Positions 1 to 64,000 of a DNA stretch of 64,000 nt are shown piece by piece. Numbering within the stretch: position 1 is the stretch's first letter; every line of letters starts with the position of its first letter. The notes under the pieces are model-generated. The model was not told the origin of the DNA, ran no database searches, and saw only the letters and a program-made list of their open reading frames with translations. The stretch is from Actinomycetota bacterium (lineage in GTDB: Bacteria; Actinomycetota; Actinomycetes; Actinomycetales; Dermatophilaceae): contig JAIUPO010000006.1 in assembly GCA_020160805.1 (NCBI GenBank), positions 1-64,000 of the forward strand, in the 5' to 3' direction. A program made the translations under genes and the position numbers.

Positions 1-305
1 GCGGCCGGTGCGGCATACCACCACGCCGCCCGAGGGGCGGTGACCGCTCCCGCGACGACATCGGCATACGACGCCTTCCCCTTGAACTCACACCAGGACG
101 AGCCGGTGACCGGCACCAGAACGCCTGTCGCAAAGGCGGATCGCGGCAGATAGAGCGTCGGCGGGTGGCTGGTCTCGAGCACCTCGACGACGTCGTCGGT
201 CTCGACGACGACCTGGCCCCCGAGCACCACGCGCACCTCGCGGCTCACGCGCCGGACCGCTGGCGGTCTCGGGTAGTCCCACACCGACTCGGTGGCCTCG
301 CTCAT
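1..305 (-). CDS. DUF427 domain protein, 3' part missing
   Basis: The minus-strand frame opens at an ATG at 305 and runs off the left edge with about 101 codons visible. It shows the usual DUF427 signatures: an early VWDYPRPP block, a basic strand ending in VRVVLGG, LETSHPP near residue 45 and SSWCEFKG near residue 68, followed by AAWWYAAP. The DUF427 family is a small conserved fold of unproven biochemical role. The gene has its own short upstream region (306-540), so it is probably not coupled to pepN. Family assignment is firm; function is unknown. Confidence 0.85.
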   Translation of the reverse strand, partial: MSEATESVWDYPRPPAVRRVSREVRVVLGGQVVVETDDVVEVLETSHPPTLYLPRSAFATGVLVPVTGSSWCEFKGKASYADVVAGAVTAPRAAWWYAAPA

Positions 306-344
306 GGGTCAGAGCATGCCGTATGCCGGCTCCCCTCGTAAGCC

Positions 345-479
345 TCAGTCGCGCATCCCGGGCCCGAGGTCGTAGCCGCGGAAGAGGACGGCGTGGTCAG
401 CACCTGCGGCCCGGCCGCCCTGGGCCAGGATCTCCGGAATGAACTCGGACCTTGACCACGACAAATGGCTAAAAGTCAT
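345..479 (-). CDS. possible 44-residue ORF or gene remnant
   Basis: A minus-strand frame from an ATG at 479 encodes 44 residues. Its second half (PEILAQGGRAAGADHAVLF, ending GPGMRD) reads like the tail of a real protein rather than a chance GC-rich frame. I cannot assign a family and see no convincing ribosome binding site. It lies alone in the 235-base gap between the DUF427 gene and pepN. It may be the remnant of a larger deleted gene or a chance frame. Confidence 0.25.
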   Translation of the reverse strand: MTFSHLSWSRSEFIPEILAQGGRAAGADHAVLFRGYDLGPGMRD

Positions 480-540
480 TGAGAACTGCCCACAAGACCC
501 CTGACCTGCCGCGCTGGCACTGACGTCATCAGGCGGGTCG

Positions 541-3006
<2,466 letters not shown>

Positions 3007-3091
3007 CGGGCCCATCCTGCCTGGCCGGGGCCGCCCGCAGGGGTGGAAGCGGGCGACGATCCGGCGGGCATCGGGCTGAAGGCGTTCAGGC

Positions 3092-3958
3092 TCAGGCGCG
3101 CCGCTGCATACCCGAGGCCATCGCCTCGAGGCGAGCGATCCGCTCGCCCATCGGCGGGTGAGTGGCGAAGAAGCGCGAGACGTCCTGGGCGCGGAAGGGG
3201 TTGGCGATCATCATGTGCGAAGCGTTGACGACCTGCGGCGTGGGCGCCAGTGGCGCCCGGCGCGTGCCGGTCTCCAGCTTGCTCAGCGCGGAGGCGAGGG
3301 CCAGCGGGTCGCCGGTGAGCTTGGCGCCGTCCTCGTCCGCGTCATACTCCCGGGTCCGGGAGATCGCCATCTGGATGATCATCGCGGCGAAGGGGGCGAG
3401 CAGCGCCATCCCGAGCATCGCGAGCGGGTTGGGGCGATCCTCATCCGAGCCGCCCCCGAAGAACATCGCCATCTGGGCGACAGAGGTGATGACGCCGGCG
3501 ATCGCCGCGGCGACCGAGCCGGTCAAGATGTCGCGGTTGTAGACGTGCATCAGCTCGTGGCCGAGGACGCCGCGCAACTCGCGCTCGTCGAGCAGTTGGA
3601 CGATGCCCTCGGTGACGCAGACGGCCGCGTGATTGGGGTTGCGGCCGGTCGCGAAGGCGTTGGGGGCGGCGGTCGGCGAGACATAGAGCGCGGGCATCGG
3701 CTTGCCCGCGGCGCTCGAGAGTTCGCGAACGATCCGGTAATAGGCCGGTGCCTGAGCTTCACTGACGGGGTAGGCGCGCATCGCGCGGATCGCGAGCTTG
3801 TCGGAGTTCCAGTACGAATAGAAGGTCGTCGCCAGACCGATGAGCGCGAACAGCCAGATGTAGCGGCCGCTGCTGATGAGCGAACCCATCCCGAGCAGCA
3901 GCACCCAGATGAGGCCGAAGAGTCCAGCGGTCTTCAGACCGTTGAAGTGGTTGTGCAT
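3092..3958 (-). CDS. htpX: membrane zinc protease HtpX
   Basis: 288 residues, the usual HtpX length. HtpX is an integral-membrane M48 metalloprotease that degrades misfolded membrane proteins with its active site facing the cytoplasm. Two hydrophobic segments lie near residues 10-55. The zinc site GHELMH follows near residue 143, then another hydrophobic pair. The third ligand region is REYDADEDGA. The frame stays open far upstream without coding character. The ATG at 3958, preceded by GGACGAG, starts the conserved sequence MHNHFNGLKT. It sits between pepN and the second nuo cluster on the same strand. Confidence 0.94.
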   Translation of the reverse strand: MHNHFNGLKTAGLFGLIWVLLLGMGSLISSGRYIWLFALIGLATTFYSYWNSDKLAIRAMRAYPVSEAQAPAYYRIVRELSSAAGKPMPALYVSPTAAPNAFATGRNPNHAAVCVTEGIVQLLDERELRGVLGHELMHVYNRDILTGSVAAAIAGVITSVAQMAMFFGGGSDEDRPNPLAMLGMALLAPFAAMIIQMAISRTREYDADEDGAKLTGDPLALASALSKLETGTRRAPLAPTPQVVNASHMMIANPFRAQDVSRFFATHPPMGERIARLEAMASGMQRRA

Positions 3959-4032
3959 GTCTCGTCCAACGCCGCCTTGAGGTCGTTTCGTTCCCGGTCC
4001 CGACCGTACCGCGAGGAGGGGCGCCGTCGCAG

Positions 4033-5547
4033 TCAGCGCGCCAGGCCGAGGGCGAGGCCGGGGACGAGCGAGAGGAGCACGAGGGCGGCGGCGAGCAGCA
4101 GCAGGGCGATGCGCAGGCCGGGGTCGAGCCGTGGGGCAGGCGCGGACTCGGCGGTGTCCCCGGGCGTGATCGAGGGGGCGGGGCGCACGGCATACAGCAG
4201 CCACCGCAGGTAAACCGCGATCCCGAGGACGATATTGGCGACGAGGATCGCAACGAGCCACCACTGGCCGGTCGCCACCACGGGCGTGATGGCGACGATC
4301 TTGGCCACCACGCCGAGCACGGCCGGCGGGAGGCCGGCGAGGGTGAGCAGGCCGAGCCCGAGCACGATCGCGAGGAGCGGGCTGCGCCGCGCGAGGCCGC
4401 GGTATGCCGTCAGCGAGCGTTCTCCCGCGCCCTCCGCTCGCGGGTGCACGGCGGCGGTCACGGCGAAGACGGCGAGCGAACCGAGGACATACACCAGCAG
4501 GTAGGCGACCGACGCGCTGACTGCGGTGGGGGTGAGCATGGCGAGCGGCGCGAGCACCCAGCCGGCCTGCGCGATGGTCGACCACGCGAGGAGGCGGACC
4601 GGGTCGTCCGCGCGGAGCGCGACGAGATTGCCGAGCGTCATCGAGGCCGCCGCGAGCACCCCGAGGACCAGGCGGATCGAGTGGCCGTCATCGCTGCCGG
4701 CGGCCGTCACCGAGACCAGCGGGCCGAGGACGACGACAGCCGCACCCACGGCGGCGGCCTTGGAGACGGTGGCGAGATAGGCCGCGATCGGTTCGTCGGA
4801 GACGACGAAGGCCTGCGGGGTCCAGGTGTGGAAGGGCACGGCCGACAGCTTGAAACCCAGGCCCGCCAGGAGGAACAGGATGGACAGCAGGAGCACTCGG
4901 TGCCGCGGTGTGTCGTCGAAGGCGACCCGCAGAGTATCGGTGGAGAAGCTCGCGTCGCCGGTGGCGAGCACCCACAGCCCGATGCCGCAGGCGAGGAAGG
5001 CGAAGGAGGTCAGCGAGACCATGAGCAGCGAGAGCGCACCGCCCTCGGCCCCGCGGCCTCGGCTGAGGGCCACGAGCGCGACGGCGGGCAGGGTGGCGAG
5101 TTCGATGGCGACCAGCCAGGTCGGCAGGTCCCGGGCCGCGACGACCATCACGGCCCCGGTCGTGGCCGCGAGCACCAGGCCCACGGTGACAGCGGGGCCG
5201 CCGCGCTGCATCCGGTCCAGGTGCCGGGTGCCGGGGCCGAGCATGAGCAGCACGAGCAGGCTGCCGGCGAGCGCGATGAGCTGCAGTGTCAGACCGGTCG
5301 GGCCGGTCTCATAGAAGCAACGCGCGTCCGGGCCGGGCAGGCACAGGGTGCGCGTCGGGGTGGCCGTCGTGACGGCATATGGCAGCCCGCCGAGGCCGGC
5401 CCCAAGCGCGGCGAGACCGATCGGCAGGTGCAGCCCACGGGCGCGCGGCGCGAGGGCGTCCACGAGCAGGACGAGAAGGGCGCCGATGGCCGGCGCGAGC
5501 ACGGGCACCAGGACGCGCCAGTCGATCGAGATCAGGCTGGTCGTCAT
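4033..5547 (-). CDS. nuoN: NuoN-like antiporter subunit of second complex I
   Basis: 504 residues, almost entirely hydrophobic, with about 14 predicted membrane segments of the Mrp/NuoN type. The segment GFKLSAVPFHTWTPQAF, near residue 235, is the conserved proton-channel helix of this family with its lysine. It would form one of three membrane proton-pumping units. Its start overlaps the end of the nuoM copy by four bases (ATGA), so the two are translationally coupled. It is distinct from the canonical nuoN at 24478-26040 and is the last gene of this minus-strand operon. Confidence 0.9.
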   Translation of the reverse strand: MTTSLISIDWRVLVPVLAPAIGALLVLLVDALAPRARGLHLPIGLAALGAGLGGLPYAVTTATPTRTLCLPGPDARCFYETGPTGLTLQLIALAGSLLVLLMLGPGTRHLDRMQRGGPAVTVGLVLAATTGAVMVVAARDLPTWLVAIELATLPAVALVALSRGRGAEGGALSLLMVSLTSFAFLACGIGLWVLATGDASFSTDTLRVAFDDTPRHRVLLLSILFLLAGLGFKLSAVPFHTWTPQAFVVSDEPIAAYLATVSKAAAVGAAVVVLGPLVSVTAAGSDDGHSIRLVLGVLAAASMTLGNLVALRADDPVRLLAWSTIAQAGWVLAPLAMLTPTAVSASVAYLLVYVLGSLAVFAVTAAVHPRAEGAGERSLTAYRGLARRSPLLAIVLGLGLLTLAGLPPAVLGVVAKIVAITPVVATGQWWLVAILVANIVLGIAVYLRWLLYAVRPAPSITPGDTAESAPAPRLDPGLRIALLLLAAALVLLSLVPGLALGLAR

Positions 5548-7121
5548 CGAAGGACACCCCCGAAGGGCGTCGGACCAGAGAAGATCAGATACGGCATCAG
5601 GCCCAGCACGATGATCGCGATCGCGAGCACCGCCATCACCAGCGCCTCCACCGGCGTGACGTCACCGGCCCAGTCTCGGGGCGCCTCATCACCCATCCAG
5701 ATCAGCTTGGCGACGCGCAGGCTGTATGCCGCCGCGAGCACCGCCCCGAGGGCTGCCGCGACGGCCAAGCCGCGGATCAACGCGGCGTTTGGGGGTCCGG
5801 CGGTCAGCGCGATCTGGATGCCGTCGATCTCGAATAGCGCGTCGAGGGGGCTGTAGGCGAACCAGCCGATCCGCTCGGCGTCCTGCAGCCACACGATGGG
5901 TGCCGCGGCGCCGCTGCCCTGCGGATTCCACGCGGACGCGATCGCCAGGAACTCCCCCCAGAAACCAGCCAGTCCGGGCAGGCCGAGGCTGCCGGCGAGA
6001 CCGACCATCAGCGCCACCCCCAGGCCGGGCCAGGATTCGCGCAGGGCCGGTCGCACGACGCTGAGGTCGACGCTGCCCCACCGGTCTTTCAGAGCGCCCA
6101 CGACGAAGAAGAGCAGGGCCGAGATGACCCCGTGGGCGACATTGGCGATCAGCGCGGCTTGCAGCCCGAGGCCGGAACCGGTGCCGAGGGCGAGGGCGAC
6201 GAAGCCCATGTGCGCGACCGACGAATAGGCGATCAGCCGTTTCAGGTCGCGCTCGACGAGGCAGATCAGCCCGCCCCAGAGGATGCCGACCACCCCGAGC
6301 GTGGCGAGCAGCGGGCCGACGCGCGCGAAGCCGTCCGGGGTGAGCGCCAACGGCAGGCGGATCAGACCATAGGTGCCCATCTTCAGCAGCACAGCCGCGA
6401 GCAAGACCGAACCGGCCGTGGGCGCGATCGTGTGCGCCGGCGGCAGCCAGGAGTGGAACGGGAAGACCGGCACCTTGACCGCCAGCCCGATGACCAGCAA
6501 CAACGCAATCCACAACTGGGTGTCCGAGGTCAGGCCAGCCGCGAGGACCTGGCGCATGTCGGAGGTGCCGGCCTGCCCGACCAGAGCCAGGATCCCGGTG
6601 AGCATGATGCTCGAGCCGAGGGCGGTGTAAAGCACGAACCGGATCGCCGCCTCGCGACGCGCCACCGGGTCGTGGTTGTCGCCGAAGCGGTGAATCAGCA
6701 CCCACATCGGGATCAGCACGATCTCGAAGGCGATGAAGAAGACGATGAGGTCCCGGGTCCAAAAGGTCGCCAGGGCACCGAGTTCGACGAGGAGGAGCAG
6801 GCCGTAATACAGCCCCGCCGACCCACCTGGCGGCCGGTGCCGCAGGCCGTGCAGCACGACGAGGACCGTGATGCTCGCGGTGAGCAGGGCCAGCGGCGAA
6901 CTGATCTGGTCGGTTGCGAAGTTCGCGCCGATCCCCCAGTCCGCCACCCAGGAACGCTTGATGCGCGCGCCAGATGCCGCAGCGGCCACGGTGGCGACCA
7001 GCGCCCCGGCGGCCGCCGCGAGCGCGAGAAAACCGGCTGCCCCGGCGTTGATCCGGCGCGAGCCGATGATGAGCAACGAGCCGACAACGGCCGGCAGCAC
7101 CATCGCGATGATCAGCCCCAC
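5544..7121 (-). CDS. nuoM: NuoM-like antiporter subunit of second complex I
   Basis: About 525 residues from a GTG at 7121 that overlaps the last ten bases of the nuoL copy; an ATG at 7103 is an alternative. A multi-membrane protein of the proton-antiporter family. The central segment KVPVFPFHSWLPPAHTIAP carries the channel lysine and histidine of NuoM/NuoL proteins, and the SSVAHMGF helix follows. The frame upstream of 7121 is open but is a shadow of nuoL. Predicted role: proton translocation in the membrane arm. Confidence 0.9.
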   Translation of the reverse strand: MGLIIAMVLPAVVGSLLIIGSRRINAGAAGFLALAAAAGALVATVAAAASGARIKRSWVADWGIGANFATDQISSPLALLTASITVLVVLHGLRHRPPGGSAGLYYGLLLLVELGALATFWTRDLIVFFIAFEIVLIPMWVLIHRFGDNHDPVARREAAIRFVLYTALGSSIMLTGILALVGQAGTSDMRQVLAAGLTSDTQLWIALLLVIGLAVKVPVFPFHSWLPPAHTIAPTAGSVLLAAVLLKMGTYGLIRLPLALTPDGFARVGPLLATLGVVGILWGGLICLVERDLKRLIAYSSVAHMGFVALALGTGSGLGLQAALIANVAHGVISALLFFVVGALKDRWGSVDLSVVRPALRESWPGLGVALMVGLAGSLGLPGLAGFWGEFLAIASAWNPQGSGAAAPIVWLQDAERIGWFAYSPLDALFEIDGIQIALTAGPPNAALIRGLAVAAALGAVLAAAYSLRVAKLIWMGDEAPRDWAGDVTPVEALVMAVLAIAIIVLGLMPYLIFSGPTPFGGVLR

Positions 7122-9028
7122 AGCGCCACCCCCGCGACCGCGAGCAGTCCGAGCACGACCCACACGAGGTCGGTCGAGACGCGCTCCTTGGCGTGGCTCC
7201 AGTCGGCGCCGCGACCGGTGAGGGCGGCGATCCAGCCGGGGGCACGGACATAGGTCTCGACGACCTCGCGGTCGACGAAGGCGGCCAGCCGTGCGAGCGC
7301 CAGCACCGGCACCGCGACCACCTTGAGGTATGCCGTGTCCGCGCCAAATCCGTTGCTCGCCAGCGTCATCAGCCGCGCCGGGGGCAGGCTGTCGTCCGGC
7401 CGCAAGTACCAACCGACGACGACACCCGTCCCGATCAGCAGCACGCTGAGCGCGAGCAGGCCAACGCTGACATGGCCCGGATCCAGCGGGCCGACGAGGA
7501 AGACCAATCCGCCCGCCAGCGTGGCGAGCGCCAGCAGCGCCAGCGTGCCCTTGACCAGTGGCCCGGCGTCGCGGTGACCGTGCTCGGCGGCGGTCGCCTG
7601 CGCTTGAGGGGTCGGCGCGCCCCGGCGTCCGGCGACGATTTCGTACGCGCGGGTGGCATAGGCCGCCGTCATCGCCACCGTCACCAGCAGGGCGACGGTG
7701 ACGATGCCCTGCCGCAGGCCCGGTCCGTCACCTCCGATCCACGCGGCGACATCGATGACATGCTCTTTGGAGATGCCTCCGACGGTGAGCGGCACGCCGG
7801 CGAGGGAGATCAGGCCGAGACCCCAGACGGCCTTGGCGAAGGTCGAGTCGGCGCCGATGCCGTCGAGATCGCGGGCGGCGGTGGACCCGGCGAGCACGGC
7901 CAGCCAGCCGACCGTGAGGAAGAGCAGCGCCTTGAAGATGGCGTGCGAGAACAGGTGCCCGGCCGCTGCTGCCGAGCCGTCATCGACGGTGGCGGCCACC
8001 GCGAGGGGGCTGAGCATGACCGCGACCTGGCTGATCGTCGACCACGCGAGGATCCGCTTGACGTCGGTTTGGAAAAAGGCGGTGAAAGCGGCATAGATCA
8101 TCGTCGCGGCGGTCGCCACGGCCAGGACCCACAAGGCCACCGGGGCCTCGAAGAGCACCGGGTGCAGCGCGGTCAAGACCCAGGTGCCGGCGGCGACCAT
8201 GGTTGCCGCGTGGATGAGGGCAGAGGCCGGTGTCGGGCCCTCCATCGCGTCGATCAGCCAGTCCTGGAAGGGAATCTGGGCGGACTTGCCGAGGACACCG
8301 ATGACGAGCGCCGTCATCGCGAGATTGATGAGCGCGGTGTTCGGGCCCAGGCATGACCCGGTGTCCGGGCACGCCCCGGCCACGCTGGAGGTGACGCGCG
8401 AGAGATCGCTCGATGCACCCAAGACCTGCTCGAGATCGCTGGAGCCGGCCAGCGCGATGAGGGCGACGATGCCAATGACGAAGGCGGCGTCGGCGAGCCG
8501 GGTGACGAGGAAGGCCTTGTATGCCGCCCGCCGGGCCGACCCCTTGCGGCTCCAGTGCCCGATGAGCAGATAGGAGCACCAGCCCATGACCTCCCACCCG
8601 ATGAGGGTGAGGATCAGGTCGCGGGAGACCACGAGCAGCAGCATCGCCGCGGCGAAGAGGCTGACGGTGGCGGCGAAGGCCGGTTGGCGGTCGTCGTCGT
8701 GCAGATACCAGCCGGCGAAGACCTGGACCGCGAGCACCACGAGCAGCACGGTGGCGGCGATCGTCACCACGACCGGGCCGGTCGCGATCCGCGCCGGGAA
8801 AAGGGTCAGCTCGGCGGGCGTTGCGGGGTCGGTCGTGCGCAGCACCGGCAGGGCGTATGCGCCGTGCGCTCCCCAGAGCGAAGCCACCCCCAGCCCCGCC
8901 GCGGCCAGGGCCACGACCTGGGCCAGGCCGGAGGCGACCCGCCGGCTCGCCAAACCAGCAGCCAGGACCGCAGGAGCGCCGGCTGCGAGGACGAGGAGGG
9001 CGAGCGCGAGGAGGTGGGGGGCGGTCAT
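7112..9028 (-). CDS. nuoL: NuoL-like antiporter subunit of second complex I
   Basis: 638 residues. NuoL is the most distal pumping subunit and carries a long lateral helix at its C terminus. Visible signatures are the GWEVMGWCSYLLIG segment, KSAQIPFQDWLIDAMEGPTP, and a conserved [12 protein letters not shown] helix. It starts at an ATG overlapping the nuoK stop by four bases. It is clearly a second copy of the gene at 27575-29512, not a fragment. Neighbours in both directions are complex I membrane genes. Confidence 0.92.
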   Translation of the reverse strand: MTAPHLLALALLVLAAGAPAVLAAGLASRRVASGLAQVVALAAAGLGVASLWGAHGAYALPVLRTTDPATPAELTLFPARIATGPVVVTIAATVLLVVLAVQVFAGWYLHDDDRQPAFAATVSLFAAAMLLLVVSRDLILTLIGWEVMGWCSYLLIGHWSRKGSARRAAYKAFLVTRLADAAFVIGIVALIALAGSSDLEQVLGASSDLSRVTSSVAGACPDTGSCLGPNTALINLAMTALVIGVLGKSAQIPFQDWLIDAMEGPTPASALIHAATMVAAGTWVLTALHPVLFEAPVALWVLAVATAATMIYAAFTAFFQTDVKRILAWSTISQVAVMLSPLAVAATVDDGSAAAAGHLFSHAIFKALLFLTVGWLAVLAGSTAARDLDGIGADSTFAKAVWGLGLISLAGVPLTVGGISKEHVIDVAAWIGGDGPGLRQGIVTVALLVTVAMTAAYATRAYEIVAGRRGAPTPQAQATAAEHGHRDAGPLVKGTLALLALATLAGGLVFLVGPLDPGHVSVGLLALSVLLIGTGVVVGWYLRPDDSLPPARLMTLASNGFGADTAYLKVVAVPVLALARLAAFVDREVVETYVRAPGWIAALTGRGADWSHAKERVSTDLVWVVLGLLAVAGVALWG

Positions 9029-9351
9029 ACGTGCCCCTCGGGGTGCGCCGGCGCCGCGCTGGTGACGGAGATGTCGATGCTGTCGCGCCGGCGGAAGACG
9101 GCCACGATGACGGCGAGCGCCAGGACGACCTCGGCCGCGGCGATCGTGATGACGAAGAGCGTGAGGATATTGCCGCCATGCCAGCGGTCCCCGCCGACGG
9201 CGCCCGCGGTGATCAGCAGCAGCCCAGCCCCGGCCAGCATCAGCTCGATGCCGATGAGCACGAGCACGGCGTTCCGGCGGGCGAGCACACCATAGGTGCC
9301 GATCCCGATGAGGGCGGCGGCGACGGCATACGGCAGGGCCAGGTGGATCAC
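9025..9351 (-). CDS. nuoK: NuoK-like subunit of second complex I
   Basis: 108 residues with three hydrophobic segments, matching NuoK/MrpC proteins. The acidic residue in the second segment, IGIELMLAGAGLLL, is the conserved membrane glutamate of the proton path. It begins with GTG at 9351, overlapping the nuoJ stop (GTGA). It ends in a short polar tail slightly longer than that of the main-operon copy (99 residues). Confidence 0.9.
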   Translation of the reverse strand: MIHLALPYAVAAALIGIGTYGVLARRNAVLVLIGIELMLAGAGLLLITAGAVGGDRWHGGNILTLFVITIAAAEVVLALAVIVAVFRRRDSIDISVTSAAPAHPEGHV

Positions 9352-9866
9352 GAGGGGCCTCCGGTCTGGCCGCCCGCGAGCCGGGAGACGCTGAAGGCGC
9401 CGATCAGCGCGCTGAGCAGCAGCAGCGAGATGGCCTCAAAGGGCCAGACCCAGGTGCCGAAGAGATCGCCCGCCAGCGCCGAGGAATCCACCGGCGTCCG
9501 CGCGACCGCCTCACGGCCGGCCAGCGGCAGCAGCACCGCGAGGAGCAGTGCCGAGACGCCCGCGCCGAGGACGGCCGCGAGGGCGCGGTGCAGCCGGGAG
9601 GTCGAATGCTCGGCGCTCGGGCCGATGGGGGCACGGGTGAGCATGAGCGCGAAGATGACGAGGACGACAACCGCCCCGACATACACCAGCACCTGCACGA
9701 GCGCGACGAGCTCGGCACCCAGGACGAGATAACAGCCGGCCAGACCACCGAGGCTGAGCACCAGCCAGAGGGCGGAATGGACGAGTTGGCGCGTGGTGAC
9801 CGCCAGCAGGGCCGCCGCGATCGTCACCGCGCCGGTCGCGAGAAAGGTGATATCGAGGCTCGTCAT
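9348..9866 (-). CDS. nuoJ: NuoJ-like subunit of second complex I
   Basis: 172 residues from the ATG at 9866, with five hydrophobic segments. The third, [18 protein letters not shown], is the characteristic NuoJ helix containing the conserved Tyr-x-Gly-Ala pattern. The reading frame continues upstream as a nuoI shadow, so 9866 is set by the ATGA overlap with the nuoI stop. It is shorter than the main-operon NuoJ (256 residues), which carries an extra C-terminal domain. Confidence 0.9.
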
Positions 9867-10468
9867 CCCTCGCCGTCCCCGGGAGGGGGCGCACTCGGCG
9901 CGGGCCGGGCCGGGCGAGCGGGACGCGCCGCACCGCCACCGACGACGCGCGGACCGCGCGCGGGAGCCCGTTGAGACGCGACCTCCGGCACCTCGGCGGC
10001 GCCGGGATCGGGCGCCGGCGGCACGGGCACGCTCTCGACCCAGGACTCCAGCCGGTCCTTCTCGTGCAGCAGGTCGCGGATGTCCAGCTCGGCATACTCG
10101 AACTGCGGGGACCAGAAGAGCGCATCGAAGGGGCACACCTCGACGCAGATGCCGCAGTACATGCACAGCGAATAGTCGATCGCGAAGCGGTCCAGCACAT
10201 TGCGCTGCCGGTCGCGGCCACCGGGCGTCGTCGCCGGGACCGTCTCCTTGTGCGCGTCGATATAGATGCACCAGTCGGGGCACTCGCGTGCGCAGAGCAT
10301 GCACGAGGTGCAGTTCTCGGCGAGCAGGGCGATGACCCCGCGCGTGCGGGCAGGCAGCTCGGGGCGGTGGTGGGGGTATTCCTCGACCTGGGTATGCCGT
10401 GTCAGGGTGCGCGCCGTCGTGGCCAGACCCTTGACCAGGCCCGGCACGATGCCCTTGCGCTCGCTCAT
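9863..10468 (-). CDS. nuoI: NuoI-like 2[4Fe-4S] subunit of second complex I
   Basis: 201 residues. Two complete ferredoxin-type [4Fe-4S] motifs are present: [15 protein letters not shown] near residue 53 and [16 protein letters not shown] near residue 102. These correspond to clusters N6a and N6b, which pass electrons toward NuoB. The last 60 or so residues are a Pro/Ala/Arg-rich tail absent from usual NuoI proteins. With no NuoE, F or G encoded nearby, this subunit is a plausible docking surface for reduced ferredoxin, as proposed for other complex I forms without the NADH module. Confidence 0.92.
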
Positions 10469-10477
10469 CCCGCCACC

Positions 10478-11428
10478 TTAGAGAACCACTCCGACAGCGG
10501 TGATCGCCAACTGCAGCAGCGCGATCGGGATCAGCCACAGCCAGGCCAGCCGCTGCAATTGGTCCTCGCGCAGCCGCGGCCAGGAGACCCGCAGCCAGAT
10601 CAGGATCAAGGCGATGAGGAAGCCCTTGCCGAAGGTCCACGCCCAGCCCAGCCAGTCGTCCAGCGGGCCGCGCCAGCCGCCGAGGAAGAGCACCGCGAAG
10701 AGCAGGGAGAAGAGCACGATCCCGGCATACTCACTGAGCAGGAAGAGCGCGAAGCGCAGGCCGGTGTATTCGGTGTAGGGCCCGAAGACGATCTCGCTGT
10801 CGGCGATCGGCATATCGAAGGGCGGGCGCTGCAGTTCCGCGACGGCTGCGGTGAGGAAGACGAAGGCGCCCGGCAATTGCCACAACAGCCACCACGGGCT
10901 CCACGCCTCGACGATGCCGCCGAGCGAGAGGGTGCCCGCGGCGAGCGCGACGGAGGCGACGGCGAGGATCATGGGCAGTTCATAGGCCAGTAATTGGGCG
11001 GCACTGCGCAGGGCACCGATGAGGGCGTACTTGTTCGCGCTGGCCCAGCCGGCCATCAAGGTGCCGAGGACCCCGATGCTGGTGGCCGCCATGACGAAGA
11101 CCAGGCTCGCCGGCGCCTCCACCGCGGCATAACCCGGGTGCAGTGGGATCGCCGCCAGCGCGAGCAGATAGGGCACCATCGCGAGCATGGGGGCGAGCCG
11201 GAAGACCCGCTTGTCGGCGGCCGCGGGGACCAGATCCTCCTTCTGGACGAACTTGACCCCATCGGCGACCAGCTGCGCCCAGCCGTGGTAGGCCCCGGCA
11301 TACATCGGGCCCAGCCGGCCCTGCATGTGCGCCATCACCTTGTGCTCGGTCTGCCCGACGAGCAGGGGCAGCACGAGCAGCATCGCCAGCGAGGACGCGG
11401 CGCGCAGGATGAGTTCGAGGGCGCTCAT
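10478..11428 (-). CDS. nuoH: NuoH-like subunit of second complex I
   Basis: 316 residues from an ATG at 11428 that overlaps the nuoC stop (ATGA); an in-frame ATG 12 bases upstream is less likely. NuoH forms the quinone-entry chamber with NuoB and NuoD. The visible signatures are the first-loop segment KVMAHMQGRLGPMYAG and the acidic loop FDMPIADSEIVFGPYTEYTG, where most NuoH proteins have E-rich sequence. Eight membrane segments are apparent. It is considerably shorter than the main NuoH, which has N- and C-terminal extensions. Confidence 0.92.
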   Translation of the reverse strand: MSALELILRAASSLAMLLVLPLLVGQTEHKVMAHMQGRLGPMYAGAYHGWAQLVADGVKFVQKEDLVPAAADKRVFRLAPMLAMVPYLLALAAIPLHPGYAAVEAPASLVFVMAATSIGVLGTLMAGWASANKYALIGALRSAAQLLAYELPMILAVASVALAAGTLSLGGIVEAWSPWWLLWQLPGAFVFLTAAVAELQRPPFDMPIADSEIVFGPYTEYTGLRFALFLLSEYAGIVLFSLLFAVLFLGGWRGPLDDWLGWAWTFGKGFLIALILIWLRVSWPRLREDQLQRLAWLWLIPIALLQLAITAVGVVL

Positions 11429-11952
11429 CGCGGCCCCCACTCCGGCGGCGGGACACCGGGCGGCTGCATCTTTCGGCGGCCGGGCCCGCCCGTATGCGGT
11501 TGGCCCGGCTCCTTCGCACCCGGCCAGTCCTTGGCCACCCGGGCCGCGAGATAGAAGTCCTTGCGCAGCGGGTGGCCCTCGAAGCCGTCGGGCAGCAGCA
11601 GCGGGCGCAGGCCGAGGCCGGTGCCGTCGTCGAAGCCGCTGATCGCGAGGCCGAACATCTCGTGCGTCTCACGTTCGTGCCAAGCGGCGCCGGCGAAGAT
11701 GCCGGTGAGGCTGGGCAGTTCACCGCCCTCGGGGACGCGGGTAGTGAGCAGCAGGCCGCGCAGGGCGCGGGGGGCCACGGCATACAGGTGGAGCGTGACC
11801 TCGAAGGCCGGCGGCTCATCGGCCGTGCGATCGACGGCGCTGAGCCAGTCGAAGAAGTCGAAGCCTTCGTCGCGGGCAGCCTGGGCCGCCGCGGCCCACT
11901 CGGCCACGGGCACCTCGCGCCGCTCGTCGGTCACATCGGCCACCCTAGTCAC
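11425..11952 (-). CDS. nuoC: NuoC-like subunit of second complex I
   Basis: About 175 residues. The diagnostic segment is GIFAGAAWHERETHEMFGL near residue 93, followed by GLRPLLLPDGFEGHPLRKDF. The C-terminal tail is short and Gly/Pro-rich. No ATG fits. I chose GTG 11952, which has AGGA five bases upstream; GTGs at 11943 and 11934 are alternatives. NuoC normally pairs with NuoD, yet no nuoD lies in this operon. It is the first gene of the minus-strand run nuoC-H-I-J-K-L-M-N and is divergent from korA. Confidence 0.88.
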   Translation of the reverse strand: MTRVADVTDERREVPVAEWAAAAQAARDEGFDFFDWLSAVDRTADEPPAFEVTLHLYAVAPRALRGLLLTTRVPEGGELPSLTGIFAGAAWHERETHEMFGLAISGFDDGTGLGLRPLLLPDGFEGHPLRKDFYLAARVAKDWPGAKEPGQPHTGGPGRRKMQPPGVPPPEWGPR

Positions 11953-12024
11953 CGCCGTCCTGATTCGCTCCCGTGCCGCACCGGGTGGGCGAGCCGGGTT
12001 GGCCGCGGCGGGCATACACGCGGG

Positions 12025-12071
12025 AAGTCTGCGCTTCGGGGTCGCTCTAAAGCAGGGTGAAGCGCAGACTT
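12025..12071. promoter_or_regulatory. 13-bp perfect inverted repeat between nuoC2 and korA
   Basis: The arms AAGTCTGCGCTTC (12025-12037) and GAAGCGCAGACTT (12059-12071) are perfect reverse complements separated by 21 bases. The element lies midway between the divergent nuoC-like start (11952) and korA start (12136). That position fits a shared operator for both transcription units. It could instead form an RNA hairpin in a leader. I do not recognise the motif. Confidence 0.6.
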
Positions 12072-12111
12072 TCGGCATCGGGAGAGAAATGAGCAGGGGC
12101 GGGCGGCGCGG

Positions 12112-12130
12112 TCAGGCATGCCTAACATGG
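12112..12130 (+). promoter_or_regulatory. possible DtxR/IdeR-type iron box overlapping korA -10
   Basis: TCAGGCATGCCTAACATGG matches about 12 of 19 positions of the DtxR consensus as I recall it, centred on the perfect palindrome AGGCATGCCT. It overlaps the TAACAT hexamer proposed as the korA -10. KorA depends on an Fe-S partner, so iron control would make sense, but the match is only moderate. Confidence 0.35.
12123..12128 (+). promoter_or_regulatory. putative -10 for leaderless korA transcript
   Basis: TAACAT fits the actinobacterial TANNNT -10 pattern. It ends seven bases before the ATG at 12136, so transcription would begin at or just before the start codon. No clear -35 is visible. Confidence 0.4.
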
Positions 12131-12135
12131 AGGGC

Positions 12136-13989
12136 ATGTCAGGCACGAAGACCCCGCTGGACCGCGTCGTCATCCGCTTCGCCGGGGACTCCGGCGACGG
12201 TATGCAGCTGACCGGCGACCGCTTCACCGCCGAGACCGCGGCTCTGGGCAACGACCTGTCGACGCTGCCGAACTTCCCGGCCGAGATCCGCGCGCCGCAG
12301 GGCACGCTGCCGGGCGTCTCCTCCTTCCAGGTGCACTTCGCCGACCACGATGTGCTCACCCCCGGCGATGCACCCGATGTGCTGGTGGCGATGAATCCCG
12401 CTGCCCTGAAAGCGAATCTGCCCGAGGTGCCGCGCGGCGCGACGATCATCGCGGACAAGGACGAGTTCTCGACGCGCAATCTGAGCAAGGTCGGCTATGC
12501 CACCAATCCGCTCGAGGACGGCTCGCTGGAGTCCTGGCATGTGCATCCCGTGGCGCTGACGAGCATGACGGTGGAGGCGCTCGCGGCATACCCCTCCTTG
12601 ACGCGGAAGGAGAAGGAACGCGCGAAGAATATGTTCGCGCTCGGGCTGTTGTCGTGGATGTATTCGCGGCCGACCGACGGCACCCGCGCCTTCCTGCAGG
12701 GCAAATTCGGTGCCAAGCCGGACATCCTCGGCGCCAACCTCGCGGCGCTGGACGCCGGCTGGAACTATGGCGAGACGACCGAGGACTTCGTCTCCTCCTA
12801 TGAGATCGCGCCGGCGCCGATGGCGAGCGGCACCTATCGCAATGTCACCGGCAACACCGCGCTCTCCTATGGCCTGGTCGCCGGCGCGCACCGGGCCGGC
12901 CTGCAGGTGGTGCTCGGGTCCTATCCGATCACCCCGGCCTCCGACATCCTGCACACCCTCTCGGGACTCAAACGCTATGGCGTGATGACGCTGCAAGCCG
13001 AGGACGAGATCGCCGGCATCGGCATCGCGCTCGGCGCGGCCTTCGGCGGCAAGCTCGGGGTGACCTCGACGTCCGGTCCGGGTGTCGCGCTCAAATCGGA
13101 AACCATCGGGCTCGCCGTCTCGCTCGAACTGCCGCTGATCGTCGTCGACGTCCAGCGCGGCGGCCCGTCGACCGGGCTGCCGACCAAGACCGAGCAGGCC
13201 GACCTGCTGCAGGCGATGTATGGCCGCAATGGCGAGGCCCCGGTGCCGATCGTCGCGCCCTGCTCGCCGACCGACTGCTTCGATGCAGCGGTCGAGGCGG
13301 TGCGGATCGCGACGACCTATCGCACGCCGGTCATGCTGCTCTCGGACGGCTATCTCGCCAATGGCGCCGAGCCGTGGCAGTTGCCGGAGATCGCCGAATT
13401 GCCTGATCTGCGTGTCGATTTCGCGTCCGGGCCGAATGCCGAGGATGCCAAAGGCGCGCCGGTCTTCCAGCCCTATCTGCGGGACCCGAACACCTTGGCC
13501 CGCCCGTGGGCGGTGCCCGGCACGCCGGGATTGGAGCACCGGATCGGCGGCATCGAGAAGGCTGATGTCACGGGCAATATCTCCTATGACCCCGACAACC
13601 ACGAGCGCATGACCCACCTGCGCCAGGCCAAGATCGACGGCATCACCGTGCCCGATGTCGAGGTGATCGACCCGAGCGGCGAGGCGCGCCTGCTCGTCCT
13701 CGGCTGGGGCTCGACCTATGGGCCGATCGCCGCCGCCGCGCGCACCGCCCGCGCCAATGGGGTCGCCGTCGCCACGGCGCACCTGCGCCACCTCAACCCC
13801 TTCCCCGCCAACCTCGGTGGGGTGCTGCGGGATTACGAGAAGGTGCTCGTCCCCGAGATGAACGCCGGCCAGCTCGCGATGCTGGTGCGGGCGAAGTACC
13901 TCATCGATGCCCAGTCGTATGCCCGGGTCCGCGGGGTCCCCTTCACCACGGCCGAGCTGGTCGAGGCGATCACCGCCCTGGCGGGCTGA
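12136..13989 (+). CDS. korA: 2-oxoacid:ferredoxin oxidoreductase, fused gamma-alpha subunit
   Basis: 617 residues from ATG 12136; ATGs at 12118 and 12127 are alternatives. The N-terminal gamma domain begins with VIRFAGDSGDGMQLTGDRF. The alpha (pyrimidine-binding) domain follows from about residue 230, with GSYPITPASDILH, LQAEDEIAGIGIALGAAFGG and the TSTSGPG segment. With KorB it would decarboxylate a 2-oxoacid, probably 2-oxoglutarate, to the acyl-CoA while reducing ferredoxin, in the cytoplasm. Its partner korB is not adjacent but 5.7 kb downstream. It is divergent from the second nuo cluster. Confidence 0.93.
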   Translation: MSGTKTPLDRVVIRFAGDSGDGMQLTGDRFTAETAALGNDLSTLPNFPAEIRAPQGTLPGVSSFQVHFADHDVLTPGDAPDVLVAMNPAALKANLPEVPRGATIIADKDEFSTRNLSKVGYATNPLEDGSLESWHVHPVALTSMTVEALAAYPSLTRKEKERAKNMFALGLLSWMYSRPTDGTRAFLQGKFGAKPDILGANLAALDAGWNYGETTEDFVSSYEIAPAPMASGTYRNVTGNTALSYGLVAGAHRAGLQVVLGSYPITPASDILHTLSGLKRYGVMTLQAEDEIAGIGIALGAAFGGKLGVTSTSGPGVALKSETIGLAVSLELPLIVVDVQRGGPSTGLPTKTEQADLLQAMYGRNGEAPVPIVAPCSPTDCFDAAVEAVRIATTYRTPVMLLSDGYLANGAEPWQLPEIAELPDLRVDFASGPNAEDAKGAPVFQPYLRDPNTLARPWAVPGTPGLEHRIGGIEKADVTGNISYDPDNHERMTHLRQAKIDGITVPDVEVIDPSGEARLLVLGWGSTYGPIAAAARTARANGVAVATAHLRHLNPFPANLGGVLRDYEKVLVPEMNAGQLAMLVRAKYLIDAQSYARVRGVPFTTAELVEAITALAG

Positions 13990-14004
13990 GCGACTTCAGG
14001 GCAG

Positions 14005-14020
14005 GTGGCCGACCGGCCAC
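14005..14020 (+). terminator. short hairpin after korA
   Basis: GTGGCC (14005-14010) and GGCCAC (14015-14020) form a six-base stem with a four-base loop, 15 bases past the korA stop. There is no T-tract, so this is only a weak terminator candidate. Confidence 0.3.
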
Positions 14021-14099
14021 GTCTGGTCCGGCTCGAGGTTGATGTCACGCGACGCTGCGGCGGCCGCGTGCCTGCCTAGCATTTTCGCGCAATGGGCCC

Positions 14100-14120
14100 G
14101 TGACAGATCCGCGACAGACC
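14100..14120 (+). promoter_or_regulatory. candidate SARP operator, 11-bp direct repeat
   Basis: GACAGAT (14102-14108) and GACAGAC (14113-14119) repeat with an 11-bp period. Exactly eight bases separate the second repeat from TTAGCT. This is the architecture known for SARP-activated promoters, where heptamers 11 bp apart replace the -35. Almost the same 18-mer recurs upstream of the secreted-protein gene at 18513-18530. The SARP encoded between the two sites is the obvious candidate ligand. Confidence 0.6.
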
Positions 14121-14127
14121 TGCCACG

Positions 14128-14133
14128 TTAGCT
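14128..14133 (+). promoter_or_regulatory. putative -10 for leaderless acetyltransferase/SARP transcript
   Basis: TTAGCT lies eight bases after the direct repeat and seven bases before the ATG at 14141. The transcript would be leaderless. Confidence 0.4.
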
Positions 14134-14140
14134 GACGGTC

Positions 14141-14749
14141 ATGACCACCACACCCCGCACTCGTGTCCGCACCGCGCTCCTCCCAGCCGGTCCGGTGCGC
14201 CTGATGAGCCTGGCCGGCGGGGAGATCGAGCCGGTGCGCCAGGCGTTCGCCGGCCTGTCGCCGGCGTCGCGGTGGCTGCGCTTCCATACCGGTATGCCGT
14301 CGGTGCCGGAGCGTTACCTGCGCCAGCTGGCGACGGTGGTGCCCGGGGAGCGGCACGTCGTCGTGGCGCTCGCGGGCGGCGAGGCGGTCGGGCACGGCGA
14401 GTTCACGCGGGAGCGCGGCGAGCCAGCCCGCGCCGAGATCGCCCTGGCCGTGCACGACAGCTGGCACGGCCGCGGCGTCGGGCTCGCGCTCATCAGCGAG
14501 CTGGCCGCCCTCGCTGCGGCGCTCGGCATCGACGAGTTCACCTGCTCCACCCTGCTCGAGAACACCCCGGTCAGGGCGTGGCTGCGCCGCTGTGGCGCCA
14601 CGGTGCACGGCGACGGCGTCGACTTCCGGTTCGATGTGGCGGCCCTGCTCGCCGCGGTCCGCGAGCACGGACCGCACGCCGTCGCCGCACACCCGCCGGC
14701 CGGCGCCCCGCGGACCGAGAGCTCGGAAAGGTCAACCGCCTGCGCGTGA
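14141..14749 (+). CDS. GNAT-family N-acetyltransferase
   Basis: 202 residues. The acetyl-CoA binding signature HDSWHGRGVGLALI, with the pattern R/Q-x-x-G-x-G/A, lies near residue 108. The preceding beta strand AEIALAV and the following FTCSTLLENTPVRAWLRRCG complete the GNAT core. The substrate cannot be read from sequence. Its stop overlaps or lies just before the start of the SARP regulator, so the two are probably one operon. The operator-like repeats directly upstream suggest control by that regulator. The last 30 residues are Ala/Pro-rich and disordered. Confidence 0.85.
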   Translation: MTTTPRTRVRTALLPAGPVRLMSLAGGEIEPVRQAFAGLSPASRWLRFHTGMPSVPERYLRQLATVVPGERHVVVALAGGEAVGHGEFTRERGEPARAEIALAVHDSWHGRGVGLALISELAALAAALGIDEFTCSTLLENTPVRAWLRRCGATVHGDGVDFRFDVAALLAAVREHGPHAVAAHPPAGAPRTESSERSTACA

Positions 14750-14766
14750 GGCGCGTGGATGCTTTC

Positions 14767-17682
14767 ATGGGCCTGATGGACTTCCGTGTGCTCGGCACCT
14801 TGAGCGCCGGCGACGCCAGGGCTAACCCCCGGGGCCAGCGGGCGCGAGATGTCCTTGCCCTGTTGGTGATCCGGCGCGGCCGGCCGGTCAGTCCGGAGGT
14901 CATCCTCGACACCGTCTGGGAGGAGGAGGCCACCCGACTGGACACCTCGGTGGTCCACACCGTCATCGCCCGGCTACGCCGCAGCCTCGGCGCCGACTCC
15001 ATCACCCGGCAGGATGCCGGCTATCAACTGGCGACCGGCGCCCAGGTGGATGCCGACGAGTTCACCCGCCTCGTCACCAGCGCCCGCGCGCTCGTGCCGG
15101 AGCACCAGCACCGCCTGGTCGACCTGCTGCGATCCGCCCTGGCCCTCTGGTCCGGACCGGAGGCCTTCGGTGGCGTCAGCGAGGCGCTGGTCGCCACGGA
15201 ACGCCCCCGGCTGCACGAACTTCGCGACGGCGCCGCAGAGCAGCTCGCGGAGCGGCTGCTCTGCGGGGACGATCCCGCCGGAGTCGCCGATGCCGTGACC
15301 TTGATGAGCGAGCTGACCGACCGCGAGCCGCTGCGCGAGCACGCTCACGAGTTGCTCATGGAGGGTCTCTATCGCTCCGGCCGGCAGGCCGAGGCCCTGG
15401 GCGTCTTCGAGCACCTGCGCCGCGCCCTGCGCGACGAGCTCGGCATCGATCCCAACCCGGACGTCATCGCGATGCACGCTCGAATCCTGGCTCAGGACAA
15501 CGACTTCCATCAACGGGCCACCAGGCGTCCGATCGCACGCCGCGGATCTGCGCCCCTTCCCACCACATCGATCATCGGCCGGGACGACGAGTTGCGCCAG
15601 ATTGCCCAGCTGCTCGACACCGGACGGCGGCTCGTGACGATCGTCGGCCCCGGGGGCGTGGGCAAGAGCCGCCTGCTGATGGAATACGCCCGCAGCCTGC
15701 CCGGTCAGACGAACCTGGTCTATGCCGAATTGCCGTGCGTGAGCGGAGCGACCCTTGCCGACGTCTGCGAGACCCTCGCCCGGGCGGCCGGCATCACGCT
15801 CGCTGCCGCGGCGCCGCTCGACACTCTCGCCGCCGGGCTGCGGGCGAGCGACATCCTGCTCCTGCTCGATGAGGCCGAGTGGTCGCTGACGGCCTGCAGC
15901 GAGGTCGTCGACCGGGTGCTGAGCCGATGCCCCGGGGTGCGCGTCGTGGTCACCTCGCGGATGCCGCTGGACCTGACCGGGGAGAGCCTCCTCGCCCTCG
16001 GCCCGCTGCCCGCGCCACCTGCGGGCGCGGCGCTCGATGTCCTGATGAGCGCCCCCGCGGTCCGGCTCTTCGTCGACCGGCTCACCGACCACTCGCCAGG
16101 CCTGACCCTGTCTGGCGAGGACTATCACCGGGCGGCGGAGATCACCCGCCGGGTGGACGGCCTACCGCTTGCCCTGGAGATCGTCGCCGGCCAGTCGGTG
16201 TCCTCCTCGGTCGCCGACCTGCTGGGCCTGGTCGAGGCACCGCTGGACCTCGAAGCGGCCGAGCGGGACCGCGACCAGCGCCAGCGATCACTGCGGGAGA
16301 CCCTGACGTGGAGCCTTGACCGGCTGCCCGGCCAGGCCCGAACCATGGTGCGCCGCCTGGGCATCTTCGACGGCCCCTTCGACATGGCCGCAGCGCTCGC
16401 CGTCGTCGGGCATGTCCAGACCCCCGCCGGGACCGCCGACGTCCGCTCCAGCATCCGCACGCTCATCCGCGAAGCCCAGGTCCAGGTCGACCGACGAGAC
16501 GGCGCCCTACGGATGCGTCTTCTCCGCACGGTCCAGGTCCTCATGCGCGAGCACTTGGAGGACGCCGGCGAACTCGCTGCGACGGCGGCCCGGCACCGGG
16601 AGTGGTATGCCGCCCGGTGGCGCGGGCAGCCGCTCAGCGACGCCATGATCGCCGATATCGCCGCCTCGTATCCCGACTACCTGGGTGCATTGCGCAGCGC
16701 CCTCGACACTGGCGACCCGCACACGCTCGGCGATCTCGCCATCGTCTTGTCCCGGTACTGGTTCTTCGCCGAGACCGGCCGAGAGGGGGTCGCCTATGTG
16801 CGACGGGCGTTGGCCAGCGGGGCCTTGACGGACCGCCAGGTCGCGATTCTGCGATTGCTCGAAGTGGCGCTGCTGCCGCAGGACCAGGGCACCGCCCAAC
16901 GGGCGACCCTCGATGCGCTGGCCGCCGATCTCGACGACGAGCCCGACTGGCTCGGCCGCTTGCACATCCTGCGCTCGGTCGGCCCCTATGTGCGCGGGGA
17001 CTTCTCCCGGGCTCTCGCGTGCGCCGAGGAGGCCGTGGCCGTCTCTCGTGAGCGAGCCGAGCACCACCTGCCGGAAGCCCTGGGCGCGTATGCCGTGATG
17101 CTGGCCGCCGTCGGCCGCACGCATGAGGCGCTGGCGGCAGGGCAGGAGGCCTGGCGACTGATCGCGGCCGACCCGAGCGCCGTGGACCTGACCCAAGTAG
17201 TTCCGAAAGTCGCTCTCGCGCTGATCGATTCAGACCAGCCTGCGGAGGCGCTCACGATCCTCGATCGCACGCTGGCGCGGGTGGAGCGAGAGCTCGGTTT
17301 GGCGCCGGCCTCGCTGTTCACGACCAACGCGGGGTGGGCGGCGCTCGGCTCGGACCGGCCGGCCCTCGGTCTGCGCCGCTTCGCCCAGTCACTTGCCCAC
17401 CTCGCGGGTGGCGGGAACCTGTTGGTCACGGGCGAAGTCCTCGCCGGGGCCGGCGCGGCGATGGCCACCATGGGCTGTGCCGGCGCCCGCGAGGTGCTCA
17501 CGGTCGCCGACGATCACCTCCAGTCGGCGGGAGCGGTTCTCTCGCCGTGGCAGCAAGCGATCGTCCGCGACCGTCGAGCGCTCCTGCCGGAGCCGGACAT
17601 CGCCATGATCCTCACCACCTCGGGTTTCGAGCGAGCGGCGGCGCTGATCCGCCAGGCGGCGGACCAGCGCCCCGTCGCGTGA
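14767..17682 (+). CDS. AfsR-type SARP transcriptional regulator with ATPase and TPR regions
   Basis: About 971 residues. An OmpR-like winged helix (residues ~3-95, from MDFRVLGTLSAG) and a bacterial transcriptional activator domain (~100-245) form the SARP half. The linker is followed by an NB-ARC-like ATPase with P-loop GPGGVGKSRL near residue 296 and a Walker B-like LLLLDEAEW. The rest is helical, TPR-like sequence. Starts at GTG 14746 (GTGA overlap with the acetyltransferase stop), GTG 14755 and ATG 14776 are also possible. AfsR proteins activate promoters through 11-bp direct repeats; two such sites flank this gene. The signal it senses is unknown. Confidence 0.9.
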   Translation: MGLMDFRVLGTLSAGDARANPRGQRARDVLALLVIRRGRPVSPEVILDTVWEEEATRLDTSVVHTVIARLRRSLGADSITRQDAGYQLATGAQVDADEFTRLVTSARALVPEHQHRLVDLLRSALALWSGPEAFGGVSEALVATERPRLHELRDGAAEQLAERLLCGDDPAGVADAVTLMSELTDREPLREHAHELLMEGLYRSGRQAEALGVFEHLRRALRDELGIDPNPDVIAMHARILAQDNDFHQRATRRPIARRGSAPLPTTSIIGRDDELRQIAQLLDTGRRLVTIVGPGGVGKSRLLMEYARSLPGQTNLVYAELPCVSGATLADVCETLARAAGITLAAAAPLDTLAAGLRASDILLLLDEAEWSLTACSEVVDRVLSRCPGVRVVVTSRMPLDLTGESLLALGPLPAPPAGAALDVLMSAPAVRLFVDRLTDHSPGLTLSGEDYHRAAEITRRVDGLPLALEIVAGQSVSSSVADLLGLVEAPLDLEAAERDRDQRQRSLRETLTWSLDRLPGQARTMVRRLGIFDGPFDMAAALAVVGHVQTPAGTADVRSSIRTLIREAQVQVDRRDGALRMRLLRTVQVLMREHLEDAGELAATAARHREWYAARWRGQPLSDAMIADIAASYPDYLGALRSALDTGDPHTLGDLAIVLSRYWFFAETGREGVAYVRRALASGALTDRQVAILRLLEVALLPQDQGTAQRATLDALAADLDDEPDWLGRLHILRSVGPYVRGDFSRALACAEEAVAVSRERAEHHLPEALGAYAVMLAAVGRTHEALAAGQEAWRLIAADPSAVDLTQVVPKVALALIDSDQPAEALTILDRTLARVERELGLAPASLFTTNAGWAALGSDRPALGLRRFAQSLAHLAGGGNLLVTGEVLAGAGAAMATMGCAGAREVLTVADDHLQSAGAVLSPWQQAIVRDRRALLPEPDIAMILTTSGFERAAALIRQAADQRPVA

Positions 17683-17715
17683 CCGCGCGGGTGACCGGAC
17701 GGCATACCTGAGATC

Positions 17716-18444
17716 TCAGCGGCCGGCCGTCGCCTGCCGCGTGGGCTTGAGCGGACCGAGATTGGCGTAGTCCATGGCGAGGCTGCCACGCTTGCCCGGC
17801 TCGACATAGAAGCCGACCCCGACCTGGCCCGAGCGCGCCAGGTCATCCTTGAAGGCGCCGATCTCCGTGCCGTTGACGCTGAAGAAGAAGCTCGAGCCGA
17901 GCGCCTGGAGGCGCACGGTGCGATAGCCGCCGCCGGTGCCGATCTCCTTCACCGGCGTGTAGTCCATCAGCTCACGGCGGTTGCCGCGCGCGTCGAAGGC
18001 CACGACGAGCGCCTTGCCGTTGTTCGTATAGCAGAAGTAGTAGCCCGGCAGCCACAGGTCGTCACGGACCCGGTTGGCATTGCCGCGCACGATCAGACAG
18101 TTCGGCGCGCTGCCGTCGCTATTGCCGATCCGGTTCATCCGGACCTCATAGTCGAAGTCGCCATAGGTGCCGGCATGGGCGACGGAGGAGAAGCGGCCGG
18201 ACATGCCCTGCGAAAAGAGGGTGCCGTCCTTGACCCGCCAGCGGCCGACGACCCCGCGCCACCCCGGCGCATCGAAGTTAAAGGCGTCCCGGAAGTAGGC
18301 CCCGTGCGCTCGGCTCGGACCGGAGGTGGCGGCATCGGACATCGACGCAGGCGCCGGCGTGGGTGGCGGCATCATCGTGGCGCCGGCGGCCGACGCGGAC
18401 AGCACGCCGGCGACAGCAGCGCCGGCGAGAAAGCGAATGGACAT
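17716..18444 (-). CDS. secreted protein with concanavalin-like (DUF1080-type) fold
   Basis: 242 residues from ATG 18444, with GAAGGAAG at good spacing. An N-terminal signal peptide (SIRFLAGAAVAGVLSASAAG) is followed by a Pro/Ala/Ser linker. The beta-rich domain runs from about residue 45 (FRDAFNFDAPGWRGVVGRW) and includes DYEVRMNR, YTNNGKALVVAFD, and FFFSVNGTEIGAFKD near residue 200. This pattern resembles the laminin-G/DUF1080 class that binds or cleaves glycans. No catalytic residues can be assigned. It converges on the SARP gene with a 33-base gap and has the same operator-like repeat upstream. Confidence 0.75.
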   Translation of the reverse strand: MSIRFLAGAAVAGVLSASAAGATMMPPPTPAPASMSDAATSGPSRAHGAYFRDAFNFDAPGWRGVVGRWRVKDGTLFSQGMSGRFSSVAHAGTYGDFDYEVRMNRIGNSDGSAPNCLIVRGNANRVRDDLWLPGYYFCYTNNGKALVVAFDARGNRRELMDYTPVKEIGTGGGYRTVRLQALGSSFFFSVNGTEIGAFKDDLARSGQVGVGFYVEPGKRGSLAMDYANLGPLKPTRQATAGR

Positions 18445-18510
18445 CGGTTGACTTCCTTCGTGTGGTGGGTCCGGGCGGGATGTGCCCGGTGACACCACTG
18501 TCCGAGGAGG

Positions 18511-18531
18511 CCCTGTCGCCGATCTGTCACC
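18511..18531 (-). promoter_or_regulatory. candidate SARP operator upstream of the secreted-protein gene
   Basis: Read on the minus strand, GACAGAT and GACAGGG start 11 bases apart. The 18-mer GTGACAGATCGGCGACAG differs from the site at 14100 by one base. A possible -10-like GACAGT follows eight bases after the second repeat, giving a leader of about 45 bases before the ATG at 18444. Confidence 0.55.
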
Positions 18532-18592
18532 GGCCCGACGACTCAGCAGACCCTCGTCATATCCGCACAGCTAGGACGGTGCGCTGATTTGA

Positions 18593-19195
18593 CTAACCTC
18601 CGCTAGCAGAGGTTGCTCGACTCAGCAGAGGTTGCTCGACGAGCGGGCGGGTCAGGTCGGCGGCGGAGGCGAGGCGGTGACCGGCATACCGCTTGGGCAC
18701 CGACTGGCCGATGCGCTCGGCCGCGATCTTTTCTTGCAGTTTCAGGATGCCCTGGAGGAGCGCTTCGGGGCGGGGCGGGCAACCGGGGACATAGACGTCG
18801 ACCGGGATGATCGTGTCGACGCCCTTGGTCACCGAATACGAATCCCAGTACGGCCCACCGGAATTGGAGCAGGCGCCGAAGGAGATGACATATTTCGGCT
18901 CGGGCATCTGGTCATACAGCCGGCGGACGGCGGGCGCCATCTTGTCGGTCACGGTGCCCGAGACCACCATCAGGTCGGCCTGCCGAGGGCCGGGCGCGAG
19001 CGGGATCACGCCGAGGCGCATGAAGTCATAGCGGCCCATCGACGCGGCGATGAACTCGATCGCACAGCACGCGAGGCCGAAGTTGAAGACCCACAGCGAA
19101 TAGCGGCGTCCCCAGTTGAGCACGACCCGCATCGGCTTCGGCGCGTGCGCCCCGACGGGCCCGACGCGGGGGGTGGGCAGATCGACGGCGGCCAT
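18593..19195 (-). CDS. nuoB: NuoB-like [4Fe-4S] subunit of second complex I
   Basis: 200 residues. All N2-cluster ligands are present: the tandem cysteines in [10 protein letters not shown] near residue 43, the cysteine of [10 protein letters not shown], and [12 protein letters not shown]. NuoB passes electrons to quinone and normally packs against NuoD. The start ATG at 19195 lies directly after the nuoA stop. The last 15 or so residues ([15 protein letters not shown]) are encoded by a 19-bp tandem duplication, so the natural C terminus may have been shifted in frame. It is cut off from the nuoC-N copies by 6.6 kb. Confidence 0.93.
18595..18614 (-). terminator. small hairpin at the end of nuoB2
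   Basis: AACCTC (18595-18600) and GAGGTT (18609-18614) pair across an eight-base loop that is itself partly palindromic (GCTAGC). It overlaps the nuoB stop codon and is followed on the minus strand by AGTCAAAT. It may end the short nuoAB transcript. Confidence 0.35.
18605..18640. repeat. 19-bp-period tandem duplication in nuoB2
   Basis: AGCAGAGGTTGCTCGAC occurs at 18605-18621 and again at 18624-18640. The 19-bp period is not a multiple of three, so the duplication changes the downstream reading frame of the nuoB-like gene and appends a new short C terminus. Confidence 0.85.
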
Positions 19196-19552
19196 CTAGG
19201 ACCACCGGAGCAGTCCGCGCCGGGCGGCGTGCGCGAGGCCGATGAGGATGATGCCGATGAAGACGCCGACCTCGACGAGCGAGGCCGGGCCGAGGTCGCT
19301 CCGGGCGACGAGTGCCCACGGGAAGAGGTAGATGGCGTCGACCGCGAAGATGACATAGAGGAAGGCGTAGATCAGATAACGCACCTGGGCCTGCGCCCAG
19401 CCGGAGCCGATGGGATCGACGCCGGACTCATAGGTCGTGCGGGCGGCGGTCGCGCGAACGCGGGGCGCGAACAGCCACCGGGCCGCCATGGCGGCGACGA
19501 AGAGCAGCACGCCGGCGCCGAGGACGGCGGCCGCTACGACATACGCGCTCAT
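19196..19552 (-). CDS. nuoA: NuoA-like subunit of second complex I
   Basis: 118 residues from ATG 19552, with three hydrophobic segments. The loop RTTYESGVDPIGSGWAQAQV near residue 42 corresponds to the conserved Tyr-Glu-Cys/Ser-Gly loop of NuoA; here the cysteine is serine. The segment YAFLYVIFAVDAIYLFPWA carries the membrane acidic residue. The gene is divergent from korB and directly followed by nuoB. The open frame upstream of 19552 has no NuoA-like sequence and overlaps korB. Confidence 0.9.
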   Translation of the reverse strand: MSAYVVAAAVLGAGVLLFVAAMAARWLFAPRVRATAARTTYESGVDPIGSGWAQAQVRYLIYAFLYVIFAVDAIYLFPWALVARSDLGPASLVEVGVFIGIILIGLAHAARRGLLRWS

Positions 19553-19628
19553 GCGCCCCACCCTATGACCTGCCCCCGCGGACGGTCCGGAATGCGGCGC
19601 GATTTCCGGCCGTCGGACCGAACGCGCG

Positions 19629-19634
19629 TAAAAT
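19629..19634 (+). promoter_or_regulatory. putative korB -10
   Basis: TAAAAT in an otherwise GC-rich stretch, about 50 bases before the korB start. Inverted repeats surround it: GGTCCG/CGGACC at about 19584-19620, and an imperfect GCGGCG..ATTTCC pair on either side. These could be operators for the divergent nuoA2 and korB. Confidence 0.4.
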
Positions 19635-19689
19635 CGAACGGTTGTGTGCGGAAATTCGCCGCACGTGTCGAGATGAAGGTCCGCTGGAC

Positions 19690-20814
19690 ATGGCAAAACC
19701 CTTGGGCACCACGACGCACGAGCACGCCGGATCGGTCGATCTCGGTATGCCGATCCCGCATGGCCTGGACGGGATCCCCCGCCTGGCCGGCGACGCGAAG
19801 CTGACCAAGAAGGACTACACCTCCGACCAGGAGGTGCGCTGGTGCCCCGGCTGCGGCGACTACATCATCTTGAACACGGTGCAGTCCTTCCTGCCCGAAC
19901 TCGGGCTGCGCAAGGAGAACATCGTCTTCGTCTCGGGCATCGGCTGCTCGAGCCGCTTCCCGTACTACCTCGACACCTATGGCATGCACAGCATCCATGG
20001 CCGGGCGCCGGCGATCGCGACCGGCCTGGCGACCTCCCGGCCCGACCTGTCGGTGTGGGTGGTCACCGGTGACGGCGATGCGCTGTCCATCGGCGGCAAC
20101 CACCTGATCCACGCGCTGCGCCGCAATGTCAATATGACGATCCTGCTGTTCAACAACCGGATCTACGGCCTGACCAAGGGGCAGTACTCCCCCACGAGCG
20201 AGCCGGGCAAGATCACCAAGTCGACCCCTGCCGGCTCGGTGGACACCCCCTTCAATCCGGTGAGCCTGGCGTTGGGCGCCGAGGCGACCTTCGTCGCCCG
20301 CAGCCTCGACAACGACCGGGCGCACCTGTCGCACATCCTGCGCGCCGCGGCGGCGCACCGGGGCACCGCGCTGGTCGAGATCTATCAGAACTGCCCGATC
20401 TTCAATGACGGCGCATTCGATGCGATCAAGGACCGCGACCAGCAGCAGGCCCGCCTGGTACAGCTCGCCGACGGTATGCCGGTGACCGTCGGCTCCAAGG
20501 ATGCACGCCAGGTGCTGGTCCGCACCGACGAGGGCAAGCTGGTTTTCGTGCCCGAGGCCGAGGCCACGCCCGAGCGGACGGTCGTGCACAATGCCTCCGA
20601 TCCCGACCCCAGCCAGCAGTTCGCCCTGAGCCGGATCGATGACGCCTCGATGACGCATGTCCCGATGGGCATCTTCCGGCAGGTCGAGCGCCCGACCTAT
20701 GACGATCTCGTGCGCGGCCAGATCGACGCCGCGGTCACCACCGCGGGCGGGCCCGCCGGTGACGCCGAACTCGCCACCCTGATCGCCGGCCGGGACACCT
20801 GGACCGTGGCGTGA
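19690..20814 (+). CDS. korB: 2-oxoacid:ferredoxin oxidoreductase beta subunit
   Basis: 374 residues from ATG 19690 (conserved start MAKPLGTTTH). The beta subunit binds thiamine diphosphate and a [4Fe-4S] cluster. The motif RWCPGCGDY near residue 55 holds two of the cluster cysteines, GIGCSSRFPYY another, and VTGDGDALSIGGNH is the ThDP/Mg site. ALVEIYQNCPIFND, with a further cysteine, closes the catalytic half. It works with KorA (12136-13989) but is separated from it by 5.7 kb. It is divergent from nuoA2 and overlaps the next gene by GTGA. Confidence 0.94.
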   Translation: MAKPLGTTTHEHAGSVDLGMPIPHGLDGIPRLAGDAKLTKKDYTSDQEVRWCPGCGDYIILNTVQSFLPELGLRKENIVFVSGIGCSSRFPYYLDTYGMHSIHGRAPAIATGLATSRPDLSVWVVTGDGDALSIGGNHLIHALRRNVNMTILLFNNRIYGLTKGQYSPTSEPGKITKSTPAGSVDTPFNPVSLALGAEATFVARSLDNDRAHLSHILRAAAAHRGTALVEIYQNCPIFNDGAFDAIKDRDQQQARLVQLADGMPVTVGSKDARQVLVRTDEGKLVFVPEAEATPERTVVHNASDPDPSQQFALSRIDDASMTHVPMGIFRQVERPTYDDLVRGQIDAAVTTAGGPAGDAELATLIAGRDTWTVA

Positions 20815-21794
20815 GCGCTGCCGCGACGGAGGCGGACGAACCCGGCAGACCGGCCGGACCCAGAACGTTGACAAGCGCCGACCAGGCGCGGCGGGGCACG
20901 GCATATGGCGTGCTCGCGTATGGGGTGTGGGGCGTCTTCCCGCTCTACTTCCACGCCCTGAAGCCCGCGGGCGCCTGGGAGATCCTGGCCCACCGCATCG
21001 CTTGGACGATGCTGCTGTGCCTGATCCTCTTGGCCGTCCGCAGGGACTGGGCGTGGCTGCGGCCGACCCTCGCGGACCGGCGGCTCAGCCTCGGACTGGT
21101 CGCCGCCGCCCTCCTCATCGCCGCGAACTGGGTGATCTATGTCGTCGCCGTCCTGGCCGGGCATACCTATGAAGCGGCGCTCGGCTACTTCCTTAACCCG
21201 CTGGTCACGGTCGCTCTCGGCGTGGTCCTCCTCGGCGAGCGATTGCGGCGGGCGCAGTGGATCGCTGTGGGGATCGGCGCGGCGGCCTTCCTGTACCTCG
21301 CCCTCGCCGGCGGCGGCTTCCCGGTTGTCGCGATCAGCCTCGCACTGAGCTTTGGGCTCTACGGGCTGCTGAAGAAGCGGGTCGGGGTCGCGCTCGACCC
21401 GTGGCATTCGCTCTTCGCCGAGACGGCGATCCTGCTGCCCGCGGCGGCCGTCATCCTGCTCATCGTCGCCGAGCGCGGCGACGCGACCTTCGGGACCGGG
21501 GCCTGGCATACGACCCTGCTCGCGATGGCCGGTCTCGTGACGGCGATCCCGCTGCTGCTTTTCGCGGCCGCGGCCCAACGCGTGCCCCTGGTGACGATGG
21601 GCTTGATCCAGTTCATGACGCCGGTGATGCAGCTGATCGTCGGCGTGCTGCTGCTCAATGAGCACGTCACGTCCTCATCGTGGGTGGGTTTCGGCATCGT
21701 CTGGATCGCCTTGGTGATTCTCTCGGTGGATTCGCTGCGGGCGGCCCGACGCTCCCGCGCCACCATCACCCCGCTGGATCCCGCCGCCGAATAG
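20811..21794 (+). CDS. rarD: RarD-type EamA-family transporter
   Basis: 327 residues starting at a GTG that overlaps the korB stop by four bases. Ten hydrophobic segments are visible. The early GTAYGVLAYGVWGVFPLYF and LLIAANWVIYVVAV segments are typical of RarD proteins in the drug/metabolite transporter superfamily. Substrate is unknown. Cotranscription with korB is likely from the overlap but has no obvious metabolic meaning. Confidence 0.88.
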   Translation: MSAAATEADEPGRPAGPRTLTSADQARRGTAYGVLAYGVWGVFPLYFHALKPAGAWEILAHRIAWTMLLCLILLAVRRDWAWLRPTLADRRLSLGLVAAALLIAANWVIYVVAVLAGHTYEAALGYFLNPLVTVALGVVLLGERLRRAQWIAVGIGAAAFLYLALAGGGFPVVAISLALSFGLYGLLKKRVGVALDPWHSLFAETAILLPAAAVILLIVAERGDATFGTGAWHTTLLAMAGLVTAIPLLLFAAAAQRVPLVTMGLIQFMTPVMQLIVGVLLLNEHVTSSSWVGFGIVWIALVILSVDSLRAARRSRATITPLDPAAE

Positions 21795-21834
21795 GGCCGC
21801 CTCAGCGGCCTCTCAGCCACCCTCCAGGAGAATC

Positions 21835-22755
21835 GTGAGTATGTCGCCCGCTCGCGCCAATCTGACGAAGTTCGCTTGGCTCTCGATCGCCGCCGCCATC
21901 GCCACGATCGCCTTGAAGTTCGGCGCTTATGTCATGACGGGCTCGGTCGGTCTGCTCTCCGATGCGGCCGAGTCGATCGTCAACCTCGTCGCGGCCTTCG
22001 TCGCCCTGCTGGCCTTGCACGTCGCCGCGCGACCGGCGGATGAGGACCACCACTTCGGTCACTCCAAGGCGGAGTATTTCTCGGCCGTTGTCGAAGGCGT
22101 GATGATCTTCATCGCGGCCGTCTTTATCCTGTGGACCTCGGTCCAACGCTTCCTCGACCCGCAGCCGCTGGAGAATGTCGGCGTCGGCCTCGGGATTTCC
22201 ATCGTCGCGTCGGTGCTCAACGGCCTGGTGGCCCTCACCCTGCTGCGCGCCGGGCGGCAGCACGACTCGATCACCCTGGTCGCCGACGGCAAGCACCTGC
22301 TCACCGATGTGTGGACCTCGGTCGGCGTCGTCGTCGGGGTGCTGCTGGTGGCGCTGACGAAATGGGAGCGGCTTGACCCGGTCATCGCCTTCCTCGTCGG
22401 CTGCAATATCGTCTGGACCGGCTGGCACCTAATCCGCGATTCCGTGGACGGGCTGATGGACAAGGCCATCGACGGCGAGCGCGCCGACGCGATCCGCACC
22501 GTGCTCGACCGGCACAGCAGCGACGAGGTGACCTACCACCATCTGCGCACCCGAGAGGCCGGCCACCAAGTCTTCGCGTCCGTGCACGTCCTAGTCCCAG
22601 GGGCCTGGACTGTGCAGCATGGCCACGATCTGGTCGAGGAGATCGAGACCGACCTGCGCGCCAGCCTGCCCGCCCTCGACGTCAACATCCACCTCGAGCC
22701 GCGCGAGGATCCCCGCTCGTATGAAGCTGGCCTGCGCACCCCCGAACAGCTCTGA
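21835..22755 (+). CDS. cation diffusion facilitator family transporter
   Basis: 306 residues. AGGAG lies four bases before GTG 21835; ATG 21841 is also possible. Six membrane segments are present, with the metal-site helices marked by LLSDAAESIVNL in the second and ADGKHLLTDVWTS (H-x3-D) in the fifth. HHFGHSKAEYFS fills the loop between segments two and three. The C-terminal cytoplasmic domain from residue 210 is the usual metal-sensing fold. CDF proteins exchange divalent cations such as Zn, Fe or Mn for protons; the ion is not readable here. Confidence 0.9.
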   Translation: MSMSPARANLTKFAWLSIAAAIATIALKFGAYVMTGSVGLLSDAAESIVNLVAAFVALLALHVAARPADEDHHFGHSKAEYFSAVVEGVMIFIAAVFILWTSVQRFLDPQPLENVGVGLGISIVASVLNGLVALTLLRAGRQHDSITLVADGKHLLTDVWTSVGVVVGVLLVALTKWERLDPVIAFLVGCNIVWTGWHLIRDSVDGLMDKAIDGERADAIRTVLDRHSSDEVTYHHLRTREAGHQVFASVHVLVPGAWTVQHGHDLVEEIETDLRASLPALDVNIHLEPREDPRSYEAGLRTPEQL

Positions 22756-22780
22756 CTCCGGTAAAGCGCTTGCATACTGC

Positions 22781-22786
22781 TAGCAT
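22781..22786 (+). promoter_or_regulatory. putative -10 for leaderless vapBC-like transcript
   Basis: TAGCAT ends six bases before the ATG at 22793. The palindrome GCTAGC overlaps it, which could serve antitoxin autoregulation. Confidence 0.4.
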
Positions 22787-22792
22787 GTCGTC

Positions 22793-23020
22793 ATGACAAC
22801 GCTGTACGTCCGGGACGTTCCCACCGAGGTTGCGGCGACGTTGAAAGAGCGTGCAGCGGCGGCGGGGATGTCGTTGTCCGCCTATGTCGCGGCCGAACTC
22901 ACCCGGATGGCCGAGCGGCCCACCAATGCAGAGATCGTGGAACGCCTCCGTCGACTCGACCGGAGCCAGGGGCCATCATCGTCTGACATCGTCGATGTCC
23001 TCGGGCAATCTCGGCGATGA
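22793..23020 (+). CDS. FitA/VapB-like ribbon-helix-helix antitoxin
   Basis: 75 residues. The N-terminal TLYVRDVPTEVAATLKERA followed by GMSLSAYVAAELTRMA is a typical ribbon-helix-helix DNA-binding domain of FitA/VapB antitoxins. The C-terminal part would wrap the toxin. It overlaps the downstream PIN-domain gene by four bases (ATGA). Antitoxins of this type repress their own operon as a complex with the toxin. Confidence 0.88.
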   Translation: MTTLYVRDVPTEVAATLKERAAAAGMSLSAYVAAELTRMAERPTNAEIVERLRRLDRSQGPSSSDIVDVLGQSRR

Positions 23021-23409
23021 TCGTCGTCGACGCCTCGGCAATGGTCGAGGCGCTGATCGGCCGAGACGTTGACGAGAGCCTTCTGGATGTCCTAGCCGGC
23101 CATCTCGCAGCACCGCACCTGCTGGACATCGAGGTCCTCTCGGTCCTGCGCGGTCTAACCCTGAGCCAGAAGCTGCCTCTTGCCTTGGCCGACACGGCTC
23201 GCGCCCATCACTTCGCCATGATGATCGACCGGCACGAGACCGCGCCCTTGGCTGGGCGCATCTGGGACCTGCGCCACCAGTACACGACCTACGACGCCGC
23301 CTACCTGGCCCTGGCTGAAGTCCTCGACGTGCCGATTCACACCTGCGACGCAAAACTCGACAGCGGCGGCCACACCGCAACCGTTCGCATCCACCCGCGA
23401 ACGCACTAA
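23017..23409 (+). CDS. VapC-like PIN-domain ribonuclease toxin
   Basis: 130 residues. The PIN acidic residues are visible: Asp in MIVVDASAMVEAL (residue 5), Glu in LLDIEVLSVLRG (about 40), and Asp in YTTYDAAYLALAE and HTCDAKLD. VapC toxins cleave tRNA or rRNA when released from the antitoxin. It is intact, so the pair could be functional. It is convergent with the polyprenyl synthase gene. Confidence 0.9.
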   Translation: MIVVDASAMVEALIGRDVDESLLDVLAGHLAAPHLLDIEVLSVLRGLTLSQKLPLALADTARAHHFAMMIDRHETAPLAGRIWDLRHQYTTYDAAYLALAEVLDVPIHTCDAKLDSGGHTATVRIHPRTH

Positions 23410-23472
23410 ACGTCCCTGACGTCGATGACAGCCGCGACGGTGCGCGGGCGCGCCATCTCGGGCCAAAACCAG

Positions 23473-24474
23473 TCAGCCGTCGCGGCGGACGACGCGGTCG
23501 GCGAGGTGGGCCAAGGCGGCCGTGACCTCGCCTTGGGGCAAGGCAGCAAGGATGTCCTTGGCGCCGGCGGCGACGGCCTCGGTCTCGGCGCGGGCGCGGG
23601 CCATGGCAGGGTGCGGCCGAAGCAGGGCCAGTGCTTCGGCGACCTGATCCTCGCTCGGCTCGCTCAGGCGCAGCAGGTGCTGCAAGCGGGCGTCGGCCGG
23701 GTCCTGGGAGGCCAGTGCGTGAATGATCGGCAGGGTTCGCTTGCCCTCGCGGATGTCGGTACCGGGCGCCTTGCCGAGGACATCCATCTCCGAACTGATG
23801 TCGATCAGGTCGTCGGCGAGTTGGAAGGCGACGCCGATCCGCTCGCCATACTCGATGAGCGTCGCGATCGTCTCGCGCGAGCAGCCGGACAGCAGCGCGC
23901 CATAGCGCGCCGCTGTCGCGATGAGCACGCCGGTCTTGTCGGCGAGCACGCCGAGGTAGTAGGCGTTCGGATCCTGCCCGGGCGGGCACGCACGATCATC
24001 GCGGATCTGGCCCGAGCAGAGCCGGATGAAGGTCTGGCTCTGGATCTTGACGGCCTCCGGGCCGAGGTCGGCGATGATGTCCGAGGCCGTGCCGAAGAGC
24101 AGGTCGCCGACGAGGATCGCCGTCGAGTTGTCATACTTCGCATTCGCGGACGGCGCCCCGCGCCGGGTGAGCGCATCGTCCATGACGTCGTCGTGATAGA
24201 GCGAGGCGAGGTGGGTCAGCTCGACACCCGCCGCGGCCGCGACGACATCGTCATTGATCCCCGAGCCCAGTTCGGCCGCCAACAGCGTCAGCAGCGGCCG
24301 GAAGCGCTTGCCGCCGGCGCGCAGCAGGTGCGCATTAGCCTCGGCGATGAACGGATCGTCATGATCAACGCGGGCCGTGAGCAGGTCCTCGACGGCGGCC
24401 AGGCCGAGATCGAGGCGAGCCTGCAGCCCCGGGGAGATCCCCGGGAGCGCAGGAGCGGGTGCGGGAGTGACCAT
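23473..24474 (-). CDS. polyprenyl diphosphate synthase (menaquinone side chain)
   Basis: 333 residues. Trans-prenyltransferase motifs are complete: first Asp-rich motif in LYHDDVMDDALTRRG near residue 92, second in QLADDLIDIS near residue 218, plus GGKRFRPLL near residue 55. It elongates farnesyl or geranyl diphosphate with isopentenyl diphosphate, most likely to the chain used by MenA. The start lies three bases after the nuoN stop, so it is the last gene of the menJ-like/nuo operon. Exact chain length cannot be read from the sequence. Confidence 0.92.
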   Translation of the reverse strand: MVTPAPAPALPGISPGLQARLDLGLAAVEDLLTARVDHDDPFIAEANAHLLRAGGKRFRPLLTLLAAELGSGINDDVVAAAAGVELTHLASLYHDDVMDDALTRRGAPSANAKYDNSTAILVGDLLFGTASDIIADLGPEAVKIQSQTFIRLCSGQIRDDRACPPGQDPNAYYLGVLADKTGVLIATAARYGALLSGCSRETIATLIEYGERIGVAFQLADDLIDISSEMDVLGKAPGTDIREGKRTLPIIHALASQDPADARLQHLLRLSEPSEDQVAEALALLRPHPAMARARAETEAVAAGAKDILAALPQGEVTAALAHLADRVVRRDG

Positions 24475-24477
24475 AGG

Positions 24478-26040
24478 TCAGCGGATGAACTGGCTGGCCT
24501 GGTTGGCCAGGTCCAGCACCGGTGCCGGGAAGACGCCGAGCGCGACCGTCAAGATCACGGCGACGGCCAGACCGACGGTCGTCAGGACGGACGGGTTGAG
24601 GGCACGAACCTCGCCTTGTGCCTCGCTGAAATACATCAGCACGATGACACGGACATAAACGAAGGCCGTGACCAGGCTGCACAGCACACCGATGACGACG
24701 AGCACGGCCAAGGTGGTGCCGCCATGGGCGATCGCCGGGGCGAAAGCCGCGAACTTGGCGGTGAAACCAGAGGTCAGCGGGATGCCGGCGAAGGTCAGCA
24801 GCAGCAGCGCGAAGATGCCAGCCACCACGGGGTGCCGCTTGCCCAGCCCGCTCCACTGCGCGATGTGCGAGGCCTCGGCGCTGCCCTCGCGGACCAAGGC
24901 GACGATACCGAAGGCGGCGATCGTGGCCAGGCCGTAGGCCAGGACATAGAACATCACGCCGGAGACACCGGTCGCATCGAACGCGAGAACACCGACGAGG
25001 ATGAAGCCGGCGTGGGCGACCGAGCTATAGGCCAGGAGGCGCTTGATGTCGGTCTGCGTCACGGACAGCACCGAGCCGACGATCATCGTCAGCGCCGCGA
25101 TCGCCGCCACGCCCATCCGCCAGTCCCAGCGGTCCGCGTCGATGCCGGTGTATGCCAGTCGCAGGATCGCCCCGAAAGCGGCCAGCTTGGTGCAGGCGGC
25201 CATGAAGCCGGTGATCGGCGACGGCGCGCCTTGGTAGACATCCGGGGTCCACTGGTGGAAGGGCACGGCGCCGACCTTGAAGAGCAGGCCGACGAGCACG
25301 AGCAAGACACCCGGGAGCAGCAGTCCCTCGACATCCGCCGGGGCGGTGGTGATGGCCTGGCTGAGGGCGGAGAACTTCACCGAGCCGGCATACCCGAACA
25401 GCAAAGCGGACCCGAAGAGGAAGAAGGCGCTGGAGAAGGAACCGAGGAGGAAGTACTTCAGGGCGGCTTCTTGCGACAGCAGGCGACGGCGACGGGCCAG
25501 GCCAGTGAGCAGATAGAGCGGCAGCGAGAGAACTTCCAGCGCGACGAACATGACCAGCAGATCGCCGGCGGCCGGGAAGATCATCATGCCGGCGACGGAG
25601 AACAGGGCCAGCGGGAAGACCTCGCTTGTGCCCCAGCCGGCGCGGGTCGCGGCCGCCTCTAGCGGCGAGCCGGGAACGGCGGCGCCCATGGGGGTGAAGG
25701 CGTCCGCTCCGGCGCTGGAGAACTTCTCGGCCATCAGCAGGACCGATAGGAAGGACAGCAACAGCACTGAGCCCTGCATGAAGAGGGCAGGACCGTCGAT
25801 GATCATCGCGCCGTCGAGGGTCGCGCCCTTGTTGTCGACGGCCTTCCACACCAGCGCGCCGAAGGAGGCAGCGATCGTGAGCAGGGCCAGTGCAACCTGG
25901 ATGGAGTGGCGCGACGAGCGCGGCGCGAAGGCGTCGACGAGGACGCCGATCAAGGCGCCGCCGAAGACGATCAGCACGGGCAGGATGGCCCAGTAATTGA
26001 TCTCGGCGACCGTGAAGGCGGTCGGCAAGAGCGTGGTCAT
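24478..26040 (-). CDS. nuoN: NADH-quinone oxidoreductase subunit N
   Basis: 520 residues from ATG 26040, sharing one base with the nuoM stop (TGATG); a GTG three bases earlier is possible. Fourteen or so membrane segments. The channel segment is FKVGAVPFHQWTPDVYQGAP near residue 260, followed by the SSVAHAGF helix. One of the three proton-pumping antiporter-like subunits of the main complex I. The downstream polyprenyl synthase starts three bases after its stop. Confidence 0.95.
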   Translation of the reverse strand: MTTLLPTAFTVAEINYWAILPVLIVFGGALIGVLVDAFAPRSSRHSIQVALALLTIAASFGALVWKAVDNKGATLDGAMIIDGPALFMQGSVLLLSFLSVLLMAEKFSSAGADAFTPMGAAVPGSPLEAAATRAGWGTSEVFPLALFSVAGMMIFPAAGDLLVMFVALEVLSLPLYLLTGLARRRRLLSQEAALKYFLLGSFSSAFFLFGSALLFGYAGSVKFSALSQAITTAPADVEGLLLPGVLLVLVGLLFKVGAVPFHQWTPDVYQGAPSPITGFMAACTKLAAFGAILRLAYTGIDADRWDWRMGVAAIAALTMIVGSVLSVTQTDIKRLLAYSSVAHAGFILVGVLAFDATGVSGVMFYVLAYGLATIAAFGIVALVREGSAEASHIAQWSGLGKRHPVVAGIFALLLLTFAGIPLTSGFTAKFAAFAPAIAHGGTTLAVLVVIGVLCSLVTAFVYVRVIVLMYFSEAQGEVRALNPSVLTTVGLAVAVILTVALGVFPAPVLDLANQASQFIR

Positions 26041-27575
26041 CACTTCTCACTCCCAGTGGAAACGGCGGCGGGAACGACCGGCACGGGATCGCTCACCCCC
26101 ACCTCGGTGAGGACCCGCTGCACCGCGGGATTGAGGACGTCAAGAACCGGCTTGGGGTAGACGCCGAGGATCAGGAAGCTCGCGATGAGCGGGGCGACGA
26201 CCCACTTCTCACGCCAGTTCAAGTCCTTGGCTTCGACGCCATCCGGCTTGGGCCCAGTCATCAGGCGCTTGTACATCCACAGGATGTAGATCGCCGCCAA
26301 CACGATCGCCAAGACCGCGATCGAGGCCACGCCGCGGTAGCGCGAGAAGGTGCCGATGATGACGAGCACTTCAGAGACGAAAGAGCTCAGGCCCGGCAAC
26401 GCGAGGCTGGAGAGACCGCTGATCAGGAAGGTTCCGGCGAGGATCGGGGTGACCCGCTGCCAGCCGCCATAATCCGAAATCTTGGTGCTGCCGTGGCGGG
26501 CGATGAGCATGCCAGCGATGAGGAACAGGCCCGCGGTCGAGAAGCCGTGGTTGATCATGTAGAGCGTCGAGCCGGCGCCCGAGACCGACGTCATCGCGAA
26601 GATGCCCAGCACGATCAGGCCGAAGTGGCTGATCGAGGTGTAGGAGATCAGGCGCATCATGTCGTTCTGGGCGATGGCCGCGAAGGCGCCATAGAAGATC
26701 GACACGACCGCGAGCGCGATGACCACCGGGGTCGCCCACTTGCTGGCCTCCGGGAAGAGCTGCAGGCAGAAGCGCAGCATGCCGTAGGTGCCGACCTTGT
26801 CCAGGACACCGACGAGCAGGGTCGCCGTGGCCGGCTTGGCCACGCCGGCCGCATCCGGAAGCCAGGTGTGGACTGGCCACATCGGCGCCTTGACGGCGAA
26901 GGCGATGAAGAAGCCGACCCAGAGCCACTTCGCCACGGTGGGATCGATGTCCAGCCCCGTGAGGTTGGAGATCAGGAAGCCCTCCTTGCCGCCGGGGCCC
27001 TGGAAGTAGAGGCCGATAACGGCCGCCAGCATTACGAGACCGCCCGCGAGCGAGAAAAGCAGGAACTTCAGCGCGGCCGCTTGCCGGCCCGGTCCGCCAT
27101 ACCCACCGATGAGGAAGTAGACCGGGATGAGCATCGCCTCGAAGAAAACGTAGAACAAGAAGACATCGGTGGCCGCGAAGACGCCGACCATGAAGGTCAG
27201 CAGCAGCAGCGTCCACGCGAAGTAGTTCTTTTCGCGGGTGCCGCCTTCGGGCACGTCATGCCAGGCGGCGAGGATGCAGACCGGGGTGAGGATGAGCGCG
27301 AGCAGGATCAGCGTCAACGAGATGCCGTCGACCCCGAGGGCGTAGGAGACGCCGAAGCTGGGGATCCACTCGTGGATCTCGGAGAGTTGGAACTGCGAGA
27401 TCGCATTGCGGTCGAACTGCGCGACCGAGCCCACGCCGACCGCGAGGGTGGCGAGCGAGAAGGCGAGCGCCAGCTCTTTGGCCCGCTCGGCCATCGCGGC
27501 GGGGAGGGCGGCGATGAGCGCGGCGCCGACGAGCGGCACCACCATCATCACCGTCAGCCAGGGGAAGTTCTCCAT
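26040..27575 (-). CDS. nuoM: NADH-quinone oxidoreductase subunit M
   Basis: 511 residues from ATG 27575, whose A is also the last base of the nuoL stop. Motifs: FYVFFEAMLIPVYFLIGGYG with the membrane glutamate, and FAVKAPMWPVHTWLPDA with the channel lysine near residue 235. The frame stays open upstream, but that part is a shadow of nuoL. Pumping subunit of the main 14-subunit complex I in the cytoplasmic membrane. Confidence 0.95.
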   Translation of the reverse strand: MENFPWLTVMMVVPLVGAALIAALPAAMAERAKELALAFSLATLAVGVGSVAQFDRNAISQFQLSEIHEWIPSFGVSYALGVDGISLTLILLALILTPVCILAAWHDVPEGGTREKNYFAWTLLLLTFMVGVFAATDVFLFYVFFEAMLIPVYFLIGGYGGPGRQAAALKFLLFSLAGGLVMLAAVIGLYFQGPGGKEGFLISNLTGLDIDPTVAKWLWVGFFIAFAVKAPMWPVHTWLPDAAGVAKPATATLLVGVLDKVGTYGMLRFCLQLFPEASKWATPVVIALAVVSIFYGAFAAIAQNDMMRLISYTSISHFGLIVLGIFAMTSVSGAGSTLYMINHGFSTAGLFLIAGMLIARHGSTKISDYGGWQRVTPILAGTFLISGLSSLALPGLSSFVSEVLVIIGTFSRYRGVASIAVLAIVLAAIYILWMYKRLMTGPKPDGVEAKDLNWREKWVVAPLIASFLILGVYPKPVLDVLNPAVQRVLTEVGVSDPVPVVPAAVSTGSEK

Positions 27576-29512
27576 CAGTTCATCACCCACAGTGCACCGA
27601 GGACAGTGACGACACCGGCGAGCATCGTCAGGGCGTAGGAGCGTGCATAACCGTTCTGCAGGCGCCGCAATCGCGTCGAGGCGGCACCGGTCAGCTTGCC
27701 GAGGCCCATCGCGCCGCCGTCGACCAATTCGTTGTCGGTCCAGATGACCGAGCGCACGAGCTTGATTCCGGGCCACATGAAGATCGCCTCGTTGAGGTCG
27801 TCTTGGTAGAGGTCCTTGCGGGCCGCCTGGGTCAGCGCATTGCCGGCCGGGGCGTTGACCGGGACCTCGTCGCGGCCATAACGAACCCACGCCAGGCCGG
27901 CGCCGAGGGCGACAAGGATCAAGGTCGCCGCCATCAGGACCGGGACGGCGATCACCGGCTCGTGGTGCTCGTGATGCCCGGTGACCGGCTCCAGCCAGTT
28001 GCTGAAGATATTCGTCGGGCCGAGGATCAGGCCGAGGGCGGCCGAGCCGACCGCGAGAACCATCATCGGCACCGTCATCGTCAGCGGCGACTCGTGCGGG
28101 TGCTGCGGCGGGTCATCGGTCCAGCGGGCCTTGCCGTGGAAGGTCATGAAGAACAGGCGCGACATATAGAAGGCGGTCACGCCGGCGCCGAGCAAGGCAG
28201 CGAGGCCAAAGACCCACGGGCGCCAGCCTTCGCCGACGAAGGCGGCCTCAATGATTTTGTCCTTGCTCCAGAAACCGGAGAAGGGCGGGACACCGAGGAT
28301 CGCCAGCCAGCCGAGGCCGAAGGTGATCCACGTGATCTTCATGTACTTGCCGAGGTCACCGAAGCGGCGCATGTCGACCTGGTCGTGCATGCCGTGCATG
28401 ACCGAGCCGGCCCCGAGGAACATCCCGGCCTTGAAGAAGCCGTGGGTGATCAGGTGGAAGATCGCGAAGGCATAGCCGATCGGGCCGAGGCCGGCGGCGA
28501 GCATCATGTAGCCGATCTGGCTCATCGTCGAGGCGGCCAGCGCCTTCTTGATGTCGTCCTTGGCGCAGCCGACGATGGCGCCATACGTCAAGGTGATCGC
28601 GCCGACGACCGCGACCGCGAGCTGCGCGTTCGGGGCGCCCTCGAAGATCGCGTGGCTGCGCACGACGAGGTAGACACCGGCGGTGACCATCGTTGCGGCG
28701 TGGATGAGCGCCGAGACCGGCGTCGGGCCGGCCATGGCGTCTCCGAGCCAGCTTTGCAGCGGGAACTGTGCCGACTTGCCGCAGGCGCCGAGGAGCAGGA
28801 GCAGACCGATGGCGGTCAGCGCCGCGCTGCTCGCCCCGCCGACACCGGCGTCGACGCTCGCGAAGTCGACGGCACCGAAGGTCGCGAACATCAGTGAGAT
28901 GGCGAGGGCCAGGCCGATGTCACCGACGCGGTTGACCCAGAAGGCCTTGTTCGCGGCGGTGGCGTAGGCCGGGTTGTGGTTCCAGAAGCCGATCAGCAGG
29001 TATGACGCGAGGCCCACGCCTTCCCAGCCGACGAAGAGCAGGAGGTAGGAGTCGGCGAGGACCAGCAGCAGCATGGAGGCGACGAAGAGGTTCAAGTAGG
29101 CAAAGAAGCGCCGCTTGTCCGGGTCGTGGCTCATGTAGCCGAGGGAGTAGACGTGGATCAAGCTGCCCACGAAGGTGATCAGCATGACGAAGCTGATCGA
29201 CAAGGTGTCGATCTGCAGGCCCGCCTGGAGGTTGAAGGCGCCGGCCGGGATCCAGTCGAAGAGCACCTGGTGGGTGGATCGCTGCTCCGGGTCGACCGCC
29301 GCCAACTGAAGCAGCGCGACGACCCCGAGGCCGAAGCTCGCCCAGGACAAGCCGGTCGCCATGGCCGGGCCGAAGCTGTTGGTCGCCTTGCCGCCGAGCA
29401 ACAGGATCGCAGCGCCGGCCAGCGGCAGCGCGATCAGCAACCAGCCGGCCATGGAGACGGCGTCCGAGGACGTCGTGCTCTCCATCGCGATCTGGGTCAG
29501 GAGGGTGGACAC
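27575..29512 (-). CDS. nuoL: NADH-quinone oxidoreductase subunit L
   Basis: 645 residues from GTG 29512. Signatures: [38 protein letters not shown] near residue 245, and [15 protein letters not shown]. The C-terminal lateral helix region is present. It is the distal proton pump of the main complex I and is only distantly similar to the second copy at 7112. Confidence 0.95.
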
Positions 29513-29529
29513 GATGTGTTATCCCCTTC

Positions 29530-29829
29530 TCAGTACTTCAGCAGGTTGGCGTCGTCGACCGAGGCCGAGCGGCGGGCACGGAAGATCGCCATGATGATCG
29601 CGAGGCCGACCACGACTTCGGCGGCGGCCACGACCATGACGAAGAGCGCGATCGCCGCTCCGTCGATGGTTTCGTGCATGCGTCCGAAGGTGACGAAGGC
29701 GAGGTTCGCGGCATTGAGCATCAACTCGATGCCCATGAAAACCATCAGGGCGTTGCGTCGCGTCAGCACCGTCGCGGTGCCGATCGTGAACAGGATGATC
29801 GCGAGATAGATGTAATTCATCAGGTTCAT
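29530..29829 (-). CDS. nuoK: NADH-quinone oxidoreductase subunit K
   Basis: 99 residues, three membrane segments, with the conserved glutamate in [17 protein letters not shown]. Starts at ATG 29829 overlapping the nuoJ stop (ATGA). Usual NuoK length. Confidence 0.95.
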
Positions 29830-30596
29830 CGCGCGCTCCCCTCCTCGATCTCCTGGTGCGGGTCGTGCTCGGCGGCGCTGAACAGACCGGGCCGGGCCAC
29901 CTGGTCACGGGCCTGCAGCGTGCGGGAGACCGACAACTCGGTCGGGGTGCCATCGGGCAGCAGGGCCGGGGTGTCGACGGCATTGTGTCGGGCATACACA
30001 CCCGGCGCGGGCAGACCGGAGACGAACTCGCCGCGCTGGAAGCGACGGCGCGCCCACTCGCGCTGGTTGGGCTTCTCACCCATCCGCTCGCGGTGCGCGA
30101 GCACCATGGCGCCGAGCGCGGCGGTGATCAACAGGGCCGAGGTGATCTCGAAGACCCAGACGTACTTGCCGAAGATGACCTCGGCCATCGCCGAGATATT
30201 GCCCGGGCTGGCGTTGATCGCATTCAGGTTGGGCGTGCCGGTGACGGTGATGCGCCCGATCATCCCGATCAGCAAGGCGCCGAGGCCGAGGCTGAGCAGC
30301 AGGGTCAGCCAACGCTGCCCCTTGAGGGTCTCGACGAGGGAGTCGGAGGAGTCGACGCCGATGAGCATGACGACGAAGAGGAAGAGCATCATCACGGCGC
30401 CGGAGTAGACAAACATCTGCACCACACCGAGGAAGGGTGCGCCCTGGCCGATGTAGAAGATGCCGAGGATCGCCATCGTGAAGGCGACGCCGAGGGCAGC
30501 GTGCACGGCCTTGCGCGCGAACAGCAGCCCGAGTGCGGAGAGCACCGACAGCGATCCGAGGATCCAGAAGGTGACAGCTTCAGCGGTTCCGGTCAT
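29826..30596 (-). CDS. nuoJ: NADH-quinone oxidoreductase subunit J
   Basis: 256 residues. Five membrane segments occupy the first 170 residues, including [20 protein letters not shown]. The remaining 85 residues form a hydrophilic C-terminal extension common in actinobacterial NuoJ and absent from the second copy. Overlaps nuoI by four bases. Confidence 0.95.
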
Positions 30597-31147
30597 CGCG
30601 AGCCTCCTTCGACCTTGCCGAGGTAGTAGTCGCGCTCCTGCATCCCGTCGGCCATCGCGTGCGGCGGGGCGTCCATACCGGCCTGCAGCGGAGCGAGCAG
30701 CTGCTCCTTGGTGAAGATCAGGTCGGCGCGGCTGTCATCGGCGAGCTCGTAGAAGTTGGTCATCGTCAGCGCCCGCGTCGGGCAGGCCTCGATGCACAAC
30801 CCGCAGAAGATGCAGCGCAGGTAGTTGATCTGGTAGATACGCCCGAAGCGCTCTCCCGGCGAGAACCGGCCGGTGCCACCGGGCGTGTCGTCATTGTCAG
30901 CGCCCTCGACGAAGATCGCGTCCGCGGGGCATGCCCAGGCGCACAACTCGCAGCCGACGCATTTCTCCAGCCCGTCGGGATGCCGGTTGAGCTGGTGACG
31001 GCCGTGGAATCGCGGCTGGGTGGGGCGCTTGACCTCGGGGTATTCCTCAGTCTTAACCTTCTTGAACATCGTCGCGAAGGTGACTCCGAAGCCGCCAACG
31101 GGCGCGAACATCTCGGAGAAGAAGCCGGGCTTGTCCTTCTCAGCCAT
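30593..31147 (-). CDS. nuoI: NADH-quinone oxidoreductase subunit I
   Basis: 184 residues with two [4Fe-4S] motifs, [16 protein letters not shown] near residue 63 and [16 protein letters not shown] near residue 112 (clusters N6a and N6b). It lacks the long Pro/Ala tail of the second copy. Starts at ATG 31147 inside the end of nuoH. Confidence 0.96.
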
Positions 31148-32504
31148 GGATCACTGCCTTGCTCGAATCGGCCTGGGATTCCCCGGCGCTCTCGCGCAGG
31201 CGCTGACCGGGGAGCGGCGGCACGGGATAGCCACCGGCGAAGGGGTCGATCTCCGGGGGCACGACAACCGCGCGAGCTTCAGCCCGCTTGACCTGCCGGC
31301 CTTCCCAAATCCAGGTCGCGGCCAGCACCAGCAGGGCCAGCACGCCGATGACGATCAGCGATGCGAGTCGCCGCTCGGCGCCGAAGATATTCACGGCGCG
31401 ATCGCCGAGGAAGCCGTTGTTGGCGGCCTGCAGGAAGGCGATGGCGACGACCCACACGATCGTGACCGGGATGAGGAATTTCCACCCGAAGTGCATGAAC
31501 TGGTCGTAGCGGGTGCGGGGCAGGGCGCCACGCAGCCACACGAAGAAGAACATGAACATCCAGAGCTTGATGGTGAACCACAGCAGGCCCCACCAGCCCT
31601 CGTTGAACATGCCGTCATTGATCGCCGCGATGCCGGGCGGGGCCTGCCAGCCGCCGAGGAAGACGGTGGTGGCCAGGGCCGCGACGGTGAACATGTTGAC
31701 GTACTCGGCGAGGAAGAACATCGCGAACTTCAGCGAGCTGTATTCGGTGTGGAAGCCACCGGTCAACTCACCCTCACCCTCGGCGAGGTCGAAGGGCAGT
31801 CGGTTGGTCTCGCCGACCATCGTGATGACGTAGATGACGAAGGAGACCACCAACGGGATGATGTGCCAGATATCGCGCTGGTTGGCGACGATCTGCGAGG
31901 TCGACATCGAGCCGCTGTAGAGGAAGACCGCGACCAGCGATAGACCCATCGCGATCTCGTAGCTGACGATTTGGGCGCTGGAGCGCAGACCGCCGAGCAG
32001 GGGGTATGTCGAGCCGGAGGACCAGCCGGCGAGCACCACGCCATACGCCCCGACCCCGGCGACCGCCAGCATGAGCAGCACCGAGACGGGGACATCGGTC
32101 AACTGCAGGGGCGTCCTATGCCCGAACAGGCTGACCTCGGGGCCAAGCGGGATGATCCCGAAGGAGACAAAAGCCATCGCGCCGAAGAAGGCGGGCGCGA
32201 GGATGAAGACGACCTTGTCGGCGTTCTTGGGCGTCAGGTCTTCTTTGAGGGCCAGCTTGACGCCATCGGCGAGGGTCTGCAGCAGGCCGAAGGGGCCGGT
32301 GCGGTTGGGGCCGGGACGCTGCTGCATACGGCCGATGACGCGCCGCTCGAACCAGATGACCAGCAGAGTGCTGAGCAAGAGGTAGACGAAGATCAGCAGC
32401 GCCTTGACCAGCGAGAGCCACCAGGGGGTGTCGCTGAAGTCGGCGATCGGATTGTCGCGGGGCACATAGGGCTCCGCCGCCGCGAGGGCGGTCAGGACGG
32501 TCAT
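31140..32504 (-). CDS. nuoH: NADH-quinone oxidoreductase subunit H
   Basis: 454 residues from ATG 32504, overlapping the nuoG stop by four bases. Conserved elements: [20 protein letters not shown] in the first loop and [20 protein letters not shown] in the acidic loop that forms the quinone channel. The C-terminal 60 residues are polar and Pro-rich. Much longer than the second copy (316 residues). Confidence 0.95.
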
Positions 32505-34924
32505 ACGGCACCTCCGGTGGTGAGGGTGACGAGGGAACCGGCGCCGGCCCCGAGGGTGGCGACCCGGGAGCCGGCCGAGTTGGTCGGCACCCACACCACG
32601 CCCTCGACCATCTCGGTGATGGCTAGCGGGAGCGTGATCGCGCCATCCGGCCCGGTGACGGTGACGTGGTCGCCGTCGACGGCACCGAGGGCGGCAGCCC
32701 CGGCGGGCGAGACGCGCGCCACGGCCTTGGGCGCTGTGCCCGCGAGGAAGGGCTCGCCGTCCTGCAGGCTGCCCTTGTCGAGCAGGTGATGCCAGGTGGC
32801 CAGGACATACTGCCCGGCGTTCAGGGCGGGCACGGTGGCGGCGACGGCTTCCGGGCGCGGCGCGCGCGGGCCGGTCCACGGGCCGAGAGCGGCCATCTCG
32901 GCCTGGACCTGCGCCAGGCTGCGGGTGCCGAGGAACTCTCCGAGCTCGCCGGCGAGCAGGTCGAGGACGCGATAGTCGGAGAGTGCATTGGTCTCCAGCG
33001 CGGCCGCGAAGGGCCGGACCCGGCCCTCCCAGTCCACGAAGGTGCCCGACTTTTCGGCGTGCGGGGCGACGGGCAGGACGACATCGGCGTACGCGGTCAC
33101 GCTGCTCGGGCGGTATTCGAGGGAGACGACGAAGGCCTTCTCCAGAGCGTCATAGGCCGTGTCGTCACCGAGGTCGGCGGCGTCCACGCCGCCGACGACC
33201 AGGGCGCCGAGCGCACCGGACGCGGCAGCCGCGATCATGCCGGCGGTGTCGAGGCCGACGTCGGTCGGCAGCGACGCAACACCCCACGCCTTGGCGACCT
33301 CGTCGCGGGCGGCGATATTGCCGGCCGGGCGGCCACCGGGCAGCAGGCCGGACAGGGCGCCGGCCTCCAGGGCGCCGCGCTCACCGGCGCGGCGGGGAAT
33401 CCACGCCAAGGTGGCGCCGGTTTCCTCGGCGAGGGTCAAAGCGGCGGCAAGCGCACCCGGCACCATCGCGAGACGTTCGCCGGCGAGGATCAGGCTGCCC
33501 TCGCCCGAGGCGGCCTCGCGAGCCACCTCCGAGGTGAGGATTTCGGTCTCGGTGCCCGGCGCCGCGGGGATCAGGGCGCCCGCGAGCTTGGTTAGGCCGC
33601 GGGTGGCATAAGGCGCGATCGAACTGATCTGGGTCTTGTTGCGGCGCATCGCCTTGCGCAGGCGCAAGAACACGATGGGGCTTTCCTCTTCCGGCTCGAA
33701 GCCGACGAGCAGCACCTTCGGCGCCTTCTCGATATGCGCGTAGGTGACGCTGCCACCCTCGGGGCCAGTCGCGGCCACCGCGGCGGCGAGGAAGCGGGCC
33801 TCGTCCTTGGTATGCGGGCGGGCCCGGAAGTCAATGGCATTGGTGCCGAGGACTGTTCGCGCGAACTTGCCATAGGCATACGCGTCCTCGCTGCTGATCC
33901 GGCCGCCGGTCAGGACACCGGCCTTGCGACCCTGCAGGCCAGCCGCTGCGGCGGCCAGGGCCTCAGGCCATGAGGCGACCTCGAGCTGACCGCTCGCGCC
34001 GCGCACGAGGGGCAGCGAGATGCGGTCACCAACGGTGGGTGAGGCGAAGGCCCAGCGGCCCTTGTCGCAGTTCCACTCGTCGTTGACCTCGGGGTCGTTG
34101 ATGGCCATCCGGCGCAGCACGGTGCCGCGGCGGTGGTCGGTGCGGATGGCGCAGCCGCTGGCGCAGTGCTCGCAGGCGCCGGGCGTCGAGACCAGGTCGA
34201 AGGGGCGCGAGCGGAAGCGGTATGCCGCACCGGTCAGGGCTCCGACGGGGCAGATCTGGACGGTATTGCCGGAGAAGTAGCTCTCGAAGGGCTGGTCTTC
34301 GTAGATGCCGACCTGCTGCAGCGCGCCGCGCTCGACGAGCGCGATGAAGGGGTCACCGGCGATCTGGTCGGAGAAGCGGGTGCACCGGGCGCACAGGACG
34401 CACCGCTCGCGGTCGAGCAGCACCTGCGAGGAGATATTGATCGGCTTGGGATAGGTGCGCTTGAAGTCCTCGAAGCGCGAGACCGGCCGACCGCTGGACA
34501 TCGCTTGGTTCTGCAGCGGGCATTCCCCGCCCTTGTCACAGACGGGGCAATCGAGCGGGTGGTTGATGAGCAGCAGTTCCATGACCCCGTGCTGCGCCTT
34601 CTCGGCGCCGGGGCTGGTGAACTGGGTCTTGACGTCCATGCCCTCCGAGACCGTCATGACACAGGACGGCTGCGGCTTCATCCGCCCGGGCGGGCCCTGC
34701 ATCTGCCGCAGTGCGCCGGGGGTGCCATCGGGTCCGGGCGGGCCGGGCAGGGCCACCTCGACCAGGCACTGGCGGCAGGAACCCTGCGGCTCCAGCGACG
34801 GGTGGTCGCAGAAGCGGGGGATCTGGATGCCGATCTGCTCGGCGGCCCGGATGATCAAGGTGCCCTTGGGCACCGAGACCGGGATGCCGTCGATGGTCAG
34901 ATTGACCAGGTCCTGCGCGCTCAT
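32501..34924 (-). CDS. nuoG: NADH-quinone oxidoreductase subunit G
   Basis: 807 residues. Cluster ligands seen in order: the N-terminal [2Fe-2S] site ([16 protein letters not shown]), the His-Cys3 site ([14 protein letters not shown]), the [4Fe-4S] site CVLCARC with a distal CPVG, and an N7-type set CEHCASGC plus NCDKG. The molybdopterin-oxidoreductase-like domain fills the remainder, without catalytic function in complex I. It belongs to the NADH-input module, of which the second cluster has no copy. Confidence 0.95.
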
Positions 34925-36228
34925 ACGGACGCCTTCTCTGTGGCGAAGAGGGCGGATGCGTCCCGGTCGAAGGGACAGCCGCCGTGTGTCAGATGTGCGA
35001 TGTACTCATCGCGGAAGTACTCGATGCTGCTGGTGACGGGCGAGGTCGCGCCATCACCGAGCGCACAGAAGGACCGCCCGAGGATGTTGTCGCTGACATC
35101 GAGCAGTTTGTCGAGGTCTTCTTCGTCACCGACGCCATGCTCGAGACGGCCCAAGATCTGCTTGAGCCACCAGGTGCCCTCCCGGCAGGGCGTGCACTTG
35201 CCGCAGGACTCGTGCTTGTAGAAGTCGATCCACCGGTCGACGGCGCGCACGACACAGGTGGTCTCGTCGAAGATCTGCAGAGCTCGGGTGCCGAGCATCG
35301 AGCCAGCCTTGGCGACCGAGTCGAAGTCGAGCGGAATGTCCAGGTGCGCGTCGGTGAACAGCGGCGTGGAAGACCCACCCGGAGTCCAAAACTTCAGCTT
35401 CTTGCCGCCGCGCATGCCGCCGGCCATGTCGAGCAGTTCACGCAAGGTGATGCCGAGCGGGGCTTCATACTGCCCCGGCCGGGTGACATGCCCGGAGAGG
35501 GAGAAGAAGCCGAAGCCCTTGGAATTTTCGGTGCCCATGGCGGAGAACCAGTCGGCGCCGTGCAGCAGGATCGGCGGCACCGAGGCGATCGACTCGACAT
35601 TGTTGACAACGGTCGGACGGGCATACAGGCCGGCGACGGCCGGGAATGGCGGCTTGGAGCGCGGCTGGCCGCGACGGCCCTCGAGGCTGTCGAGGAGCGC
35701 GGTCTCTTCACCACAGATATAGGCGCCGGCCCCCGCGTGCACGGTGACATCGAGGTCGAAGCCGGAGCCGTGAATGTTCTTGCCGAGGTGACCCGCGGCA
35801 TACGCCTCCTCCACCGCGCGCAGCAGGCGGCGGTAGACGTGGACGACCTCGCCGCGCAGGTAGATGAAGGCGTGGTTGCAGCCGATGGCGTAGGAGGTGA
35901 TCGCGACGCCCTCGATGAGGAAGTGCGGCGCCGCCATCATCAGCGGAATGTCCTTGCAGGTGCCCGGCTCGGACTCATCGGCGTTGACGACGAGGTAGCG
36001 GGGACCGCCGTCCGGCGGGGGGAGGAAGGACCACTTCATGCCGGTCGGGAAGCCGGCGCCACCGCGGCCGCGCAGGCCGGAGTCCTTGGTCATCGCCACG
36101 AGAGCGGACTGCTCCATACCGAGGGCCTTTTTGAGGGCTTGGTAGCCGTCATTGTCCTCGTAGGTGCCCAGCGTCCAGCTCTGCGGGTGGTCCCAGAACT
36201 TGGAGAGAATCGGGGTCAGCGTCGTCAT
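34921..36228 (-). CDS. nuoF: NADH-quinone oxidoreductase subunit F (NADH/FMN)
   Basis: 435 residues from ATG 36228. The glycine-rich NADH site [16 protein letters not shown] lies near residue 55. The FMN-binding segment [12 protein letters not shown] follows near residue 85. The N3 cluster cysteines are in [12 protein letters not shown] near residue 350, with a further Cys in SFCALGDGA. This is the site of NADH oxidation. It begins one base after the nuoE stop. Confidence 0.96.
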
Positions 36229-36229
36229 C

Positions 36230-37081
36230 TCACTCCCCTGCCTTGTCGTTGGCGGTGCTCTCGCGAGCGCCCTGAAGCGACTCGCCGGCGGCATCGCGGA
36301 CCACGGCCCGCTCATCCTTGACCTGACCGGCCTGCTCGGCCGCGTCAGCGGGCGCCCCCGATGCGGAGTCGCCTGGTGCTGTCCACCCGTGCTGGTGGGC
36401 GACCTTGAGGCCCTCGATGCTCGCGGGACCAGCGCCGACGCCCTGGTCGGCGAGGCCGTCGGGGAAGCCGGCGAGCACGCGCGACATCTCCTTGAAGCTG
36501 ACCTGACGGTCCGGGCCGCGGCTCGGCTTGACGGCGACGCCGGAGCGTAGGTCGTCGACGAGGGCGATTGTGGACTCGGGGGTCTGGTTGTCGTAGAACT
36601 CCCAGTTGACCATCACGACCGGTGCGAAATCGCAGGCCGCATTGCACTCGACGCGCTCGAGCGTGATTTTGCCATCGCGGCTGGTCTCGTCGTGCTCAAG
36701 GTCGAGGTGCTCGCTGACCGCCTCCCAGATGCGGTCGCCGCCCATGATCGCGCAGAGCGTGTTGGTGCAGACGCCGACGGTGTACTCGCCATTGGGGTGG
36801 CGTTTGTACTGGGTGTAGAAGGTCGCCACCCCGCTGACCTCGGCCTCGGTGAGGTCGAGCTCTTCGGCGCAGAAGCTCACGCCGCGGCCGGCGATATAGC
36901 CGTCGACCGACTGCACGAGGTGCAGCATCGGCAGCAGCGCGGAGCGCTTGACGGGATAACGCGCGATGATCGCCTGGGCGTCGCGGTGCAGCGAATCTCG
37001 GATGTCATCGGCATAGGGCTCCTTGCTCTCCGCCGAGACATGCAAGAAGCCGGAGGCCGTTTGTTCGCCGTAATGCTCCAT
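36230..37081 (-). CDS. nuoE: NADH-quinone oxidoreductase subunit E, with long tail
   Basis: 283 residues from ATG 37081, which shares one base with the nuoD stop. The thioredoxin-like [2Fe-2S] domain has its four cysteines in VCTNTLCAIMGG (near residue 103) and ECNAACDFAP (near residue 145). The remaining 80-odd residues, from about GPASIEG onward, are a low-complexity Ala/Gly/Asp/Glu tail that makes the protein longer than most NuoE. Function of the tail is unknown. Confidence 0.95.
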   Translation of the reverse strand: MEHYGEQTASGFLHVSAESKEPYADDIRDSLHRDAQAIIARYPVKRSALLPMLHLVQSVDGYIAGRGVSFCAEELDLTEAEVSGVATFYTQYKRHPNGEYTVGVCTNTLCAIMGGDRIWEAVSEHLDLEHDETSRDGKITLERVECNAACDFAPVVMVNWEFYDNQTPESTIALVDDLRSGVAVKPSRGPDRQVSFKEMSRVLAGFPDGLADQGVGAGPASIEGLKVAHQHGWTAPGDSASGAPADAAEQAGQVKDERAVVRDAAGESLQGARESTANDKAGE

Positions 37082-38460
37082 CAGCGGTCGACTCCTCCCA
37101 TCACAGGATCGATAGAGGCGACGGCGACGATGACATCGGCGACCTGGGCGCCCTCGCACATCGCGGCCACGGCCTGCAGGTTGTTGAAGCTCGGCTCGCG
37201 GAAGTGCACGCGATGCGGGCGGGTGCCACCGTCGGAGACGGCATGGCAGCCCAGCTCGCCCTTGGGGGACTCGACCGCGACATAGGCCTGTCCGGCCGGC
37301 ACGCGGAAGCCCTCGGTGACCAGCTTGAAGTGGTGGATCAAGGACTCCATGGAGGTGCCCATGATCTCCTTGATGTGGGCCAGGCTGTTGCCCATGCCAT
37401 CGGGGCCGACGGCCAGCTGCGCCGGCCAGGCGATCTTCTTGTCCTCGACCATGACCGGGCCGGGGTTGTTCTGCAGTTCGTCGATGACCTGCTCAACGAT
37501 CTTCAAGGACTCGAACATCTCCTTCACGCGCAGCCAGAGCCGGTCGTAGGCGTCGGCGCCGGTGCGGGTGAGGACCTCGAAGTCGTACTTCTCGTAACCG
37601 CAGTAGGGCTGGTCCTTGCGCAGGTCGAGCGGGTACCCGGCGCTGCGGAGCATGGGGCCGGTGACGCCGAGCGCCATACAGCCGGTGAGATCGAGGTGCC
37701 CGACGCCGACCATGCGGCCCTTGAGGATCGGGTTCTCGAGCATCAACAGTTCGAGCTCGTGGAAGCCCTGGCGCAGCAGCGGGATCATCTCGCGGATTGC
37801 CTGGATGGCGCCGGCGGGCAGGTCTTGCGCGACGCCGCCCGGGCGGATGTAGGCGTGGTTCATCCGCAGGCCGGAGATCATCTCGAAGACCGACAGGATG
37901 CGCTCGCGCTCGCGGAACCCGACGGTCATGACCGTGGTCGCGCCCATCTCCATACCGCCGGTGCCCATGCAAACCAGGTGGCTGGTGATGCGGTTGAGCT
38001 CCATCATCAGCACCCGGATGGCGCTGGCGCGCTCGGGGATCTGGTCGGTGATGCCGAGCAGCTTCTCGACGGCCAGGCAGTAGGCGGTCTCGGTGAACAG
38101 CGGCATGACGTAGTCCATGCGCGTGCAGAAGGTCACGCCCTGAACCCAGGTGCGGAACTCCATATTTTTCTCGATGCCGGTGTGGAGGTAGCCGATGCCC
38201 GCGCGAGCCTCGGTGATCGTCTCACCTTCGAGTTCGAGAATCAGTCGCAGCACGCCGTGGGTGGACGGGTGCTGCGGGCCCATGTTGACGACGATGCGTT
38301 CTTCGGGGCGCGACCCCACCTCGCCGACGATGTCGTCCCAGTCGCCGCCGACGGCATTGAAGACGCGGCCGGACTCCTCCTCGCCGGAGGCGGCATACAC
38401 ATCCACGCGCTCGTCGGTCTCATCGACCTCGGCCTCGCTGAAAACGGTTGACTCGCTCAT
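37081..38460 (-). CDS. nuoD: NADH-quinone oxidoreductase subunit D
   Basis: 459 residues, the 49-kDa subunit that forms the quinone site with NuoB. Visible blocks: [16 protein letters not shown] near residue 58, [31 protein letters not shown], and the C-terminal [12 protein letters not shown]. About 40 acidic residues precede the core. It is the only nuoD in the window, so it may also have to serve the second, D-less complex I unless another copy exists elsewhere. Confidence 0.96.
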
Positions 38461-38461
38461 A

Positions 38462-39229
38462 TCAGCTGTACGACCTCCGCTGGTCGGGCGGCGGAACGGT
38501 CCCGCCCTTGTATTCCACAGGAATCCCGCCGAGCGGGTAATCCTTGCGCTGGGGGTGGCCCGGCCAATCGTCGGGCATCAGGATGCGGGTCAGCGCCGGG
38601 TGTCCGTCAAAGATCACGCCGAACATGTCCCAGGTCTCACGCTCGTGCCAGTCGGCGGCGGGATAGGTCGGGACGACGCTGGGGATGTGCGGGTCGGCGT
38701 CGGGGGCGGTCACTTCGAGGCGGATGCGACGCCCGCCATTGGTGATCGACATCAGGTGGTAGACGACGTGGAGTTCGGCGCCGGTCTCGGCGGGATAGTG
38801 CACGCCGGAGACGCTCAGGCATAGCTCGAAGCGCAGGCTCGGGTCGTCACGCAAGGCGCGCGCGACCGCGGCGAGGTGCTCACGAGCGACGAAGAAGGTG
38901 ATCTCGCCGCGGTCGATGACCACCCGGTCGATGCCGCGGCCGGTGGCGGCCTCCAGGGCATCGGCGATTGCGTCGAAGTCGCCGCCATAGGGGCGAACAG
39001 CGGCGGCGGGGAACAGGATTGGGCTGCGCAGCCCGCCATACCCGGAGGTGTCGCCGGAGTCGTGGGCGCCGAACATGCCGCGGCGCTCGCCGCGCTGGAC
39101 CGGCTCGGGGATGGTGCCGGGCTCGGCCGGCAGGTTCTCGGCGACTGGCGGTTGAACATCCGTTTTGGCCGCCTGGTCCACCGCGGACTCGTTGACCGCA
39201 GGCGTCTCCGTCTTAGGGGTCTCGCTCAT
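38462..39229 (-). CDS. nuoC: NADH-quinone oxidoreductase subunit C
   Basis: 255 residues. The family signature [18 protein letters not shown] is near residue 197, followed by [19 protein letters not shown]. An N-terminal extension of about 60 polar residues is absent from the second copy. Overlaps nuoB by ATGA and ends one base before nuoD. Confidence 0.95.
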
Positions 39230-39807
39230 GCCAGCAGGCTCCGTCGCTCGCCGTGGTCGTGCGTGGGCGCCATCAGCGCGGTCGGCGTTGCCTCGAGCGC
39301 GGCCGCCTCGGCGGCGCGGGCGGCGGCCACCCGGTTCACGCCCAGCTTGGAGTGCTGGATCTGGTCGTGCAGCGTAAGGATCGCGTTCAGCAGCATCTGC
39401 GGGCGCGGCGGGCAGCCCGGGAGATAGACATCAACCGGGATGATGTGGTCGACGCCCTGGACGATGGCGTAGTTGTTGAACATACCGCCGGAGCTGGCAC
39501 AGACGCCCATCGAAATGACCCACTTGGGCTCGGGCATTTGGTCATAGACCTGGCGCACGACCGGGGCCATCTTCTGGCTGACTCGGCCGGCGACGATCAT
39601 CAGGTCCGCCTGGCGCGGGGTCGCGCTGAAGCGCTCCATGCCGAAGCGGGCGATGTCGTAATCCGGCGTGCCGACGGCCATCATCTCGATGGCGCAACAC
39701 GCCAGACCGAAGGTGGCCGGCCAGATCGAACTCTTGCGCATATAGCCCGCGACCTGCTCAACGGTCGTGAGCAGGAATCCGGCAGGCAGTTTCTCTTCGA
39801 TACCCAT
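39226..39807 (-). CDS. nuoB: NADH-quinone oxidoreductase subunit B
   Basis: 193 residues. N2-cluster ligands: [11 protein letters not shown] near residue 36, [10 protein letters not shown], and [12 protein letters not shown] near residue 137. The gene starts at ATG 39807, 20 bases after nuoA, and overlaps nuoC. Confidence 0.96.
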
Positions 39808-39827
39808 AACTGGTCCTTAGGGTCCCT

Positions 39828-40190
39828 TCAGTCCCAGTCCAGGCCGCCGCGGCGCCAGACATAGGCGTAGGCGACGAAGACCGTGAGGATGAACAGCACC
39901 ATCTCGACGAGCGCGAACAGGCCAAGGCCTCCGAACGCGACGGCAAATGGATAGAGGAAGACCGACTCGACGTCGAAGATGATGAACAGCATCGCCGTCA
40001 GGAAGTACTTGATCGGCACGCGGCCACCGCCCTCAGCCTGGGGGCTGGGCTGGATGCCGCATTCATAGGCGTCCATCTTGGCGCGGTTGTATCGCTTCGG
40101 CCCGGTCAGGGGCGCGATCGCGACCGAGAAGATCGCGAAGCCACCACCGATCGCTAAGAAGAACAACAGCGGGACATAGGGGTTGGTCAT
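39828..40190 (-). CDS. nuoA: NADH-quinone oxidoreductase subunit A
   Basis: 120 residues, three membrane segments, with the conserved loop YECGIQPSPQ near residue 44 that retains the cysteine missing in the second copy. Preceded by GGGGAG at good spacing. Separated from the reductase gene upstream by 99 bases that may hold a second promoter. Confidence 0.95.
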   Translation of the reverse strand: MTNPYVPLLFFLAIGGGFAIFSVAIAPLTGPKRYNRAKMDAYECGIQPSPQAEGGGRVPIKYFLTAMLFIIFDVESVFLYPFAVAFGGLGLFALVEMVLFILTVFVAYAYVWRRGGLDWD

Positions 40191-40247
40191 CGCTGCTCAA
40201 CTCCCCTTTCCGTCGATGTGGTGCGCGTCACGATCCAGCCATGGGCA

Positions 40248-40253
40248 ATCCTA
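40248..40253 (-). promoter_or_regulatory. possible internal -10 before nuoA
   Basis: On the minus strand TAGGAT lies about 58 bases before the nuoA ATG within the only sizeable gap in the operon. No clear -35. It could drive nuoA-N separately from the reductase gene. Confidence 0.3.
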
Positions 40254-40289
40254 TGGCGCAAGGCCGACACTCCGTACGTCGCCTGGCTG

Positions 40290-41573
40290 TTATGCATCCG
40301 GTGCCATCCTCGCCATCGCATTGATGATCCGGTCGGAGGCTGCGCCGCCGCGCTCCTCGGGAAGGTTGGCCATGACCTTGAGCAGGAACTTCATCAAGGT
40401 GGTGCGCGGCAGGCCGTACTTCGTCGCCAGCCGCATGACCTCGGGGTGGCCGATCGCGTGGGCAAACCACCGGCCCAGGGTGAAATAGCCGCCGAGGGCG
40501 GACTTCATGAGTTCGGGGTATGCCGCGAGCACCCGCTCGCGGTCCGCGTCGCTGCCGCGGGTGAGAGCCTGGGCGATGATCTCGCTGCCCACGCGGGCCG
40601 CCTCGAGGGCGTAGTCGATGCCCTCGCCGTTGAACGGATTGACCATGCCGCCGGCATCGCCGACGAGGAGGAGTCCGTCCGCATACAACGGGCTGCGATT
40701 GAAGCCCATGGGGAGGGCGGCGCCGCGGATCGGGCCGGCGGACTCATCGTGGGTCAGGTGCCAGTCGGCGTCTATGTCTTCGACCCAGCGGCGCATGACG
40801 TCCTTGTAGTCGGTCTTGCCGAAGGCGCTGGAGGTGTCGAGGATGCCGAGCCCGACATTGGTGCGGCCGTCCTCGAGGGGGAAGAGCCAGCCATAACCGG
40901 GCATCAGCTGCCGGTTGCCGGCGTCATCGCGGGTCCACAGTTCGAGGTGGGACTCGAGATAGTTGTCTTGGCGGGGCGTCTTGTAATAGGCGCGCACGGC
41001 GACGCCCATGACCCGGTCCTCGCGCTTCTCCCGGCCAACGGCGGTCGCGAGGCGGGAGGAGACGCCATCGGAGGCGACGACGACGGGGGCGCGCACGGCA
41101 TACGTCTCCCCCGTGGCCCGCCCCTTAGCGTCGAGGCGCTTAGCGCTGACGCCGACGACCCGGCCGGTGCGCTCGTCGCGGATCGGCTCGGTTGCCGAGG
41201 TGGCTTCGAGGAGTTTGGCCCCGCGCTGCTGGGCGTGGCGGGCCAACGCCTCGTCGAACTGGCTGCGGGTGCGGACCATGCCATATCCCGGGAAAGTGCG
41301 GGTCGTGGGCCAGTCGAGCGTGAGCGTGTGGCCGCCGCCCTTGATGCGCAGGCCCTGCGTGCGCTGCCAGCCGGTGGTGTCGACGCCGAGGCTGACGAGT
41401 TCCTTGACCGCGCGCGGCGTCAGGCCGTCACCGCAGATCTTGTCGCGGGGGAAGGTGGCCTTCTCCAGCAGGACGACATCGAGTCCGTGTTGGGCGAGGT
41501 AGGCAGCCGTGGCGCTCCCGCCCGGGCCGGCGCCGACGACGACGACATCGGCCTGATCGACAGGCTGTGTCAT
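40290..41573 (-). CDS. geranylgeranyl reductase family flavoprotein (MenJ-like)
   Basis: 427 residues. The N-terminal Rossmann motif VVVVGAGPGGSATAAYLAQ binds FAD. The later motifs GDGLTPRAVKEL and VGDAGGMVNPFNGEGIDYAL (near residue 285) complete the FAD domain. In mycobacteria a homologue (MenJ) saturates one double bond of the menaquinone side chain, and an equivalent gene commonly precedes nuoA in actinobacteria. Being first in an operon with complex I and the polyprenyl synthase fits that role. It could instead reduce other prenyl lipids. Confidence 0.9.
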   Translation of the reverse strand: MTQPVDQADVVVVGAGPGGSATAAYLAQHGLDVVLLEKATFPRDKICGDGLTPRAVKELVSLGVDTTGWQRTQGLRIKGGGHTLTLDWPTTRTFPGYGMVRTRSQFDEALARHAQQRGAKLLEATSATEPIRDERTGRVVGVSAKRLDAKGRATGETYAVRAPVVVASDGVSSRLATAVGREKREDRVMGVAVRAYYKTPRQDNYLESHLELWTRDDAGNRQLMPGYGWLFPLEDGRTNVGLGILDTSSAFGKTDYKDVMRRWVEDIDADWHLTHDESAGPIRGAALPMGFNRSPLYADGLLLVGDAGGMVNPFNGEGIDYALEAARVGSEIIAQALTRGSDADRERVLAAYPELMKSALGGYFTLGRWFAHAIGHPEVMRLATKYGLPRTTLMKFLLKVMANLPEERGGAASDRIINAMARMAPDA

Positions 41574-41592
41574 GTGATGGTCCCTCGCACGC

Positions 41593-41610
41593 TTGTGAAC
41601 GGTTTCACGA
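41593..41610 (-). promoter_or_regulatory. Rex operator upstream of reductase-nuo operon
   Basis: On the plus strand TTGTGAA (41593-41599), CGGT, TTCACGA (41604-41610). This matches the Rex operator pattern TTGTGAA-N4-TTCACAA at all but one position. It is immediately downstream of the putative transcription start, where a bound repressor would block polymerase. Rex is an NADH/NAD-sensing repressor known to control nuo in Streptomyces, and a rex gene lies at 63547 in this window. Confidence 0.8.
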
Positions 41611-41618
41611 ACTGAGCG

Positions 41619-41624
41619 AGTCTA
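41619..41624 (-). promoter_or_regulatory. putative -10 of the reductase-nuo operon
   Basis: TAGACT on the minus strand, a good actinobacterial -10, about 46 bases before the ATG at 41573. The predicted start of transcription (about 41612) abuts the Rex operator. Confidence 0.5.
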
Positions 41625-41645
41625 GGCGAGCCTGCGCACGGCGGG

Positions 41646-41664
41646 GGAAGTAAGGCTTGCCTAA
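41646..41664 (-). promoter_or_regulatory. possible DtxR/IdeR-type iron box upstream of the nuo operon
   Basis: On the minus strand TTAGGCAAGCCTTACTTCC; the first 17 positions carry 13 matches to the 19-base DtxR consensus recalled as TTAGGTTAGCCTAACCTAA. Its core TAAGGCTTGCCTAA is near-palindromic. It lies just upstream of the promoter and overlaps the stop codon of the neighbouring gene. Confidence 0.45.
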
Positions 41665-42200
41665 GTCGCGGCTCCATCCACTGGGAGAACGGGCGTGGTC
41701 GGCGTGCTTCCCGGTTCCGCGGGCGGGGCACTGGGGCTCGTCGGCTCGCTGGGCTGGGGCGGCACGGGATCCGTCGGTGTCGCCGGCGGGGCGCTCGGGT
41801 CCGCGGGCCGGGTGGGTTCGGCCGGCGGTGTGGGTTCGGCCGGGCGCGTCGGCTCGGCCGGCGGCGTGGGTTCGGTGGGCGGGGCTGGCTGGGTCGGAGG
41901 CGCCGTCTCGGCGGGTTCGGCAGGCTCGGTGGGCTGTGCGGGCGGGGCAGGCTGCGACGGCGGTGCCGGCTGCTCGGGGGTCGTCGGCGGGGCGGGAACT
42001 GTCTCGTCCGGCATACCGAGCGCATCCTCCAAGGCTTCGCGGCCCTGCTCGATCATCGAATCGAAGCGGCCGCCGGTGCGCTCGCTAATGACCTGCTCGA
42101 CCTTGTCGAAGGCGGCATCGGCCTGTTCGGGGTGCTCGCGGGCATACTCCTTGGCCTTGTCCACGGCCTCGCCCGAGGAGAACTGGTTCGGTTGCGTCAT
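41661..42200 (-). CDS. Rv0909-family putative antitoxin domain with Pro-rich repeat tail
   Basis: 179 residues from ATG 42200, with GAGG upstream. The first 65 residues (AKEYAREHPEQADAAFDKVE then ISERTGG) resemble the small Rv0909/MT0933-type proteins annotated as putative antitoxins. The remaining 110 residues are low-complexity Pro/Glu/Thr sequence built on repeats such as PPAEPTRPAEPT. No toxin gene adjoins it, so the antitoxin label is doubtful; it may be an envelope or structural protein. No signal peptide. Confidence 0.7.
   Translation of the reverse strand: MTQPNQFSSGEAVDKAKEYAREHPEQADAAFDKVEQVISERTGGRFDSMIEQGREALEDALGMPDETVPAPPTTPEQPAPPSQPAPPAQPTEPAEPAETAPPTQPAPPTEPTPPAEPTRPAEPTPPAEPTRPADPSAPPATPTDPVPPQPSEPTSPSAPPAEPGSTPTTPVLPVDGAAT
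41800..41880. repeat. imperfect ~36-bp tandem coding repeats
   Basis: At least two imperfect copies of a ~36-bp unit (built on GGTTCGGCCGGCGG and TCGGCTCGGCCGGCGG) encode the Pro-Thr-Glu repeats of the Rv0909-like protein. Boundaries are approximate. Such repeats are prone to length change. Confidence 0.6.
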
Positions 42201-42300
42201 CTGGCGCTCCTCTCGCATCCGGCGCCCGGCGGCCCGGGCCCGTTCCTCAGGCTAGGCAGGAGGAGGCGCGTCACGGGGCCTTAGCCGCCAGGCGGCGGCG

Positions 42301-43587
42301 TCAAATGCGCGCCGTGAGTGCGTCGCGCATCGGGAGGAACTTGGCGTCCGATTCGGCGACCTCGTCGTCGGGATCCGAACCGGCGACGATTCCGCAGCCG
42401 GCATAGAGCGTGATCGTGCGCGGATCGGCCTCGTCGAGGCGACCGGAACGCAGGCCGATGCCCCACTCGCCATCGCCCGCGGCATCCATCCAACCGACCG
42501 GGCCGGCGTAGCGCCCGCGATCCATGCCCTCCAACTCGGTGATGAGGGCGTCCGCGGCGGGGGTAGGGGTGCCGCAGACCGCCGCACTCGGGTGCAGCGA
42601 GGCGGCGAGTTCCAGGGAGGTCGAGCCGTCATCGACGGCGCCCGCGACGTCGGTCGCGAGGTGCATGACATTGGGCAGGTGCAGGACGAATGGTGTCTCC
42701 GGAACATTCATCGAACCACAGTGTCGCGCAAGGGAATCGGCGACGGAACGCACGGCATACTCATGCTCCTCCAGGTCCTTGGAGGAGCGGGCGAGCGACG
42801 CGGCGAGGGCGAGGTCGTGGTCGTCGTCGCCGGTGCGCCGGATGGTGCCGGCGAGCACGCGGGAGGTCGCGAGCCCGCGATCAAGGCGAACGAGCATCTC
42901 GGGGGTCGCGCCGACCAGGCCGGCGACGGCGAAGACCCAGGTGTTGGCGTATGCCGCCGCGAGCCGCCGCAGCAGCCATTGCGGTTCGATGGGTTGCTCC
43001 CCCTGGGCGACGAGTGCGCGGGCGAGGACAACCTTGTCGAGGTCGCCGCGGGTGATGCGGGTGACGGCTTCGGCGACCGCAATCTCCCACTCGGCCGCAG
43101 TCTTGGGGCCGTCGGCGAAGGCGACCTCGCCGGGGCTGGAAGGGTCGCTCGCGGGGATGAGATCGGGGGTGGCGGGGACGGCCTCGCCGACCGTGGCGGT
43201 CGTCAGCCAGGCCCGGCCGGAGCGACGACCGACGACAACGGAGGGCACGACCAGGCGCGAATCGTCTTGGGAGGCAGCGGCATACGCCATGGAGCCGAAG
43301 GCGATCGGGCCGGTGCCGGGGCGGGCGAGGTCGTCGCGGACGACGGCCGCACTGCATACCTCCCGCCACCAGCCGGCCGCTTGGGCGAAGCGATCGGACC
43401 CGCGCGTGGCGAAGTCGAGGGCGCTGCCCCAGCCGACGAGACCCTCGCCATGACGCACCCACGAGCAGACCTGCGAAGCGGGGGTCGCGGCGGGGATGAG
43501 GGTCAGCAGGTCCGCGGCGACGGCTTCGGGGATCTCGACCGTGCGAGCGATCAGGCGCGCGGGTCCGGCGGCGGGCAGGGTGGACAT
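42301..43587 (-). CDS. menF: isochorismate synthase
   Basis: 428 residues from ATG 43587. A chorismate-binding enzyme converting chorismate to isochorismate, the entry step to menaquinone. The C-terminal half has the conserved blocks KVVLARALVAQG, the ATSRVLAGTIRRTG loop, SLHPSAAVCGTPTPAADALI near residue 345 and GRYAGPVGWMDAAGDG near residue 372. MenF-type rather than EntC-type is inferred from the men genes around it. A TTG nine bases upstream is in frame but unlikely. Confidence 0.9.
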   Translation of the reverse strand: MSTLPAAGPARLIARTVEIPEAVAADLLTLIPAATPASQVCSWVRHGEGLVGWGSALDFATRGSDRFAQAAGWWREVCSAAVVRDDLARPGTGPIAFGSMAYAAASQDDSRLVVPSVVVGRRSGRAWLTTATVGEAVPATPDLIPASDPSSPGEVAFADGPKTAAEWEIAVAEAVTRITRGDLDKVVLARALVAQGEQPIEPQWLLRRLAAAYANTWVFAVAGLVGATPEMLVRLDRGLATSRVLAGTIRRTGDDDHDLALAASLARSSKDLEEHEYAVRSVADSLARHCGSMNVPETPFVLHLPNVMHLATDVAGAVDDGSTSLELAASLHPSAAVCGTPTPAADALITELEGMDRGRYAGPVGWMDAAGDGEWGIGLRSGRLDEADPRTITLYAGCGIVAGSDPDDEVAESDAKFLPMRDALTARI

Positions 43588-43595
43588 CGGCGGCA

Positions 43596-43601
43596 AGCCT
43601 A
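43596..43601 (-). promoter_or_regulatory. putative -10 for near-leaderless menF transcript
   Basis: TAGGCT on the minus strand ends eight bases before the ATG at 43587, in the divergent menF/menG gap. Confidence 0.35.
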
Positions 43602-43676
43602 CGACTCCCGCGCGCCGAGAACGGCAGCCGATGGGTGTGACACGGGTCCGGTCGGGGCGTGAGGGATGATGGGCGC

Positions 43677-44369
43677 ATGAGTCGCGCCAGCCTGGAGAAG
43701 GACCCGACCGAGGTCGCGGCGATGTTCGATGACGTCGCCGCTCGCTATGACGTGACCAATGACGTGCTCAGCCTTGGACAGGACCGGCGGTGGCGCAAGC
43801 AGGTGGTCGCGGCGGTGGCGGCGGTTGCTGGGGAGACGGTGCTGGACATCGCGGCAGGGACGGGGACGAGTTCGGAGCCCTATGCCGACGCTGGGGTGCG
43901 CGTGATTCCGGCGGACTTCTCGCTGGGGATGCTCAAGGTCGGGAAGCGCCGGCGTGCGGACTTGGGGTTCACGGCGGCCGATGCACTGCGATTGCCGTTC
44001 GCGGACAACTCTTTTAACGCGGTGACGATGTCTTTTGGGTTGCGGAATGTGTCGGACTCTTCGCTGGCGCTGCGGGAGTTTGCCCGGGTGACGAAGCCGG
44101 GTGGGCGCTTCGTGCTGTGCGAGTTTTCGGCGCCGACGAACAAGGCCTTCCGGACGATCTACAACGAGTACCTCATGCGGTCGTTGCCGCCCGTGGCCCG
44201 TCGGGTCAGCTCGAACCCGGACTCGTATGTCTATCTGGCCGAGTCGATCCGGGCCTGGCCCGCGCAGCGCGAGATGGCGCAGATCATCGCCGACGCCGGG
44301 TGGAGTTCGGTGCGCTGGCGCAATCTGTCCGGCGGCATCGTGGCCCTGCACCACGCGGTCAAGGCCTGA
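43677..44369 (+). CDS. menG: demethylmenaquinone methyltransferase
   Basis: 230 residues from ATG 43677 (GAGGGA about ten bases upstream). The UbiE/MenG signatures are clear: [25 protein letters not shown] at the start is split by the SAM motif [16 protein letters not shown] near residue 55. [14 protein letters not shown] and [11 protein letters not shown] follow. It methylates demethylmenaquinone, the last step of menaquinone synthesis, at the membrane surface. Divergent from menF and convergent with menD. Confidence 0.93.
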
Positions 44370-44413
44370 CGCCTGCTCGGGCCGTGGCGGCGCGGCGGGC
44401 GGGCGTGCGCGGC

Positions 44414-44483
44414 CTAACGCCCGGGCTACCGCCTGGTACTGGTCGCGATCACGGCCGATACCAGTCGGTAGGTCAGGCGTTAG
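44414..44483. terminator. long imperfect palindrome between menG and menD
   Basis: The arms CTAACGCC, CTACCG and CTGGTA (44414-44438) pair with TACCAG, CGGTAG and GGCGTTAG (44459-44483). That gives 20 base pairs, interrupted symmetrically by a 4x4 and a 1x1 mismatch, with a 20-base loop. It sits between the convergent menG and menD stops and overlaps the last menD codons. A bidirectional terminator without a T-tract is the simplest reading. Confidence 0.6.
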
Positions 44484-46269
44484 CGCGGGCGGCGGTGGCG
44501 CGCAGGTGGGCGTGGGCGTCCTCGTGACCGGCGCGATCGATGGGCACCTCGATGACGCGTAGGCCGTTCGGGGTCTGGCTCACGCTGGCGGCGAGCGCTT
44601 CCGAGGTGGTGGCGAGGTCATGCAGTATGCCGTGGGCTCCGGCGAGTGCGCCGAGATCGGTTGTCGTCGGGGTGCCGAAGAGCCGTTCGTAGGGTTCGGT
44701 CAGGGCCGCCCGGCCAGGCTCGAGGAGCCCGAAGATGCCGCCGCCTTGGTCGTTGACGACCACGATGGTCAGGTTCGGGCGGGGTTCGGCGGGGCCGATG
44801 AGCAGGCCGTTCGTGTCGTGCAGGAAGGTCAGGTCGCCCATCAGGGCGTATGTCGGCCGGTCCGGCTCAGCGAGCGCGATCCCGATGGCGGTGGAGACGC
44901 AGCCGTCGATGCCCGCGAGGCCACGGGAGGCGAGGATGGCGCAGCCGGGGGGCACGCGGCATACGCCGAAGTCGATGTCTCGCACCGGATTTGATGGGCC
45001 GGTGAACAGAATCGCGTCCTCGGGGAGGGCGTCGATGACGGTTCGCGCGATGGCGAGACCGCTCGGCCAGGCTGGCGGGTCGTCGGCGACGGCCGCCGCG
45101 AGGGCTGTGCCGGCCTCGTGCCAGGCGCGAGCCCACGGGCCGTGATCTGGGTGGGTGACAGCGGCTTGGGTGGCAGTGCGGTGGGTCGCAGATGCCGCGT
45201 GCGCGAGTGTCGCGTGCAGGTCGGTGGCGTGGGCGACGACCCCAGCAGGATCGGCATACCGCTGCGTGTCGGTGAGGGCCTCAACGCGCAGGCCCGGGCG
45301 GCGAAGCAGGGCGGTGACCGGACGGGACAAAGTGGTGCGACCGACGACGATGACGCGCTCGGGCGCATGGGCGTCGACAAAGGTGGCATCGGTGAGCAGG
45401 AGCGGGCCATGCGGGAGGACACCGGGCTCGTCGTCGGCCCGCTCGCCGAAGGGTTCGGCGATGACGGGATAGCCGTGCTGTGCAGCCCAGGCCACCACCT
45501 GCGGGCGGTCGTGGGCGTCCACGAGATCGCCGAGGACAACCAGGGTGGTTCGGTGGGGAACTTTGCTGTCGCCCTGGCCGCAGCAAACTTCCCCAGCGTG
45601 ACGCTCGACCGTGGCGACCGTTCCACGTGTCAACTTGGCCGGGGCGGTCGAGGCGGCGGGTGAGAGTAGCGGCCAGGAATCCGGCACCAGGGGCTCGGCG
45701 AGGCAGACGTTCAGGTGAACGGGGCCTGGGTCGTGCCTGGGGATTTCACCCGCGGGTGACCCGAGCGCGGCGGCGATGGCCGTCGACATGAGCGACTCGA
45801 CGGCACCGAGATCGAGCGCGGAGGCACCGTCCGTCCCAACGATCGGAGCGGCTACCTCGCCCGCCACATCGGCCTCGAAACGCACCGCCCCCGGGAAGAT
45901 GCCCGGCTGGGTCGTCGTCTGGTTGGCGCCCGAACCACGAAGTGCCGCAGGCCGATCCGCGGAGAGGACAAGCAGCGGAACCTTCGCGTGGTGCGCCTCC
46001 AAGACGGCCGGGTGCAGATTGGCCACGGCCGTTCCGGAGGTGGTGATCACCGCGGCGGGGACGCGCGAGGTCTTGGCCAAACCAACAGCCAGGAAGCCCG
46101 CCGACCGCTCGTCCACCCGCACATGCAGACGCACCAAGCCGGCCTGCTCGGCGGCATACGCGGCATACGCCAGCGGCGCGGAGCGCGAGCCGGGGCACAG
46201 CACGATCTCGGACACCCCCTCCCGGATCGCCGCGGCGATCAGGGCCTGGGCGAACTCAAGGGCGGACAC
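44473..46269 (-). CDS. menD: SEPHCHC synthase MenD
   Basis: 598 residues from GTG 46269, with AGGA eight bases upstream. The open frame continues a little further without MenD-like sequence. A ThDP enzyme that joins isochorismate and 2-oxoglutarate. Signatures: LCPGSRSAPLAYAAY near residue 25, RVDERSAGFLAVGLAK near residue 52, and the cofactor site YALMGDLTFLHDTNGLL near residue 475. It uses 2-oxoglutarate, the probable substrate of KorAB as well. Confidence 0.95.
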   Translation of the reverse strand: MSALEFAQALIAAAIREGVSEIVLCPGSRSAPLAYAAYAAEQAGLVRLHVRVDERSAGFLAVGLAKTSRVPAAVITTSGTAVANLHPAVLEAHHAKVPLLVLSADRPAALRGSGANQTTTQPGIFPGAVRFEADVAGEVAAPIVGTDGASALDLGAVESLMSTAIAAALGSPAGEIPRHDPGPVHLNVCLAEPLVPDSWPLLSPAASTAPAKLTRGTVATVERHAGEVCCGQGDSKVPHRTTLVVLGDLVDAHDRPQVVAWAAQHGYPVIAEPFGERADDEPGVLPHGPLLLTDATFVDAHAPERVIVVGRTTLSRPVTALLRRPGLRVEALTDTQRYADPAGVVAHATDLHATLAHAASATHRTATQAAVTHPDHGPWARAWHEAGTALAAAVADDPPAWPSGLAIARTVIDALPEDAILFTGPSNPVRDIDFGVCRVPPGCAILASRGLAGIDGCVSTAIGIALAEPDRPTYALMGDLTFLHDTNGLLIGPAEPRPNLTIVVVNDQGGGIFGLLEPGRAALTEPYERLFGTPTTTDLGALAGAHGILHDLATTSEALAASVSQTPNGLRVIEVPIDRAGHEDAHAHLRATAARANA

Positions 46270-46427
46270 CCGATGAATCCTGCCAGCACCGCCGGACACG
46301 AGCGCCACCGCTGGCGAGGAGCACTCCGAAAGCCGGCCGGCAAGCAACCACCGGTCAGCGGCGCGCGCACCCGGCCCGGCATGGCAGGCTGGGCCCTCAC
46401 GAGAACCATGATTGACGGAGTCCGATC

Positions 46428-47151
46428 CTGACCGACCTCTCCCAGCCGGCCAGCGACGTCGACCTGCCCTGGGACGCCCTGGTGGCCAAGGCGACGCGCC
46501 ACCTGCAATTGCAGACCATCCTGCAAGACCGCTTCATGAACCTGCGCGAGGCGGCCTGGGCGGTCAATATCACCGAGGGCACGATCACCTTCACCCACGA
46601 GGGGCCAACAGGCGGTGGCGCCGGTGCAGATCGTCGGCACCCTGAACACGGCGGACTCCGCCTGGATGTGGGGCTGGGATCACCCGTCGGTTCCGGAGGA
46701 TCTGGGCGAGCACGCCCGCGCGGTGCGGTCGACGGCATACCCACCGAGCACGACAGCGACCAGTTGGCGCGGCCGGTGCCGCCTTTCACGGCCGAGCAGG
46801 CGATCGGCGTCGTGCAGTCCTATCAGCGGCAGATGGAGCCGATCTACCGGATCGGACTCGACCAGGACCTCGACGCGGCGGAGGAGGAGCGGCGCCTCGG
46901 CGCGCAGCGAGTTGCGGGCGGCCTTCTGGCGGCGCACGGACGACTTCCACGAGGGCGGAGTCTTCGGCAGCGGCAACGACTACGCGATCGCCGAATTGAC
47001 CGATTGGCATGCAGCGCCCGTCCACGAGCGGCTGTGGCAGGTGACCTACCGGCGGCGGATCACCCCCGATCTGGCGATGAACGAGGGCTATCTCGTCATG
47101 CTCTTCGACGACGCCCCGCAGTTGGTGGACCTCATCGAAGACGCCGACTGA
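46428..47151 (+). pseudogene. decayed hypothetical gene (DUF6882-like) with three frame changes
   Basis: A protein-like sequence is spread over two plus-strand frames. TILQDRFMNLREAAWAVNI lies in one frame to about 46605. QIVGTLNTADSAWMWGWDHP follows in the next. GIPTEHDSDQLARPVPPFTA returns to the first from about 46735. RTDDFHEGGVFGSGNDYAIA is again in the second from about 46900 to the stop at 47151. An extra C near 46606 explains the first change. No start codon fits the front; CTG 46428 is simply where the open frame begins. The family guess rests on the WMWGW-type motif. Confidence 0.65.
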
Positions 47152-47162
47152 GGCTCACGCGC

Positions 47163-47888
47163 TCACAAGGTCCCCGTCGCGGGGCGCCGATCGGTGAGGC
47201 AGTAGACCTGCCCGCCCGGGGCGGTCATGACGCTCCAGTGCGTCCACTCAGCCGTATGCCGTGCGCCCAGCCCCTCGTGTTCCGCGCGGGTTCGCGCCCG
47301 GTCGGCGCAGGCGAGATCCGGGTGTCCCGTCACCACGCCGCCTTCGGTGTCGTTGCGCTGCAATAGGATTCGGACCGGCAGGTGGCGTGGTCGCGGCAGA
47401 ACGCGGAACTGATTCATCGACCCCGTCACCGGCTCGATCCCCATGAGCGCACCCCAGAAAGCGCACTCGGCTTCCCACTGATCCGCCGGAATATCGAGAC
47501 AGAGCTGGTCGAGCAGGACCGCGCCGCCGCGCTCCTGACGCGCAGCGCCATGCCAGGTCGTCAGGCAGAAGACGAAGCCGCCGGGCGAGCGGAGCACGAC
47601 ATACCCATCCCCGGGATAGCGGAAGACCTCCCGCGCGCCGAGCCCGATCGCGAAAAGCGCTGCGGCCGAGGGATCCTCGACATCGAGGTCGAGATGCACT
47701 CCCCCGTCGTCGCCGACTGCTTGCAGCTTCACCCACGGATCTCCGGCCGGCGGCGCCAACGTCGCGAACTCGCCGCCCGCCCCGCGCACGTCGACCACCT
47801 GCGTGCCCGTGGCGTCGGCCCAGAACTGCCATAGCTCATCCGCCGGGGTCGGCACATCGAGGAAGATCCACAGCCAGCGCACGTCCAC
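47163..47888 (-). CDS. VOC/glyoxalase-family protein with two domains
   Basis: About 241 residues from GTG 47888 (GTG 47882 is an alternative; no ATG). Two glyoxalase-fold halves are recognisable. The first runs from RWLWIFLDVPTPADELWQFW to FVFCLTTWHG; the second from VLLDQLCLDIPADQWEAE to GGQVYCLTDRRP. Such two-domain proteins include glyoxalases, dioxygenases and resistance proteins; metal ligands are not obvious enough to choose. Divergent from the ArsC-like gene. Confidence 0.8.
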   Translation of the reverse strand: MDVRWLWIFLDVPTPADELWQFWADATGTQVVDVRGAGGEFATLAPPAGDPWVKLQAVGDDGGVHLDLDVEDPSAAALFAIGLGAREVFRYPGDGYVVLRSPGGFVFCLTTWHGAARQERGGAVLLDQLCLDIPADQWEAECAFWGALMGIEPVTGSMNQFRVLPRPRHLPVRILLQRNDTEGGVVTGHPDLACADRARTRAEHEGLGARHTAEWTHWSVMTAPGGQVYCLTDRRPATGTL

Positions 47889-47942
47889 CCGCCCAGCCTG
47901 CCAGTCCGCGCCCAGCCTCGGCGAGCGCTTAAAGTGGCGAGC

Positions 47943-48308
47943 GTGAGTGAGACGACGATCCTGCACAATCCGGCCTGCTCGACCTCCCGCGCGGCGCTGG
48001 AGAACGCCGAGGACGTCGGCGCGGCGGTGGCGGTCCGCAACTACCTCAAGCAGCAGCTCACCGAGGCCGAGCTGCGCGATCTCATCGCGATTCTTCGCGA
48101 TCCCGTCGGCGATCTGGTGCGCCGGGACGCCTATTTCGTCGAGCAGGGCCTCGAGCACGACGACATCGATGACGCCGATTCGGTGGTCGCCACCCTGCTC
48201 GCCCACCCGCGACTGCTGCAGCGCCCGATCCTCGTGCGCGATGGCGTCGCGATCATCGGGCGCCCGAAGGATCGCGCCAAGGCCTTCCTCGCGGGGCAGG
48301 ACGTCTGA
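47943..48308 (+). CDS. ArsC-family reductase (thioredoxin fold)
   Basis: 121 residues from GTG 47943; GTG 47934 is possible. The active-site segment ILHNPACSTSRAALE matches the HNPxCGTSR motif of glutaredoxin-linked arsenate reductases, with Ser in place of the Gly. The later arginines in LLQRPILVRDG and IIGRPKD correspond to the oxyanion-binding positions of ArsC. No other arsenic gene is nearby, so substrate is uncertain. Its stop overlaps the proposed CTG start of menE. Confidence 0.85.
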   Translation: MSETTILHNPACSTSRAALENAEDVGAAVAVRNYLKQQLTEAELRDLIAILRDPVGDLVRRDAYFVEQGLEHDDIDDADSVVATLLAHPRLLQRPILVRDGVAIIGRPKDRAKAFLAGQDV

Positions 48309-49429
48309 GCACGCTCGAGCTCGTCGACCCGAGCGCCCTGCTGGCCCGGCTGCGCGATGCCCTGAACGGCGGCCCGGCGCTGCGGCCGTATGTCGGCGCA
48401 CCCCCTCCCCTGCCCCCGCACGATCCCAACGACCTCCCACCTGGCCTGGTCCTCGCGGTCGGCACCTCCGGCTCCACGGGCGAGCCCAAGCTCGCGCTGC
48501 ACGACGCCGACAGCTTGCGCGCCAGCGCCGCCGGGACGTATGCCGTCCTGCACGGCCCCGGCCAGTGGCTGCTGGCTATCCCGCCCCAGCACATCGCCGG
48601 CCTGCAGGTGCTGGTCCGCTCAATCCTTTCCGGGACGACGCCCGTCATCATGGATCGCGACGCTGGGTTCACGCCGCAGGCTTTCGCCGCGGCGACGGCG
48701 GCGCTGACGGGCGAGACGGCATACACCTCCCTCGTCCCGACCCAGGTGGGCCGGCTGCTCGACGACCCGGCCGGTGCGGCGGCCCTGCGGCGGTTCGCCG
48801 TCGTGCTCGTCGGGGGTAGCGCGGTTCCGCTCACACTGCGGGAGCGCGCGTTGGCGGCGGGCGTGCGGCTGGTCGCGACCTATGGCATGAGCGAGAGCGC
48901 TGGCGGCTGTGTCTATGACGGTCGGCCGCTGCCGGGGGTCGAGATTGCCATCGATGAGGACGAGCGGATCCACCTCGGCGGCCCGATGATCGCCCACGGC
49001 TATCTCGGGCGCCCCGACCTGACTGCGGCGAACTTCACCACCCGGGATGGGAAGCGCTGGTTCGCCACCGACGACCTCGGCGCCCTCGACCCCGACGGCC
49101 GGCTCACCGTCCACGGGCGACGCGATGATGTGATCACCACCGGCGGGCTCAAAGTGCACCCGCGGGTGGTGGAGGAGGCGGTGCTCACGGCATACCCCGG
49201 GCTCAAAAGCGTTGTCGCCGTGGGGGTTCCGGACCCTGAGTGGGGCCAGATCGTCGCGCTCGCGGTGACCGGCGAGCACCCGCCGACCCGCGATGAGGTG
49301 CGGGATCGGCTGCGGGGTGAGCTGGCGGCATACGCCCTGCCCAAGGTGGTGCGCGTCCTGCCGCACCTGCCCGAGCGCGGCCCCGGCAAGCCCGACCGGC
49401 GGGCGATCGCCGCGATGGTGGGACAATAG
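48305..49429 (+). CDS. menE: o-succinylbenzoate-CoA ligase, apparent CTG start
   Basis: About 374 residues. An adenylate-forming enzyme activating o-succinylbenzoate with CoA for menaquinone. Motifs: VGTSGSTGEPKLALHD (ATP loop) near residue 56, YGMSESAGGCVYDGRP near residue 195, and GRRDDVITTGGLKVHP near residue 270. The first canonical in-frame start, TTG 48515, lies after the ATP loop, so translation must begin earlier. The only plausible site is CTG 48305, overlapping the ArsC-like stop (CTGA) with AGGA three bases before it. It is shorter at the N terminus than many MenE. Confidence 0.85.
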   Translation: MSTLELVDPSALLARLRDALNGGPALRPYVGAPPPLPPHDPNDLPPGLVLAVGTSGSTGEPKLALHDADSLRASAAGTYAVLHGPGQWLLAIPPQHIAGLQVLVRSILSGTTPVIMDRDAGFTPQAFAAATAALTGETAYTSLVPTQVGRLLDDPAGAAALRRFAVVLVGGSAVPLTLRERALAAGVRLVATYGMSESAGGCVYDGRPLPGVEIAIDEDERIHLGGPMIAHGYLGRPDLTAANFTTRDGKRWFATDDLGALDPDGRLTVHGRRDDVITTGGLKVHPRVVEEAVLTAYPGLKSVVAVGVPDPEWGQIVALAVTGEHPPTRDEVRDRLRGELAAYALPKVVRVLPHLPERGPGKPDRRAIAAMVGQ

Positions 49430-49433
49430 GGGC

Positions 49434-49703
49434 ATGCTGCGCTTCCTGCCGGGGCTGATCGCCCTGGTCCTCGCGATCTACACGCTGGTCGACTGCGTGC
49501 AGACGCCGGAGGAGCAGGTGCGCGGCCTGCCCAAGGTCGTGTGGGTTTTCGTCATCTTGCTGTTCCCGTATGCCGGCCCCGCTGGCTGGTGGTTCGCCGG
49601 CCGGCCGCGGGCGCTCGCCCTGCCCGGCCGTGAGACCGGTCGGCCCCGTCCGCCGCGCCCCAAGGGACCAGACGACGACCCCGACTTCCTGCGCAATCTC
49701 TGA
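49434..49703 (+). CDS. PLDc_N-type small membrane protein
   Basis: 89 residues from ATG 49434, five bases after menE. Two membrane segments: FLPGLIALVLAIYTLVDCVQ and LPKVVWVFVILLFPYAGPAG. The tail is charged, with Pro/Arg-rich sequence. The pattern matches the short phospholipase-D-nuclease N-terminal membrane domain common in actinobacteria. It has no enzymatic domain. Function unknown; its place between menE and menA is common in relatives as far as I recall. Confidence 0.8.
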   Translation: MLRFLPGLIALVLAIYTLVDCVQTPEEQVRGLPKVVWVFVILLFPYAGPAGWWFAGRPRALALPGRETGRPRPPRPKGPDDDPDFLRNL

Positions 49704-49736
49704 CCCTTTCGTTTGACCGAGGACTGAATCCTTCTC

Positions 49737-50609
49737 ATGGCTACGCCTGCCCAGTGGGTCGCCGGTGCCCGCCCCCGGACCCTGCCCGCCGCCGTTGCAC
49801 CCGTCCTCGTCGGCACCGGTGCCGCCGCGCAACTCGACCGCGAGGACTTCGGTCTGGCGCTGCTGGCGCTGCTGGTCTCCCTGGCGCTGCAGGTCGGCGT
49901 GAACTATGCCAATGACTATTCCGATGGCGTCCGCGGCACTGACGAGGCACGGGTCGGGCCGGTGCGGCTGGTCGGGCAGCGCCTGGCGGATCCGCGGCAT
50001 GTGAAGGTGATGGCCTTCGGCTTCTTCGGCCTGGCCGGGCTCGCGGGCCTGGCGTTGTGCGCGCTGGCCGGCACGATGAACCTGCTCTGGGTCGGCGCGG
50101 CGGCCATCCTCGCGGCCTGGTATTACACCGGTGGCAAGCGGCCCTATGGCTATCGCGGGCTGGGCGAGCCGTTCGTCTTCGTCTTCTTCGGGCTCGTCGC
50201 AACGCTCGGCACGATGTGGACGCAGGCGCACGCGCTGAGCGTTGTGGGGGTGCTGGGGGCGTATGGCGTCGGCGCTCTCGCCACCGCGCTGATGGTGACG
50301 AACAATCTGCGCGACCTGCCGAGCGATCGCGAGGCCGAAAAGCTCACCCTCGCCGTGCGCTGGGGCGATGCGAAAACCCGCTCGTTCTATGCCTTTTTGG
50401 TGATCAGCGCCCTTTTCACGGTGCTGATGTATGCCGTCTCCGCCCCCTGGGCGCTGCTTGCCTTCCTCGCTGCACCGCTGGGCCTGCAGCAGGTGGCGCG
50501 CGTCGCCCGCGGCGCTCGAGGGCGTGACCTGATCCCCGTGCTCGAAGGCACCGGCCGCACCCAGCTGGTGTATGCCGTCCTGCTCACCCTCGGCCTGTTC
50601 CTGGCCTGA
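49737..50609 (+). CDS. menA: 1,4-dihydroxy-2-naphthoate polyprenyltransferase
   Basis: 290 residues, about nine membrane segments. The UbiA-family Asp motifs are NYANDYSDGVRGTDEARVG near residue 58 and NNLRDLPSDREAEKLTLAVR near residue 185. It attaches the polyprenyl chain, probably made by the synthase at 23473, to dihydroxynaphthoate in the membrane. ARPRTLPAAVAPVLVG is the typical start. Confidence 0.94.
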   Translation: MATPAQWVAGARPRTLPAAVAPVLVGTGAAAQLDREDFGLALLALLVSLALQVGVNYANDYSDGVRGTDEARVGPVRLVGQRLADPRHVKVMAFGFFGLAGLAGLALCALAGTMNLLWVGAAAILAAWYYTGGKRPYGYRGLGEPFVFVFFGLVATLGTMWTQAHALSVVGVLGAYGVGALATALMVTNNLRDLPSDREAEKLTLAVRWGDAKTRSFYAFLVISALFTVLMYAVSAPWALLAFLAAPLGLQQVARVARGARGRDLIPVLEGTGRTQLVYAVLLTLGLFLA

Positions 50610-50670
50610 CGCGGGTCGGGCCGTGAGTCGGTTCCTAGGTCGTCCGCGCCGGTCGACTGCGTGGTGCTAG

Positions 50671-50684
50671 CACCAGTTAGAAAA
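50671..50684. terminator. palindrome in the menA / DUF4229 convergent gap
   Basis: TGGTGCTAGCACCA is a perfect 14-base palindrome followed on the plus strand by an A-rich stretch (AAAACCCCGAAAAACG). It lies between two convergent genes and may contribute to termination, though the loop would be very tight. Confidence 0.35.
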
Positions 50685-50720
50685 CCCCGAAAAACGTCCC
50701 GTGACCGGCGGAAGTCAGGG

Positions 50721-51005
50721 TCAGCGGAAGTCGGCGTCGGTGGCCGCGTCTTGCGTGGCAGCGTCTTCGATGGCCTCATCGGAGTCGGCGCGCTTGGCGG
50801 CGAGCCGGCCCTCGACCCGGTTGCTGAGTTTGTCGACGGTGTCCTGGCGCAGCGGGCGCAAGGCGAAGTACGAGATCAGCACCGAGAGGGTCGCCGCACC
50901 AACCAGCAGCCACGGCTGCTGCGAGCGGTCGCGCAGCCCGAGCAGCCAGAGCAGGCCAAGGCAGCCGAAGAAGATCAGGAAACGCAGCAGGGTGTAGCGG
51001 ACCAC
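50721..51005 (-). CDS. DUF4229-like membrane protein
   Basis: 94 residues from GTG 51005, one base after the ccsB stop. Two membrane segments (FLIFFGCLGLLWLLGL and PWLLVGAATLSVLISYFAL) precede a charged, Ala/Asp-rich tail. The layout, length and position after ccsB match DUF4229 proteins of actinobacteria. Function unknown. Confidence 0.75.
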   Translation of the reverse strand: MVRYTLLRFLIFFGCLGLLWLLGLRDRSQQPWLLVGAATLSVLISYFALRPLRQDTVDKLSNRVEGRLAAKRADSDEAIEDAATQDAATDADFR

Positions 51006-51006
51006 G

Positions 51007-52002
51007 TCATACCCCTGAATAGCTGTGCTGGCCGACGAAGTACATATTCACGATGGAGTAGTTGATGATGATGCACGCGAAGCCGGCGAGCGCGATATAG
51101 GTCGCCTTCTGGCGGCTGATCCCGGTGGTGGCGCGGGCGTGCAGGTAGGCGGCATACACCACCCAAATCACGAAGGTCCACACCTCCTTGGGGTCCCAGT
51201 TCCAGTAGGACGCCCAGGCCTGCCGCGCCCAGATGGCGCCGGCGATCAGGGTGAAAGTCCACAGCGGGAAGGCGATGACGTGCAGGCCGTATGACAGCCG
51301 CTCCAGTTCGGGGGCGGGCGGCAGCACGCGCCGCAGACCGGCGAGGCGGCCGGGTGCCCCGCCGCCCCGAGCCTCCGCGCGGTCGACCAGCAGATAGGCC
51401 AGACCGACCATTGCGGCGAGCGTGAAAACACCCACCGAAATCGTCGCGACCGTCACGTGGATGACCAGCCAGCCGGACTTCAAGGAGGGCATGAGCTGGG
51501 CGGCCTCGGTGTACCAGAAGGTGGTGGCCGAGCCGAGCATGAGCAGCACGGGCGCCGTGACGAAGGCGCCGAGCCAGTCGACATTGCGCTTCAAGCCCCA
51601 GAGGCAGAAGGACAGCAGCAGCACAAAGGACGCGGCGGCGACAAACTCGTGGAGGTTGCCCAGCGGCGGACGGTGCACGGACAGGCCGCGGAAGAGGATC
51701 GAGACCCCGACGAGCAGCGTGGCGAGCCCGGTGAGCATGCGCGCCGGCCCGGCGGCCTTGCGCGCCTTGACCAGCCCACTCGCGCTCGCCGCATCATCGC
51801 CCGGTCCATCCGGCGACCGGTGAACCGCCGGACCGCCGGCCCCGACGAGCACGTCGGCGCGCGCCGGCTCCACGGCATCACGCGGCGCGGCCGCCGCCGA
51901 GCGCGCCAGATAGACGATGAACCCGAGCATCGCCAGCGTGAGGACCACGATGGCGGAGTAGAGGCTCACCAGTGAGTACTGCTCCAGAACTTCACGTGTC
52001 AT
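51007..52002 (-). CDS. ccsB: cytochrome c assembly protein CcsB/ResC
   Basis: 331 residues with eight or so membrane segments. The heme-handling tryptophan-rich motif is WASYWNWDPKEVW near residue 265. Histidines expected to ligate heme occur in SVHRPPLGNLHEF and near HVIAFPLW. With ResB it exports heme and attaches it to apocytochromes c (System II). A loop of about 50 Ala/Gly/Asp residues lies near residue 35. Separated from resB by the 112-residue protein below. Confidence 0.93.
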   Translation of the reverse strand: MTREVLEQYSLVSLYSAIVVLTLAMLGFIVYLARSAAAAPRDAVEPARADVLVGAGGPAVHRSPDGPGDDAASASGLVKARKAAGPARMLTGLATLLVGVSILFRGLSVHRPPLGNLHEFVAAASFVLLLSFCLWGLKRNVDWLGAFVTAPVLLMLGSATTFWYTEAAQLMPSLKSGWLVIHVTVATISVGVFTLAAMVGLAYLLVDRAEARGGGAPGRLAGLRRVLPPAPELERLSYGLHVIAFPLWTFTLIAGAIWARQAWASYWNWDPKEVWTFVIWVVYAAYLHARATTGISRQKATYIALAGFACIIINYSIVNMYFVGQHSYSGV

Positions 52003-52046
52003 AACGCGGGCATCCTCTCACGGGGTCCTGACAGGCCCCTTAGGCC

Positions 52047-52385
52047 TCAGCGGACGGCAGTGACGGCCTGGGGTTTGTCGGCCGCCGCGAGATTGGGGGC
52101 GACGCTGAAGACGACCGTCCCCTTCGGGGAGGTGTAGGTAACGGTGACGCCGTTGTACGTCCACGCCCGCGAGGACAAGCGCGTCCAACTCGACCCGGCC
52201 GGCCCACCGGAAGTGCGCCATAGCGAGGCGACGACCTCGGGCGTGGCATAGCGACCAGCCGCCGCCTTGTCCCCCACGCGCCACGCGGCAACCAGCTTCT
52301 CGACATAGGTCCCGACCCGGCCGATGATCGGCCGGCCTTCCTCCGCGACATACACCTTGCGCCAGCCACTTTGATAGGTGTCCAC
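52047..52385 (-). CDS. hypothetical protein within the cytochrome c operon
   Basis: 112 residues from GTG 52385. I do not recognise a family. The sequence (GKVYVAEEG-like start, then VAAWRVGDKAAAGRYATPEV, and a beta-rich end TYNGVTVTYTSPKGTVVFSV) looks like a compact domain of the kind found outside the membrane, but it has no signal peptide. The frame upstream of the GTG meets a stop after a few codons. Either the export signal was lost or the protein is cytoplasmic. Same strand and spacing as its neighbours. Confidence 0.55.
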   Translation of the reverse strand: MDTYQSGWRKVYVAEEGRPIIGRVGTYVEKLVAAWRVGDKAAAGRYATPEVVASLWRTSGGPAGSSWTRLSSRAWTYNGVTVTYTSPKGTVVFSVAPNLAAADKPQAVTAVR

Positions 52386-52427
52386 CGCGCAGGGCAGAGG
52401 TATGACGCATGCCCGCAGTCTTGCAGG

Positions 52428-53972
52428 TCACCGACTCGGCAGTCCGGCGGCCAGCCGATCGAGGTAGTCCTGCAGGCCGGAGTCGTCGCCCTTGGCGAGC
52501 GCGCCCAGGCGCACGCGGGAGCCACCCGCCGGCAAGGCCTCGACGCGGGCGAAGACTCGGCGGCGGCGGATCAGCAGCGAGGCGATCAGCCCGGCCAGTG
52601 CCAGGAGCGAAGACCACAGCGTCAGGTCCTTGGCCGGGTCGTGGCGGATCGACAGGCCGGCCCAGCGGACCACCTTGTTGAAGGTGATCGACCCGCGGTC
52701 GCCGGGCAATTGCACCGTCTCCCCCGGCGCGATCCAGATGCGCAGCGGCTCGCCATTGGTGTCCTTGACCTGGGTCATCTCCTTGGTGTTCAAGGTATAG
52801 ACCGACCCCGACAGCCCCCCAGGGTTGAGCTCGCCTTCATACAGCCCTAGCGCCATCTTGGGGTCGCGCGCGTCAGGGAAGATCGAGATCGGGCCCTGGT
52901 CCTGGGTGATGACACCGGTGGGCAGCAGATTGCCGAAGAAGCCGAGTTCTTTCGGCTGGGCGCCGGGGACCTTGATCGCGCCGGAGGAGGTGTAGTTGTT
53001 GTCCCGCGCGAGGAAGACCGTCGGTCCCGTGTAAACCACTTTGCCGCGCGAATCTTTCACGGTCACATCGGCGGCATAGCCATTGCCGAGCAGGAAGATC
53101 GCGGCCCCGCTCATTTCGACCGGGTGGTTGACCTTCAGCACGTGCGACTGCTCCGGCGCACCGGGAGAGTCGGTGGTGCGCAGGTATGCCGAGAAGTCCC
53201 GCGGCTGCCCGAACTGGCCACCGCCCACGCGGTCCTCGAAGCTCGCGTCGAAGCGATCCAGGGTCAAGGTGAAGGGCGGCAGTTTCGCGGTGTCGACGCG
53301 CGGCCCGGGATCGAGGGTGTCGTAGTTGATCGCCGTGTCAGAAAAGCTCCCGCCAACCGGGACGATGACATCGCCCTTCCACCCCCACACGTGCCCGACC
53401 GCGACGCCGACGATGACACCGATCAGGGCGGTATGGAAGAGCAGGTTGCCGGTCTCCTTCGCATAGCCGCTCTCCGCTGCGAGGGTATGCCCGTCGCGCA
53501 CGTCCACCCGATAGCGCCGGCCAAGCGCGGCCTTCACGCTGGCGAGCGCGACGTCGGGGTCGGCGTCGAGGTCGCGCTCGGCATACGCCGGGAGCCGGTC
53601 GAGGCGAGCCGGCACGCGCGGCGGGCGGCCGCGCAGGTGGCGAAGGTGGATTCGCGTGCGGGGCAGGACGCAGCCGATCAGGCTGATAAGCAGCAGCAGA
53701 TAGATCGCCGAGAACCACGGGGTCGCATAGACCTCGAAGAACCCGAGCCGATCCAGGATCGGGCCCATCGTCGGATGGCGGGCGATGTAGTCCGAGGTGC
53801 GGGTCGGGTTGATCGAGCGCTGCGGCCAGATGGACCCGGGCAAGGCGGCGACCGCGAGCAGCAGCAGCAGGAGCAGCGCGGTCCGCATACTCGTGAGGTT
53901 GCGCCAGGCCCAGCGGGCCCAACCGAGCGGGCCGAGGCTGGGTTGCTGGATGCGGGCGCTCTGGGCGGTCAC
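52428..53972 (-). CDS. resB: cytochrome c biogenesis protein ResB
   Basis: 514 residues from GTG 53972, which overlaps the ccdA stop (GTGA). Three N-terminal membrane segments ([37 protein letters not shown], and one ending GHVWGWKG) are followed by a large extracytoplasmic beta-rich domain and a final segment [16 protein letters not shown]. This is the standard ResB/Ccs1 layout. It partners CcsB in heme ligation. The frame stays open further upstream only as a ccdA shadow. Confidence 0.93.
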
Positions 53973-54763
53973 AGGAAAACCTCGAAACCGCCGATGGCGT
54001 GCACCTGAAGCCAACTCATGATCCGCGCCCATAGGCCGCTGACCAGCAGAATCCCGACGGCGAGCAAGAGCAAGCCGCCGGCTAGGTGGATGCGGCGGCT
54101 GTGCCGGCGCAGGAAGGCGTTGAAGCGGCCCGCCCGCTCCCAGGCCGCCGCCATCACGAGGAAGGGCAGGCCGAGGCCGAGGCAGTATGCCGTCGCGAGC
54201 GTTACCGCGCGCCCCACGCTCGGCTCGGTCGCGGTGGCCATCGCGAGTACCGCGCCGAGGGTCGGGCCGGAGCAGGGGGTCCAGCCGATCCCGAAGACGG
54301 CGCCGAGTGCGGGCGCCCCGAGCAGGCCCATGCGCGGCCGCCAGCGCGGGGCGAGGGTGCGCTGGGTGCCGGCGCCGAGGAAGACCAGCGCCATGACGAT
54401 GACGATTGCCCCGCCGATCCGGGTCAAGGCTTCTTGATGCTCCCAAAAGGCCCGTCCGATGCCGGTGACGAATAGGGCCATCAGGATGAAGACGGCGCTG
54501 AAGCCGGCGATGAAGAGCAGCGTGCCCAGCACGACCCGGCTGCGGGCGGGCGCCGCGACAACCCCGCGCGGCGCGGTGGGTGCGGGTGTCGGTGCGATGG
54601 GCGAGGGGCCGGCACCCGCGACATACCCCAGGAATCCGGGGACTAGCGGGAGCACGCACGGGGAGGCGAAGGAGACCAGGCCGGCGAGGGCCGCGATGGC
54701 GATGGCGACGGGCAACGCGCCCGAGGCCACCGTCTGCGAGGCGCCCGCCACGAGCTGACTCAC
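53969..54763 (-). CDS. ccdA: thiol-disulfide transporter CcdA
   Basis: 264 residues from GTG 54763. Six membrane segments with the two redox cysteines in [20 protein letters not shown] (near residue 35) and [15 protein letters not shown] (near residue 165). CcdA carries electrons from cytoplasmic thioredoxin across the membrane to ResA, keeping the apocytochrome CXXCH reduced. Overlaps both neighbours by four bases. Confidence 0.94.
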
Positions 54764-55356
54764 GAGGCGGGGCCCCCGGCGACATCCTCGATCAGGCCGG
54801 TCAGGGTCGAAGCCGTGATGGGCCCGGAAATGCGGGCGGCGATCCGGCCCTGCCGGTCGAGGACCAGGGTCGATGGCATCGCATTGGCCTTGCCCTGCAG
54901 CATCAGCACCGCCTTGCCGCCGGGGTCGCTGAGGCTGGGGTATGGCAGCTTCCACTCCTCGACCTGCGCCTTGCCGGTCGTCGCCTCCTCGCGGAAGTTG
55001 ATGCCGAGGAAGTCCGCCTGAGCCGTCACCGTCGGGTCGGTAGCGACCGCGACCAGGTCGGGGGCTTCCTTGTCACACGGGCCGCACCAGGAGGCCCAGA
55101 TGTTGACGACGAGGAGCTTGTCGCGGCCGGTGCTGCTGTCGTATGCCGCCCCGTCGACGGTGGTGCCCGTCAGGACAACGGGCTCGCCGCGCTTGGCTTC
55201 GGGGATGAGTTCGCTGGTGCCATCGCCGGCGATATAGCCCTTGCCGTCGCCGGCCTTGGCCTGGTTGGCGATGTCATTGCCTGTGCATCCGGCCAGGCTC
55301 AGGGCCGCGGCCGCGGTGAGGGCAGCGAGAATGGCCGCGCGGCGAGAGGGGCTCAC
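54760..55356 (-). CDS. resA: TlpA/ResA-family thioredoxin lipoprotein
   Basis: 198 residues from GTG 55356. A lipobox (LSLAGC, Cys near residue 24) shows it is anchored outside the membrane. The active site is [17 protein letters not shown] near residue 88, with the cis-proline in [11 protein letters not shown]. It reduces apocytochrome c cysteines before heme attachment, receiving electrons from CcdA encoded just downstream. Confidence 0.93.
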
Positions 55357-55988
55357 GCGCCGACGCTCGCGGTGGCATCGGAGATCAGGTGCCGGGCCGG
55401 TTCCGCATACGACACCGACGCAATCTCGCGGCCGTCGAAGGCGATCGTCGTGACCGAGGCGAGCGAGCATTCACGGCTGCGCGGGTCGTGCCAGAGGCGG
55501 CGACCTTCGGCGGCGCTGCGCATCATCCAGATCGGCAGTTGGTGGGAAACGATGACCGCTTCGTGGCCGGTGCCGGCCGCTCGGGCGGCGTCGACGGCGG
55601 CACTCATGCGCTCGACGATCTCGACATAGGGCTCGCCCCAGGACGGCTTGGTGATGTTGTGCATCTTGGCAAGGTTCTTGGGGCGCAACAGATTTGCAAG
55701 GCTGACCTGCTGGCCCTCGAAGCGATTCGTCGCCTCCAGGACGCGCTCGTCCAAGGTGACCGGGAGGCCGAGGCGCTCCGCGAGCGGGGCCATCGTTTCT
55801 TGCGCGCGGATCAGCGGGGAGGAGACCAGGTGGGTGATATCGCGGCCGTGGAGGTGATCGGCGACAACCTGCGCCATCGCCCGGCCGCGCTCGGAGAGGT
55901 GGAAGCCGTCGAGGCGCCCATAGAGGACCTTGTCCGGATTGTGCACCTCGCCATGGCGCAGGAGGTGGACCAGGGTGCGCTCGCTCAT
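55353..55988 (-). CDS. histidine phosphatase family protein
   Basis: 211 residues from ATG 55988, overlapping the hemL stop by ATGA. The catalytic motif [18 protein letters not shown] is at residue 8 and the second histidine is in [11 protein letters not shown] near residue 145. Cofactor-independent phosphoglycerate-mutase-like phosphatase; substrate unknown. Its conserved position between hemL and the cytochrome c genes suggests co-transcription rather than a heme role. Confidence 0.88.
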
Positions 55989-57352
55989 GGCGCGATTGTC
56001 GCAAAGGATTCTGAGGCGGCTCGCGCGGCCTCCGGGAGGGCTTCGACGACCCGGTCCAGGGCCGCGTCGTCGTGGGCGGCGGAGACGAACCATGCTTCAT
56101 AGGCGCTCGGCGGCAGGTGGACGCCCTGGTCGAGCATGCTGTGGAAGAAGGCGGCGTAGGCCGGGCTGCTGGTGGTCTTGGCCTGGTCGTAGTTGGTCAC
56201 CGGGCCCTCGGTGAGGAAGATGCTAAACATCGAGCCGGCCCACTGGATCGTATGTGGCACACCGGCTTTCGTGAGTTCTGCGGCCGCGGCGTCGGCGATG
56301 GTGTGGGCGGTCGTGGTCAGGTGGGAGTAGACGTCGTCGGTGCAGCCGCGCAGGGTCGCGAGCCCGGCGGCGGTGGCGACGGGGTTTCCGGAGAGGGTGC
56401 CGGCTTGGTAGACGGGGCCGTCGGGGGCGAGGTATGCCATGTGGGCCGCACTGCCGCCGAAAGCCGCCGCGGGGAAGCCCCCGCCCATGACCTTGCCGAA
56501 GGTGAACAGATCGGGGGCACCACTGTCATACGGACCCTCCAGGCCGTACCACCCGGCCCGGCTGCAGCGGAAGCCGGTCATCACCTCATCGGAGATGAGC
56601 AGGGCGCCGTGCGCGCGGGTGATCCGGCGCAGCGCTTCGGTGAAGCCGGGCAGCGGCGGAACGACGCCCATATTGCCCGGGGCAGCCTCGGTGATGACCG
56701 CGGCGATGTGCTCGCCATCGGCGGCAAAGGCCGCCTCGAGCGCCTCAATGTCGTTGTAGGGCAAGACGATCGTCTCGGCTGCGGCGCTTTGCGGGACGCC
56801 GGCCGAGTCGGGCAGGCCGAAGGTCGCGACGCCCGAGCCGGCGGCGGCGAGCAGGGCATCGACATGCCCGTGATAGCAGCCGGCAAACTTCACGACGCGC
56901 GAGCGGCCGGTGATGCCGCGGGCCAGGCGAAGTGCACTCATGGTGGCCTCCGTTCCGCTGGAGACCAGGCGCACCTGCTCGACCGGCTCGATGCGCGCGA
57001 CGATCTCCTCGGCGAGGGCGATCTCGTTCTCACTCGGTGTGCCATAGGAGAAGCCGCGGCCGGCTGCTTCGGTCACGGCGCGCAGCACGTCCGGGTGGGT
57101 GTGACCGAGGATCATCGGGCCCCACGAGCCGATCAGATCGACATACTCGCGGCCGTCGGCGTCGGTCAGGTAGGCACCGCGGGCGCTGGTGACGAATCGC
57201 GGCGTGCCGCCGACGGACCTGAAGGCGCGGACCGGGCTGTTGACGCCGCCGGGGACGACGCGGCGGGCGCGGGCGAAGAGCGCCTCCGAGGCGGGAGCGT
57301 CACTGGGGTGAAGAGGCGCTGCGGGGGCCGGGGAGGGGTGAGCGGACGGCAT
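55985..57352 (-). CDS. hemL: glutamate-1-semialdehyde 2,1-aminomutase
   Basis: 455 residues. A PLP enzyme making 5-aminolevulinate from glutamate-1-semialdehyde, following HemA. Motifs: [19 protein letters not shown] near residue 33, the cofactor region [18 protein letters not shown] near residue 127, and the PLP lysine in [19 protein letters not shown] near residue 285. First gene of the hemL-phosphatase-resA-ccdA-resB-ccsB run. GAGACT seven bases upstream of the start may be a weak -10 for a leaderless message. Confidence 0.95.
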
Positions 57353-57400
57353 ACGTCCAAGTCTCTCAGGCGGGCGAACGGGGCCCGAACTCGTCGGGCG

Positions 57401-57901
57401 TCAGCGCAGGGAGTCGCCGGCCTGGCCGGGCTGGGCCAGGTGGTCGCGGACCTTTTGCAAGGCGGTGCCGAGGGCGAGGAACTCTTGGGGCTCCAGCACT
57501 TCGATGAGGTGCTCACGGACCGAGGTGACATGGCACCTGGCCATCTGGTCGATATTCGCCTTGCCCGCGTCGGTGAGGACGAGTTCGACGCCGCGGCGGT
57601 CGTCGAGGCAGGCCTCGCGGCGGACCCAGCCGCGCTTCTCGAGGCGAGCGGCCGTGTGCGTGATGCGACTGCGGGACTGCACGACGAGGTCGGCGAGGGC
57701 AGACATTCGCATGCGACCGTCGGGTGCCTCGGAGAGCATGGAGATAACTTCGTATTCGGACAGCTGGGTGCCGTGGTGGGACAGGTCGCGATCGAGGGCG
57801 ACCTCCAGGAGCCGGGTGGCGCGCAGGTACGAGCGCCACGCTTGCTGCTCGGATTCGGTGAGCCAGCGCGTGTCGTCAGACGCGGCAGATGAGGAGGTCA
57901 T
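57401..57901 (-). CDS. MarR-family transcriptional regulator
   Basis: 166 residues. Winged-helix core with HGTQLSEYEVISMLSEAPDG, the recognition-helix region VVQSRSRITHTAARLEKRGW near residue 87, and the wing DDRRGVELVLTDAGKANI. Divergent from yceI with a 134-base gap; such marR/yceI pairs are common in actinobacteria, suggesting it represses itself and yceI. The inducer is unknown. Confidence 0.92.
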   Translation of the reverse strand: MTSSSAASDDTRWLTESEQQAWRSYLRATRLLEVALDRDLSHHGTQLSEYEVISMLSEAPDGRMRMSALADLVVQSRSRITHTAARLEKRGWVRREACLDDRRGVELVLTDAGKANIDQMARCHVTSVREHLIEVLEPQEFLALGTALQKVRDHLAQPGQAGDSLR

Positions 57902-57958
57902 CGGGGCCCATTCTGCCAGGTAAAGGGGCCTGTCGTAGAACGCGCAACCATTGCCGAC

Positions 57959-57990
57959 TTGACGATCGTCGATTTCGTTGAAATATTAAT
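57959..57990 (+). promoter_or_regulatory. yceI promoter and possible MarR operator
   Basis: TTGACG (57959-57964) is followed after 17 bases by an AT-rich -10 region (AATATTAAT, 57982-57990), the most AT-rich stretch nearby. The inverted repeat ATTTC-GTT-GAAAT lies across the spacer and could be the MarR site. Confidence 0.55.
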
Positions 57991-58035
57991 GATCGTACCC
58001 ACCGCGAACGACGAACTCCCCCAAGGATGAGCACT

Positions 58036-58569
58036 ATGAGCAATATCAAGAACCTCCCCGCCGGCACCTGGGCGATCGACCCCAGCCACACCGAGGTCGG
58101 CTTCGTCGCCCGCCACCTGATGGTCAGCAAGGTGCGCGGCAACTTCGCCGATGTCGCCGGCACCGTCGTGGTCGCCGAGGACGTCACCGCCTCCACCGTC
58201 GATGTCACGGTCCAGATGGCCTCTGTCGACACCCGCAGCGCCGACCGCGACGCGCACCTGAAGAGCGCGGACTTCTTCGACGTCGAGAACTACCCGACGA
58301 TGCGCTTCGTCTCCACCTCCTTCGACGGCGAGAAACTGACCGGCGATCTGACGATCAAGGACACCACCAAGCCCGTCACCTTCGAGGTCGACTTCAATGG
58401 CGTCCAGGCCGACCCGTGGGGCAACACCAAGGCCGGCTTCGAGGCCGAGGCCGAGATCAAGCGCGCCGACTGGGGCCTGACCTGGAATGCCGCCATCGAG
58501 GGCGGCGGCGTGCTCGTCTCCGACAAGATCAAGATCGTCCTCGACGTCCAGCTGCTCAAGCAGGCCTGA
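58036..58569 (+). CDS. YceI-family lipid/isoprenoid-binding protein
   Basis: 177 residues. ATG 58036 has AAGGA at eight-base spacing; ATG 58027 lies too close to it. Conserved YceI elements: TWAIDPSHTEVGFVARHLM, VRGNFADVAGTVVVAED, and ADFFDVENYPTMRFVSTSF near residue 80. The lipocalin-like barrel binds long isoprenoids such as polyprenyl quinones in characterised members. No signal peptide, so probably cytoplasmic. Its place beside quinone and heme genes is suggestive only. Confidence 0.92.
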   Translation: MSNIKNLPAGTWAIDPSHTEVGFVARHLMVSKVRGNFADVAGTVVVAEDVTASTVDVTVQMASVDTRSADRDAHLKSADFFDVENYPTMRFVSTSFDGEKLTGDLTIKDTTKPVTFEVDFNGVQADPWGNTKAGFEAEAEIKRADWGLTWNAAIEGGGVLVSDKIKIVLDVQLLKQA

Positions 58570-58594
58570 CGCCCGCGGCGGGAGCTGTTGGCTC

Positions 58595-59593
58595 TTACAG
58601 GAGGGCGGCGGCGTCGAGGGCGAAGTAGGTCAGGATCAGCTGGGCACCGGCGCGGCGGATGCCGATCAGGGACTCGAGCATCACCCGGTCGCGGTCGATC
58701 CAGCCGCGATCGGCGGCGGCGATGATCTGGGAGTACTCCCCCGAAATCTGGTATGCCGCAACGGGAACCGGGCTCGCGGCCGCCACGGCGGCGACGATAT
58801 CGAGGTGTGGGCCGGCCGGTTTCACCATGATGATATCGGCCCCTTCGGCGAGGTCTTGCGCGAGTTCGCGCAAGGCCTCGGTCGCGTTCGGCGGGTCTTG
58901 TTGGTATGCCGCCCGGTCTCCGACGAGCGAGCTCGCGACCGCCTCGCGGAAGGGCCCATAGAGACCGGAGGTGTATTTCGCCGTATAGGCAAGGATCACG
59001 ACGTCCTGGAAACCTTCGGCGTCCAGGGCCGCGCGGACGTGCCCAACCTGGCCGTCCATCATCCCCGAGAGACCGAGCACGTGCGCACCTGCGTGCGCCT
59101 GAGCGAGTCCCATCGCGGCATACCGCTGCAGCGTCGCGTCATTGTCGACCCGCCCGGCCGCGTCGAGGACCCCGCAGTGCCCGTGCGACGTGAACTCATC
59201 CAGGCACAGATCGGTCATCACGACGAGCCGATCCCCGACCGCGTCGACCACCGCCCGTGTGGCGACATTGAGGATGCCTTCAGGGTCGTCCGCGCCCGAG
59301 CCCTCCGCGTCCTTCGCCAGCGGCACTCCGAAGAGCATGATGCCCCCGAGCCCCGCGTCGACGCACCGATGTGCTTCTGCGACAAGGGATTCGATCGTAT
59401 GCTGCACGACCCCCGGCATCGCGCCGATCGGCTGCGGCTCATCGATCCCTTCCCGCACAAAGACCGGCAGGATCAGATCAGCCGGGTGCAGCCGGGTCTG
59501 CGCGACCAGCCGCCGCATCGCGGCTGAAGTGCGCAACCGGCGGGGCCGAACGCTCGGGAAGGTGCCCGACGGCATACCCCCGGCAGCCGGCAT
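58595..59593 (-). CDS. hemB: delta-aminolevulinic acid dehydratase (porphobilinogen synthase)
   Basis: 332 residues from ATG 59593, sharing a base with the cobA-hemD stop (TGATG); GTG 59596 is possible. It condenses two aminolevulinates. The metal-binding region is DLCLDEFTSHGHCGVLD near residue 128. The two active-site lysines are in LAYTAKYTSGLYGPFRE near residue 203 and DIIMVKPAGPHLDIV near residue 256. Last gene of the rex-hem operon. Confidence 0.95.
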   Translation of the reverse strand: MPAAGGMPSGTFPSVRPRRLRTSAAMRRLVAQTRLHPADLILPVFVREGIDEPQPIGAMPGVVQHTIESLVAEAHRCVDAGLGGIMLFGVPLAKDAEGSGADDPEGILNVATRAVVDAVGDRLVVMTDLCLDEFTSHGHCGVLDAAGRVDNDATLQRYAAMGLAQAHAGAHVLGLSGMMDGQVGHVRAALDAEGFQDVVILAYTAKYTSGLYGPFREAVASSLVGDRAAYQQDPPNATEALRELAQDLAEGADIIMVKPAGPHLDIVAAVAAASPVPVAAYQISGEYSQIIAAADRGWIDRDRVMLESLIGIRRAGAQLILTYFALDAAALL

Positions 59594-61218
59594 CACGAGC
59601 GGGCCCGGCGGCGCGCAGTGCTGCGGCGCTTCTCGCTCGGCCGGCGCAAGACTTCCCCCGCCTCGAGAGCCGCGGCCGCCCGGCCGCGACCGAAGTCCGC
59701 GAGCGCCTCGATGAGCACCGGCACGCTCGCCTCGGGCGCGAGGACGTCGACGCGCAGGCCATGATCCTCAGCGGTCTTCGCGGTCGCCGGGCCGATGCAC
59801 GCGACGATCGTTGATGCGTGGGGCTTGCCGGCGATGCCGACGAGATTGCGCACGGTCGAGGAGGAGGTGAAGACGACCGCATCGAAGTCGCCGCCCTTGA
59901 TCGATTCGCGAACCTCCGGCTTCGGCGGCGCGGCGCGCACGGTGCGGTAGGCGGTCACAGCTTCGACGCTCCAGCCGAGATCCTCCAGGCCGGCGACGAG
60001 GGTGTCGGTCGCGATATCGGCCCGCGGCAGGAAGACCTTGTTGATGGGGTCGAGGTCGGCATCGTATTCGGGCCATTCTGCGACCAGCCCGCGCGCCGAA
60101 GCCTCCCCCGATGGCACCAGGTCGGGGCGAATACCCCAGGCGCGCAAGGCTTCTGCCGTCACGCCACCGACGGCAGCGACCTTCAAGCCGGCGAGCGCCC
60201 GGGCGTCCAGACCGATCTCCTCGAAGAGTTCACGCACCGCCTTGACGGCATTGACCGAGGTGAACCCGATCCACTCATACGAACCGGTCACCAGCCCCCG
60301 GATCGCCTTGTCCATCTGATGGCGCGTGCGCGGCGGCTCGACGCTGATTGTCGGCACGATCTCGCCGTGCGCTCCATGTCCGGCGAGCAGGCCGAGCACC
60401 GGTTGCGCCTGGTCCATCGTGCGCGGGATGAGCACGCGCCACCCGAAGAGCGGCTTGGACTCGAACCACGACAGGTGCTCGCGCATCGGCACCGTCGGGC
60501 CGAGGATCGCCAGCGTCGGGAACCCCAGACCGGCGACGGTGCGCGCGGCGACGCGCAACTCGCACACCTGCGTGCGCTGCCGAGTGGTCGTGCCGTGCTC
60601 GGTCAGCGCGACCAGCGTTTTGGGGTCGCGGCCGGCGGCTAGCAACGCCTGCGCGCCCGTCTCCAGATCGGGCGCGGTGCCGAGCAGGACCACGGTGGTG
60701 GCGGGGTCCGCATATGCCGCCCACTCGATCCCGCTCTGCCCCGGGGCGAGCACGTGGACGCCGGTGACCGCGGCCCCAGTGAGCGGGATTCCGGCGTATG
60801 CCGGGACCGCCGTCGCCGCCGTGACTCCCGGGACGATCTCGAAGGCGATGCCGGCCTTCTGGCAGGCGATGGCCTCCTCGGCCAGCCCGTTGAAGGTCGC
60901 CGGGTCGCCGTCCATGAGCCGCACGACGAGGCCGCCCGGGTGCGCCTTGGCTGTCGCCACGACGAGCTTGGCGCGCGAGGCGTGGGTGAGGGCCTGGCCC
61001 GGCGTGCCATGCGAGGCATCGACGATCTCGGCGTCCGGGCAGGCGTGGCTGCGCACGACATCGAGCGCCGTCAACTGATCGGTGACGATCGCATCGGCCG
61101 CCGCGAGGGCCTCCACCGCGGCGAGGGTGAGCAGGCGGGGATCCCCAGGGCCGGTGCCGACAAAGGCCACGCGGGCAGCCGGGCGCTTGCGCCCGGTCGG
61201 GGTGGTCGTGGGGCTCAC
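59593..61218 (-). CDS. hemD: fused uroporphyrinogen-III methyltransferase / synthase
   Basis: 541 residues from GTG 61218. The N-terminal half (residues ~10-250) is a SAM uroporphyrinogen methyltransferase of the CobA type: VGTGPGDPRLLTLAAVEAL, DASHGTPGQALTH and MDGDPATFNGLAEEA. The C-terminal half (from ~260, WRVLIPRTMDQAQPVLGLL) is HemD, closing hydroxymethylbilane to uroporphyrinogen III. The fusion links heme and siroheme/cobalamin branches and is common in actinobacteria. Overlaps hemC by GTGA. Confidence 0.94.
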   Translation of the reverse strand: MSPTTTPTGRKRPAARVAFVGTGPGDPRLLTLAAVEALAAADAIVTDQLTALDVVRSHACPDAEIVDASHGTPGQALTHASRAKLVVATAKAHPGGLVVRLMDGDPATFNGLAEEAIACQKAGIAFEIVPGVTAATAVPAYAGIPLTGAAVTGVHVLAPGQSGIEWAAYADPATTVVLLGTAPDLETGAQALLAAGRDPKTLVALTEHGTTTRQRTQVCELRVAARTVAGLGFPTLAILGPTVPMREHLSWFESKPLFGWRVLIPRTMDQAQPVLGLLAGHGAHGEIVPTISVEPPRTRHQMDKAIRGLVTGSYEWIGFTSVNAVKAVRELFEEIGLDARALAGLKVAAVGGVTAEALRAWGIRPDLVPSGEASARGLVAEWPEYDADLDPINKVFLPRADIATDTLVAGLEDLGWSVEAVTAYRTVRAAPPKPEVRESIKGGDFDAVVFTSSSTVRNLVGIAGKPHASTIVACIGPATAKTAEDHGLRVDVLAPEASVPVLIEALADFGRGRAAAALEAGEVLRRPSEKRRSTARRRARS

Positions 61219-62228
61219 TGGTCGCTCTCCATCGATGCGGTCACGCTGGTGGGGGGTGGGGTTGACGGCGGGCCGTCGGTCGGTGGTCGAGGCTCTCGGG
61301 CCTGGGCCGCGCCGTCCTCCAGGAGCAGCCGGGCCAGGCGTATGCCGACCCCCTCCGGATCGTCGGCCGCACCGACCATGGAGCGGCGCAACTCCAGGGC
61401 GCCGGCGCGCGTCCCGACGAAGGCGCGCAACGACAGCTCGGGACCATCGAACCCCTCGACGATCTCGCCGAGGACGCCAATGGGCGCCGTGCAGCCCGCC
61501 TCAAGTTCGCGCAGGACGGTGCGTTCGGCGGTGATGCAGGCACGGGTATCCGCATCGTCGACGGCAGCCAGCAGCGCGATCAGTTCCGCATCGTCCGCGC
61601 GGCATTCGACGGCGAGGGCGCCTTGACCGGCGGCGGGCAGCATCTGAATCGGGTCAAGGACTTCGGTGGCGAGGTGAGTCAGGCCCAGTCGGGCCAGGCC
61701 GGCGCGGGCCAGGATGATGGCGTCCACATCGCCGGCCGTCACGCGAGCGATGCGCGTCTCCACATTGCCGCGGATGCCCGTGAACTCCAGACCGAGGCCA
61801 AGCGCCCGCAGCTGCGCCTCCCGGCGGGGCGAGCCCGTGCCGACCACGGAACCGGGCGGCAACTCCCCCAGCGTGAGGCCGTCCCGGGCGATGACGACAT
61901 CGCGAACATCCTCACGACGAGGAGTCGCCGCCACAATGAGACCAGGTTCCGGAGTCGTCGGCAGGTCCTTCAGTGAGTGGACAGCGAAGTCGATATCGCT
62001 GTTGTGCAAGGCCATTCGCAGCGCCGACGCGAAGACACCGGTGCCGCCGATCTGTTCCAGCGGCGCCGTCGAGATATCGCCTTCGGTGACGATTTCGACG
62101 AGCTCAATCTCGTGGCCGAGGGCCTGCAGGGCGTCGGCCACGTGGCCGGATTGCGTCGTCGCCAGGCGGCTGCGGCGGGTGCCGAGGCGCAGCGTGCGTG
62201 GGCCGGCCGTCATGGGCTGCGGGCTCAT
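61215..62228 (-). CDS. hemC: porphobilinogen deaminase (hydroxymethylbilane synthase)
   Basis: 337 residues. Signatures: LRLGTRRSRLATTQSGHVAD at the start, DFAVHSLKDLPTT near residue 80, and the dipyrromethane-cofactor cysteine in RELEAGCTAPIGV near residue 245. The last 30 residues are Pro/Thr-rich and probably disordered. It overlaps hemA and cobA-hemD by four bases each. Confidence 0.96.
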   Translation of the reverse strand: MSPQPMTAGPRTLRLGTRRSRLATTQSGHVADALQALGHEIELVEIVTEGDISTAPLEQIGGTGVFASALRMALHNSDIDFAVHSLKDLPTTPEPGLIVAATPRREDVRDVVIARDGLTLGELPPGSVVGTGSPRREAQLRALGLGLEFTGIRGNVETRIARVTAGDVDAIILARAGLARLGLTHLATEVLDPIQMLPAAGQGALAVECRADDAELIALLAAVDDADTRACITAERTVLRELEAGCTAPIGVLGEIVEGFDGPELSLRAFVGTRAGALELRRSMVGAADDPEGVGIRLARLLLEDGAAQAREPRPPTDGPPSTPPPTSVTASMESDQ

Positions 62229-63550
62229 CGCGCCGCCCCCTCGTCGCTGGCCCGGTCGAAGGGTGGCGGCGCCGAAACGGTGGCGACCGTCTCGGGATCG
62301 AGAGCGAAGAGTTCGGCGAGGGCATCGGCATACGCCCCGATGCGGCCGCTGGCGGCCAGCTCCTTGACCCGCAGGGTGGGTCCGTGCAGCAGCTTGTCGA
62401 CCAGCCGACCCATGGCGATTTCGACTTCGCGGCGCTCGGCATCGCTCAGCTCCGGGGTGCGTCCCTGGAGGCGGGCGAGTTCGCTGTCGAGGACCTCGAC
62501 GGCGCGAGCGCGCAGGGCGGCGATGGTCGGCGCCGCCGCTTGCACGGAGCGTTCCGTGAGGTATGCCGCCACCTCGGCGGTGACGATATCCGTCGCCGCC
62601 TGCACCTGGGGCCCGCTGGCGGAGTCCGCGATGAGGAGACCGAGATGCTCTAGGCCCAGTCGGGTGGTGCCGGGCAGATCGGCGATGGCGTGGTCGATGT
62701 CGTGGGGCATCGCGAGGTCGAGATAGACCTGCGGGCGCCCGCCGCGCAGCGCCTGGGCGCGCGCGGCATCGTCGGCCGTGAGGATGACGCCCGGCGCGCC
62801 GATGCAGGCGATGACGATATCGGCGCCGACGAGGGCTTCGTCGAGTTCGGAGAAGCGCACCGCCTCGCCGTCAACGCGCGCGGCGAGGGCGGCACCGCGC
62901 GACAGCGTGCGATTGGCGATGACCAGGCGACCGACGCCCGCTCGGCGGGCCGTCGTCGCCGACAGCGCGGCCATGGCGCCGGCGCCGACCACCACCACGC
63001 TGGCTTCGGACAGATCGCCGAGGATCGGCCGGGCGGCGGCCAGGCCGGCGTCGACGAGGGAGCCGGAGACGGTGTCGATCGAGGTGTCGGTGTGGACGCG
63101 CTTGCCGACGCGCAAGGCGCGCTGGAAGAGGGTGTTGAGCGCGGGCCCGACGACGCGCTCCTCTTGGGCCTCATGCAGCGCCATTCGCAACTGCGCGCGA
63201 ATCTGACTCTCTCCCACGGCCATCGAGTCCAAGCCACCCGCGACGCGGAAGGCGTGGGCGATCGCGCGGTCCTCAAAGTGCACGGCCAGGCGGTCGGTCA
63301 GATCGGCGCGCGGCAGGTCCGCCACCGACTCCAACGCCTCGGTGACCGCAGCGACCGCGCCATGGAAGGTCACGGCCTCGACATAGACCTCGGTGCGATT
63401 GCACGTCGAAACAACGACGCTCTCGGCGATGTGCTCGCTGCCCGCCAACTCGGTGGCGAGGCGGCGGCGCCCCTCACTGTCCAGCGAGATGCGCTCGAGC
63501 AGGTCGAGCGGGGCATTGTGGTGGGAGAGGCCGAGGACGAGCAGGCTCAT
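62225..63550 (-). CDS. hemA: glutamyl-tRNA reductase
   Basis: 441 residues. Catalytic cysteine in VVVSTCNRTEVYVE near residue 50; NADPH domain with SVVVVGAGAMAALSATTARR near residue 187; C-terminal dimerisation helix. It makes glutamate-1-semialdehyde, the committed step of tetrapyrrole synthesis. Overlaps rex by ATGA, as in the rex-hemACD operon of Streptomyces, so heme synthesis is probably redox-controlled by Rex. Confidence 0.96.
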   Translation of the reverse strand: MSLLVLGLSHHNAPLDLLERISLDSEGRRRLATELAGSEHIAESVVVSTCNRTEVYVEAVTFHGAVAAVTEALESVADLPRADLTDRLAVHFEDRAIAHAFRVAGGLDSMAVGESQIRAQLRMALHEAQEERVVGPALNTLFQRALRVGKRVHTDTSIDTVSGSLVDAGLAAARPILGDLSEASVVVVGAGAMAALSATTARRAGVGRLVIANRTLSRGAALAARVDGEAVRFSELDEALVGADIVIACIGAPGVILTADDAARAQALRGGRPQVYLDLAMPHDIDHAIADLPGTTRLGLEHLGLLIADSASGPQVQAATDIVTAEVAAYLTERSVQAAAPTIAALRARAVEVLDSELARLQGRTPELSDAERREVEIAMGRLVDKLLHGPTLRVKELAASGRIGAYADALAELFALDPETVATVSAPPPFDRASDEGAAR

Positions 63551-64000
63551 GGCGCCACCCGCTCCAGGTCGACATCGAAGTCTCGGCGTTGGCGCAGGAA
63601 GGCGAGAATTTGCAGCTCCGCGGCGACCTCGACTGGGCGCACATCCACCGCGTCGGGGACCGCGAGATTGCCGCCGGCCAGGTTGAGGATCGAGCTGACC
63701 CCCGCCGCGACAAGCGCATCCGCGACCTGTTGCGCGGCGCTTTCAGGAGTGGCGATGACCCCGATCGCATCCCGACCGCGCACCGTCCCCGGCAGGTCGG
63801 CGAGGTCTTGAATGGTCAGCTCTCCAACCCGCTCACCAATCACGGCCGGGTCCACATCGAACAAGCCGGCCACGCGAAAACCCCGGGCGAAGAACCCGCG
63901 GTGGCCCGCCAGGGCACGCCCCAGGTGACCCATGCCGACGATGACGACGGCCCACTCCCGGGTCATCCCCAGCTCGCGGGAGATCTCCAGCGAGAGGTGC
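63547..64000 (-). CDS. rex: redox-sensing repressor Rex, N terminus missing
   Basis: The C-terminal 150 residues are present; the frame runs off the right edge, so the DNA-binding domain is outside. The NADH-binding Rossmann motif VIVGMGHLGRALAGHRGF is followed by GFRVAGLFDVDPAVIGERV, GVIATPESAAQQVADALVAA and ILNLAGGNLAVPDAVDVR, all typical of Rex. Rex releases DNA when NADH/NAD rises. A near-perfect Rex operator lies upstream of the nuo operon at 41593. Confidence 0.93.
   Translation of the reverse strand, partial: HLSLEISRELGMTREWAVVIVGMGHLGRALAGHRGFFARGFRVAGLFDVDPAVIGERVGELTIQDLADLPGTVRGRDAIGVIATPESAAQQVADALVAAGVSSILNLAGGNLAVPDAVDVRPVEVAAELQILAFLRQRRDFDVDLERVAP

Follow-up and report, generated by a model that had tools for sequence, protein, structure and literature searches.

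The nuo promoter of a Dermatophilaceae genome carries a predicted Rex operator and an IdeR-type half-site

Our results suggest that P1, the promoter in front of the reductase-nuo operon, is likely to be doubly regulated by Rex and IdeR, with a probable basal promoter, P2, before nuoA. The initial annotation of the window, by which we mean the whole 64,000-nt stretch of DNA that was analysed, had noted a Rex operator behind a -10 element and had proposed that Rex switches the 18-kb operon. The observation is confirmed and the interpretation is partly supported: a conserved TAGGAT hexamer before nuoA and an IdeR-type half-site beside the -35 region argue against control by Rex alone. The features concerned are collected in Table 1.

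Table 1. Coordinates of the promoter elements and genes discussed in the text (positions in the window)
Feature	Position	Strand	Basis
Trans-isoprenyl (polyprenyl) diphosphate synthase-like gene	23473..24474	-	3 nt past nuoN; best NCBIfam match 310 bits, under that model's cut-off
nuoA-N, complex I, closely packed	24478..40190	-	nuoA, B, C, D, E, F, G, H, I, J, L, M and N families matched
TAGGAT, -10-like, putative promoter P2	40248..40253	-	63 nt upstream of nuoA; Rex site not nearby
Geranylgeranyl-reductase-family gene (MenJ-like)	40290..41573	-	above family cut-off; below MenJ cut-off
Rex operator (predicted)	41593..41610	-	TCGTGAAACCGTTCACAA in gene orientation; genome's best match; kept in 75/80 relatives
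-10 element TAGACT of promoter P1	41619..41624	-	sequence; TAGACT or near variant in 57/57 composites
IdeR-type 14-bp half-site TTAGGCAAGCCTTA	41651..41664	-	9/10 positions of the TTAGGNNNNCCTAA half-site (PMC8464063)
hemA, hemC, hemD-type fusion, hemB	58595..63550	-	downstream of rex; Pfam matches
rex, 3' part	63547..64000	-	gene at contig 63547-64218; NCBIfam equivalog, 306 bits

The palindrome at P1 has the form TTGTGAAN4TTCACAA with one mismatch. As had been claimed, it deviates from the Rex consensus at a single position, the plus strand at 41593-41610 reading TTGTGAACGGTTTCACGA where the consensus is TTGTGAANNNNTTCACAA, and it lies directly after a TAGACT -10 element. Read along the minus strand, P1 runs TTAGGCAAGCCTTA (41664-41651), 26 nt, TAGACT (41624-41619), 8 nt, TCGTGAAACCGTTCACAA (41610-41593), 19 nt and the ATG at 41573. 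The site thus sits in the promoter of respiratory genes, and with the transcription start placed from the -10 hexamer it would occupy about +2 to +19 of the transcript. The -35 element of P1 in the window is poor. Genome-wide scans were done by pattern, with the backwards pattern as control, and the top Rex-type site of the 3.75-Mb genome was the operator at P1. Allowing up to two mismatches to TTGTGAANNNNTTCACAA gave three places in the genome and none for the control; these are the nuo operator, a second site at contig 64302-64319 and a third upstream of the gene for GTP-dependent PEP carboxykinase (pckG). With up to three mismatches the count rose to 20, with 10 for the control, and weaker Rex-type matches are therefore unreadable.

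The operator is well conserved. We compared it with the regions upstream of the reductase gene in 80 named relatives, actinobacteria that range from Terrabacter, Janibacter and Knoellia to Nocardioides, Frankia and Saccharopolyspora, and a Rex site matching 11 to 14 of the 14 positions was present in 75 of them, where permuted palindromes lead one to expect about 0.7. In L014, L033 (Austwickia chelonae), L069 and L076 the reductase gene is present and no Rex-type site was found in the region fetched. In an alignment of 76 promoters the inner A is kept in all 76 nuo sites and the inner T in 68, and the downstream half is mostly TTCACAA. The single deviation from the consensus is itself conserved, since in 73 of the 76 the second base of the upstream half is C (54) or A (19). 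The genome encodes Rex, and in a set of 297 genomes from the class 207 of the 230 with rex contain the exact motif, compared with 14 of the 67 without rex (p about 2e-27 by a Fisher test that ignores relatedness, on a two-by-two table compiled by hand from two listings); several of these 14 rex-negative genomes are incomplete assemblies. Together with the sequence of the site, the evidence strongly supports the prediction that Rex is the protein that binds the P1 palindrome.

The rex gene reported in the window proved to be real. Most of it lies inside, and its GTG start is just beyond the window's end. The initial annotation had suggested looking for the same site upstream of rex beyond position 64000, and one was found there, outside the window: TTGTGCGCTCCTTCACAA at contig 64302-64319, 83 nt upstream of the GTG. 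This operator is kept in 27 of 30 relatives from the family, mostly as TTGTGCATNNNTTCACAA, and its position 6 is C in 26 of the 27 family sites; the rex operator of Streptomyces avermitilis likewise has C at position 6 (PMC5355995). The nuo and rex operators therefore carry separate conserved deviations, C or A at position 2 in one and C at position 6 in the other, both in the promoter-upstream half. These operator-specific deviations may serve to tune affinity.

The element upstream of the P1 -10 was assigned to the IdeR type because it matches TTAGGN4CCTAA at nine of the ten positions, while its agreement with the degenerate full 19-bp consensus is 15 of 19 with the mismatches mainly in the last repeat, so that the repeats for a second dimer are disrupted. 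Most relatives likewise retain just the 14-bp part of the IdeR box. With a centre predicted at about -44, the half-site adjoins the -35 region. On contig 4 the genome encodes one clear DtxR/IdeR gene, whose product scores 326 bits against an actinobacterial DtxR model with a cut-off of 290 and 98 bits against the best MntR model, for which the cut-off is 350. The closest PDB entry to this protein is Mycobacterium tuberculosis IdeR, and its recognition helix, SGPTVSQT, is that of the M. tuberculosis protein. Three canonical 19-bp boxes were found in the same genome, before genes for a siderophore-type binding protein, an EfeU-type permease and an iron-type binding protein, names based on a reading of the translations only. 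Two boxes fall inside the -35/-10 region or directly abut it, and the remaining one is 10 nt before the start codon of its gene; the nuo half-site is placed differently from them. The ORF upstream of P1 (41661-42218, minus strand) contains an MT0933-type antitoxin Pfam domain and a proline-rich tail, and its stop codon falls inside the half-site.

In the alignment of 76 promoters, TTAGG....CCT is seen upstream of the -10 in relatives from the host's family, the Dermatophilaceae. In the 85 nt preceding the Rex site, a half-site scoring 8 to 10 of 10 occurs in 24 of 37 family promoters, with about 0.6 expected from permuted motifs, and in the same interval the half-site scores of 38 promoters from other groups were no different from chance. 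We defined a composite as an exact pattern of Rex site, 34 to 48 nt and half-site. Of 188 family genomes, 85 contain it, each in a single copy, and these represent 28 of 53 genera; the backwards control gave no match, and in a class-wide draw of 395 genomes the four composite matches were all in the host's family. Among 30 composite loci, 23 lead into the reductase gene and the other seven, where the reductase was not found, directly into nuoA. Because all 30 would drive either reductase-nuo or nuoA, the composite belongs to nuo.

The geometry of the composite is constrained in one part and loose in another. The distance from the half-site to the -10 is 24 nt (17 cases), 25 nt (33) or 26 nt (7) in all 57 composites examined, which come from 28 genera, while the gap from the -10 to the Rex site varies from 7 to 13 nt in these 57 representatives. 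The former distance was not imposed by the search, although where -10 hexamers tied, the one nearer 25 nt was chosen. Across the 28 genera, the sequence between half-site and -10 has diverged while the gap has stayed fixed. The same arrangement recurs elsewhere at nuo. A half-site is found in the gap between the reductase gene and nuoA in eight Saccharopolyspora species, in Solihabitans fulvus, in the Nocardioidaceae genome L060 and in L083, 24 to 26 nt before a TAGRNT -10, a distance at which such a hexamer has a chance probability of about 0.002. Thirty further nuo upstream regions yielded two with the same geometry (L226 and L199) and a weaker candidate (L214). No half-site was seen in the nuo upstream regions of the mycobacterial genomes sampled, and most of the other families sampled are without it. 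In L083 (3615-3666) and L084, the reductase-nuoA gap has two Rex sites in tandem, each perfect or nearly so, and behind them an IdeR half-site and then a TAGGGT -10.

The first gene behind P1 had been described as a menaquinone side-chain reductase. Its membership of the geranylgeranyl reductase family stands, and the more specific label is plausible but unproven, as the protein scores 254 bits against the MenJ model, whose cut-off is 700. In the nuo cluster, the nuoK ORF (29530-29829) was assigned by position only. About half of 79-80 relatives have an exact TAGGAT between the reductase gene and nuoA, and a strict listing gave 41 such hexamers in 80 reductase-nuoA loci, most from the host's family. 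This suggests that TAGGAT is the -10 of a second nuo promoter outside Rex control. With a putative Rex-free P2 before nuoA, Rex may modulate nuo and not switch it.

Other readings of the two elements were considered. Since the Rex consensus includes TGTGAN6TCACA, the nuo palindrome might be a CRP-type site, and the third genome-wide match, the one before pckG, is CRP-like in relatives. A CRP site, however, would be unconstrained at the inner bases and keep its first T. The nuo sites hold on to the inner A (76/76) and T (68/76) that mark Rex and have replaced the critical first T by C or A (73/76), whereas the inner A is absent from all ten pckG sites that were scored; the motif, moreover, tracks the presence of rex. 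The CRP reading of the nuo palindrome is largely refuted, and we regard it as highly improbable. The pckG palindrome itself (contig 9, 126136-126153; L005:3137-3154), about 150 nt upstream of the gene and with two mismatches to the Rex consensus, was rejected as a Rex target because other genomes among the relatives show TGTGAN6TCACA there; it is more likely a CRP-family site. For the half-site, a similarly slim prospect is that it arises by accident from a stop codon in GC-rich sequence: TTAGGCAAGCCTTA contains the TAG stop codon of the upstream ORF, which ends at that TAG in the window and in some relatives. Several relatives (e.g. L010, L017, L024 and L035) nevertheless have no long ORF ending there, and the CCT half is conserved though it lies outside the ORF. 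These observations, together with the spacing data, led us largely to reject the half-site as a mere conserved stop codon.

It is also distinctly unlikely, in our judgement, that P1 is governed by Rex only, through an ordinary operator as in Streptomyces, next to a half-site that is a relic or belongs to another binder. Regulation of nuo by Rex is established (PMC5355995) and the half-site is missing in most families that have the Rex site, but the half-site is held 24 to 26 nt from the -10 over 28 genera while the intervening sequence diverged, and it turns up again at other nuo promoters. A more serious contender, though still an unlikely one, is that IdeR represses by covering the -35 region, so that an ample iron supply would lower complex I. 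Most DtxR/IdeR proteins act as repressors, the half-site adjoins the -35, and the fixed spacing could equally reflect such cover. A poor -35 might have been taken as a sign that P1 depends on an activator; this argument found no support, because the -35 of P1-type promoters with a half-site is no weaker than that of nuo promoters without one. It is thus not unusually weak, which leaves room for repression. On the other hand, the canonical, repressing-type boxes of the host genome sit further downstream, there is little physiological reason to shut off an enzyme rich in iron when iron is abundant, and the nuo genes of M. tuberculosis are reported to be iron-induced (stated in PMC8464063).

We therefore return to double regulation of P1 by Rex and IdeR. 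NAD+-bound Rex would sit on the operator just past the -10 and block transcription, a position that fits a block of initiation, and would be released when NADH rises. One iron-loaded IdeR dimer would occupy the 14-bp half-site at about -44, against the -35 region. Since the half-site is held at a fixed distance from the -10 over many genera and at several promoters, contact with RNA polymerase and stimulation of transcription under plentiful iron are the most likely consequence; if IdeR binds, we consider iron-dependent activation moderately probable. Complex I, which requires many iron-sulfur clusters, would then be produced under the combination of high NADH and available iron, with P2 probably maintaining a Rex-independent basal level. 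The broader proposal, that the nuo promoter of the host's family is an AND-type gate, activated by IdeR at about -44 and blocked by NAD-bound Rex, and that the half-site/-10 geometry arose or moved several times among the nuo promoters of actinobacteria, is more tentative, and we offer it as possible but somewhat doubtful.

The Rex part of this arrangement is a new instance of a known regulation, as control of nuo by Rex is known in S. avermitilis, where the nuo, rex-hem, cyd and atp promoters are all bound by Rex and their transcripts go up when rex is deleted (PMC5355995). The two systems share TTGTGAAN4TTCACAA, the nuoA1-N1 and rex-hemAC1DB targets and a Rex site before rex. In S. avermitilis, however, the nuo site lies 147 nt before nuoA1, with a footprint from -42 to -16, whereas here it precedes the reductase gene and is downstream of the -10; and no iron site was reported at nuo in that organism, while the host has an IdeR-type half-site beside the Rex site (PMC5355995). 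The Rex site class seen at nuo may have been predicted in silico before. Ravcheev et al. (J Bacteriol 2012) reportedly made a comparative study of the Rex regulon.

The nearest counterpart of the iron part is in Saccharopolyspora erythraea, where, according to a structural study (PMC8464063), a 14-bp TTAGGN4CCTAA-type site is likewise present at the complex I operon and one IdeR dimer binds this half-site in vitro with an apparent KD of about 102 nM. The eight other Saccharopolyspora species have the half-site between the reductase gene and nuoA, apart from the Rex site, whereas in the host the two lie in one promoter. The fixed 24-26 nt spacing is not mentioned for S. erythraea in the available portions of PMC8464063 and PMC10317159, and the latter, a 2023 review, states that half-sites in other species and the role of IdeR there remain to be investigated. 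DtxR of Corynebacterium glutamicum resembles what we propose for P1 in that it binds at an operon of the respiratory chain (sdhCD) and can activate metH; its motif is longer, and neither nuo nor Rex is named as a target in the accessible part of that paper (PMC12327846). Among open-licence papers we found none that treats Rex together with IdeR at nuo.

A Rex site at complex I genes fits textbook biology; the neighbouring IdeR-type site is less expected. What is new is the occurrence of IdeR-type half-sites over 28 genera, in a placement fixed beside the promoter and adjoining a Rex operator. If the AND gate is true, IdeR half-sites would be activators of iron-rich respiratory enzymes. If double regulation of P1 holds, NADH sensing and iron sensing would meet at the start of the respiratory chain, and both signals may gate complex I, the host's largest iron-sulfur enzyme.
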